Positions 1 through 64,000 of a stretch of DNA of 64,000 nt are shown one piece after another (within the stretch, counting starts at the first letter, position 1; every line of letters starts with the position of its first letter). The translations under genes and the position numbers were made by a program. Source of the DNA: Gemmatimonadota bacterium. Lineage in GTDB: Bacteria; Latescibacterota; UBA2968; UBA8231. Below the pieces are notes generated by a model. It was not told the DNA's origin. It saw only the letters and a program-made list of their open reading frames with translations, and did no database searches. The stretch spans positions 124,001 to 188,000 of the forward strand of contig VXML01000080.1 of assembly GCA_009841115.1 (NCBI GenBank), written 5' to 3'.

Positions 1-8835: not shown

Positions 8836-10395
8836 TTGGGAATAAATGAAGGAGAACAATTACAGTCGCTAGATGACGAGGGCCACAAGAAGCTATTCGG
8901 TTTAGATATCTATCTGACCCCAGTATTCACAATTTCCAGTATCATCATTGTCGCTTTTGTCACTGGGGCGCTCGTCTTCCAAGAAGCCGCGACGGAAGTT
9001 TTCGGAAATACCCGCGAGTGGCTGACTGTAAATCTCGATTGGTTTTTCCTAGTTACCGCTAATTTTCTCCTGCTCTTTTGTCTGTATGTAGCCTTCTCGC
9101 CTCTCGGCAAGGTGCGCCTCGGAGGGGCCGATGCAAAACCCGAATACTCCAACGCAACTTGGTTTGCCATGCTCTTTGCTGCTGGCGTAGGTATCGGTCT
9201 GCTGTTTTACGGCGCGGCCGAGCCGATCTACTACTTTCAGAGTCCACCGCTTGGCATCGCGGCCGGAACAGAAGAAGCCGCGGCCGTCGGCGTCGCGGCA
9301 ACTGTTTTTCATTGGGGGCTGCACGGTTGGGGAGCTTACGGCGTCGTGGGACTTGCTCTCGCGTACTTCGCTTACAATCGCGGATTGCCGCTCACCATTC
9401 GCTCGGCGTTCTATCCCTTGTTCGGCGACCGCATCTGGGGCTGGCCTGGTCATATCATCGATACGTTTGCCATCTTCGCCGGTTTGTTCGGGCTTGCAAC
9501 CTCGCTTGGCTTGGGGGTTAAGCAGCTAACCTCTGGTCTGAACTATTTGTTCGATGTTCCCGCGAACAATACCACTATGGTGGTGCTGATTGTGGTGATT
9601 ACGTCCATCGCGCTGACATCGGTGTTGGCGGGTATTAATGTTGGGATCAAGCGCCTTAGCCAGTTCAACATCATTCTCGCGTTGTTGTTGCTGCTAACGG
9701 TTATTGTGCTCGGGCCGACGCTCTACATTTTCCGCAGTATGTTCACTGCACTCGGCAGCTATTTCGCCAAAATTGTGCCGCTCAGCAATTGGGTCGGGCG
9801 CGAGGACGTGGATTTTCTGCATGGTTGGACGACATTCTACTTGGCTTGGTGGTTTGCTTGGGCACCTTTTGTCGGCACGTTTATCGCCCGCATTTCCAAA
9901 GGCCGCACCGTGCGCGAATTTGCGATTTTTGTCCTCATTCCGCCGCTGGTGTTATGCCTGCTGTGGTTTGGCACCTTTGGCGGCACGGCCCTCCATCAGC
10001 ACATCGTTGGGGGCTATACTGGTGTAACCGAGAATGTTGCGGCGTGGAAGCTGGAAATCGCATTGTTCAAGATGTTCGACCAACTCCCGCTGACCAAGTT
10101 GCTTTCGTCGGTGGCGCTCCTGCTGACCATCGTATTTTTTGTCACTTCATCGGACTCTGGCTCGTTGATTGTCGATACCATTGCAGCCGGTGGCAGAGTA
10201 GATGCTCCGGTAGCGCAGCGGGTCTTTTGGTGTACGATTGAGGGGTTAGTTGCTATCGCTCTCCTACTCGGCGGAGGGCTGAATTCGCTGCAGGCGGCTT
10301 CGCTCGCAACAGGCTTCCCGTTTGCCCTAGTCCTCTTGGGAATGGCCGTTTGTGTCTGGATGGGGCTGCGCCGCGAAGTGCGTGCAGCGCACTGA
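8836..10395 (+). CDS. BCCT family (betaine/carnitine/choline-type) transporter
   Basis: GVGIGLLFYGAAEPIYYF; FHWGLHGWGAYGVVGLALAYFAYN; WTTFYLAWWFAWAPFVGTFIARISKGRT; FVTSSDSGSLIVD; TTG start after aagaaaggaggag. Confidence 0.93.
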   Translation: MGINEGEQLQSLDDEGHKKLFGLDIYLTPVFTISSIIIVAFVTGALVFQEAATEVFGNTREWLTVNLDWFFLVTANFLLLFCLYVAFSPLGKVRLGGADAKPEYSNATWFAMLFAAGVGIGLLFYGAAEPIYYFQSPPLGIAAGTEEAAAVGVAATVFHWGLHGWGAYGVVGLALAYFAYNRGLPLTIRSAFYPLFGDRIWGWPGHIIDTFAIFAGLFGLATSLGLGVKQLTSGLNYLFDVPANNTTMVVLIVVITSIALTSVLAGINVGIKRLSQFNIILALLLLLTVIVLGPTLYIFRSMFTALGSYFAKIVPLSNWVGREDVDFLHGWTTFYLAWWFAWAPFVGTFIARISKGRTVREFAIFVLIPPLVLCLLWFGTFGGTALHQHIVGGYTGVTENVAAWKLEIALFKMFDQLPLTKLLSSVALLLTIVFFVTSSDSGSLIVDTIAAGGRVDAPVAQRVFWCTIEGLVAIALLLGGGLNSLQAASLATGFPFALVLLGMAVCVWMGLRREVRAAH

Positions 10396-10473
10396 ATGCT
10401 GACGGAGTAAACGTTACAAAACGAATTCTTAGAATGAAGATATACACCCACTCTTAAATGAAGGAGGCCTACG

Positions 10474-13400
10474 ATGAAATTTTTGCATAGGCACTTTTTG
10501 ATGCTAGTCGCCGCGGCTTTGGCTTGGGCTGCGCCGGCGTGGACGCAAGCTACAGGTACTATCGTCGTCACTGTGGTTGACGACGATAGCGGTCAGGCGC
10601 TGGAGACGGCCTTAGTCTATATCCCGGCCTTGGACCTAGGCGGGATGTCGGACGCACAGGGTCAGTTTACTATGGCCGACGTGCCGGTGGGTGAGCACAA
10701 ATTGCGCGCCGAATTGATCGGCTACTCGTCGGTGACTGCCACTGTTGCGGTAGAGGCCGGGCAAACCGCGACCGTCGAGTTGCGGATAAAACCCTCCGCG
10801 CTGCTCCTCAAAGAGTTGACGGTGACCGGCACCGCCTTTAAGGAGTCTCCCATCAACTTGCCCTACGCAGTCGCGGTGACCGGCCGGGACAAGATGGCTG
10901 AACAAGGGTCGCCGCAGGCGGTTGATTTCTTCAAGAACTTGAGCGCCAGTCACGGGGTGATCGGCGAGCGCAGCAGTTGGTACAACGCCAACCAAGCCGC
11001 CACCCTTTCCGAGAGCATTGCCAACGTCAATCTGCGCGGTCTGGGAGCTTCGCGGACGCTGGTGTTGATCAACAGCCGCCGCCAGACCTATGTCCCGGCG
11101 CGCTTGATCGGCGGGCGTTTCGTCGATGTAAATGCCATCCCCTCCATCGCTGTGGATCGGGTCGAGGTGCTCAAGGAAGGGGCCTCGGCTATCTATGGGT
11201 CCGATGCGGTGGCAGGGGTCGCCAACTTTTTGACCCGCGCCGACTTTGAGGGCTTTGAGGTTTCAGGGGCGCACGAGTATATCGCTGGTGCTGGCGATTC
11301 CAACATCGGCGCGATCTGGGGTGGAAAAATCGGCGCGGCTCATGCGGTTGTTTCTGGAGAATGGAGAGGGCGTCAGGCGCTACCGGCCTCCGAGAGGGAC
11401 TACCTGCTGCAGCCGTGGCATGGCGGCGGGCAGCGCCTTGGCTGGTCGAGCTTGGGCAATCCGGGCACTTTCGCCGTTGGCGCGCCGGCCCCGTGGACCG
11501 CTGCCATCCACGCCCCGCGTTGCGAGCAGTTTGGCGGCTTCCGGGAATCTTGGACCTGCCGCTTCCGCTATCAGCAGTACGAGAATTTGATTGAGGACAT
11601 GAGCCATACCCGCGCTTTTGCCGAGATCAACGGCGAGTTGGATAATGGAACGGAGTATCACTTAGAGGGCCTGTTTGCCCAAGCTGAGATTCCCGAGTGG
11701 TACACCACGCCTTCGTATCCTCCTTTCCCCCTGACAGACACGAGCATCATGGAAGTCGCGCCCAACCATCCGGGCCGGGAGGCATTCTGTGCGGACTACG
11801 GCGCTGAGGAAGGCGACCTGTACTACAACGAATGCCAAGACGGCGAAAACTGGTATTTTAACGGCCGCCCGTTTGGCAACTCGGGTCCCGGGCGCATACT
11901 GGGCCGCGACTCTCGCACCTTGCGCCTTGCGGCTGCCGCCAATGGCGACCTTAGTCAAGATATCCATTTTGATCTAGGTCTGTCCTATTCCCGCACCGAG
12001 GGCAACTACAACTTGCCGGGGGTATATATCGAGCGGCTGTTCCTCGGCTTCCGCGGGTTTGGCGGTCCCGATTGTGGCGTTGGCGTGGAGGCGGATAACA
12101 CATCCCTTGCTGGGATGCGGCTCGGCCCACTCAATGGCCAAGTGGCGGGGCAGGGCGGCTGCCAGTACTACAATCCCTTCGGCAATGCCATTGAGTTCGC
12201 AGATCAATACGGCGCAGATTTTGCAAATCAAGCGAATCCCGATTACCGCGCCAACCTTGCCAACAGTCCCGAGTTGCGGCACTGGCTCAATCAGGAAGTC
12301 GATCTACAGAGCACTGCGGATCTGCTGGTCGCTGATGCGACGCTGAGTGGCACTTGGATTGAGGATGTCGCCAGTTACGCGGCCGGCTACCAGTTCCGCC
12401 TGCTTAATGCTAGCGGCAATCCCAACGATGAGGGCGACTTTACTATCAATCCCTGTCCGGTAGTGGGAGATGATGGGTGCTCTGCGGAGGATCGGTTCGG
12501 ACCCTATGCGTTTACCAATGTGAATCGGCCGTATGATGAGTCGCAGACGGTGCATCGCTTCTTTGCCGAGATTCCCCTGAGCTTGGGATCGCGCTTTGAC
12601 ACCCAACTCGCGGCCAACTACGAGTTCCACGATGTGGCGAGCAGTTTTGATCCCAAGTTTGGCTGGCGCTATCAACTAGTGGAATCCCCGACTCAATCCG
12701 TGTTTTTGCGCGGCTCGGTGCAGACGACGTTTCGCACACCATCGCTGGACGACGTAAATGAAAACCCGCTTTCGACGCTTGAGTGGATCAATGAGACGGG
12801 TGCCTATCAGACGGTGGACCGAATCGGCAGCAAAGACCTCAAACCCGAACAGGCTTTTACCTATAATGCGGGCTTCGTCTTAGTCACTGAGGAGGGCTTT
12901 GATGCGACGTTTGACTACTGGAGCTACGATTTCAAGGATGTCATCGGGGCTATGCCGCACGGGGCCATTACTGCCTTATATGCCGATGAGGCGAATAAGG
13001 AAGCCCTGAAGCAGTTCATTGTCTGCCCAGACGGGGTAGGCACTGGTACATGCGCGGCCTCCGAACTTGAGCGGGTGCAAGTTGATATCGTCAATTGGCC
13101 AGGGGTCAAGACCTCGGGAATTGATTTGCATTTGGGCGGAAACACGGCCGCGGGAGCCGGGGAAATTGCGCTCAGCTTGGACGCTACGTACACGCTTGAG
13201 TACCGGACGAAGGCTCTGATGTTCGGCAACTTGGAGTTGCAAGAGGGAGCAGACGCGGCCGGCTACCTGAATTTTGGCAATCCCATTGCAACCTCGCTAC
13301 CGAAGTTGAAGGGTCAAGTGTCGGCGGGCTATCACTGGGAAGGCTACCGTCTCGTGAGCTTTTTGAACTACATTTCGTCGTACGAGGATCGGGGATCGTT

Positions 13401-13635
13401 GAACTCCGGTAATGCTGCCGTTGAAGAAGTATTCGGCACCATTGACTCGTTCGTCACTTGGGATGTGAGCTTTCTGTGGGACTTGTCCGAGGGCGTCAAT
13501 ATCGCGCTGTCGGGGATGAACCTGCTCGACACGATGCCGCCGCTGGTCAACATTGAGCAGGCGTACGACGGCTTTACGCACGATCCCAAGGGGCGGCGGC
13601 TGAAGCTGGCCTTGTCCTATAAGTTTGGCGGCTGA
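10474..13635 (+). CDS. TonB-dependent receptor with N-terminal carboxypeptidase-regulatory-like domain
   Basis: Signal peptide; carboxypeptidase-regulatory-like fold; plug motif VNLRGLGASRTLVLINSRR...DRVEVLKEGASAIYGSDAVAGVANF; C-terminal barrel strand. Confidence 0.93.
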   Translation: MKFLHRHFLMLVAAALAWAAPAWTQATGTIVVTVVDDDSGQALETALVYIPALDLGGMSDAQGQFTMADVPVGEHKLRAELIGYSSVTATVAVEAGQTATVELRIKPSALLLKELTVTGTAFKESPINLPYAVAVTGRDKMAEQGSPQAVDFFKNLSASHGVIGERSSWYNANQAATLSESIANVNLRGLGASRTLVLINSRRQTYVPARLIGGRFVDVNAIPSIAVDRVEVLKEGASAIYGSDAVAGVANFLTRADFEGFEVSGAHEYIAGAGDSNIGAIWGGKIGAAHAVVSGEWRGRQALPASERDYLLQPWHGGGQRLGWSSLGNPGTFAVGAPAPWTAAIHAPRCEQFGGFRESWTCRFRYQQYENLIEDMSHTRAFAEINGELDNGTEYHLEGLFAQAEIPEWYTTPSYPPFPLTDTSIMEVAPNHPGREAFCADYGAEEGDLYYNECQDGENWYFNGRPFGNSGPGRILGRDSRTLRLAAAANGDLSQDIHFDLGLSYSRTEGNYNLPGVYIERLFLGFRGFGGPDCGVGVEADNTSLAGMRLGPLNGQVAGQGGCQYYNPFGNAIEFADQYGADFANQANPDYRANLANSPELRHWLNQEVDLQSTADLLVADATLSGTWIEDVASYAAGYQFRLLNASGNPNDEGDFTINPCPVVGDDGCSAEDRFGPYAFTNVNRPYDESQTVHRFFAEIPLSLGSRFDTQLAANYEFHDVASSFDPKFGWRYQLVESPTQSVFLRGSVQTTFRTPSLDDVNENPLSTLEWINETGAYQTVDRIGSKDLKPEQAFTYNAGFVLVTEEGFDATFDYWSYDFKDVIGAMPHGAITALYADEANKEALKQFIVCPDGVGTGTCAASELERVQVDIVNWPGVKTSGIDLHLGGNTAAGAGEIALSLDATYTLEYRTKALMFGNLELQEGADAAGYLNFGNPIATSLPKLKGQVSAGYHWEGYRLVSFLNYISSYEDRGSLNSGNAAVEEVFGTIDSFVTWDVSFLWDLSEGVNIALSGMNLLDTMPPLVNIEQAYDGFTHDPKGRRLKLALSYKFGG

Positions 13636-13655
13636 AGCCGGGCAACAGCAGTTTA

Positions 13656-13700
13656 ACGACACGGGGCCGTCCAAACTGGTATTGGACGGCCCCGTGTCGT
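13656..13700. terminator. Strong hairpin, probable transcription terminator
   Basis: 19-bp perfect stem acgacacggggccgtccaa / ttggacggccccgtgtcgt with 7-nt loop, 20 nt after the TonB receptor stop; weak T tract. Confidence 0.75.
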
Positions 13701-13937
13701 GTTTGAGAGGGGACAGTAAGTTCGTCTGCCTCCCTTACTCCTTTCTCCCCAATCGCGCTCCTCACCCTGAGCCGGGATGGTTTTGGGTAGAAATCACAAA
13801 TAAATCATAGAAAAAACCTTTAAGATCACGTATAGATCATATAGTATCCTTATCTTTAATACAAGAAACCCCAAGCCGTATATAATTTTCAAACGGCTAC
13901 ACTACCGAATAATCTATGACTAAAGAGATCATTATTA

Positions 13938-15716
13938 ATGAGTAGGCTCTCCCGAGTAACCTTTCCGCTAGTATGCGCCTTCCTTCTTCTCGTCGCTCAG
14001 GGCAGCCCGACCCAAGCGCAGACCGCCTCAATTTCCTGCGAGAATCTCGATGGCGATTTACTCTGCACGATGACCGTTTCCGATACGCCTTACAAGATTG
14101 CAGTAGTTCTATGGACAGGGACATGGCCCGATCGCTTGTCAGGCGGTAACCAATTCCGAGTCACCCCCGGACCTGGCGATTGTGGGGAGGTATTCCACAT
14201 TACGGGGCAGGCTCATCGGTTCGTAGGGGATATAGGGGGTATCTATGAAGATATTTTTTATACGCGTTTTGCCACGGCTAGTATAGACTACACGTGGGAC
14301 TGTTCGTCGAGCACGCCAACCACGCCCACCACGCCCACCGGAGGAGATACCGGAGGCTCCACTCCCACCGGAGGAGATACCGGAGGATCGCAAAGCACTC
14401 CCACCGGAGGAGATACCGGAGGATCGCCAACTACGCCCGCCGAAGAAGATACCGGGGAATCGCAAACCACGCCCGCCGAAGAAGATACCGGAGGCTCCGA
14501 CACTATCGCCGCAGAAACCCTAACTGACGGCGCGAAGATCTTGCTGACCGTCGAGCCGATGGCGATAAGCGAAGATGCGGGGGCGACCGAGGTGGTGGTG
14601 ACCGCAACGTTGGACGGATTGGATGGGAAAGTGTTTGACGATGACGTGGTCGTGCTCTTGACCTTTGATGAAGATATTAATGGCGATGGCGCGGTGAATA
14701 ATGATGATAAGGCGGCGGTGCTCGATACAGACTATGTAACAGAACTGCGTCTTTTAACAATTCCACCCGACTCGGTGTCGGGGACGATGACAATCACGAT
14801 CACCCCTATTAACGACAAGAAGGTGGAGGGCGACGAGACCATCAGGCTGAGGCTGGCAAGGTCATATCCCAACAATCAAGTCACGGTCCAAGATGCTGAA
14901 GGAGACGCCGTCAAGTTGACGGTCGTCCCTGTGGATATAACGCTGCAAGACACCGGCGCGGACGGTGCGTCTTTTTTTGCGGCGGATACTACCATTGACG
15001 ATCAGACATACTCCGTTGGGATAGCGATTACCGATTTAGTGCTGCCGGAGGCGTCGGATGGCACGGGCGAACTGACGTACGGCGTTTCGGCTCTGCCGAC
15101 GGGCTTGTCGTTTGACGCGGCCACGCGGACGCTTTCGGGCACGCCTACGGCAGCGACCAGCGGTGCGGTCACCATCGTTTACATGGCGACAGACGAGGAC
15201 GGCACCACGGACACGCTGACCTTCACCATTACAATCGCTGAGGCAGAAGCAGTAGTACCAGAGGAGCCGGAGGAGCCGGAGGAACCAGAGAGTCCGTCCC
15301 TTGCCTTCGCCACCGACGCTGCAATCAACGACCAAGAGTACACCGCTGAATGGCCGATTGCTGATTTAGTGCTGCCGGAGGCTTCAGGCGGCACGGGCGA
15401 ACTGACGTACAGCGTCTCGGCTCTGCCGGCGGGCTTGTCGTTTGACGCGGCCACGCGGACGATTTCGGGCACGCCTGCGGCAGCAACCGACGGTGCTATC
15501 ACTATCGTCTATACAGCGACCGACGAGGAAGAGAGCACCGCCTCGTTGACCTTCACCATCACGGTCAACGAGAAGCTGGACTTTGGCAATTTGTTCGATT
15601 TGTTCGGTGCTGGTAAGGTCGTTCCAACAGCGTCGCACGTGCTGGCTGAACTTTTCAGTGACCGCTGGCGGGGGGCTGCTGGCGTCCACCACCGATGCCA
15701 ACCCTTGTACTTTTGA
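13938..15716 (+). CDS. Secreted repeat protein with Thr/Pro/Gly linker and two putative Ig (He_PIG-like) domains
   Basis: Signal peptide; PTGGDTGGS-type repeats; two near-identical DLVLPEAS.GTGELTY.VSALP.GLSFDAATRT.SGTP modules; C-terminus may be frameshifted. Confidence 0.75.
   Translation: MSRLSRVTFPLVCAFLLLVAQGSPTQAQTASISCENLDGDLLCTMTVSDTPYKIAVVLWTGTWPDRLSGGNQFRVTPGPGDCGEVFHITGQAHRFVGDIGGIYEDIFYTRFATASIDYTWDCSSSTPTTPTTPTGGDTGGSTPTGGDTGGSQSTPTGGDTGGSPTTPAEEDTGESQTTPAEEDTGGSDTIAAETLTDGAKILLTVEPMAISEDAGATEVVVTATLDGLDGKVFDDDVVVLLTFDEDINGDGAVNNDDKAAVLDTDYVTELRLLTIPPDSVSGTMTITITPINDKKVEGDETIRLRLARSYPNNQVTVQDAEGDAVKLTVVPVDITLQDTGADGASFFAADTTIDDQTYSVGIAITDLVLPEASDGTGELTYGVSALPTGLSFDAATRTLSGTPTAATSGAVTIVYMATDEDGTTDTLTFTITIAEAEAVVPEEPEEPEEPESPSLAFATDAAINDQEYTAEWPIADLVLPEASGGTGELTYSVSALPAGLSFDAATRTISGTPAAATDGAITIVYTATDEEESTASLTFTITVNEKLDFGNLFDLFGAGKVVPTASHVLAELFSDRWRGAAGVHHRCQPLYF
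14334..14499. repeat. In-frame tandem repeat, five copies (30/36-nt period)
   Basis: cccaccggaggagataccggagg / cccgccgaagaagataccgg units beginning at 14334, 14364, 14400, 14436, 14472. Confidence 0.9.
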
Positions 15717-15796
15717 GCCATCCCTGCTGCGTTGACGGCGTAGGCCAGATTCCAAACGGATACACTACCTCGGATTACATATGTGAGGGAGAAGCC

Positions 15797-16492
15797 TTAC
15801 AGTAGCGCCTCGGCTAGCTCGGTAAAATTTCTCACCTCCACATCGGGGCGATACGGCGTTTCTTCGTAGGGCAAGGCATTGCGGTTGACGAAGGCACCCC
15901 TCATGCCGCAGGCCCGCGCCCCTAGCACGTCGAAGGAATTGGCCGAAACCATCATGCACTGCCCCACTTCCAGGTCTAGCAGGGTCGCGGCCCGGCGATA
16001 CACCCCAGGATGCGGCTTGAAGGCACCTACTTCCTCGACCGAGATAATGCGGTCGAAGTCCCAGCCAATGCGATTGGTCGCTAGGTGATCTAAAAAATCT
16101 GCCTCGCCATTGGATAGGGCGACTAGGCGATAGCGCCCCTTCAACTTTTCGAGGGCTGTCCGCACATCGGCAAAGGGGTTGAGATGCTGCCAAGCTGCCA
16201 TGAGCCGGGGGACATCTCCTTCGGCCGCGTCTATTCCCTCCAACGCCAAGACGTAAATCAAGGCTCGCCGCACCGTCTCCAAATAGCCGCTGTGGCCCAA
16301 CAGGAGGATGTTGTCCTGATATTGCTCTAGGCGCTGGCGCGCTCGCCATTGGTTCCACAGATGTTCGGGCGGGACTGAAGACCCTTTATCGCGCAGGTAG
16401 GACGCGATGGCCGGGGTCAGGCTGCCGCCCAAGTCGAGGACGGTGCCGAACAGGTCGAAAGTGAGGGCTTGTACCGCTGGAAATTTGGTCAT
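15797..16492 (-). CDS. HAD superfamily type II haloacid dehalogenase-like hydrolase
   Basis: ALTFDLFGTVLDLGGSL; LVALSNGEADFLDHL; VEEVGAFKPHPGVYRRA; MVSANSFDVLGARACGM. Confidence 0.9.
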   Translation of the reverse strand: MTKFPAVQALTFDLFGTVLDLGGSLTPAIASYLRDKGSSVPPEHLWNQWRARQRLEQYQDNILLLGHSGYLETVRRALIYVLALEGIDAAEGDVPRLMAAWQHLNPFADVRTALEKLKGRYRLVALSNGEADFLDHLATNRIGWDFDRIISVEEVGAFKPHPGVYRRAATLLDLEVGQCMMVSANSFDVLGARACGMRGAFVNRNALPYEETPYRPDVEVRNFTELAEALL

Positions 16493-16591
16493 ATTATTTG
16501 CCTCGTCGTGTTTGTTGCGTATGAAGCGATTGTGTAATTTAGTCTATCCGCGAGCGGTAGAACAAACATCGGACTAAAACGACTAGTAGCA

Positions 16592-17494
16592 ATGTGTGGT
16601 ATTGTTGGGCTGTACGTAAAAAAACGCGACTTGGCCGACCAACTCGGCGCGCTGTTCGCCGAGATGCTGATATGCATGAGCGATCGCGGCCCCGACAGCG
16701 CGGGGTTGGCGCTTTATGGCAATGAGCCGCCGGAAGGCTTTATCAAGGTCACCTTGCGGCACGCGGCTGACGACTACGACTGGCCGGGGCTGGCCGACCA
16801 ACTCGGCGCGCACTTTGGTTGCGAGGCTAGCCTGCGCGCCAACGCCAACTACGCGGTTATCGCAGTGCGTGCTGACGCCGATACACTGGGGCGGGCACTA
16901 GCTGGCTCAGACCCTGGCCTGACGGTAATGAGTATCGGCCGCAGCATTGAGATCCTCAAAGAGATCGGCGCACCCGCTGAGATCGTCGATCGCTTTGGCG
17001 TGCGCGAGATGCGCGGCACGCACATCATCGGCCACACGCGCATGGCCACTGAAAGCGCGGTGACTACCGATGGCTCGCATCCCTTTTCCACGGGCATGGA
17101 CCTCTGTTTAGTACACAACGGGTCGCTGAGCAATCACAACCGGCTGCGCTCGCGCTTGGAGCGCAGGGGGATTGAGATCCGCACGGAAAACGACTCGGAA
17201 GTGGCCGCTGGTTACTTGATGTGGCGGATGCAGCAGGGGGACACCTTGCAAGCGGCCCTGCAAGCGGCGCTCGACGATCTCGACGGTTTCTATACCTTTG
17301 CCATTGGCACGGTCGATGGCTTCGCAGTCCTGCGCGACCCGATCGCCTGCAAGCCGGCAGTACTGGCCGAGACGGATGAGTACGTGGCGATGGCCAGCGA
17401 GTTCCAGGCGCTATCGAGCTTGCCGGGGATTGACGATGCAGAGGTGTGGGAGCCCAAGCCGGCGCGGGTGTACACTTGGGGAGGAGCCGATTGA
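16592..17494 (+). CDS. mgsA: Class II glutamine amidotransferase, N-methylglutamate synthase subunit A (GlxB-like)
   Basis: MCGIVGLYVKK Ntn-type N-terminus; SDRGPDSAGLALYG; HTRMATESAVTTDGSHPF; gene context. Confidence 0.82.
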   Translation: MCGIVGLYVKKRDLADQLGALFAEMLICMSDRGPDSAGLALYGNEPPEGFIKVTLRHAADDYDWPGLADQLGAHFGCEASLRANANYAVIAVRADADTLGRALAGSDPGLTVMSIGRSIEILKEIGAPAEIVDRFGVREMRGTHIIGHTRMATESAVTTDGSHPFSTGMDLCLVHNGSLSNHNRLRSRLERRGIEIRTENDSEVAAGYLMWRMQQGDTLQAALQAALDDLDGFYTFAIGTVDGFAVLRDPIACKPAVLAETDEYVAMASEFQALSSLPGIDDAEVWEPKPARVYTWGGAD

Positions 17495-18180
17495 TGGGCG
17501 CGGAGGTTTTCGACTTGGCGACCGGGGAGTTGCGCCAGCTCAACCAGCGCCTGCACGATCTGACTGAGGAGACGGCCAAGACGCCGTGGCGGATTCTGCA
17601 TCCTCGGGGTGCGCACGCGGTGGCCGCTGGAGTCGATGCGCCGGTGGAAATCGATATCGAAGGCCACGTTGGCTACTATTGCGCCGGCATGAACCAGCGC
17701 GCCTACATTACCGTCCACGGGATGGTGGGGGTCGGGGTGGCCGAGAATATGATGTCGGGGGTGGTGAGAGTGAAGGGCCACGCCAGCCAGTGCGCTGGGG
17801 CCACCGGGCACGGCGGTCTGCTGGTCATCGAGGGCGACGCGTCGAGCCGGTGCGGGATTTCGATGAAGGGGATCGATATTGTGGTCGGCGGCTCGGTCGG
17901 TCACAGCAGTTGCTTTATGGCCCAAGCCGGTAATTTAGTCGTCTGCGGCGATGCCGACGAGGCATTGGGCGACTCGCTGTACGAGGCGCGGATTTTCGTG
18001 CGCGGTCGGGTCGCGGGCTTGGGGGCTGACTGTATTGAAAAGCCCATGCGCGACGAGCATTTGAGCGCGTTGGCCGAGCTGTTGGCGCGGGCGGATTTGC
18101 CCGATGTGCGCCCCGAAGAGTTCCGCCGCTACGGGTCGGCGCGCCAGCTTTACAACTTCAAGGTAGATAACGCATACTAG
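17494..18180 (+). CDS. mgsB: GXGXG-domain protein, N-methylglutamate synthase subunit B (GlxC-like)
   Basis: Glutamate-synthase beta-helix repeats GVGVAENMMSGVVRVKGHASQCAGATGHGGLLVIEGDASSRCGISMKG; ATGA overlap with upstream stop. Confidence 0.82.
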   Translation: MGAEVFDLATGELRQLNQRLHDLTEETAKTPWRILHPRGAHAVAAGVDAPVEIDIEGHVGYYCAGMNQRAYITVHGMVGVGVAENMMSGVVRVKGHASQCAGATGHGGLLVIEGDASSRCGISMKGIDIVVGGSVGHSSCFMAQAGNLVVCGDADEALGDSLYEARIFVRGRVAGLGADCIEKPMRDEHLSALAELLARADLPDVRPEEFRRYGSARQLYNFKVDNAY

Positions 18181-18232
18181 AGTGGTCAGTGGCCAGTGGC
18201 CAGTGAATAGTGCCGTAAGATGTGGACGAGCG

Positions 18233-18267
18233 CTAACCACTAACCACTAACCACTAACCACTAACCA
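18233..18267. repeat. Five-copy heptamer tandem repeat (ctaacca) between mgsB and mgsC
   Basis: ctaaccactaaccactaaccactaaccactaacca; preceded at 18182 by agtggtcagtggccagtggccagtg, of partly complementary composition. Confidence 0.95.
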
Positions 18268-18280
18268 CTGTCCACTAAAT

Positions 18281-19633
18281 ATGATGCAATCACACTATAG
18301 CCCAGAGGGCTTGCGCGAATCGGCGACCTTTGGTCGCGACGTGATCTACGAGATCCAGCGCGCTGCACAGACCGGGATCTACGATATCCGCGGCTGGGGA
18401 GCCAAGCGCCGGGTACCCCATTTTGACGACTTGGTCTTTTTGGGCGCGAGCATGTCACGCTACCCGCTGGAAGGCTACCGCGAGCGCTGCGACACCGATG
18501 TGGTACTGGGTACGCGCTACGCTAAGAAGCCGATCCACCTCGACATTCCCATTACCATCGCGGGGATGAGTTTTGGCTCGCTGTCGGCGCAGGCCAAAGA
18601 GGCGCTCGGCCGCGGTGCCAGCGAAGTGGGCACGAGCACCACGACTGGCGACGGGGGGATGACGCCAGAGGAGCGCGAACAGTCGCGGATTTTGGTGTAC
18701 CAGCTTTTGCCTTCGCGCTACGGCATGAACCCCGACGACCTGCGGAAGGCCGATGCCATTGAGGTGGTGCTCGGGCAGGGGGCTAAGCCCGGCGGTGGCG
18801 GAATGCTGTTGGGCCAGAAGATCAGCGATCGCGTCGCCCAGATGCGGACCTTGCCCAAGGACATCGACCAGCGCTCGGCCTGCCGCCATCCCGATTGGAC
18901 CGGCCCGGACGACTTGGCGATCAAAATAGTCGAGTTGCGCGAGATTACGGACTGGCAGGTGCCGATCTACGTCAAGATCGGCGCGACGCGGACCTACTAC
19001 GACACACTCTTGGCGATCAAGGCCGGAGCCGACGTGGTGGTGCTCGACGGGATGCAGGGCGGCACGGGGGCGACTCAGGAGGTGTTCATTGAGCACGTGG
19101 GGATACCGACCTTGCCAGCCGTGCGTCAAGCGGTGGAAGCGCTCGACGAGCTGGATATGCACCGCAAGGTGCAGCTCGTTGTGTCTGGCGGCATCCGCAG
19201 CGGCGCGGATGTGGCCAAAGCCTTGGCGATGGGGGCGGACGCTTGTTCGATTGGCACGGCCGCGCTGATTGCGCTGGGCGACAACAGTCCGCACTTGGAC
19301 CCCGAGTACCGCAAAATCGGCTCGGCGGCTGGCTTTTACGACGACTTGCAGGACGGCGAAGATCCGGCTGGCATCTCGACCCAAACCGATACATTGGCCG
19401 AGCGTCTCGACCCGGTGGTGGGAGGCCGACAACTTGCCAACTATCTGCGGGTGATGACCATGGAGTGCCAGACCATTGCCCGCGCCTGTGGCAAATCGCA
19501 CGTGCACAATCTGGAGCCAGAGGACTTGGCGGCGCTGACCATTGAGGCGGCGGCCATGGCCAAGATCCCTTTGGCCGGGACGGATTGGATTCCTGGAAAC
19601 ACGCCAACTAATAAAGGAGCTTGCTGTGACTGA
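18281..19633 (+). CDS. mgsC: FMN-binding glutamate synthase domain protein, N-methylglutamate synthase subunit C (GlxD-like)
   Basis: ITIAGMSFGSLSAQAKEALGRGASEVGTSTTTGDGGM; KPGGGGMLLGQKI; GADVVVLDGMQGGTGATQEVFIEHVGIPTLPAV. Confidence 0.85.
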   Translation: MMQSHYSPEGLRESATFGRDVIYEIQRAAQTGIYDIRGWGAKRRVPHFDDLVFLGASMSRYPLEGYRERCDTDVVLGTRYAKKPIHLDIPITIAGMSFGSLSAQAKEALGRGASEVGTSTTTGDGGMTPEEREQSRILVYQLLPSRYGMNPDDLRKADAIEVVLGQGAKPGGGGMLLGQKISDRVAQMRTLPKDIDQRSACRHPDWTGPDDLAIKIVELREITDWQVPIYVKIGATRTYYDTLLAIKAGADVVVLDGMQGGTGATQEVFIEHVGIPTLPAVRQAVEALDELDMHRKVQLVVSGGIRSGADVAKALAMGADACSIGTAALIALGDNSPHLDPEYRKIGSAAGFYDDLQDGEDPAGISTQTDTLAERLDPVVGGRQLANYLRVMTMECQTIARACGKSHVHNLEPEDLAALTIEAAAMAKIPLAGTDWIPGNTPTNKGACCD

Positions 19634-20984
19634 ACGCACTGAGATCAAAGAACGCCTCGCCCAAGAGGGCATTGAATTCCTACTCGTCCAATTCGTCGAT
19701 ATGACCGGCGCGCCCAAAGTGAAGATGGTGCCGGTGACGGCGCTCGACGACGCGCTTGACGAAGGCGCGGGTTTTGCTGGCGCGTCTATTTGGGGTTTGG
19801 GACAAGGGCCGCACTCGCACGATATGCTGGCGCGGATCGACCTCGATTCGTACGCGCGGCTGTCTTGGCAGCCAAATACAGTGCGCTTTGCCAGCGACCT
19901 GTTCGTCGATGGGGAGTCCTATCCCTATTGCTCGCGCACCAACCTCCAGCGGGTACTCGCCGACGCCGCGCAACAGGGCTATGTCTTCAATGTGGGCATG
20001 GAGCCGGAGCACTTTCTCCTCTCGCGCAATGACGACGGCTCGATCCGGCCTTGGGACCCGGACGGGGTGGACTCGCTGGCCAAGCCCTGCTATGACTTCC
20101 GCTCCATGTCGCCGGCGATGGCGTACTTGCAGGAGCTGACGCTGTCGCTCAACAGCTTGGGTTGGGGCGTGTACCAGTGCGACCACGAGGACGCCAACGG
20201 CCAGTTCGAGGTCAATTTCGACTATGCCGATGCGCTGACGACTTCGGATCGCATCATCTTCTTTAAGATGGCCACCTCGCAGATCGCCAAGAAGTACGGT
20301 GCCATCGCCTCGCACATGCCCAAGCCGTTTGCCGATCGCACGGGTAGCGGCTTGCACGCGCACTACCATCTAGCCGATGCCGAGTCGGGCGAGAATCTCT
20401 TTTTGGACGAGGGGGACGCACGGGGCTTGGGCTGCTCTGAGTTGGCCTACCACTTTCTCGGCGGCATTTTGCACCACGCACGCGCCCTGTGCGCGGTCTC
20501 GAGTCCGACGGTGAACTGCTACAAGCGCCTCCAGCTCGGTGCTGGAATCTATTCGAGCCGTTCGGGTTTTACCTGGACGCCGGCGTTTATCACCTATGGC
20601 GACAACAACCGCACGCAGATGATTCGCACGGCTGGCGAAGGGCATTTTGAAGACCGCACGATCAGCGCCGCGGCCAATCCCTATCTGGCCTTGGCCGCCT
20701 ATCTGGTCGCTGGGCTTGACGGCATTGAGCGGGGCTTGGAGCCGGGCGAGCCAAATTTGGGCAACATGTACGAGCGCTCCCTCGACGAGATCCAAGCGGA
20801 GGGGATAGAGGTTTTGCCGCAGTCGCTGGCCGAGGCGCTCGACGCGCTGCGTGCGGACGAAGTAGTGCAGAGCGCACTAGGCCCCATCGCCGACGAGTTT
20901 CTCAAGATAAAAGCCGACGAGTGGGCCGAGTACGACGGCCAAGTCAGCCGCTGGGAGATCGACCGGTATTTGACCTCCTGTTGA
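19626..20984 (+). CDS. gmaS: Glutamine synthetase-family protein, probable gamma-glutamylmethylamide synthetase
   Basis: GMEPEHFLL; ANGQFEVNFDYADALTTSDRIIFFK; KPFADRTGSGLHAHYHL; NRTQMIR; GTG start with aaaggag RBS; assignment by context with mgsABC. Confidence 0.78.
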   Translation: MTERTEIKERLAQEGIEFLLVQFVDMTGAPKVKMVPVTALDDALDEGAGFAGASIWGLGQGPHSHDMLARIDLDSYARLSWQPNTVRFASDLFVDGESYPYCSRTNLQRVLADAAQQGYVFNVGMEPEHFLLSRNDDGSIRPWDPDGVDSLAKPCYDFRSMSPAMAYLQELTLSLNSLGWGVYQCDHEDANGQFEVNFDYADALTTSDRIIFFKMATSQIAKKYGAIASHMPKPFADRTGSGLHAHYHLADAESGENLFLDEGDARGLGCSELAYHFLGGILHHARALCAVSSPTVNCYKRLQLGAGIYSSRSGFTWTPAFITYGDNNRTQMIRTAGEGHFEDRTISAAANPYLALAAYLVAGLDGIERGLEPGEPNLGNMYERSLDEIQAEGIEVLPQSLAEALDALRADEVVQSALGPIADEFLKIKADEWAEYDGQVSRWEIDRYLTSC

Positions 20985-20988
20985 GGCC

Positions 20989-22233
20989 ATGTCCTACCGG
21001 TTGCTCAAATACGGGCTCGAGAAGGATTATTCCGAGCCGCGCATGTTCCGCTCGCCCGAGCGGCTACGCGACAGCTATGAAGTAGTGATCATCGGCGGCG
21101 GCGGCCACGGGCTAGCCGCGGCGCACTATCTCGCCCACGAGTACGGCATCAGCGATGTGGCCGTGCTAGAGCAGCGCTACATTGGCCACGGCGGCACCGG
21201 CCGCAATACCGCCATCATCCGCTCGAATTACCTGACGGAAGAGGGCGCGCGCTTTTACCAATTCAGCGTGGATCTGTACCGCGATTTGTCGCGGAAGCTC
21301 GACTACAACCTGTTCTACTCCGAGCGCGGCCACTTTACCTTGGCGCACACGCCGGCCGCGCTGCGCACCCAGCGCTGGCGAGCCGAGGTCAACAAGCACC
21401 TCGGCATCGATTCCGAGGTCGTCGGCCCGGAGTTCATCAAGAAGATCATCCCCGAGATCGACCTGAATTGCGGTGGGCATCAGCCGCCCATTGTCGGCGC
21501 GCTCTACCATCCGCCGGGCGCGATCGCCCGCCACGACGCGGTGGCGTGGGCGTATGCGCGCGGAGCCGACAGCAAAGGCGTTGAAATCCACCAACAGACC
21601 AGTGTCACTGACATTGAAGTTGAGGACGGACGGGTCGCGGGAGTGCACACGGATCGCGGTTTTATCCAGACGCGCAAGGTGCTCAGTGCGGTGGCGGGCT
21701 GGACGCCGCAGATACAGCGGATGGTCGGCTTGCGCTCGCCGCTGGTGGTGCATCCGCTGCAGGCGTTTGTCACCGAGCCGTTCAAGCCGTGGCTCGACGC
21801 GATTGTCGTATCGGCTAGCTTGCATACGTACGTTAGCCAATCTTCGCGCGGTGAGTTGGTCGCTGGTGCCTCTTTGGATCCCTACGAGCTGACGTCTATG
21901 CGCTCGACGCTCGAATTTGCCGAGGGGTTGGCCGGGCACATGCTCGACCTCTTTCCCTGCTTGAGCGACGTCAAGGTGCTGCGCCAATGGGCTGGGTTGT
22001 GCGACATGACCCCGGACTTTTCGCCGATCATGGGCACGACGCCGATTGCGGGTTTTTACATCGACGCGGGTTGGGGCACTTGGGGTTTTAAGGCCTCGCC
22101 GGTCTGCGGCTACACCATGGCTCATACCATCGCCCACGACGAGGATCATCCGCTGATCCGCGCTTTTAATCTGTCGCGCTTTGGTGCGTTTGAGTTGGTC
22201 GGAGAGAAGGGAGCGGCGTCCGTTGGCCACTAG
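20989..22233 (+). CDS. mgdA: Sarcosine oxidase beta / N-methylglutamate dehydrogenase subunit A (FAD-dependent)
   Basis: VVIIGGGGHGLAAAHYLAHEYGISDVAVLEQRYIGHGGTGRNTAIIRSNYLT; C-terminal GWGTWGFKASPVCGYTMAHTIA. Confidence 0.85.
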   Translation: MSYRLLKYGLEKDYSEPRMFRSPERLRDSYEVVIIGGGGHGLAAAHYLAHEYGISDVAVLEQRYIGHGGTGRNTAIIRSNYLTEEGARFYQFSVDLYRDLSRKLDYNLFYSERGHFTLAHTPAALRTQRWRAEVNKHLGIDSEVVGPEFIKKIIPEIDLNCGGHQPPIVGALYHPPGAIARHDAVAWAYARGADSKGVEIHQQTSVTDIEVEDGRVAGVHTDRGFIQTRKVLSAVAGWTPQIQRMVGLRSPLVVHPLQAFVTEPFKPWLDAIVVSASLHTYVSQSSRGELVAGASLDPYELTSMRSTLEFAEGLAGHMLDLFPCLSDVKVLRQWAGLCDMTPDFSPIMGTTPIAGFYIDAGWGTWGFKASPVCGYTMAHTIAHDEDHPLIRAFNLSRFGAFELVGEKGAASVGH

Positions 22234-22251
22234 CCACGCAAGGAGGCAGTC

Positions 22252-22515
22252 GTGAAAATCCTCACCTGCCCAATTAACGGCCCGCGCCCGCTCTCGGAAT
22301 TCGTCTTCGGCGGCGAGGTGCGCTCCATGCCCAATCCTAAGACAGCGGATGACGCTGCGTGGGCCGACTACGTGTTCAACCGCTGCGGCGAGCCGGGCAT
22401 CCAGCGCGAGTGGTGGTACCACAGCGCCAGCAGCACTTGGTTTATCGCCGAGCGAGACACGGCCAGCGACGAGATCGTCCGCACCTATTTGTGGGGTGAG
22501 GAGGGCTCAGCGTGA
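22252..22515 (+). CDS. mgdB: Sarcosine oxidase delta / N-methylglutamate dehydrogenase subunit B
   Basis: Short SoxD-like protein: ILTCPINGPRPLSEFVFGGEV...YVFNRCGEPGIQREWWYHSASSTWFIAERDTASDEI. Confidence 0.85.
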   Translation: MKILTCPINGPRPLSEFVFGGEVRSMPNPKTADDAAWADYVFNRCGEPGIQREWWYHSASSTWFIAERDTASDEIVRTYLWGEEGSA

Positions 22516-25388
22516 AGCGCCGCCTGTCCGCACAGCCCGGGGAGTGGATTGACCGGACGCAGCCGCTTGAATTCCGCTTTGAAGGCGAGGCGTTCAGCGG
22601 CTTTGCCGGCGATGTGATCGCCAGTGCGCTTTTGGCCAATGGCGTGCAGACGATGGGGCGCAGCTTCAAGTACCACCGGCCGCGCGGGGCGTATAGCTTG
22701 GCCGATCACGACGCCAACGCGCTGTTTACAGACGGCGAACGCACGCATCTGCGCGGCGATAGCGAGTTGTTGGCTGCGGGCATGGACCTGCGGGCGGTCA
22801 ACACCATCGGCGGACTGAAAGGCGATATACTCAAGTGGCTGGAGCTTTTGGGCCGCTTCATGCCGGTGGGTTTTTACTACAAGACATTTCACCGCCCCCG
22901 GTGGCTTTTCCCCTTCCACGAGCGGATCATTCGCCAAATAGCGGGCTTGGGTCAGATCAATCGCGACCAAGCGGCTACGGCTAGCCCCAAGGAATACGCT
23001 TGGTGCGATGTGCTGGTTGTGGGTGGTGGTGCGGCTGGGTTGGAGGCGGCTAGGGCTGCGGGAGAAGCTGGTGCCCGCGTTTTGCTGGTCGAGGAACAGG
23101 CGCGTTTGGGGGGGAGTTGGGCATGGCAGCACGGTGGGAATTGCGACGAGCTGGTCGAGGTGCTCGCTGGCCTGTCACATGTGGAGATCCGCTGTGGGAC
23201 GGTAGCCGGCGGCCACTACGCCGACGGATGGGTCGCCTTGTTCGACGCGGTGCGGATGACCAAGGTGCGCGCTGCGGCTGTCGTCTATGCCAATGGCGCG
23301 ATCGAGCAGCCGGCTGTCTTTGGGCACAACGACCTGCCGGGTGTGCTGCTCGGGTCGGCCGCTCAGCGGTTGGTGAAGTTGTACGCGGTCAAACCCTGCG
23401 ACCGCATGGTGGTGCTAGCGGCCAATAGCGATGCGTATGGGGTGGCGCTGGACATGCTCGACGCGGGGGTCGAGGTGGCGGCTATTGCTGATTTGCGCCC
23501 TGATGTGACTCCGTCGGACCTAGCCGAGAAAATCGCCGCCGCCGGGGTGTCGATCCACAGCGGCCATGCGATTTATGCGGCCATGCCGAATAGACAGAAG
23601 AATGGTCTGCGCGGCGCAGTGGTGGCTCCGCTAGCCGCAGACGGCACCATAGATGCTCAGCGCGGCACCGAGATCGCCTGCGATGGCCTTGTCGCGTCGG
23701 TCGGGTGGATGCCCAATGCCGCGCTGCCTAGCCAAGCGGGGGTGCAATTCGCGTACGACGAGGCGCTGGAGCAACTCGTGCCACAGTCGTGTCCAGACGG
23801 GGTTTTTGTCGCTGGGCGCGTTCGCGGGGTGTACGACCTAGACGCGCAGCGGGAAGACGGGCGGATCGCCGGGCTTAGAGCCGCGCACTACGCTGGTCAC
23901 GGCGACGGCGAGGTGTCCGCGCCCCCTTCTCTTGGGCGAGAAGCCCTCAGCCATAGCTATCCGATTTTTGTCCATCCGAGCAAAAAGAATTTCGTGGATT
24001 TCGACGAGGATTTGCATTTGACGGATTTTGTCAATGCGCACCAAGAAGGCTACGACAGCGTCGAATTGCTCAAGCGCTACAGCACCGTGGGGATGGGGCC
24101 GAGCCAGGGCAAGCTGTCTAACATGAACGCGATGCGGATCTTGGCCAAACTCAACGGCGACACCATTGCCGCGACTGGCTCGACGACCGCCCGTCCCTTC
24201 TACCAGCCGGTATCGCTGGGACATTTGGCCGGTCGGCGCTTCCATCCGATGCGCCGGACGCCGATCCACGATTGGCATTGCGAGCACGGCGCGGTCTTTG
24301 CCCACGCCGGCGACTGGTATCGGCCCGAGTACTATGCCTGCGGCGACGCTAGCCGCGACGAGTGCATTGTACAGGAGGCTCAACAGGTGCGGGCTGGTCT
24401 GGGGATTATCGACGTGAGTACGCTGGGCAAATTGCAGGTCAGCGGCCCGGACGCTGCCGAGCTACTTGAGCGCCTTTATACGGGCCGCTTCAAGAAGCAG
24501 GTGGTTGGCCGCTGCCGCTACGGCGTGGCGCTCGACGAAAGTGGGGTGGTGATCGAGGATGGGGTGATAGCGCGGTTGGGCGAGGACCGCTTTTACGCGA
24601 CTACGACTAGCAGCGGCGCGGCGGCCTTTTACCGCGAGATGCTGCGCTGGGCTGCGATTTGGGGTTTGGACGTGACCTTGAGCAATGTCACGGGTCAACT
24701 GGCGGCGTTCAATTTGGCTGGCCCAGAAAGCCGCGACGCGCTGGCGGCGTTGACGGACATCGACCTGCGGTCGGGGCCTTTCTCCTATCTGCGGGTGCGC
24801 GAGGGCGAAGTGGCCGGGGTGCGGGCAATAGTGATGCGGGTGGGTTTTGTCGGCGAACTGGGATACGAGATTCACGTGCCGGCTTGGGAGGGGGAGCACG
24901 TGTGGCGCACGCTGGTGAAGGCCGGTGCGCGGCCCTTCGGGGTGGAGGCGCAGCGCCTGTTGCGCTTGGAAAAAGGGCACTTGATCGTCGGCCACGACAC
25001 GGACGCGCTGACGTATCCCCAAGAGGCGGGGTTGGCGTGGGCTATTGGCAAGAACAAGCGCTTCTTCATCGGCCAGCGCAGCCTGCGAATCTACGCCGCA
25101 CGTCCAACTCGGCGCACGCTCGTCGGCGTGCGGTGGCCCGCTAATTTTACCGGCAAGCTGCCCGAGGAGTGCAACTTGATCATGCGGGAGGGATGGATCG
25201 CCGGCCGCGTGACCAGCATTGCCCCGGTCTCGACGCTGGGCTATCCGCTGGGCTTGGCCTTTGTCGAAGCGGATATGGCTGCGCCCGGCACGCGGGTGGA
25301 AGTGAGCTTGGACGACGGCTCGACGAGTGTGGCGGAGGTGACCGCGCTGCCCTTTTACGACCCCGAGGACGAGCGACAGAAGCTGTGA
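22512..25388 (+). CDS. mgdC: Sarcosine oxidase alpha / N-methylglutamate dehydrogenase subunit C
   Basis: FRFEGEAFSGFAGDVIASALLANGV...FKYHRPRG; VVGGGAAGLEAARAAGEAGARVLLVEE; KKNFVDFDEDLHLTDF; GCV_T-like C-terminal domain. Confidence 0.87.
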   Translation: MKRRLSAQPGEWIDRTQPLEFRFEGEAFSGFAGDVIASALLANGVQTMGRSFKYHRPRGAYSLADHDANALFTDGERTHLRGDSELLAAGMDLRAVNTIGGLKGDILKWLELLGRFMPVGFYYKTFHRPRWLFPFHERIIRQIAGLGQINRDQAATASPKEYAWCDVLVVGGGAAGLEAARAAGEAGARVLLVEEQARLGGSWAWQHGGNCDELVEVLAGLSHVEIRCGTVAGGHYADGWVALFDAVRMTKVRAAAVVYANGAIEQPAVFGHNDLPGVLLGSAAQRLVKLYAVKPCDRMVVLAANSDAYGVALDMLDAGVEVAAIADLRPDVTPSDLAEKIAAAGVSIHSGHAIYAAMPNRQKNGLRGAVVAPLAADGTIDAQRGTEIACDGLVASVGWMPNAALPSQAGVQFAYDEALEQLVPQSCPDGVFVAGRVRGVYDLDAQREDGRIAGLRAAHYAGHGDGEVSAPPSLGREALSHSYPIFVHPSKKNFVDFDEDLHLTDFVNAHQEGYDSVELLKRYSTVGMGPSQGKLSNMNAMRILAKLNGDTIAATGSTTARPFYQPVSLGHLAGRRFHPMRRTPIHDWHCEHGAVFAHAGDWYRPEYYACGDASRDECIVQEAQQVRAGLGIIDVSTLGKLQVSGPDAAELLERLYTGRFKKQVVGRCRYGVALDESGVVIEDGVIARLGEDRFYATTTSSGAAAFYREMLRWAAIWGLDVTLSNVTGQLAAFNLAGPESRDALAALTDIDLRSGPFSYLRVREGEVAGVRAIVMRVGFVGELGYEIHVPAWEGEHVWRTLVKAGARPFGVEAQRLLRLEKGHLIVGHDTDALTYPQEAGLAWAIGKNKRFFIGQRSLRIYAARPTRRTLVGVRWPANFTGKLPEECNLIMREGWIAGRVTSIAPVSTLGYPLGLAFVEADMAAPGTRVEVSLDDGSTSVAEVTALPFYDPEDERQKL

Positions 25389-25459
25389 GCGGCTCTCGAC
25401 ATTGGCAAGCGCGTTCAAAAAAGTAAAGGCCCTGTCGTCAGTCAGTACAACGGGTTCTC

Positions 25460-27985
25460 TCAAAATGTCTTCTTCGCACTCAGGCTCCAGTGCCCCTCTT
25501 GGCGATCTAGTCTGCGGGTGTATTCTACATTGAGATAGTCGAGCAGGGTCAGCGATAGGCCGAGTTCGTGGTGGAGGCGTGTAGGTGGGTCCTCGACAAG
25601 GCCCCAAACTCGGCCCGCAGCCCCATGTAGTGCCCAGCCCAATCCCCAGCGATGGGCGCGCCATCCCAGTCCCAACCGCTCGAAGAGGCCAGTCCGCCAG
25701 CGCTGTTCCCAGAAAAATCCCGCGTAGTGCCGACCTGTGTATGGGCGGTTGCGTAGGGTTTTAAATGCGCCAAAGGGGGCGACGATCACCAGACCAGCAT
25801 CTAGGGTCCCGTGGCGCTGAATCGGCACCCGACCAAGACCTGCACCGGCTTGGAGCCGATAGTTGGACTCGGCCGGCCAGAATCTGCCCCGCGCTCGCTC
25901 GACGTGCCAGTCGAGCCGGGCATCTAGGCGGGCAAAACGGGCAAAGCTCCCCATCCATTCGTCGCTGTACTCGGCCGCAAGCCGGGTGCGATGCCACGCC
26001 TTGGGATCGAGTCCCCCTAGGTCGAGCACCAGTTCCAGCGACGTCATGCGCCCCGCGCTGATCGGGGGATTATCCCTGTAGGTCAGGTCCCGGTCGGCGC
26101 AGAGGTGCTTATAGACATAACTGCTGTTGGACTGCACACTGCAGAAGCTGAAGTCTGTCTCCTTGCGCAAGCTGCTATGCCGCTCCCGATTGAACGCCAG
26201 TGTCAGGACGCTGCGTTGCTGCGCGAAGCGATACCCCGCCTCGGCGCGCCAGCGGGTTCGCCAGTAGAAGTCGAAGTAGTCGTCGAGACTGAGCAGAAAG
26301 GGATAGCTGTTGTCGGCGAGTGTATAGAGTGAGGAAGGATAGCGTGGAGCGGTGCCGCGCTGATAGTACAGGCCCGTGAAGCTGCGGCCATCCGTACCCC
26401 AGATTCGCTTTGACCCCACGCCGGCAAAGAAGCGACCGTGCCCGGTGTTGTAGCCCCCCTTGAAGTAGAGCCCCGTGCGCTGGCCGAGCAGGTTGGTGCC
26501 GCGCCAGCGCGCGCCGAAATGCAGCGCATCGACGCGGTTGACCCATAGTTCCGGCGTGAGCTTGCCCCTGGCCGCTGATGGGATTTCTACTACGTGCTGG
26601 CCGAAGAACGTCAGGCTCGTGTCGAGGTGGACCCCGGTCGCCCCGGCGACGACATCGCGCAAGAGTTCGTCGTTGACCAAGGTTTTTTGCGCCAGCGGAT
26701 CTTCCCCGATTACAGCAGGCACCTCTTCGCCGATCCGCCGTTCGTGGAGCCGGTATAGTGCGGAGACTGCCTGCTCGGCCAGCGGCTTGAACCCTTGTTG
26801 CAAGTCCGCAAAAGCCTGCGCTTCTCGGCGGGTCAAGGGGTGATCCGCTCGCCGTTTGTCTAGAAACTTGTCCCAAGTCGGCGAGTGCGGTTCGACCAAG
26901 AGAGCTTGTTCTATGGCGAACGCATAATCAATCGACGGCACGTCCAACTCATAGCCCCTGAGCCAGGTCCAGCCGAGCAGCCGCGCCTGCGGCGTGGGCG
27001 CGCCGCGGAGGCGACGGATGCGTTCGCTGCCGGTTGTGGTGCCCAACCGCCCTTCGATCTCGTATTCGGTCTCCACCGGCAACCAAGCTCCATGCGCGAA
27101 GCGGGCAAAGTGCTGTTTGAGCCGGTAGCCAAGCCCGTTCTCCGTTGCGAAACCGGCCGGATGCAGCCGGCGGTTCGGCCATAGCTGCGCCTCCACTAGG
27201 GCATACTCGCCGTCTTGGACGACCAGCGCGCCCGTCCATCCGGGCAAGGCACTGGTTTTTGGCTGTATCGAGATGAAGTAGTGGTCGTCCTTGTGGCCGA
27301 CCAGTTGGAAAGAGTAGTGCTTCAGTGCCTGCGGGTGCGTCGGTCCTAAGAAAGTTTGCCCGTGGAGCGCGATTTCGTCGTCGTAGAGGTTGAACAGATA
27401 CTTCGCCGCCGCAAAGACCTGCATTGAAGCGCTCACGTTGGCCGTGTGCTTTTTGGCCTTTAACTGCTCGCGCAGTCCTTTGTCCCGATCTCGATATAGC
27501 TCGGCTAGGCTCTCGCGGATCGCCGCTATGTACTGATTGCTGTAGAGGACCTGCCGCGTATGCGCCTCGACCCGGTAGCGATGCGCAAGCGGTGCCCACG
27601 CGCGTTTGCGGCGGATCACTTCGCCCATGATGCGCACTGCTGGGTCGTCGCCGTCGATAATCTGGCCCTCGACCTCGAGGGGTATCGGCTGCAAACGGAA
27701 TTTTAGGGGACCGGCCTTGGCCACGAGCAACTCGGCGGGCGCGTATCCTATGTGCGTCGCCCTGAGCGTCACCGGCAACGCATCTACCACCAGCCGAAAG
27801 GCCCCCTTGTCATTGCCGATAGTCCCCCACGCTTGGCCCATCACTTCGATGTTGGCTCGTGGCAGGGTTTCTCCCGTCTCTGCATCGAGCACTACGCCCT
27901 GTACCACGACCTCGGCTTGGGAATCAGCCGCGGAGTATCCTAACAGAAAGAAGGCGAACCAGACCATTACTATTGGCGGAAACAT
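25460..27985 (-). CDS. Carboxypeptidase-regulatory-like / DUF5686-like outer-membrane protein
   Basis: Signal peptide; VVLDAETGETLPRANIEVMGQAWGTIGNDKGAFRL; long beta-rich C-terminus. Confidence 0.75.
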   Translation of the reverse strand: MFPPIVMVWFAFFLLGYSAADSQAEVVVQGVVLDAETGETLPRANIEVMGQAWGTIGNDKGAFRLVVDALPVTLRATHIGYAPAELLVAKAGPLKFRLQPIPLEVEGQIIDGDDPAVRIMGEVIRRKRAWAPLAHRYRVEAHTRQVLYSNQYIAAIRESLAELYRDRDKGLREQLKAKKHTANVSASMQVFAAAKYLFNLYDDEIALHGQTFLGPTHPQALKHYSFQLVGHKDDHYFISIQPKTSALPGWTGALVVQDGEYALVEAQLWPNRRLHPAGFATENGLGYRLKQHFARFAHGAWLPVETEYEIEGRLGTTTGSERIRRLRGAPTPQARLLGWTWLRGYELDVPSIDYAFAIEQALLVEPHSPTWDKFLDKRRADHPLTRREAQAFADLQQGFKPLAEQAVSALYRLHERRIGEEVPAVIGEDPLAQKTLVNDELLRDVVAGATGVHLDTSLTFFGQHVVEIPSAARGKLTPELWVNRVDALHFGARWRGTNLLGQRTGLYFKGGYNTGHGRFFAGVGSKRIWGTDGRSFTGLYYQRGTAPRYPSSLYTLADNSYPFLLSLDDYFDFYWRTRWRAEAGYRFAQQRSVLTLAFNRERHSSLRKETDFSFCSVQSNSSYVYKHLCADRDLTYRDNPPISAGRMTSLELVLDLGGLDPKAWHRTRLAAEYSDEWMGSFARFARLDARLDWHVERARGRFWPAESNYRLQAGAGLGRVPIQRHGTLDAGLVIVAPFGAFKTLRNRPYTGRHYAGFFWEQRWRTGLFERLGLGWRAHRWGLGWALHGAAGRVWGLVEDPPTRLHHELGLSLTLLDYLNVEYTRRLDRQEGHWSLSAKKTF

Positions 27986-28244
27986 ACGCTGGAATGACTA
28001 AACAGTATAGGCAAAGGTTCCAAACGAGCACTCTCCGTTTGCCTCGCTCTCCCGCCCATCCTATCCTTAGCCAATGCCCATGCTCACCGCTGTATTGCTC
28101 TGCTTTAGCTGCCGGGCCAATTCCTGAAAGCCGCCCTCGCCGACCGAAGCCCCGACCCGTACGGTAAGGGACCTGAGCTGAATGTTTACAGGGCCTTGGT
28201 GGCGTATCAGGGGTTGCTAGGGCGGCGCTAAGAAAGGACTGGTC

Positions 28245-30209
28245 TTGCTCCGACAAATACCGGCTGTCTATCGTCGGCGCGTAGTGCGCCGCGACCAGAC
28301 CACGGGCCGGGGTGCTACGGGGCGCGCCCTACTCACCGGCGGCCTCTTGGCGGCTCTTATCGCCATCGGCGTGCCCTATGGGGGCATGGTGATACAAGGG
28401 TCGCGGCTGGGGCTTTCGTCGGCGACGCCCGCGGCGTTTTTTTTGTTGTTCGTGCTGCTGCTGACTGTGCAGGTGGCACTGGGGGCTATGCGGCGGGAGT
28501 GGGCATTTGGCCGCGGCGAGTTGCTGACGATCTTTGCGATGATGGCGGTGGCCACGGCCATTCCCACGCGCGGCGTAGTGGGGCTGCTGCTGCCGATGAT
28601 CACCGGCACCTTCTACTACGCTACTCCAGAAAACCAGTGGGCCGAGTTGATCCATCCCCATTTGGCCGACTGGATGGTCGTCGCGGACATAGAGGCTATC
28701 CAGGGCTTTTACGAGGGCGTGGGGCGCAATGCGCCGATCCCTTGGGATGCTTGGTTGGTGCCCTTGGGGCGTTGGCTGGCGTTCTACGCGGCGTTCTATC
28801 TGGCCTTGATATGCCTGATGAATATCCTGCGCCGCCAGTGGGTAGATAACGAGCGGCTGGCCTATCCTTTAGCGCAAGTGCCGCTGGCTATGATCCAAGG
28901 CGCGGAGGAAAGCAGGCTCGCACCCTTTTTCCGCCAGCGCCTCGTTTGGCTGGGCTTGGCCATCCCCTTTGTCCTCGGCAGTTTAGAGGCCCTGCATCAC
29001 TACTTCCCCGCTATGCCCTCGCCCGTGCTGGATACGCGACTGTCGCTGCTGCGGCAGATCGTGGTCCTGCGCCTCGACGTCAACTTCCTGATGCTTGGCT
29101 TCGCCTATCTCATTGGCGTCCAGCTCTCCTTTAGCCTTTGGGTTTTCTATCTGATCCACGCCCTGCAAGAGGGCTTGTTGGACAGTCTGCATTTGCAGCA
29201 TACCGCCGAAGTGGGGACGTGGTCCGATCCGGGGATGGGACACCAGATGATAGGGGCCTGCGCCGCGCTCGTCGCTTATAGCTTGTGGACGGCCCGCGCC
29301 CATCTAACCGAGGTTGGACGCCGCTTTTTGCGCCCTGGGCAAGACGAAGGGGAAATGGCGTCTTATCGCTTTTCCGTCGTTGGTTTGGTCTTGGGCACGG
29401 CAGGCATGGTGGTGTGGCTGTGGCAGAGTGGGTTGCCGATGTGGATCGCTGCGCTGGTGGTGGTGGTGGCGCTGGGCCTTTTGGTTGCGCTGACGCGCAT
29501 CATCGCCGAAGCCGGTACTCCCACTATTACTTCGGGCATGATTCCCGCTGGATTTACCGTCAGTGCCGTCGGTGTACCGGCTTTGGGTGCGCCGGGTATG
29601 GTAGCGCTGGGCTATACCTTGGTCTGGGTCGGCGAACTGTTGGTTTTTATGACCGCTCCTTTGGCCAATAGTCTGCGTTTGGGCAGTGAATTGGCGGGGG
29701 ATCGCCGCCGGTTGCTTTGGGGTTTGGTCGCGGCCATGCTCATTAGCCTTGTGCTATCGACTTGGTACATGCTGCGCTTGGCCTATACGCACGGAGCCGT
29801 CAACCTACACCAGCAGTACTTTTCCACCTTTGCGGCCGAGCCGTCCAAGTTCGCCGCGCATCAACTACTCCATCCCACTGGCCCGGATGCCATCGGCTGG
29901 CTGTGGACCGGCGGTGGTGCGCTGCTGATGAGTGCGCTGATTGGTGCGCGCAACTACTGGGCTTGGTGGCCGCTACATCCTTTGGGCTTTGCCGCGAGCA
30001 TGGGCTGGGTCATGGACCATATCTGGTTCTCTATTTTTCTCGCTTGGTTCGTCAAGACTTTGGTGCTCCGCTTTGGGGGCGCGGCACTCTACCAAAAGAC
30101 CGTGCCTTTTTTCCTCGGCATAGCTCTCGGCCAGATTGTCACTGCGGGGATCTGGCTCATCGTCGATGGGTTCACCGGGATGGTGGGCAATCGCCTGCCG
30201 GTGTATTAA
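28245..30209 (+). CDS. Polytopic membrane protein, DUF6784/DUF6785-like
   Basis: Many TM segments; YYATPENQWAELIHPHLADWM and RRQWVDNERLAYPLAQVPLAMI; paralogous to 35968-37911(-). Confidence 0.75.
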   Translation: MLRQIPAVYRRRVVRRDQTTGRGATGRALLTGGLLAALIAIGVPYGGMVIQGSRLGLSSATPAAFFLLFVLLLTVQVALGAMRREWAFGRGELLTIFAMMAVATAIPTRGVVGLLLPMITGTFYYATPENQWAELIHPHLADWMVVADIEAIQGFYEGVGRNAPIPWDAWLVPLGRWLAFYAAFYLALICLMNILRRQWVDNERLAYPLAQVPLAMIQGAEESRLAPFFRQRLVWLGLAIPFVLGSLEALHHYFPAMPSPVLDTRLSLLRQIVVLRLDVNFLMLGFAYLIGVQLSFSLWVFYLIHALQEGLLDSLHLQHTAEVGTWSDPGMGHQMIGACAALVAYSLWTARAHLTEVGRRFLRPGQDEGEMASYRFSVVGLVLGTAGMVVWLWQSGLPMWIAALVVVVALGLLVALTRIIAEAGTPTITSGMIPAGFTVSAVGVPALGAPGMVALGYTLVWVGELLVFMTAPLANSLRLGSELAGDRRRLLWGLVAAMLISLVLSTWYMLRLAYTHGAVNLHQQYFSTFAAEPSKFAAHQLLHPTGPDAIGWLWTGGGALLMSALIGARNYWAWWPLHPLGFAASMGWVMDHIWFSIFLAWFVKTLVLRFGGAALYQKTVPFFLGIALGQIVTAGIWLIVDGFTGMVGNRLPVY

Positions 30210-30237
30210 TTTTTGTTGATAGGAGAACGCATACACA

Positions 30238-30395
30238 GTGACGACAACGCGACGGACACCTTCCAACACAGAGGTAACGGGGCCACCACCGGCTATGAGG
30301 CCGCGCTGTGGCAAATGGCTGATGCGCTGCGGGGCAGCATGGACGCGGCTATTGACGCGAATCTGAAGGCCCTCGGGTTTGGAGACAAGCAATGA
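30238..30395 (+). pseudogene. Relic of a type I restriction-modification HsdM (N- and C-terminal ends joined)
   Basis: [25 protein letters not shown] resembles an HsdM N-terminus; [13 protein letters not shown] resembles an HsdM C-terminus; core methyltransferase region absent; stop overlaps the next start. Confidence 0.65.
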
Positions 30396-32131
30396 ACTAC
30401 ACTGACCAAGAGATCGCGCGCCAACTTCGCTCGGGCGAGGATAGCGAGTGGGAATTTAAGCGGATTGAGTTTTCTGGAAGTCGTCCAAAAAGTCCGAGCC
30501 GCGATGATTGGGCCGATGAGATCGCCGCTTTTGCCAACACAGACGGTGGCGTACTACTCTGTGGCGTCACTGACGCCGGCGAAGTTCAGGGCATGTCGCG
30601 TGAACAGATCGTCGAGTTGGATTCTGTTCTGGTCGAGGTTAGCTCTGACGCCATCAGACCAGCCGTTCGCATCAGCACCTATCACAGAGAACTGGATGGC
30701 AAGCGGCTGCTCATAGTCAAAGTACCCCAAAGCGAATCGCAGCATGATAGTCCAAGCGGCAGCTATGTTCGGGTAGGCGGCTCAAAACGCCGAATGACAA
30801 GCGATGAGCGGCTGCGCTTGGCGCAACGACGGGGACAAGCGCGGTTCCTTTGGTTCGATAAGCAGCCCGTGCCCAACACCGGATTGGGAACGCTGGACGA
30901 AGCGCTTTGGAGACCGTTGTTGAGTGCGGAAGGCAGGGCTGAGCCGGAAACGGCCTTGGAAAAAATGGGCCTTATCGGACGCGACGAACACGATGCGGTG
31001 CGAGCAACCGTCGCCGGCCTCCTCTTTTGCTGCCACACACCGGAAGAATGGCTGCCCAATGCTTGCATTACGGCCACCCACTACCGCGGTACGGATCGGG
31101 CCTCTGGCCAACTCGACACCCAGACAATCACTGGCCCCCTCAACCGACAAATTGCCGAAGCGGTTGCCTTTGCCGTGCGCAATATGCGCGTTGGTGCCTA
31201 CAAAGACCCGGCACGCATGGATTTGCCGCAGTACAGCGCCGAAGCCCTGTTCGAGGCTATCGCCAATGCCGTGGCCCACCGCGATTATTCGATGCGCGGC
31301 AGCCGGATTCGCCTGTCCATGTTCGCCGACCGGGTGGAAATTCAGTCGCCCGGTGCCTTGGCCAATAGTCTGACGGTGGATGAGTTGGAATATCGGCAGG
31401 CGACGCGCAACGAGGTGCTTGCCTCGGTCTTTGGCCGGATGCCGACCAGCGGTATCCAAGGAGCTGGTGGCCGACTTTTCATTATGGAGCGGCGCGGTGA
31501 TGGCGTCCCCGTCATCCGGCGAGAAACTCGCGAACTTGCCGGGCGTCTGCCGCGGTTTGATCTGGTTGGGGGCGCGGACCTTCGCGTCACCTTACCGGCG
31601 GCCTCCACCGAGCCGAGTCCGGCCCGCGTGCTCATTACCGTGTGTGCTGGCGACCAGCCGCTTGCCAATGCGGATGTACTGGTGCTGTTCCCGAACAAGA
31701 CTTGGAAACAGGCCACAACAGATGCGCTGGGCCAAGCCCTTATCGGTCTGCATACGGTTGATCTACCGATGACCGTGTTCACCGCTGCCCACGGCTTTGC
31801 TGCGCACTGCGAACGCGAGTGGATACCCGCAGAAGGTATGCTCACCATTGAACTTGAGCCGCTTCCTGGCGGCGGTGCCGTCATTCTTTCCGAAGCCAGC
31901 GGCCAAATTCCGGGGCTGAAAGGATCGCTGAATCCTAAACGAGACAACCTTGACCGGACCTATCTCTACGCCTCGAACATCGCCATTAACCAAGGCCAGC
32001 AGCAGCCGGTGCATTTTGTGCTCGGCGAAGACCTGCGTCTCACCGATGTCAATGGCGTCGAGATGACCGGGAGGATTGTGGAGATTGTAGGACGGTCAGC
32101 CCTGGTGGAGTATCGGCCATTCGAGCCGTGA
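30392..32131 (+). CDS. AlbA_2/Schlafen-type putative DNA-binding and ATPase-like transcriptional regulator
   Basis: [13 protein letters not shown]...[65 protein letters not shown]. Confidence 0.85.
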
Positions 32132-32166
32132 TTATGGGCACGGATCGCATAACTAATCGCAACCCT

Positions 32167-32739
32167 ATGACCACGACGCGCAAAAGTCCCATCGCCCATC
32201 TCGTCGCCGACGCACCAGCCCCAGTGCAAGCCGCTTTGCACCATCCGGTTGATATGGTCAAGCTTGGGGCCAAAGGTCCGCGCTTGGTCGAGTGGGCTGA
32301 GCAGCACGCGCTCGCATTGCCGGAGCGGATATACGACGCGCGGCCCGTGGGAGTGGTTGGGGTCTTGGCGCGAGTGGGCGCGGGCGAACTGATCTTGGAG
32401 TGCCGGCCCGAAGACGAGTTGTGGACGCGGCTGAATGCGGCGTTGGAAGCTGCGGAGGCCGGGGTCTATCGGGTGGAGCAGCAGTCGGTGACCTTGGTGG
32501 TGCAAGGGGATGATGCCGAGGGAATTTTGGCGCAGGCTTGCGCGGTGGATTTGGCTCGTGAGCCAGTAGGGCGGATGGTGTACACGCAAGTGGCTGGGGT
32601 GGCTTGTGGGGTGCTGCCGTGCGGCGAGGATGGGCAGCGTGCGTACCGCTTGTGGGTCGATTACAGCTTGGCGGCCTATCTGTGGGAAGCGCTCGCCGCC
32701 ATTGCCGAGGGTATTACTTGCGCCAAAACGCCGGACTGA
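32167..32739 (+). CDS. mgdD: Sarcosine oxidase gamma / N-methylglutamate dehydrogenase subunit D-like
   Basis: SVTLVVQGDDAEGILAQACAVDLAREPVGRMVYTQVAGVACGVL...YRLWVDYSLAAYLWEALAAIAEG resembles the SoxG pattern. Confidence 0.75.
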   Translation: MTTTRKSPIAHLVADAPAPVQAALHHPVDMVKLGAKGPRLVEWAEQHALALPERIYDARPVGVVGVLARVGAGELILECRPEDELWTRLNAALEAAEAGVYRVEQQSVTLVVQGDDAEGILAQACAVDLAREPVGRMVYTQVAGVACGVLPCGEDGQRAYRLWVDYSLAAYLWEALAAIAEGITCAKTPD

Positions 32740-34162
32740 ACAGCACCAAGAGCGTAAAAACTTCCAGTCTCCCAATCAGCATAGCAAAGCAGAGGATCCA
32801 CTTGGCGACCGAATTGATGTCGCCGTAGTGGTGGACGACTTCCCCGAGGCCCGGTCCTAAGTTGTTGATGCAGGCGGCTACTGCTGAAAAAGACGTAGTC
32901 AGATCCAAGTCGGTGGCGAGCACGGCGAGGAACATGACCGTGAACGTCAGCACGTACACCGAGAAAAATCCCCACACCGCTTCCATGACCCGATCGGGAA
33001 CAGCCCGCAGCCCCACCTTGATGGGGAGGACGGCGTTGGGGTGGATCAGGCGCATAATCTCTCGGCTTCCCTGCTTTAAAATGAGCAATAGGCGCATCAC
33101 TTTAATGCCCCCTGCCGTTGAGCCGGCACAGCCACCGGTAAACGAGCCGAGGAACAACAAAAACGGTAGTACGCTGGGCCAGACCGAATGGTCGGCAATG
33201 CTGAACCCAGTGGTGGTGACAATGGACACGGTGGCGAAGAGGCCGTAGCGCAGGGAGGCGACGGCGTCGTGCTCGTTGTGGGTAAAGAGTATCAGCCAGG
33301 CGATTAGGGCGGTGATTAGCAGAATGACTAAGTAGGTGCGGCATTCGGGGTCGATGCGATACGGATGCAGGGACCGCTGGCGAAAGGCGTAGAAGTGCAG
33401 CGTGAAGTTGATGCCCGATAGCACGATAAAAAAGACGGCGACTAGCTCGATGGCTTGGCTGTTAAAAAAGCCGATGCTGGTGTCGTGGGTTGAAAATCCG
33501 CCGATGGCAACCGTTGAAAAGCTGTGGGCGATGGCGTCGAACGGTTCCATGCCGGCCAGCCAATAGGCCAAGGCACAGGCCACGGTCAAACTCAAGTAGA
33601 TGTACCAAAGGGCTTTGGCGGTTTGGGTAATTCTCGGCGTCAGCTTTGAGTCCTTAATAGGGCCGGTGATCTCGGCGCGAAAAAGCTGCATGCCGCCGAT
33701 GCCGAGCATGGGCAACACGGCGATGGCGAGGACGATGATGCCCATGCCGCCCAACCATTGGAGCTGCTGGCGGTATAACAAGATGGAGCGGGGTAGGTCG
33801 TCTAGGCCTTGGATGACGGTGGCGCCGGTCGTGGTCAAGCCAGAGAGAGACTCGAATACGGCGTCGGTAAAGCTCAGTTCGGGCTGGTCGGACAGCATCA
33901 GCGGGAAGGAGCCGTAAAAGCCCAAGACGGCCCAGAACAAGACTGTTACCAAAAAGCCGTCCCTGATCCGCAACTCAGCGCGCTGCTTGCGCGTGGGCAG
34001 CCAACACGCGAGTCCGGTGACGAGCGTAATGGCAAAGGCCAACAGAAAGGCGGTTGCCGTGCCGTCGCGGTAGAGGAGGGATACGCCAGCGGGTACTAAC
34101 ATGCTGACGCTAAACAGCGTCAGCAGGACGCCTAGTACCCGAAATACAACTGCGGAGCGCAT
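32714..34162 (-). CDS. trkH: TrkH family potassium uptake protein
   Basis: [66 protein letters not shown]. Confidence 0.92.
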
Positions 34163-34172
34163 GCGTTCCCGT

Positions 34173-35516
34173 TCAATCCCCGAAGATCTTTCTTACTTCC
34201 TCGTGGACGTAGTGCCGGGCGAAGACCACGGCTTTGTCTCCGGGGTGGATGAGCGTATCTCCACGGGGGATGACCACGCTATCGCCGTGGACGACAGCGC
34301 CGATGATCGAGTCCCTCGGCAGGCGGATGGAGATCAGGGGCTTTTGGGTGATTTTGCTGCCGCCGTGGGCGATGTACTCGACCGCTTCCACATCGAGGCC
34401 GGGTAGGCCGGCGATGGAGGCGATGCGCTGGTGCCGCACGTAGCGCTGGACGGCATTGACGGTTAAGAGCTGTTTGCTCAACACCGAATCTAGGCCGATG
34501 GCCGGGGTGATGGGCATGTAATCGACGTTGTTGACCAAGGCGATGGCGCGCGGCACTTCAAGGTGTTTGGCGACTAGCGTCGAGATGATGTTGACCTCGT
34601 CGTTGCCGGTAACGGCGATAAAGGCGTCCATGTCGGCGAGTCCCTCGACCGCCAACAGGTCGTAGTCCGTGCCGTCGCCTTGGATGACTAGCACGTTGGC
34701 GAGTTGGTCGGCGATTTGTCGGGACCGGTCGGCGCGGCTTTCGATGAGCCTGACGTGCATCTGCGAAGAGAGCTCTTGGGCGACGAACTGGCCGATTAGG
34801 CCGCCGCCGAGGATCGCGATATCCTCGATGCGGTGGTCGGCTAGGCCGGTCAAGCTGACCACTGAGGGGATGAAGTCGGGATCGCTGATGACGAAGATCC
34901 GGTCCTCTGGCAGCAGCGTGGTGTTGCCTCTGGGGATCAAGGTCTGCTGCTTGCGCTGGATGGCGACGATGCGCATGGGGATGTCGGCAAGCTGACGACC
35001 TAATTCGCTCAAAGGAGCGTGGAGTAGGGAGGACTGGTGGTCGAGGCGCATACCGAGCAAGACGAGCTTGCCTTCGGCAAATTCGACTAGGTCGGTGGCA
35101 CTGGACTGGCGGATGAGGCGGACGATGGCGTCGGCGGTTTCCTTTTCGGGGTGGATGAACTGATCGACGCCGAGTTCACGGGGACTAAAGATAAAGTCGG
35201 GCGCGGCGAATTCGGGATTGCGGATGCGAGCGATGGCCGATTGGACGCCTAGTTTCTTGGCCATTCTACAGGCGAACAGGTTGACCTCGTCGTTGGTGGT
35301 CATGGCGGCGACGAGATCCACCTGCTCGATACCGAGCCCACGCAAGTCCTGCAAACTGGTGCCATTGCCCTCGGCGACGATGATGTCGAGTTGTTCGCTG
35401 ACGCGCTTGACGCGGCTGGGATCGGTGTCAATCTGGGTAATATCGTGCCCGTCTTGACTCAGTTGCTTGCTCAACTGGAAGCCGATGGCTCCGGCACCTA
35501 TGACCAAAATGTGCAT
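34173..35516 (-). CDS. trkA: Trk system potassium transporter TrkA
   Basis: MHILVIGAGAIGFQLSKQLSQDGHDITQIDTDPSRV; second RCK domain IAILGGGLIGQFVAQEL. Confidence 0.93.
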   Translation of the reverse strand: MHILVIGAGAIGFQLSKQLSQDGHDITQIDTDPSRVKRVSEQLDIIVAEGNGTSLQDLRGLGIEQVDLVAAMTTNDEVNLFACRMAKKLGVQSAIARIRNPEFAAPDFIFSPRELGVDQFIHPEKETADAIVRLIRQSSATDLVEFAEGKLVLLGMRLDHQSSLLHAPLSELGRQLADIPMRIVAIQRKQQTLIPRGNTTLLPEDRIFVISDPDFIPSVVSLTGLADHRIEDIAILGGGLIGQFVAQELSSQMHVRLIESRADRSRQIADQLANVLVIQGDGTDYDLLAVEGLADMDAFIAVTGNDEVNIISTLVAKHLEVPRAIALVNNVDYMPITPAIGLDSVLSKQLLTVNAVQRYVRHQRIASIAGLPGLDVEAVEYIAHGGSKITQKPLISIRLPRDSIIGAVVHGDSVVIPRGDTLIHPGDKAVVFARHYVHEEVRKIFGD

Positions 35517-35540
35517 GGTTTTTCAGGCAAATTCCGCGTT

Positions 35541-35569
35541 GTAGGGGCGGTTTGCAAACCGCCCCCTAC
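35541..35569. repeat. Perfect-core palindrome between rhaM and trkA
   Basis: gtaggggcggtttgcaaaccgccccctac: 22-nt perfect palindrome ggggcggtttgcaaaccgcccc with near-complementary flanks. Confidence 0.9.
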
Positions 35570-35884
35570 CTAGTCGATGTGGAAGACCTCGCGCAGATCT
35601 TTGGCAATAGGGCTGTCGTCCGGGTTGGAGGCCATGATGTCCTTCATGTAGGTCCACCACCGGCGGCAGTCCGGCGTTTCGGCGATGCTATTCCAGCGCT
35701 CCTCGTCCTCAATTTCTACGTAGGCAAAAAGCTGGTGGGTGTCGGCGTCGAGGAAGATGGAGTAGTTGTGGACGCCGTGTTCTTTGAGGGTCTGCTCCAG
35801 TTCGGGCCAGATGGGGTTGTGGCGAGCTTCGTATTCGGCGTGTTGGTCGGGATTGACTTGCATGACAAAGGCTTTGCGGATCAT
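35570..35884 (-). CDS. rhaM: L-rhamnose mutarotase-like protein
   Basis: [61 protein letters not shown]. Confidence 0.9.
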
Positions 35885-35967
35885 GGGGCCTCCTTTGGCT
35901 TAAATCTGTGCCAAGTGTCTGGTATTTAGCTTGCTGAGTCAAATTACATGTATATTACGGGGCCAAA

Positions 35968-37911
35968 TCAGAAGTTGAAGATCATGTTGCCCTCGACGCC
36001 GTAGGCCCCGTCGATGAAGAGCCACAGGCAAGCCGTGGTGAAGTCGCCGAGGATCAGGCCCAAAAAGAACGGCATCAAGGTGCGATAGGCGCGCACCCCG
36101 CCGTAGCGCAGGATGGTCGCCTTGAGTAACCAGGCCAAAAAGATGGACAGCCAGCCATAGTAAACAATGGTAAAGGTGGAGGCGATGGGAAAACCCAAAG
36201 GATGTAGCGGCCACCACGCAAAGCGATGGCGCAAAAAAAGCAGGGCCGCCATGACGAAGCTCCCGCTGGCGGTGAAGGCGAGGCGCGGGGCAAACGACGG
36301 CTCGGGCGCGTTGTACACCGAGGCCATATAGGTAAAGGGCCAGCGCGGCGCGCCGCTAAAATACCAGCCGTGCAGGTTGATGCCGCCATAGGTATAGGCG
36401 AGGGTCATGGTAAACCAGATCGAGCCGAGCAGACCCACGGCGATGGCGGCAACCAAGGCCCAAGGCAGCCAGCGCGGCGCGGGCGAGTCGCCGGAGGTGA
36501 GCTTGAGGCTGTGCATGACCGCGTTCATCATGTTGGCCGCGGTCTCGCCCATCCACACCGTGCTCAGGCCCAAGCCGGTCATGTTGCCTAGGCCGAGAGT
36601 CTCGGGGCCAATGCCTCGGGTGATAAATGCCTGCGGGGCCATCGGCGTCTGGCAGCCGGGGATGCCGGCCTCGCAGACGATGCGCGACAGGCCGATAAAG
36701 ACAATGAGTGCCCCTACCACCAGCAGTACGGCGGCGTACAGGGAGAGGCCGGTGAGGGTCAGCCAAGCGACCATGAGCGCCACGCCGATTGCTAGGCCGC
36801 CAAAGGCCGTGCGCGGGGCCATGAGTTCGCCGGGGGCTGGCTCGCCTTTTAACGCTTGGCTCCACAGGCGGCGCAGATGAGCGCGGGCGGTCCACATAAC
36901 GAAGAGGGCCAGCACCAAGAGGCCACCGGCCTGCTGATGGGAGACGGGGACCGAGCCGCCGCCCGAGGTCCAGATATCGCCCCCGCCAATGACGAGGCCG
37001 ATGCGGGCGAAGACGACTTTTTCTAGGGTGTAGAACAAAAAGAAGAACCAGATGCTGAAGGAGACGCTGAGCGCCATCAGGTAGGCCAGGCCCAAGATCG
37101 GCAGGTTGATCCGCCAGGGCAGGCCGACGCTGCCTTGCAGCAGGGACAGGCTGCCGTTGAGGGCGATGGGCTGGAAGGCGTCGTGGTAGTAGTTGAGCGA
37201 GTTCCACGAATGGATGAGGAGCGGCACGGCAAAGCCCAGCCACAGCAGGCGATTTTTAAACAAGCGGCCGAAAAGGGACGCGGAGTCCGCGTCTTCGAGC
37301 ATGGTAAGCGGCAGGCGAGTGAGAGGGAAGACGAGCCGCTCATTGGCGACCCACTGGCCTCGGAGCAGCACGCCGAGGCAAAAGAGGACCCAGTAGAAGG
37401 TGAAGAGAAAGCAGAGCCAAGCGGCTAGCGGACGGCTCCAAGCAGCCCACGGTATGGCGCTGCCTTGGGGCAGCCCCTCGTAGAACAGGCGCACGGCCTC
37501 GGTATCAGTGGGAGCCAGCCAAGGATGGATATATTCGACGAAAAGCTCCTGCCAGGCATTTTCCGGCGTGGCGTAATATGCAGCTCCGGTGATGACCGAC
37601 AGGAAGCTGCCGGTGAAGCCGGTGGTGACTACCACCGAGCCGACCAGCATCATGGCGTACACAGCGATGAGTTCGGCGCGGGAAAAGGCCCACGCACGGC
37701 CCAGCATCTTGAGCAGGGGCAGGGCTGCGGCTGTCAGCAGAAAGAGGAAGAGAACGGCGATGAGAGGGATGGCATTGCTAGTGATCTGCGATCCCTTGAC
37801 TATGAGGATACCCCAAGGGCTTAGCACGCTGATCGCCCCCACGAGGAGCAAACCCGTGAGGACGGCGCGCAGAGAGAAAGCTGAAGGAGGGGTGGTGCGG
37901 GACGTGGGAAA
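35968..37911 (-). CDS. Polytopic membrane protein, DUF6784/DUF6785-like (5' end uncertain)
   Basis: YYATPENAWQELFVEYIHPWL, RGQWVANERLVFPLTRLPLTML match the paralogue at 28245; track ORF extends to 38118 but that part overlaps the upstream gene; no clear start codon. Confidence 0.72.
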   Translation of the reverse strand, partial: FPTSRTTPPSAFSLRAVLTGLLLVGAISVLSPWGILIVKGSQITSNAIPLIAVLFLFLLTAAALPLLKMLGRAWAFSRAELIAVYAMMLVGSVVVTTGFTGSFLSVITGAAYYATPENAWQELFVEYIHPWLAPTDTEAVRLFYEGLPQGSAIPWAAWSRPLAAWLCFLFTFYWVLFCLGVLLRGQWVANERLVFPLTRLPLTMLEDADSASLFGRLFKNRLLWLGFAVPLLIHSWNSLNYYHDAFQPIALNGSLSLLQGSVGLPWRINLPILGLAYLMALSVSFSIWFFFLFYTLEKVVFARIGLVIGGGDIWTSGGGSVPVSHQQAGGLLVLALFVMWTARAHLRRLWSQALKGEPAPGELMAPRTAFGGLAIGVALMVAWLTLTGLSLYAAVLLVVGALIVFIGLSRIVCEAGIPGCQTPMAPQAFITRGIGPETLGLGNMTGLGLSTVWMGETAANMMNAVMHSLKLTSGDSPAPRWLPWALVAAIAVGLLGSIWFTMTLAYTYGGINLHGWYFSGAPRWPFTYMASVYNAPEPSFAPRLAFTASGSFVMAALLFLRHRFAWWPLHPLGFPIASTFTIVYYGWLSIFLAWLLKATILRYGGVRAYRTLMPFFLGLILGDFTTACLWLFIDGAYGVEGNMIFNF

Positions 37912-37915
37912 CCGC

Positions 37916-39190
37916 CTATTTGAGACTGCGGATGAAGTAGAGCAGGCGCTTGAAAAAACTTGGCCGGATGCCGGGGTTCTCGGTGCGTTGGGCCACCACG
38001 TGGTAGGCTTGGAGTTGGTGGTTGTGCATGGCGTGGGCCCCGCCCCACAAATACAGACGGAAGGCGCGGAAAACCGCTTCACCCCAGCGTTCAACCACGG
38101 TCTGGCGGTTGGCCTCAAAGCGAGAGGCCCAGTGCCTCAGCGTCAGGGCGTACTCGTGAGTTTCATCTACCACTTCCTCCACCTTGAAGCCGTGCATGAG
38201 GAACTCTTGCAGCAGGTCGGGTAGGCATAGGTACGTGTGAGTGCCGGGGTAGATATAGCGACGCACGAAATTGCTCACCTTGTACTTCTCGAGCGTGGCC
38301 GAAGCGTCTAGATAAATACGGCCCCCGGGCTTGAGGCATTTCCACACTTGCGCGGCAAAGTCGCGATAGTGCGGGATATGCTCGATGACGCCGAAGATGA
38401 CGATGGCGTCGTACGGCTCGGGCGGGTCGTGCGCGAGGAAATCTTCAAGGAGGATTTGGCAGTTTGTCAGCCCTTGTTCGGCGATGAATTCTTGGTGCAG
38501 TCGGTGCGAGTCCTCGGCAATGGTCAGGGCCGTGCAGTGGATGCCGCGTGGGCCGGCATAGCGGGTAACTGCTCCCCAACCCGCACCGATGTCGAGCAGG
38601 CGGTCACCCGCTTGCAGGTGCAGGGCTTGGGCCATGGTGGCAAATTTGTGCTCGGCGGCCTGTTCCAGCGTCTCGTCGTCGTCGTGGAAAAGGCAGTGTG
38701 AGTAGAGATGGTACTGGCGATCGACGAACGCCAAGTAGAAATCGTCGCCAAAGTTATAGTGATGCGCGATGGCAGCGCGATTGAGGCGGACGCGGTTGCT
38801 CCAGAGGAGTTGGAGATAGGCCCGCAGCAGAAAACCGGGGCTGACATTGCCCTTAGCGTACTGACGCAGATCTATGAAGGCGTGCACATCGCCCTCGATT
38901 TCGATCTGGCCGTCGACGTAAGCGCGCCCGATGGCGTACTCGTCGAGTCTCTTGCTGAGCACTTCGTCGGAGTGGAAGACGACGCTAAAGGCCGGTTCGC
39001 CCGCCGGTCCCAAGCGCAAGGTTTCGCCTTGTGCGAAGGTAAACTGGCAAGGGATGGGGACATCGGCGAGAGCGGCGTGGAGTAGGCGGGCAGCCGCGCA
39101 TTGGGGCTGGGGGGGCGGAGCTTGCTCTTGCGGAGCTTGCTCTTGCTGTAATTGGGGCTGTGCGGTCATGGCGGTTTTTCTTGGCGGCAC
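37916..39190 (-). CDS. Cyclopropane-fatty-acyl-phospholipid synthase-like SAM methyltransferase
   Basis: IAHHYNFGDDFYLAFVDRQYHLYSHCLF...LQAGDRLLDIGAGWGAVTRYA...FGVIEHIPHYRDFAAQVWKCLKPGGRIYLD. Confidence 0.88.
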   Translation of the reverse strand: MPPRKTAMTAQPQLQQEQAPQEQAPPPQPQCAAARLLHAALADVPIPCQFTFAQGETLRLGPAGEPAFSVVFHSDEVLSKRLDEYAIGRAYVDGQIEIEGDVHAFIDLRQYAKGNVSPGFLLRAYLQLLWSNRVRLNRAAIAHHYNFGDDFYLAFVDRQYHLYSHCLFHDDDETLEQAAEHKFATMAQALHLQAGDRLLDIGAGWGAVTRYAGPRGIHCTALTIAEDSHRLHQEFIAEQGLTNCQILLEDFLAHDPPEPYDAIVIFGVIEHIPHYRDFAAQVWKCLKPGGRIYLDASATLEKYKVSNFVRRYIYPGTHTYLCLPDLLQEFLMHGFKVEEVVDETHEYALTLRHWASRFEANRQTVVERWGEAVFRAFRLYLWGGAHAMHNHQLQAYHVVAQRTENPGIRPSFFKRLLYFIRSLK

Positions 39191-39284
39191 AATTAGTTGC
39201 GCAAGGGGGACGCGTTGTGTTGATGGGATACAGATTATTAAACTTCGTCCAACTCGTCAAGAAGATGGGAAAAGGAGCGAGGTC

Positions 39285-41288
39285 ATGCAGGTGATTGGAT
39301 GGGGCAGGATGGTGTGGAGTATAGGCGCGATTGCGTGGTTGGGTTGTGTTCCGGTCGAAGCGGAGCGTCCGTCCGCAGCAGTCGATGTCCAGAGTGCGGT
39401 GCCAGCGGGAGACATTCCGCGCAGCGCGTGGCCAGCGGCCTGGTTCCGGCCGCCGGCCACGGCTTCAGCCGTGGGATTGCAGACCTTCCGCCAATCGTCC
39501 GCGCTCGATGAATTGGTGGCGGCCGGTGAATTGCCGCCGGTTGCCGAGCGCCTGCCCGACGATCCGGTGGTGGTCGAACCTTTCGGCGAAATTGGCCGCT
39601 ACGGGGGTACGGCCCGGCTGTTCTTTGCTGGTGAAAGCCTGATCAACGTGCCCGAGGGCGTGCTGCGTCCGGGGCCGCAAATGCGATTGAATCTGCCGAA
39701 TTTTGCGGCCAAGGCCGAATACCGCAACGGCGCGCGGACCTTGCGGATCACCTTGCGTTCCGGCCACAAGTGGTCCGACGGCCATCCCGTAACGGCTGAC
39801 GACTACGCGTTCTGGTTCAATCACGTGCTGATGAACGAGGAGCTCACGCCAGTGGTGGAGCCTCGGTTCAAGGGCGCGCGGATCGAAAAGCACGACGCGC
39901 ATAGTTTTAGTTATCACTTTCCCCAGCCGATGCCGCTGTTTGTCAACCATCTCGCCCACAACAGTTCGCGCTTGGTGATGCCGGCGCACTTTATGCGCCG
40001 CTACCACCCGGATTTCACCGATCCCGCGCAGTTGGAGCGCGAGGCCGAAGAGCTGGGTTTGCAGGACTGGCTCACCTATTTTGGGGCGGTCAACAGTACG
40101 ACTGATTTGATTCACTTTAACCGCCCGGTGCTGACGGCGTACGTACTGGTCAGCCGGACTTCGACGCGCGCCCTGCTGCGCCGCAATCCCTACTATTTCA
40201 AGGTGGATCCCGCAGGCAACCAACTGCCCTATATCGACTATCTGGAGGTACAGCGGGTCGATAGCCCTGAAATCATGGCGGCCAAAGCCTCGACCGGACA
40301 GATTGACTTCGCTGGACGGCAGTTTATGACGGCCGACATTCCGCTGTTTAAGCGCTTTGAGCAGAACAATGGCTTTTCCACGTACGTCTGGCCGCGGCCG
40401 TACGGCTCGGACGTGGTGTTGCAGTTTAACTTGAATCATCCCGACGAGGGACTGCGGCGGATTTTCCAAGACGTGCGCTTCCGGCGGGCGATGTCTCTGG
40501 CCATCAATCGAGAGGAAATTAACGACATCGTTTACTTCGGCTATGGGGTGCCGCGCCAGTTGACGGTGGTGTCTGCGAGTCGCTACTTCGAGCCAGAATT
40601 TGCCACGGCGTGGGCGGAGTTTGACCCGGCGCGGGCCAATGCCCTGTTCGACGAGATGGGGCTTGTTGATCGCGACGGGGATGGAAGACGCGAGCGGTTC
40701 GACGGCGAGCCTTTGCAAATCACTTTGGAGTACATGATCGGTGAGACGCCCAAGCAGGTTACTTTGGACTTGGTCGCGGCCCACTGGCGCGAGGTGGGGA
40801 TAAGCGTCAATCTCAAACAGATCAGCGGCACGCTGCAGCGGATCCGCGCTAGGGCGGGCTTGATGGACATGACCATTTGGCACGCCGACCGCAATGCGGA
40901 TATCCTCTTTCCCATTGAGCCTTATTGGTACGTGCCGACCAATGGTGGGTGGGAGCAGAGCCAGTGGTCTAAGTGGACGCGGTGGTACTTTTCCGACGGT
41001 GCGCTTGGGTGGGAGCCGCCGGCGCAGATCAAAGAGCTGATCGGTTGGTGGGAGATACTGCGCCGCACCACGGACGAGGACGAACGCATTGCGATGGGCA
41101 AGAAGATTCTCCGCAGCCAAGCCGAGAATCTGTGGGCACTTGGCGTCATTGGCTTGGGGCCGCATCCGGTCGTGGTCAGCCACAAGCTGCGCAATGTGCC
41201 GCTCCAAGGCTATTGGGGTTGGGATTCGCGCTGGACGTGGCCGTATTACCCGGAGACTTGGTATTTGGAGGAGGGAGTTAAAAAATAG
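39285..41288 (+). CDS. ABC transporter substrate-binding protein, family 5
   Basis: LRITLRSGHKWSDGHPVTADDYAFWFNHV; FRRAMSLAINREEINDIVYFGYG; ATG 39285 preceded by ggagcgagg. Confidence 0.88.
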   Translation: MQVIGWGRMVWSIGAIAWLGCVPVEAERPSAAVDVQSAVPAGDIPRSAWPAAWFRPPATASAVGLQTFRQSSALDELVAAGELPPVAERLPDDPVVVEPFGEIGRYGGTARLFFAGESLINVPEGVLRPGPQMRLNLPNFAAKAEYRNGARTLRITLRSGHKWSDGHPVTADDYAFWFNHVLMNEELTPVVEPRFKGARIEKHDAHSFSYHFPQPMPLFVNHLAHNSSRLVMPAHFMRRYHPDFTDPAQLEREAEELGLQDWLTYFGAVNSTTDLIHFNRPVLTAYVLVSRTSTRALLRRNPYYFKVDPAGNQLPYIDYLEVQRVDSPEIMAAKASTGQIDFAGRQFMTADIPLFKRFEQNNGFSTYVWPRPYGSDVVLQFNLNHPDEGLRRIFQDVRFRRAMSLAINREEINDIVYFGYGVPRQLTVVSASRYFEPEFATAWAEFDPARANALFDEMGLVDRDGDGRRERFDGEPLQITLEYMIGETPKQVTLDLVAAHWREVGISVNLKQISGTLQRIRARAGLMDMTIWHADRNADILFPIEPYWYVPTNGGWEQSQWSKWTRWYFSDGALGWEPPAQIKELIGWWEILRRTTDEDERIAMGKKILRSQAENLWALGVIGLGPHPVVVSHKLRNVPLQGYWGWDSRWTWPYYPETWYLEEGVKK

Positions 41289-41481
41289 CCGTGAGCACTC
41301 GAACTAGAGGTAGTTGTCTTTTGCGGCACTCTTTTTATATATTGTGCTGATATTTAGCAACGATTAGCAACTATTAAGAGCTGTTGAAAGGAGGTAAAGA
41401 GAGGCCGTTTTAGGCATTAGAAGCTCACTTTTCGTTTTTTAGCGAATGTTTAAACCACGAACCCATGAGGTGAATTGCATT

Positions 41482-42435
41482 ATGAAGAAGATTTTGAGCA
41501 TCGCGAGTATTTTGGCTCTAGGCATCATGTTGCAGGCTAGCGCAGTATCGGCTCACGTGCCGATCCCCGGCATCGACTCCGGTACGCTTTTTCAGTGGCC
41601 CGCTGGCCTGGAACCGACCTTGGACGGCGACCTTTCTGAATGGGACATCGTTCCCGAGGATTACTACGTTCCCTTTGACTCGCACTACGAGTACTACCTC
41701 GGCTTGGGCCACGAAAACGACGAGAGCAATTTGTCGTTTCGGGTGGTAGGCTCTTGGAGTGCGGGGACCAACCGCCTCTATCTTATGATGGAGCGCTTCG
41801 ATAATCTCTGGGTCCGCACAGGCTTTGGTCAGACCGCGGCTGGCGACGATAGCTGGGAGATCATGATCGACGCTGACCACGGCGGCGACCGGCACTTTGC
41901 CCTTCCCGACGATTTCGAAGACGACGAAGAGCGCCAGCGCAACCAAGGTCGCTTTGCCCAGAACGCCCATTACGTCTGGCCCGAAATGCCCGACGCCAAC
42001 CGGGCCGTCGGCTGGAAGTGGTTCTTCAACAGTCAATCCACTTGGCACGATAAGCCACCGTGGGGCGATTACGGTTTCCAGCTAGATGGCGAAGTCAACT
42101 CGGGCGAGGCCACGGCGCGCATCGAGGTGATGACGATCGCGTGGGATGACTTCTACTGGATCGGCCCCGACGAGAGCCTAGTCCACACCTTCACCGAGGG
42201 CAATACCATCGGTCTGGGTTGGGTTGTTCACGACATAGACAACACTGCAGAGGACAATGGCGGAGCCAGCGCTGGCGGCTGGGGCATCAACCCCAACATC
42301 CAGATGTGGTTCGACTGCGTCAACTGCTCAGACTTCCTGCTGGCCCCGATCGATCCGCGCGTGGATTTCAGCAGCGTTGAAACCGCGGTAGAGGAAGATA
42401 GCTGGGGACGCATTAAGGCGGCCTATATCCAGTAG
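41482..42435 (+). CDS. Secreted carbohydrate-binding (CBM9-like) protein
   Basis: Signal peptide MKKILSIASILALGIMLQASAVSA; FQWPAGLEPTLDGDLSEWDIVPEDYYV; likely ATG at 41482 inside the 41446 ORF. Confidence 0.65.
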   Translation: MKKILSIASILALGIMLQASAVSAHVPIPGIDSGTLFQWPAGLEPTLDGDLSEWDIVPEDYYVPFDSHYEYYLGLGHENDESNLSFRVVGSWSAGTNRLYLMMERFDNLWVRTGFGQTAAGDDSWEIMIDADHGGDRHFALPDDFEDDEERQRNQGRFAQNAHYVWPEMPDANRAVGWKWFFNSQSTWHDKPPWGDYGFQLDGEVNSGEATARIEVMTIAWDDFYWIGPDESLVHTFTEGNTIGLGWVVHDIDNTAEDNGGASAGGWGINPNIQMWFDCVNCSDFLLAPIDPRVDFSSVETAVEEDSWGRIKAAYIQ

Positions 42436-42476
42436 TTCGCTTCTCGTTCTCAACTATTCAGTAACTGCTAGTCTTA

Positions 42477-42507
42477 GAAGGGGAGGTGTCTCGTGCATCT
42501 CCCCTTC
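42477..42507. terminator. Hairpin downstream of 41482 gene
   Basis: gaaggggag ... ctccccttc, 9-bp stem, no long T tract. Confidence 0.5.
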
Positions 42508-42549
42508 AGATTTCTGTGTGTTAAGTTCTTCCCTTGGGGAGATGGAGTC

Positions 42550-44538
42550 ATGGTGGCATTCAGAGGCTTCTGCGCCGCGCTCTTGTTGGCCGCGAGTAGT
42601 ATCCCGGTCGCGGGATTGACCGTCTATCGGCTAGGTGGTGAGGGTTTACCGCCGCCGCCCGAAGTGGCCAGTGGACAAGCCGATTTAGTCCAATTTAGCT
42701 GGGCCGAACTCGATCCCGACCTACAGGGAGTAAGCGAATCCCTGACGATTGCCTCCGACGCCATTTCCCCGTTGTTCTTCCCTGCGGATGTCAATATCGC
42801 ACCGACGGTTAAGGATCGCGGTGGTTATCTACAGACCCAAGGTTTTCAGGCTTGGGTCGAAACCGATGATATAATTTTGATAAAAGACGGCGATCCCGCG
42901 ACGGCCTATTACGAGGAGAAGGGATCCAATCAGGTGAACGTGGGAGATGACTTGCGGTTCGGCAAAGTTTTACTGTTCGACCTCGGCGGTTTGTTTGCGG
43001 TGGATCGAATCCGCTTTTTCACGCGTGCTGGCAACGAAGCCAATTACATCGAACTCTTCCACATCTGGACCAATACGCTGACGAATGAAGAAGCCGGGAT
43101 CAGCAGCGTGGATCTCTGCACTGCTGGCAGGACGGACAACTGTTTGGGCTTCATCAACAGGGCACACCGCGACATCTACAATCGCAAGAACATGTATTTC
43201 AACGCGCTGTTGGAGGTCAAGGAAAACACCCGCTCGACCGTAGAAGTGGAACTCACCGGCGAGTACATCCGCCGCGTGGTGCTGTTCGTGCCGTCGCAGC
43301 TAACTCGGGACTGGGAGATCGCCGAGTTTGAGATCTTTGCGCCCGGCTATGTGCCCAACGCCTCGTATCTTTCCAACATCCTCGATCTGGGCAAAGAAGT
43401 CTCGCTAGGCGAGTTGCGCTGGTCGGGGACCAAGGACGCGGAGGCCGCGGTCAACATCCGCAGCCGGAGCGGCAGCGATGTCGATCCCAACATATACTGG
43501 CGTCATACCTTTCGGGGCGACGAGCAGGTCAGCTACGACGCTAGGGGCAATCCGCTGACCTTGCGTGCGTACGGGCGGTTGGAAATTTCCGAGCGCGGCA
43601 AGATCACCCGCGACGCGGCAAATTGGGATTTCTGGTCGAAGACCTACGATTTTGGCGACAGTGTTGGGACGCGCTGGTCGGCGACCAAGCCTCGGAGCTT
43701 TGTCCAGTTTGAGTTGGACTTTCAATCGAACATTGCCGCGGGCAGCCGGATGAATTACGTGGAGTTTACTGCGTCTCCGCCGGCGGTCACGACACTGGTG
43801 GGAGAAATCGATCCCTATCAGGTGGAAACGGCCCAAGTAACGCATTTCACTTATGCCATCCGGCCCACCATCGGAGTTGACGACCCGGGATTCGATCATT
43901 TGGAAATCTCAGCCCAGGGTGGGAGGCTAGTGAGTATCGACGGCGTGCGGATCGGGGGTCAAGAGGTAGCTTTTGAGCGAGTTGAAGAAGGGGCTGAGCG
44001 GCTGGTGGTGGGCGTACCGAGGTTAAACGTGGACCGCACCGAAGAGGTGATGGAGGTTATTTTCAGCGCCGAGATTTTTCGCTATGGGGCGATCTTTGCC
44101 GGTCGCGTGTTCGACAGCGAAACTCCACAGGAAATTTGGCAGCCGGTGCAGCCCGGCGACGCCACCGCGCTCAGGGACGGCAACACCCTTTCGGTGCAAG
44201 CCCTTGCGTTAGGCACCCGGGTCCTCGGTGCGCTAGACCTAGCCGGGGGCGTTTTTACGCCCAATGGCGACGGCGTCAACGACGGGTTGGACATTGCCTA
44301 TGATTTGCTCAAACTGGTGGCACCGGCTCCGGTAGTGGTGGAGGTGCGGGACTTGGCCGGCGGGTTGGTGCGCGAGGTTTACAATGGTTTGGATGCGGCT
44401 GGCCGCCACCGGCGGCAGTGGGACGGTTTGGACGAACGTGGCCAGCAGGTGGCTCCCGGTGTTTACATCTGCCGCGTCGAGGTAGAGACTGAGGAGGGAC
44501 GGCGGCAGCGCGTAGGGGTCGTGGCGGTCGCCTATTGA
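42550..44538 (+). CDS. Surface protein paralogue 1 with FlgD-like C-terminal domain
   Basis: Signal peptide; ASYLSNILDLGKEVSLGELRW; C-term GVFTPNGDGVNDGLDIAYDLLKL...VEVRDLAGGLVREVYNG...WDGLDERGQQVAPGVYICRVEV. Confidence 0.75.
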   Translation: MVAFRGFCAALLLAASSIPVAGLTVYRLGGEGLPPPPEVASGQADLVQFSWAELDPDLQGVSESLTIASDAISPLFFPADVNIAPTVKDRGGYLQTQGFQAWVETDDIILIKDGDPATAYYEEKGSNQVNVGDDLRFGKVLLFDLGGLFAVDRIRFFTRAGNEANYIELFHIWTNTLTNEEAGISSVDLCTAGRTDNCLGFINRAHRDIYNRKNMYFNALLEVKENTRSTVEVELTGEYIRRVVLFVPSQLTRDWEIAEFEIFAPGYVPNASYLSNILDLGKEVSLGELRWSGTKDAEAAVNIRSRSGSDVDPNIYWRHTFRGDEQVSYDARGNPLTLRAYGRLEISERGKITRDAANWDFWSKTYDFGDSVGTRWSATKPRSFVQFELDFQSNIAAGSRMNYVEFTASPPAVTTLVGEIDPYQVETAQVTHFTYAIRPTIGVDDPGFDHLEISAQGGRLVSIDGVRIGGQEVAFERVEEGAERLVVGVPRLNVDRTEEVMEVIFSAEIFRYGAIFAGRVFDSETPQEIWQPVQPGDATALRDGNTLSVQALALGTRVLGALDLAGGVFTPNGDGVNDGLDIAYDLLKLVAPAPVVVEVRDLAGGLVREVYNGLDAAGRHRRQWDGLDERGQQVAPGVYICRVEVETEEGRRQRVGVVAVAY

Positions 44539-44564
44539 AATCGGCTAGTTCAGGAGATTGAGCT

Positions 44565-47132
44565 ATGGTCAGCAGGAAGTGCACACTGGCATTGAGTTTG
44601 GGCCTCGGGTTGTGGGGGTTGGTTGGGGCGCAGAATCACGCCTTGCGGTCCGACCACGTCGTCGTAAACAGCCAACGTCATTGGAATAATTGGGCTTTCG
44701 TCGAGGGGACGCTGGATGTCTCCGCTAGCGGGGAGGTCGTTCCGGCTTTCGTGCCCAAGGATCACAACGCCGTGACGGACATTGTCCAACACCTGCAGCG
44801 CCTCGCCGATAACGCGACTATCCTCGACGCGATCGAAGCCGGGACCAACAAGGCGGCGGTCGCCAACCTCTTCGACGGCGACGAAACGACCTATTGGGAG
44901 CCAGACCCCGACAGCCCATTGCGGGACTGGTGGATCCAGGTCGATATGGGACGATTGATCAATGCCACGCGGGTCGGGTTGCAATTCGTGCCCGAGGGGC
45001 AGGGCGATCCCTTTTTGCAGTTTGCGGTGCTGACGGCCGACAACGCCGATCAAGGCAACAAGATCGCGGGCAAGGTGCCCATGCACTTGGTGTACCGGAC
45101 GCCAAGCGACAACAAAAACCAGCGCGAGTTCGAGTTCGACCTCAACCGAGGGGAACTGATCAACCCCACTCCCGGCGTGGATTTTGCGGGCGATATGGTG
45201 CGCTTCGTGCAAGTCGTGATCACCGAAAGCGATGGCGCACGCGCCGTCGAAGTGTCGGCGGAAGAATACGAGGCGTTGGCCAGCCGCGACAAGGGAGACG
45301 TGGTCTTCTATAAGCAAGTGGGGGAGGGGGAAGTGGAGGTCGAGGCGGCGATCTACGAGGCGATTGACTCGCAACTGCGCGGCCCGGTGCGCTATTACCG
45401 GCGGGAGCGGCCGCGCTTGGCCGAGTTGGCCGTCTATGAGTTGGGCAAGAACATTTCGCAGGGCATGGTCTTAGACCGCAACGGCAGTGCCGAGAGTTCC
45501 CACGATGGGTCTGTGGGCAACTTAGTAGATGGGGAAGGCACCTATCTGACCTTTAATCTCAAAGCCTTTCAGACGGGGAACGTGGAATTCGGCGAGCGCT
45601 TTCTGGAGTTCGACCTAGGGGCTTCCTACTGGCTCGATACTGTGCAGCTATGGTACAGCCTCAGCGTTGCTGGCGGCCGGCTGGCTGGAGCCAGTTTTCA
45701 CCGCTACGCAATCCAGACTTCGGACGGCACTCCCGCCCCAGGTGGCGGTCGGCTGTGGAGGGTGCCCGCACAGGTCCGCGGCTTGGGCACGGCGTATGAA
45801 GTCAATACCTTTGAGCCGACGCCGGCCCGCTTTGTGCGCATAGCCTATCCTTTTTCCAGTAGCGAGTCGGGGCGGGAGGGGAATAAAGCGCGCGTCCGAG
45901 AAGTGCAGATCTACGGCGAAGGGCACCATCCCGAGGTGGAACTGGAGTCGGGGTTGATCCCATTGCAGGGGGCCAAGAATCTCGTGTCGATCGAATGGGA
46001 GGCGGATACGCCCCCGGGTACGTCTGTGCAAATCCAGACCCGTACTGGCAATGAGGTCTCCGAAGCGTACCGCTACTACGACAGCGGCGGTGCGGAAGTC
46101 TCGGAGGGCAAATACGCGAAGTTGGGCTTTTTCAAAAAAGGCCGAATCGACACTCTGCAGGTGGCCGGGTCCGACTGGAGCAATTGGAGTGCGCCCTACG
46201 CGCATTCCGGCGACCCGATTGCCTCGCCCAGCCCGCGCCAATATCTGACCTTGCGCGCTCGGTTGACGACCACAGAACCCATGCACGCTGCCAGCCTGCA
46301 CTCCATCCGTTTGAACTTTAATCCTCCGGTGGCGAAACAACTGCAAGGAGAACTGGATATTGGAATCTTTGAGCGCTTGGGCGCGCCGCAGGAGGTGTCA
46401 CTATTCGTCAAGCCGACCTTCGCGTCGCAGGACTTGGGCTTTGACGAGATTTTGGTGCGCACGCCGCCAGATATGTCGCTCGAATTCGGCGCGCTGCGCT
46501 TGGGCAGCTCGGCGCAGTGGGAAAGCGGCCAAGCCGAAGAGCTGGCCGATGTGCAAGTGATGGAGACTCGCTCCGACTCGCTCTGGTTGCGCCTCGACCG
46601 GCTGATAAATCAGGGCGGACAGGTCGATCTAGTTGAGGTGCAGTTTACGACGGCGCTGTTTTCCCCCGGGGTAGTGCTCCAAGCGGCGCTGGGCAATTCG
46701 TCGTTGGCAAACTCGTGGCAACAGGTTGACCCGGCGGACGTGACCGAACTGGCCCAGAGTCAGGGACTGCAAATCCTCGCTTCGGTGCAAGACAACAAGG
46801 TTCTCGGCGATCTAGGCATCCAGCCAGAGGTAGTAACGCCCAACGGCGATGGGGTCAACGACGCGCTAACCATTGATTTTACCGTGCGTCGGTTGAGTGG
46901 CGAGCGCCCGGTCAAAGTGCGGATCTACGACTTAGGCGGACGACTGGTGCGCCGCCTCGATACCCAGAAGCCGCTAGTGGCCGGAAAATACGTACTCGAC
47001 TGGGCGGCCGATGACGAGCAGGGACAACAGGTACCGCCTGGAATTTACATTTTGCGCATTGACATTGATGCGGATTCGGATCGCGACGTGCGGCAAACGG
47101 GAGTTCAGCGCCTGCTGCATGTGGCGTATTGA
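44565..47132 (+). CDS. Surface protein paralogue 2 with discoidin-like N-region and FlgD-like C-terminus
   Basis: LFDGDETTYWEPDPDSPLRDWWIQVDMGRLINATRVGLQF; VTPNGDGVNDALTIDFTVRRL...YDLGGRLVRRLDTQK...VPPGIYILRIDID. Confidence 0.75.
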   Translation: MVSRKCTLALSLGLGLWGLVGAQNHALRSDHVVVNSQRHWNNWAFVEGTLDVSASGEVVPAFVPKDHNAVTDIVQHLQRLADNATILDAIEAGTNKAAVANLFDGDETTYWEPDPDSPLRDWWIQVDMGRLINATRVGLQFVPEGQGDPFLQFAVLTADNADQGNKIAGKVPMHLVYRTPSDNKNQREFEFDLNRGELINPTPGVDFAGDMVRFVQVVITESDGARAVEVSAEEYEALASRDKGDVVFYKQVGEGEVEVEAAIYEAIDSQLRGPVRYYRRERPRLAELAVYELGKNISQGMVLDRNGSAESSHDGSVGNLVDGEGTYLTFNLKAFQTGNVEFGERFLEFDLGASYWLDTVQLWYSLSVAGGRLAGASFHRYAIQTSDGTPAPGGGRLWRVPAQVRGLGTAYEVNTFEPTPARFVRIAYPFSSSESGREGNKARVREVQIYGEGHHPEVELESGLIPLQGAKNLVSIEWEADTPPGTSVQIQTRTGNEVSEAYRYYDSGGAEVSEGKYAKLGFFKKGRIDTLQVAGSDWSNWSAPYAHSGDPIASPSPRQYLTLRARLTTTEPMHAASLHSIRLNFNPPVAKQLQGELDIGIFERLGAPQEVSLFVKPTFASQDLGFDEILVRTPPDMSLEFGALRLGSSAQWESGQAEELADVQVMETRSDSLWLRLDRLINQGGQVDLVEVQFTTALFSPGVVLQAALGNSSLANSWQQVDPADVTELAQSQGLQILASVQDNKVLGDLGIQPEVVTPNGDGVNDALTIDFTVRRLSGERPVKVRIYDLGGRLVRRLDTQKPLVAGKYVLDWAADDEQGQQVPPGIYILRIDIDADSDRDVRQTGVQRLLHVAY

Positions 47133-47157
47133 CCAACCTATAGGAAGAGAGTCGGCT

Positions 47158-49356
47158 GTGTTGTATCCGCGCGCGAAGGCACTGGTGCTGGTATTGTTAG
47201 CGGTGCAGAATCTAGGGGCGGAGCGCCGCACGATTGTCATGGGTGGCGAGGACGGTTTGACATGGGAAAGCGGTGGCGGCGCGATCGCGGCTTTGATACA
47301 AACCGGTCCGACTGAGGTCGAGGTTAACAACACCCCGGGCAATGTGCTCGAATTTGACGCCGATGGCCGGGTGGGCTGGCTGTCGCCGCAACGGGCGGAT
47401 GAGACTGTAAATATTGCTTTGGGCCTCCTCGACCGCGGTGGTCGCCTCGGCGCGCCGACTATTTTGTCGCAGGTCATAAAAGACCAGCTAATTTTTATGA
47501 TCGACGACGATCCCACGACCGCCTTTGAGCGCAAGACGGCTCGCGGGGGGAGCCAGGTCAACTCGCTCGGAGTAATCATGGATTTCGATCTCGGCGCGCG
47601 GTTCGGCGTCGAGCGAATCCAGTTTTTCCCCCGCAACGCACACCCCGATTTTCTCGCCCCAGATTTCCCGTTCCAAAACGATTTTCTGCGCGGCTTTGAA
47701 CTGCTGCTCAACGACGGCAGCGAAGAAACACAGGTAGCCAATCAGCCGGTGCTGACCACTGTCAAACTGGAGACGGAAAACGAAGAGCCGGTCGTCGAAC
47801 TGACCATTCCGCCGCAATACGTCCGCTATATCCGCCTGAAATCGCAGACCACCGTGGGGTTTGAGGTTGCGGAATTCCGCGTGTTTGGGTCCGGTTTTGT
47901 GCCACGGGCCGACTACCTTTCCAACATTTTCGATTTTGGCGAGGAATTGGCGCTGTGGGGTCGCATTCGCTGGGAGGAGGAGCACTTCGGGTCCGAGCGC
48001 CTGTCGCGCTTGCTGATCAGTTCGCGTAGCGGCTGGGACGACACGCCGTTGGAATTTACTCGCCTGCATTCAGGCAGTGGGGAAGAGGTGCCGTGGCGGG
48101 AAGGCGCGGTCGCGACTACGGCGACAGGCGATGCGGTTGACTTAGACGCGATTGACGATGTTGAAGAAGCCCTCGACCTGTTCAACGCCCTGCCTATTGA
48201 CGAGCGCAATCAGGTGGCGTTGACGCAGGACGAGTACGACGATTTGAGAAGTTCGGATAAGGGTGATGTGCGCGACGACTTAGTCGCTTGGAGCCGCTGG
48301 TCGCCGCCGTACAAGCTAACTGCGGGTACTGTAAACGCCGCAAACATCGGCGATGATGAGTTGGGCGTGCCCATTCTTTCGCCCGGCCCGCGCCGCTATT
48401 TCCAGTTGAAGGCCGAATTCGACAGCCAAGACTTGAAAGCCGCCCGCGCAATGGGTGCGCTAGCCTTTACGGTATCCAATCCGCCGCTGACGGAGCGGAT
48501 TATCAGTGAGGTCGTCCCGCGCCAAGTTGAACTGGGCGTGCCGGTGTCGTTTACGTATGCCGTTTTGCCGACCAAGATGCGCCAGGGCGTGGATTTGGGG
48601 TTTGATGTGTTCGAGATCGCCACGCCCGTGCGCTCTGAAGAGGTTGAGACTATCGAGGTGGTGCACGCCGACGGCCAGGTGCAAACGGCGGATTTCACGG
48701 GCGTTGACTTGACTAATCTGCCGGTTCAGGATGACAGCGGCCTCTTTGCCGTGGAATCGGTGACTGAGCGACATTTGCGGGTGCGCTTTCCCGCAATCAC
48801 GGAAAGCGATTTGGCTGCGGGCCGAGCGGCAGTACTCAAAATCCGCTTCAAGTGCCGCGTGCTGAGGTTTGGCACGACTTTTACCGGCACGGCTTGGAAC
48901 AGCACTACCGACGACCTCGGCCAGCGAGTTATCGGCGGCAATGCGGCCGATTTAGGGGCGGCGGACGACGATTTAATACCTATCGGGGCTGCCGACCCGA
49001 ATGACCTAGCGGTAAGAGTGCCGCTGGCGGGGAGCCGCCTCATGATTAACGTCGCAGCCCAACCGCGCATCTTCAGTCCCAACGGAGATGGGGTTAATGA
49101 TGAGACGCGGATACACTGCGATCTGGTGCGGTTGGTCGATGCTGCGCCGCTTACCGTGCACGTGTTCGATCTAGCTGGACACCGCGTTCGCACGCTCTTT
49201 GCGGGCGAGCAAGGCGGCGGGAGTTTTTCCGCGCAGTGGGACGGCACGAATGCTGCCGGACAACAGATGCCTCCGGGTATCTACCTCTTCCGCGTCGATT
49301 TGTCCACCGATGCTAAGGGAGAAGCGGTCGTGGGTATTGTCGAGATGGTGTATTAG
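47158..49356 (+). CDS. Surface protein paralogue 3 with FlgD-like C-terminus
   Basis: GTG 47158 after aggaagagag; DYLSNIFDFGEELALWGRIRW; FSPNGDGVNDETRIHCDLVRL...FDLAGHRVRTLFAGEQGGG...MPPGIYLFRVDL. Confidence 0.75.
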   Translation: MLYPRAKALVLVLLAVQNLGAERRTIVMGGEDGLTWESGGGAIAALIQTGPTEVEVNNTPGNVLEFDADGRVGWLSPQRADETVNIALGLLDRGGRLGAPTILSQVIKDQLIFMIDDDPTTAFERKTARGGSQVNSLGVIMDFDLGARFGVERIQFFPRNAHPDFLAPDFPFQNDFLRGFELLLNDGSEETQVANQPVLTTVKLETENEEPVVELTIPPQYVRYIRLKSQTTVGFEVAEFRVFGSGFVPRADYLSNIFDFGEELALWGRIRWEEEHFGSERLSRLLISSRSGWDDTPLEFTRLHSGSGEEVPWREGAVATTATGDAVDLDAIDDVEEALDLFNALPIDERNQVALTQDEYDDLRSSDKGDVRDDLVAWSRWSPPYKLTAGTVNAANIGDDELGVPILSPGPRRYFQLKAEFDSQDLKAARAMGALAFTVSNPPLTERIISEVVPRQVELGVPVSFTYAVLPTKMRQGVDLGFDVFEIATPVRSEEVETIEVVHADGQVQTADFTGVDLTNLPVQDDSGLFAVESVTERHLRVRFPAITESDLAAGRAAVLKIRFKCRVLRFGTTFTGTAWNSTTDDLGQRVIGGNAADLGAADDDLIPIGAADPNDLAVRVPLAGSRLMINVAAQPRIFSPNGDGVNDETRIHCDLVRLVDAAPLTVHVFDLAGHRVRTLFAGEQGGGSFSAQWDGTNAAGQQMPPGIYLFRVDLSTDAKGEAVVGIVEMVY

Positions 49357-49416
49357 TGGATGCTTCGGCTGCGCTCAGCATGACTAGGAAGATTTGTTTT
49401 CTAATGGAGGGATTTA

Positions 49417-52209
49417 ATGGGCAGAACTAGGGGGATACCTGCGTGGCTGGTCCTCTTGGCACTGGTATTGCCAGCGACCGAGGCAATCGGCCAGTCGCTG
49501 GACCGTCGTTTCGGGACCCAGCGTGGTGCCCAACTCACTTTTGAACCGCGCGGTCCGGGCGTCCTCTTCGATGCCCTCGACCCGGCGCTCAAGAAATGGT
49601 ACGTGCCGCAAGAGCTATACGTCGATTACGGCTTTCGTCAGTGGGAGTACTCGAATTACGCCAGAGACTTATACCAGCGCTACGTCAGCACCAACCGCCA
49701 GGGCGGGCCGTTTTACGACCTGTACGGAAATTATCAGACCTGGGGCTGGCTGGTTTTCGACTGGAACCAGACGCAGCCGGGCCAATTTGGTTCGTCGATA
49801 TACAAAGATCCTAGGTTCAATTCGTGGTTCAATGCCGTTACTGTCTCTGCCGATTCACGCGATCAGTATTACTTGGCGATAACCATTGGCGAGCGCATCC
49901 GCACTGCCCTGACCCCACTGACCTTTTCGAAGCCGCGTTTCAACGGCATCCAGATGGACTTTGCCGCGGACAAATACGAGGCCACGCTGTTGTTTTCCCG
50001 CGCCAGCGAGGCGATCCTCGGTACCACCCCCGCACTCCAGCCCAGCACCTCGACCAATGCGACCAATATGATGGGGGGACGGGCCACGGCGCAGGTGGGA
50101 GATTTTGTCAAGGTCGGCGCAACTATGGTCAACGCCCACCACTCGCAGACGCTGGCCGAGGCGTTTGAACGCAATCCGTTCATCGGCACCTTGGGGGCTG
50201 GGCAAGGCAGCGATCCGATTCGGGTCCTCGCTGTGGTGCTGAGCGACGATTCCCCGGAAGACGGCCAAGGCGGCGCGGCGCTGTTTGCCCACGACATCAT
50301 CATTACGGCCGAGGATTTCGACACCAAGAAGCGCACGAAATACCGCTTGCGGGAGGTGGTAGCCGATCCAACCAAATGGCCGGTGATTACCGGCGGCTTT
50401 CCCCGGGAGGGTTTTTTGGCTGCCGACGGCGAGGAACAGATCGTCATTAACTACGACTTTACCGACTTGGCGTATATTGGGCCGCGACCGACGGAGATCA
50501 TCGATATCCAGTTCGACTTAGTGGTGGCCAACGACTACAAGATCCAGGTGTGGTCGGATCGCCAGATTGGACGCGGCAGCTTGCCCAGCCCGCCGCTTAC
50601 AGGTTTGGACTTGGCGCAAGCGGGTGCCGTGTTGTTCGATGTCCGCAGCGCCGCAGGCAATGTGACGGACAATTCAAACCAGCAGCGCGTGGTCTTTGAC
50701 TACGGACTGCCATCGGCCAACATGGTGTTCGGATTTACCATGGAAGTGCTACAGTTGATGGGCTTTGATGCCTATGCTGAGTACGATATTAATCGCGACT
50801 ACACCCAGTACCCCAACCTCACGCTCGCCAACGCAGACCGCAACCTGCGCACCCACGCCCGCGACGCCGCGGCTTGGATGGTCAACGTTTCCAAGCAGGC
50901 CTATCCATTCTTCTTGTTCGGCGAGGCCTTCAGCATGGACCCCGATTACTCGACGACGGCGTTTATCGTCGATTCGGGAGGCAACATCTACTACGACGAC
51001 ACGCGCACCTCAATGTATGAGTTTGTCGATGACAATGACGACCAAGACCGCACGCCCGATTGGAGCCGTTGGGGTCAGGGCGGCCCCGACGCAATCGTCT
51101 TCCCCGGTTGGGACGAAAACAACGACTTCGTCTCGGACTTCAACCAGAACGACAACATCTCGCTGAGCAATCGCATCCCGGATTACGAGGAACCGTTTTT
51201 TCGCTACAACGTCGATCGGCCAGAATTCCTCTTTGGCATTGACCTCAACAACAACAACTGGATTGATCGGTTTGAAAACGACGACTTGCCAGACTATCCC
51301 TACCGCAGGAATCACCGGGGCTACAATGTCTATGTCGGCCAACACCTGACGCCGGAGGCGCGATTGACGGTGGGACGACTGCGCGAAGACGAGCTATCCT
51401 CCAACCGCCGGAGCCACGCGACCTACGGCGTTTTCACGTATGACCGCGATCACCCACAATGGGGCCACTTGCGGTTTTTCAATTCGCTGAAAAAGGTCGC
51501 CGACAATATCCCCGACGCTCGCCGCGAGCCGACGCTATACCTGCAGACGCTCTCGCTGGCTCTTGTCGAGGACATCTTGCCGGCCAGAGACACTTGGGTC
51601 AATGACAGCTACGTGCAGTTCGATTACGAACCGGTCAAAAAGCTGAATGTGATCAACAAATTCAAATACAGCCTCTTCAGCCAGCGCGGTGAGGCGTTCA
51701 AAAGCGGCGATGCACCCATCCTCAATGAACGCACGCAGTTTGTGGGTTTGATCAATAAGGCGGATTACACCCGCAAAATTGGCCAATTTGTGCTGCAACC
51801 CAAGGTGAAAAGCGAATACCTCAACCAGACGGCCTTTTTGCAGGCCGATCCCGATCGCAAGGAGTGGATGGGGATTGGCATTTTGCAGGCGCGGCTGCCG
51901 GTGTTGAACAACTCCTTCCTCGAAAGCGGGGTGGAGTATTCGGTTTTCCGCGAACTGGTCTTGGACGAAGATTCCTTGCTGGACGATGGCCCGACCCAAG
52001 ACACGGGTGACTTCCGCAACTTGGTTTTGGCCGTGCAGTGGACGACCCTCGGACACTACCTCGGCTACAAGCTTACCACTCAGTTTGGCGTTAGCTATAC
52101 CAAGCGGTGGGACGAGGCCGTGGTGTTGGGTGATGATGGCCTTGTGAAGCAGAGTGAGAGCCGCTCCTTTGGCACGAGCTTTATCTCGGTGTACGCCGGT
52201 GTAGAATGA
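49417..52209 (+). CDS. Large putative outer-membrane (barrel-like) protein, paralogue 1
   Basis: Signal peptide; WDENNDFVSDFNQND...DLNNNNWIDRFENDDLPDYPYRRNHRGYNVYVG; amphipathic beta-rich C-terminus. Confidence 0.7.
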   Translation: MGRTRGIPAWLVLLALVLPATEAIGQSLDRRFGTQRGAQLTFEPRGPGVLFDALDPALKKWYVPQELYVDYGFRQWEYSNYARDLYQRYVSTNRQGGPFYDLYGNYQTWGWLVFDWNQTQPGQFGSSIYKDPRFNSWFNAVTVSADSRDQYYLAITIGERIRTALTPLTFSKPRFNGIQMDFAADKYEATLLFSRASEAILGTTPALQPSTSTNATNMMGGRATAQVGDFVKVGATMVNAHHSQTLAEAFERNPFIGTLGAGQGSDPIRVLAVVLSDDSPEDGQGGAALFAHDIIITAEDFDTKKRTKYRLREVVADPTKWPVITGGFPREGFLAADGEEQIVINYDFTDLAYIGPRPTEIIDIQFDLVVANDYKIQVWSDRQIGRGSLPSPPLTGLDLAQAGAVLFDVRSAAGNVTDNSNQQRVVFDYGLPSANMVFGFTMEVLQLMGFDAYAEYDINRDYTQYPNLTLANADRNLRTHARDAAAWMVNVSKQAYPFFLFGEAFSMDPDYSTTAFIVDSGGNIYYDDTRTSMYEFVDDNDDQDRTPDWSRWGQGGPDAIVFPGWDENNDFVSDFNQNDNISLSNRIPDYEEPFFRYNVDRPEFLFGIDLNNNNWIDRFENDDLPDYPYRRNHRGYNVYVGQHLTPEARLTVGRLREDELSSNRRSHATYGVFTYDRDHPQWGHLRFFNSLKKVADNIPDARREPTLYLQTLSLALVEDILPARDTWVNDSYVQFDYEPVKKLNVINKFKYSLFSQRGEAFKSGDAPILNERTQFVGLINKADYTRKIGQFVLQPKVKSEYLNQTAFLQADPDRKEWMGIGILQARLPVLNNSFLESGVEYSVFRELVLDEDSLLDDGPTQDTGDFRNLVLAVQWTTLGHYLGYKLTTQFGVSYTKRWDEAVVLGDDGLVKQSESRSFGTSFISVYAGVE

Positions 52210-55025
52210 CGCGACGCAATCTAACAATGTGGGCGGCGGTTTGCCTGCTGACCGGACTAGTGCCAGCGAATGCCCAGCCCGATTACGGCAACCGCTTGGG
52301 GACCAACGAGGAGGACCGGGTTTCCTATTACGCCTCCGGCCCACTCATGCAGCAGGCGGCGTTCGTCCCCGCGTTGAAGCGCTGGTACATGCCGCAGGAA
52401 ATCGTCTCTGAATACCGCTGGCAGTGGGAGTACACCAATTACGCCAGAGATCCCTACCGGCGTTACTTTTCTCCTGGGCAGGAAGGCGACTATTTCTACG
52501 ACCTGTACGGGCGCTATCTGACCAAGGGTTGGTTGGTTTACGACTGGCGGCAGCGACAGCCGACCAGCTCGGGAGGCTCGGGCCTGCTCAAACCGTCCGG
52601 GCGCTACGACTCGTGGTTCAGCAACCTGCTCATTGCCACCGATACCAAGGGCCAGCACTATTTGGGGGTGACTATCGGCGACCTGATCAATACCACGCTG
52701 ACGCCGATGACGTTCCGCAAAACTAGGTTCAACGGGGTGCAATTTGACTATGCTGCCGACCGCTTGGCCGCTACGGTGTTGATGTCGCGGATTAGTCTGC
52801 CGGTGCATCAGATCGCCCCGGGCGTGCGCGTCCCCATCGTCACCGAGAACTTTACCAACCTGCTCGGCCTCCGAGGTGAGTGGAAGGTCCTCGACGCCGT
52901 GCACTTGGGCGCGACCTTTGTCAACGCCCACAACGACCGATCGCAATCCGACCGCGGCGGCAATCCCTTCAAAGGCAAGCTGACCAATGGTCAACTGGAA
53001 AATCGCATCAACTGGATCATCGTCCGCATAACGGACGATTCGCCCGAGGACGGCGCGGGCGGCCCTACGGTTTTCGACCAAGATATTGAAGTGCATACCC
53101 AAATCGGTGGTCGCGATACCGTGCTGGTTGGCAGTCAGCTTGGTTTTCTGCCGCAGGTAGAGGGCGGTACCACGCGCAATGGCTTTCCCGTTGCCGAAGG
53201 GGCTGGTAGCGAGGGCGAGATCACCTATCGGTACAACTTCTCTTCGGAAGACCCGGCGGTGATGGCGCTGGAAGACATTATCGACGATGCCGACTTAGTC
53301 AACAACATTACTGCGGTGAAGTTCCGTTTCCTGCTCAACAACGACTATCGGATTGATGTCACCTCGGATGTCCAGACCGACAACGAACCTTTGGGTGCCC
53401 AATCCAAGTTCCTGAACGTGGTGCGAGCGGATGGCAATGTCCAAGACAACTCCAATCAGCGGTGGGTTGTCTTCGACTACGGTCTGCCGACAGCGACCCA
53501 AGTTTTCGGATTCAGTTTTGAGGTCAGCGATTGGGCGGGCTTTCGGATGTACGGCGAGTACAATGTCAACCACCAGTTCCGGCAGTACCCCAATATCGCT
53601 CGGCAGACGCACCACAGCGCGTCTGGCGTGTTGGGGGATGAGTCGGCCACGGGTTGGATGGTCAACGTCGCCAGAGAATTCTACCCCTTCTTCTTGTTCG
53701 GCGAGGCGTTTAGCATGGACGCCGAGTACAACACCACGTCGTTCCTCGTCGATCAGGGCGGACGGATCAATTACAGCGATGACGAAGAGGCGCGGTCGGA
53801 GTTTCTCTACGACTTGGTCGATGACAACGACGACAACGACATCCGCCTCGACCAGCGGCGCGACAAGGAGGGGCTGGCCGACGGAGCGGTGTTTCCCGGT
53901 CTCGACGAAAACAACGACTTCATTTCCGATTTCAATCAAAACAACACGCCAGTGCGCCCCAATTTCATGCCCGACTACGAAGAGCAATTCCTGCGCCACT
54001 ACGTCGATCGGCCGGAATTCGTCTTCGCCATCGACTTGAACAACAATGGTTGGGGCGAGCGCTTTGAAAACGACGACGAGCCGGATTATCCCTACAAGCG
54101 CGACCGGCGCGGGTACAACGTCTACTTAGGGGCGTGGCTGACGCCGGAGCTGAAATGGATGGCGGGGCAGGAGCAAGTGCAGCGCTTATCTACCGGCGCA
54201 AAGAATCTGACTCGCTACGCCCTGTTGGCCTACGAGCGCAATTTCCCGACGGTGGGAAATGTTGCTTTTTACGACATGTTCAAGCTAGTGCAGGACGACA
54301 TTGCCGACGATGTGGTCCAGTGGGTGACGGCGCGGCCCGAGCTGGGTAGGCCGCTGGATTCGCCGGGGTCGATGCAGCCGGTCATGGATCCGCTGGCGAT
54401 GCGCGACGCCGTCGTCAATCGGCTGTGGGCTGGTTTCACCGGCAAGACCTACAAGGGCATCAATAGCGAGGGCAAGTTCATCCACGAATTCATTCGGCAG
54501 CGCGACGCCGATGCCCGCGACCGAGCTGGCCGCAAGATCGCCCGCAATACGCGGCGACTGGGGCTGATCAACCGCATAGATTACCAATTTTCGCTGGGCC
54601 GGCTGACGGTACAACCGCGCTTCAAGCACGAACTCTTCATGGACGACACGCCCTACAATATCGACCGCCTAACCAGCGCCTCGACGGCCGACCGCCAAGA
54701 CTGGAGCGGGATCTCCTCGCTCTTACTGCGGCGTTCCTTTTTGAACCACGTGTCGCTACAATTGGGCGTCGAGCACCTGATCTTCCGCGATTTTATCCAA
54801 GATGAGACGGCCACCGCTGGCTTGCGCGCCGGCGATACGACTGGGGATTTCAACGAGACCTCGCTCGCCGTGCAGTTTTCCATCGACAAGCCGTATCTGG
54901 GCTATACCCTGCAAACCCTGATGGGGATAAGGGTGAGCAGACGCTACTTAGAGCGCTTTGAACAGCCGAGCGCTCGGGAGACGGGTGCCCTTTCCTTCGT
55001 GACGGTATATGGCAGCATCCGCTAG
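52206..55025 (+). CDS. Large putative outer-membrane (barrel-like) protein, paralogue 2
   Basis: ATGA overlap with upstream stop; LDENNDFISDFNQNN...DLNNNGWGERFENDDEPDYPYKRDRRGYNVYLG matches paralogue 1. Confidence 0.7.
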   Translation: MTRRNLTMWAAVCLLTGLVPANAQPDYGNRLGTNEEDRVSYYASGPLMQQAAFVPALKRWYMPQEIVSEYRWQWEYTNYARDPYRRYFSPGQEGDYFYDLYGRYLTKGWLVYDWRQRQPTSSGGSGLLKPSGRYDSWFSNLLIATDTKGQHYLGVTIGDLINTTLTPMTFRKTRFNGVQFDYAADRLAATVLMSRISLPVHQIAPGVRVPIVTENFTNLLGLRGEWKVLDAVHLGATFVNAHNDRSQSDRGGNPFKGKLTNGQLENRINWIIVRITDDSPEDGAGGPTVFDQDIEVHTQIGGRDTVLVGSQLGFLPQVEGGTTRNGFPVAEGAGSEGEITYRYNFSSEDPAVMALEDIIDDADLVNNITAVKFRFLLNNDYRIDVTSDVQTDNEPLGAQSKFLNVVRADGNVQDNSNQRWVVFDYGLPTATQVFGFSFEVSDWAGFRMYGEYNVNHQFRQYPNIARQTHHSASGVLGDESATGWMVNVAREFYPFFLFGEAFSMDAEYNTTSFLVDQGGRINYSDDEEARSEFLYDLVDDNDDNDIRLDQRRDKEGLADGAVFPGLDENNDFISDFNQNNTPVRPNFMPDYEEQFLRHYVDRPEFVFAIDLNNNGWGERFENDDEPDYPYKRDRRGYNVYLGAWLTPELKWMAGQEQVQRLSTGAKNLTRYALLAYERNFPTVGNVAFYDMFKLVQDDIADDVVQWVTARPELGRPLDSPGSMQPVMDPLAMRDAVVNRLWAGFTGKTYKGINSEGKFIHEFIRQRDADARDRAGRKIARNTRRLGLINRIDYQFSLGRLTVQPRFKHELFMDDTPYNIDRLTSASTADRQDWSGISSLLLRRSFLNHVSLQLGVEHLIFRDFIQDETATAGLRAGDTTGDFNETSLAVQFSIDKPYLGYTLQTLMGIRVSRRYLERFEQPSARETGALSFVTVYGSIR

Positions 55026-55085
55026 CGCCTGCTGACCGTCGGGTTTGATCCATTCCACCTAAAAAATTGCGAGTGTACTGAATCT

Positions 55086-56792
55086 ATGAAAGCGTACCTA
55101 TCCTTGGTTTGTAGTGGGATTGTCTTGGCGTTTATGGGTTGTGCAAAAGATGCCGAGGAACTGGAAGACCCCGTTTTGGCCGAAGTGGGAGACCGCCGGA
55201 TAACGGCTTCCCAATTGATCGACTTTGAACAGCGCTTGCCGGCGCAGCTAAAGACGAAAAAATCTGGCTTAGACGGCTACCGCGACTACTTACAGACGAT
55301 CATCGACAAGGAGATCTTCCTTCAAGAAGCGATCAAAAGGGGACTCGACGAGGTGCCAGAGGTGGCGCAGAAGCTACAGCGGGAAAAAGCCGAACGGGTG
55401 TTGAGCCTGTTGTTCGAGCGCGAATTCCTCGCCAAGGTCAATGTCGATGAGCAGGAGTTGCGGGCGGCCTACGAGGCCGCGGACAAGGAGCGCGAAGTCA
55501 AGCTGCGCTTGATCATCGTTGACACGCAGGCAGAAGCCGAGGAGATCGGGCAAAGCCTCGCCGATGGGAGGGATTTCGCCGAACTGGCACACAGCCGATC
55601 GCAGCACAAATCGACGGTACCGCAAGGTGGAGAACTGGACGGCTACTTGACCCCCAAGCGCATCCCGATCTACCTACAAGAATACATAAACGCGCTTGAG
55701 GTTGGCGAGTACTCTGAGCCGGTCCGCCTGCCCAATGGCCAGTACGGAATCTATCAAGTCATGCACGCACGGCCCGTGAGTTTTGCCACTGCGAGCAACG
55801 AGCTGGAGGCCAAGCTGAGAGAGGAAAAGACGACCGAACTGATAGAGGCGTTCTTGGCGCAACTGCGGACCGACATCGACTTGCAGGCCAACCCCGAGAC
55901 CTTGCATCAGTTACAGCAATGGGTTGCGGCGGGACGTAGAGAGTACACCGAGGTAGAACGCGTAGCGGTGCTCTTTCAATTCCGCGACGGCAGTATCACG
56001 GTGGGCGATTTTTGGGATTATGCGGAAGAGCTGAAGATGGGCTTTTCAGGTGACATTGCCGAGTCGGTGCGTTGGTTTGCCGAGGACGTGCTGTTGCCCC
56101 GCACCTTGTTCCTGCATGTGGCCCATGAAAGGGGGATTGATCGCGAAGAGCAGATTGTGCGCTGGTATGAGCGTCGCAAAGACGCGCTGTTGCTGTTGGC
56201 ACTTAGGCAGACGGCGGTCAAGGACCAGGTCGAGATCGAGCCGGAGGCGGTCAGAAAATTATACGACGAGCGGCCCGAGTTATTCACGGCACCGGAGGAA
56301 GTCACGCTGCAGGAGATCATGGTGCAAACCCGGGAAGATGCCGTGGAGATCAAGGCGAGAATTGAGGCAGGTGAGGATATGGGGGCACTCGCCGACGAAT
56401 ACACCTTGCGAACGGCGGGCAAGGGCGCGCAGGGTACGTTCCACATCCATGCCTTTGAACAAGCCTTTTATCCAGAATTGATCGACGTCGTGCGCAGTGT
56501 CGAGGTCGGCAAGTTGTACGGTCCGCTAGCGGTGACGGCACAGGCCGCCCAAGTGGTCGGCCCGGAGGCCATGCCTCGAGGCGGCGAGTACTATTCGGTG
56601 TTCAAGGTGCTGAAGTCGAATTTCGGCAGCGCTCCCGAGCCTTTTGACACTGCGGTGAAGCGGGCGCGGGCGCTGTTGAAACGCGCCGAAGAGAGCCGCT
56701 TGGCAGATGCGTTTTTGATGGGGCTACGGCGGGACTACGAAGATAGGGTTGTCGTATATGAAGACCGCCTCGAAGCGGTCTTGCTCCAGTAG
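55086..56792 (+). CDS. PpiC/parvulin-type peptidylprolyl isomerase lipoprotein (SurA/PrsA-like)
   Basis: Lipobox-like AFMGC; EVKLRLIIVDTQAEAEEIGQSLADGRDFAELAHSRSQH...GGELDGYL parvulin block; second block EVTLQEIMVQTREDAVEIKARIEAGEDMGALADEYTLR. Confidence 0.85.
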   Translation: MKAYLSLVCSGIVLAFMGCAKDAEELEDPVLAEVGDRRITASQLIDFEQRLPAQLKTKKSGLDGYRDYLQTIIDKEIFLQEAIKRGLDEVPEVAQKLQREKAERVLSLLFEREFLAKVNVDEQELRAAYEAADKEREVKLRLIIVDTQAEAEEIGQSLADGRDFAELAHSRSQHKSTVPQGGELDGYLTPKRIPIYLQEYINALEVGEYSEPVRLPNGQYGIYQVMHARPVSFATASNELEAKLREEKTTELIEAFLAQLRTDIDLQANPETLHQLQQWVAAGRREYTEVERVAVLFQFRDGSITVGDFWDYAEELKMGFSGDIAESVRWFAEDVLLPRTLFLHVAHERGIDREEQIVRWYERRKDALLLLALRQTAVKDQVEIEPEAVRKLYDERPELFTAPEEVTLQEIMVQTREDAVEIKARIEAGEDMGALADEYTLRTAGKGAQGTFHIHAFEQAFYPELIDVVRSVEVGKLYGPLAVTAQAAQVVGPEAMPRGGEYYSVFKVLKSNFGSAPEPFDTAVKRARALLKRAEESRLADAFLMGLRRDYEDRVVVYEDRLEAVLLQ

Positions 56793-57008
56793 CCGGAGGC
56801 TAGCAGGTATGCGCTCGGCAGCCCGCGCCGTCTCTTCGCCGATGGTGAGGGAGGCACGATGGAGGTGCGTTATAGGATATCCCTAAGAAGCCTTCTAATC
56901 TCGATTTAGTCCGTTATTTGACGAGGTGTAGGGGCTATGGCACATTATTCTATTCAGTTTCGACAATCAGGGCTGTCGCACTACAGTCGGGAAAGGGAGA
57001 TATAAGTA

Positions 57009-64000: not shown

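Follow-up and report, generated by a model that had tools for sequence, protein, structure and literature searches.

What does a compact set of genes for surface proteins, large outer-membrane barrels and a folding factor do, and is it a system of its own? The question is raised by a six-gene cluster in the window, i.e. the whole stretch of 64,000 nucleotides analysed here, which belongs to a 6.16-Mb Latescibacterota metagenome assembly (94.6% complete, 7.6% contamination), derived from an uncultured, probably sponge-associated bacterium. The cluster is undescribed in Pfam, NCBIfam and the open-licence papers searched, and matters for this very reason.

Gene calling relied on a simple ORF rule. 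All six ORFs were confirmed on the + strand, separated by gaps of 26–60 bp except for one ATGA overlap at 52206–52209, between the two barrel genes: the close packing on one strand, anticipated in the original prediction, was thus found. The six genes had been described as a "3+2+1" set, comprising three surface proteins (F1), two barrels (F2) and one lipoprotein (F4). The genes are real, but the conserved unit starts one gene earlier, with a tagged protein here called F3 (Table 1). For F1c, the GTG start at 47161 is preferred, because its orthologues are about 730 aa long.

Table 1. Features of the gene cluster, in window coordinates
Feature	Position	Strand	Description or basis
F3	41446..42435 (likely start 41482, MKKILSIASILALGIMLQASAVSAH)	+	secreted CBM9-like protein, opens the conserved unit
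C-terminal tag of F3, TAVEEDSWGRIKAAYIQ	42382..42432 (VExxSWGx[IV]K core 42388–42417)	+	pattern match
13-bp stem-loop between F3 and F1a	42477..42507	+	hairpin scan
F1a	42550..44538 (start 42493 or 42550)	+	type-B-like C-terminal domain ~44251–44517
F1b	44565..47132	+	F5/8 type C (discoidin); C-terminal domain ~46824–47078
F1c	47161..49356 (ORF open from 47011)	+	discoidin/CBM32-like and Ig-like; C-terminal domain ~49063–49317
F2a	49417..52209	+	~24-strand outer-membrane barrel (predicted), unclassified family, 930 aa
Outer loop of F2a (residues 508–632), rich in D/N and resembling calcium motifs	50938..51312	+	entropy; DSSP loop lengths
F2b	52206..55025	+	second barrel of the pair, 939 aa
F4	55086..56792	+	PpiC-type (parvulin) lipoprotein

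Conservation of the neighbourhood across genomes had been proposed as a check, and gene order is indeed kept in relatives, so that the refuting condition set originally, an order kept in no relative, did not materialise. The full order, F3-F1-F1-F1-F2-F2-F4, was found in L073–L076, L078, L079, L082–L084, L114 and L115, on at least ten related contigs. Considering the genome under study together with related loci, 173 of 178 barrels are accompanied, no more than four genes away, by an F1 gene on the same strand. Gene order is far above chance expectation, because it recurs on independent contigs and because F1 so regularly accompanies the barrels. An F1 gene lies directly 5' of F2 in 36 out of 50 cases in the genome and in 78 out of 128 related ones. 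Contigs containing related loci are mostly labelled as Latescibacterota; some carry other labels, mainly Gemmatimonadetes, possibly as a consequence of mis-naming or mis-binning.

The three surface proteins were expected to end in FlgD-like domains, and matches to FlgD_ig or CHU_C exceed the Pfam cut-offs in all of them: F1a (FlgD_ig 2.4e-9, CHU_C 4.6e-6), F1b (CHU_C 1.8e-9, along with F5_F8_type_C at 9.9e-10) and F1c (CHU_C 8.2e-9). By virtue of CHU_C, 3 out of 3 proteins are recognized as carrying a C-terminal domain like those of type B substrates of the type IX secretion system (T9SS), while their TIGR04131 and TIGR04183 scores are below the NCBI cut-offs. The F5/8 type C fold was recognized by sequence in F1b and by predicted fold in F1c, whose AF2 model (pLDDT 92.3, pTM 0.83) contains a domain that Foldseek matches to CBM32 modules binding chitosan and to lectinolysin's lectin domain (TMt 0.66–0.78), as well as Ig-like parts. 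Judging from these domains and models, F1 proteins appear to be lectin-like, putative sugar binders.

The two large proteins predicted to be paralogous and to reside in the outer membrane share 43% identity, and the AlphaFold model of F2a, built on an alignment of 49 family members (pLDDT 78.8, pTM 0.78), is a large beta-barrel featuring about 24 membrane strands, linked by short turns at one end and by long loops at the opposite end. Searches of F2a and F2b against Pfam and NCBIfam gave no family match, and a PDB sequence search with F2 returned nothing. By Foldseek, the best PDB matches of F2a are MtrB (1.6e-8), SlpA and LptD, large outer-membrane barrels all aligned with low TM-scores. The presence of SlpA at ranks 2–4, together with weak SlpA_C matches in 2 of the 49 F2 members (best E 1.3e-4), brings to mind a structural surface layer, where F2 would anchor an S-layer-like coat of F1, much as Deinococcus SlpA anchors the envelope. 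We regard this as unlikely: the similarity is weak and most likely reflects the geometry of large barrels, the SLH and coiled-coil parts of SlpA are not found in F2, and about 50 divergent paralogues would be unexpected for a single coat. Unlike SlpA, moreover, F2 is multicopy and has lectin-like partners.

In barrels of this kind the C-terminal end of the last strand is, by convention, periplasmic; if so oriented, the long loops of F2a would be outside. They include two large outer inserts, at residues ~245–430 and ~508–632. The latter is the best-conserved part of the whole F2 family, with an entropy of 0.92–1.55 bits in its core (~541–630) vs about 2.1 elsewhere, and contains motifs resembling calcium-binding ones: DDNDDQDRTPD, DENNDFVSDFNQND and DLNNNNWIDRFENDD. 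Part of the loop is modelled at low confidence, so that we infer, rather than observe, its shape and its putative calcium binding.

In a tree of the F2 proteins of the genome, eight tandem pairs resolve into two clades: one comprises all the first members (support 0.999), the other the second members together with one further gene (support 1.0). The branching order is almost identical in the two clades, which mirror each other, indicating that the F2a-F2b pair arose once and was then duplicated as a unit. This pattern suggests that F2a and F2b work together. On a related contig a single ORF of 1839 aa (L087:10171-15690) fuses both barrels; as an assembly error may be responsible, this ORF was left out of the evidence.

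The last gene of the cluster was predicted to encode a PpiC-type lipoprotein. F4 does contain parvulin PPIase domains (Rotamase_2, 3.8e-16 in Pfam), and its lipobox cysteine, Cys19, is near-invariant in 20 homologues. It resembles the SurA, PrsA and PpiD types of parvulin in its domains and chaperone-like layout, but differs in being a lipoprotein present in 21 copies near barrel loci of the same genome.

At the opposite end of the unit, F3 belongs to a family of about 21 members in the genome, about 25% identical overall. A CBM9_1 match is found in 6 of the 21, and the family profile matches xylanase CBM9 at 6.8e-5. The extreme C-terminus is a nearly invariant tag, T[AS]VExxSWGxIK. At the DNA level the tag pattern is matched 38 times in the genome, vs none for a reversed control; the peptide is preserved despite freely varying codons, which rules out a DNA repeat. 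The same tag is carried by unrelated secreted proteins (e.g. in L064, L043 and L045), and several tagged genes lie far from any F2 locus. It further recurs in families of the phylum that are only distantly related, on several occasions adjoining F1 and F2. No paper describing the peptide was found in the open-licence literature. VExxSWGx[IV]K is a candidate sorting signal. Tandem arrays of tagged, beta-propeller-like proteins of about 315 aa (F13) were also observed, in L019, L162 and L169 (C52:53-60 kb, C77).

Perfect stems 10 bp long or longer are found 3' of 83% of the tagged genes, and after just 3–9% of F1, F2 and F4 genes. A T-rich stretch comes next to about half of the tagged-gene hairpins, on their downstream side, and the orthologues in L073 and L074 feature paired, compensatory changes in the stem. 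The hairpin may be read as a device for partial termination or 3' protection, which would raise F3 above the rest of the unit.

In its own genome the cluster exists in roughly 40 copies that arose by duplication, and about 50 full-length relatives of F2a are found there. The neighbourhoods of barrel loci contain 50 F2 genes (49 distinct), 89 F1 and 21 F4 genes; CHU_C-type C-terminal domains number at least 148 in the genome, and about 7% of its sequence is accounted for by genes of the F1 type and by F2, according to an estimate based on gene counts and lengths. Most of the other barrel loci contain a single F2. Neither this amplification, about 50-fold, nor the seventh, tagged CBM9-like gene and the hairpin following it, had been noticed originally. 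Of the "surface/secretion system" then proposed, what stands is a conserved, co-inherited outer-surface gene set; it is one of many paralogous copies, not a single system. F1 genes also form tandem clusters with no barrel nearby, in L193, L194 and L196, coding for "orphan" surface proteins.

It had also been suggested that T9SS components be sought elsewhere in the genome. SprA is present, as it is in 29 out of 30 genomes, and PorV and PorU are encoded by adjacent genes; T9SS machinery, as represented by these three components, is encoded in the genome. SprA occurs whether or not F1 and F2 are present. PF11751 (PorP/SprF) was not found in the genome by a search whose control was likewise silent. 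No papers on Latescibacterota possessing a T9SS were found in the open-licence literature. F2 is not a diverged SprA, the latter being a separate protein of about 2130 aa encoded elsewhere.

Among 64 Latescibacterota genomes compared, F2 is present in 39, which are precisely those that also carry F1. The tag was found in 36 of the 39 F2-positive genomes and in none of the 25 F2-negative ones; the three F2-positive genomes lacking it belong to one family and carry divergent F2. Some genomes of the F2-negative set are near-complete (95–99%) and contain SprA. Four F2-negative genomes showed just 3–7 weak CHU_C matches each, none above the cut-off according to the listed scores, and two of these four (G020 and G023) contain SprA. 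Fisher's tests, which ignore phylogeny, gave 8e-15 and 2.5e-18, the latter for the co-occurrence of F1 and F2; by family, the distributions of F1, F2 and tag agree in nine out of ten families, implying few independent events. Distances among F1 and among F2 are correlated (rho 0.31, 0 out of 2000 permutations), which we take as evidence of co-duplication only, since shared history explains the correlation.

The co-occurrence of tag and F2, the size of the barrels and the dedicated PPIase might point to an export machine, with F2 as the secretion pore for F1 or for the tagged proteins. This reading, already contained in the original prediction, is very improbable: the genes for the pore, sortase and shuttle of the T9SS lie outside the cluster, which is therefore not itself the export machine. 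A T9SS with a pore of its own suits the C-terminal domains of F1, and tagged genes are in several instances distant from F2 loci.

The reading that we favour, and to which we give about an even chance, is that of an amplified display module, in which lectin-like F1 proteins, exported by T9SS, dock on a cognate pair of F2 barrels. F1 would cross the inner membrane by means of its signal peptide, and would be exported by T9SS through the type-B-like C-terminal domain; once outside, it would dock on F2a and F2b, probably at the D/N-rich outer loop. F4 may aid the periplasmic folding of both F1 and F2, and F3, whose leading cistron the hairpin separates from the rest, would be produced in larger amounts. 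The dozens of copies could then constitute a repertoire of glycan-binding surface complexes, used for attachment or capture. The export route, the docking, for which there is an analogy, the roles of loop and tag and the ligands are what we infer, while gene set and order, domains, predicted barrel fold, paired duplication, co-occurrence and the presence of T9SS genes are documented; the type-B-like C-terminal domains, numbering at least 148 here and represented just by weak matches in four F2-negative genomes, the T9SS genes, the co-occurrence and adjacency of F1 and F2, the paired duplication and the lectin-like folds argue in favour.

The analogy is with the pairs of surface protein and barrel known as SprB-SprF in F. 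johnsoniae and PG1035-PorP in P. gingivalis. Type B substrates of F. johnsoniae depend on a cognate PorP/SprF barrel, often encoded directly downstream, and SprF binds SprB (PMC12618676, PMC9143113). Shared features are a type-B-like C-terminal domain on the surface protein, a dedicated barrel gene directly downstream, the presence of several paralogous pairs per genome, and SprA. F2, however, is larger and not homologous to PorP/SprF: it has no family match, PF11751 being matched by none of the 49 members, and about 24 strands in the model vs the 14 of the FadL type. F2 is also paired in the present subfamily, reaches about 50 copies, and belongs to a module that adds a parvulin lipoprotein and a tagged CBM9 protein, in a different phylum, Latescibacterota. 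The difference in barrel family counts against the display module, as do the sub-threshold TIGR04131/TIGR04183 scores of F1, the F1 clusters without a nearby F2, and ExbB/ExbD genes at two F2 loci, suggestive of energised transport. If the display module is correct, the logic of "surface protein plus cognate barrel" of T9SS would extend to another barrel family and another phylum, with a hint of the ways in which Latescibacterota might deal with glycans or hosts, and with a candidate C-terminal sorting signal that is directly testable.

The main rival is a SusCD-like importer: F1 and F3 would capture glycans or other polymers, F2 would be an energised import barrel, and the paralogues would serve different substrates. 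The lectin and CBM domains of F1 and F3, the Sus-like heavy amplification, ExbB and ExbD at two F2 loci and an SBP_bac_5 solute-binding gene (Pfam) directly upstream of the cluster in the window are all consistent with it, and in Bacteroidota, too, the gene of a glycan-binding surface protein lies beside that of a large barrel. We hold this importer to be possible, yet clearly less probable than display. Plug (PF07715) or TonB-receptor matches were found in none of the 49 F2, and none of the 26 Plug matches of the genome coincides with an F2, and we reject F2 as being itself a TonB receptor or SusC. The F2 modules also lack a SusD family match and catabolic enzymes, coexist with separate TonB receptors and bear a T9SS-type export signal. 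Conventional TonB receptors occur in similar numbers whether or not F2 is present (14–28 in the larger F2-rich genomes vs 15–36 in F2-lacking ones), so that F2 does not replace them: the counts show no trade-off. Glycoside hydrolases, lyases and sulfatases are not enriched among neighbours; as they are absent from the commonest family matches of 87 neighbours, a classical PUL is rejected. The barrel loci with ExbB/ExbD are L159:3577-8436, containing two ExbD genes, and L192:3378-8023; each includes a TPR protein of about 1090 aa, and this set is a possible motor for the system. DUF4159 proteins occur in the regions of both loci (L021, L192).

Returning to display, the tag invites an extension of it, which we put forward tentatively and consider rather doubtful: a paired-barrel surface-assembly system would handle not only its own lectins but, with F2 acting also as receptor for VExxSWGxIK, the tagged proteins as well, i.e. 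two classes of address label.

A few observations concern the surroundings of the cluster and the assembly. A TonB-dependent receptor of the ordinary, plug-containing kind is encoded at window positions 10474–13635, separate from the cluster. L009 and L041 represent one region, containing a BsuBI/PstI-type restriction gene and a barrel, on two contigs, probably because of assembly redundancy or strain mixture. Membrane proteins of the DUF6785/DUF6784 type (F8) are encoded in the window at 28245–30209 and at nine other loci near barrels, for a total of 10 copies in the regions examined.
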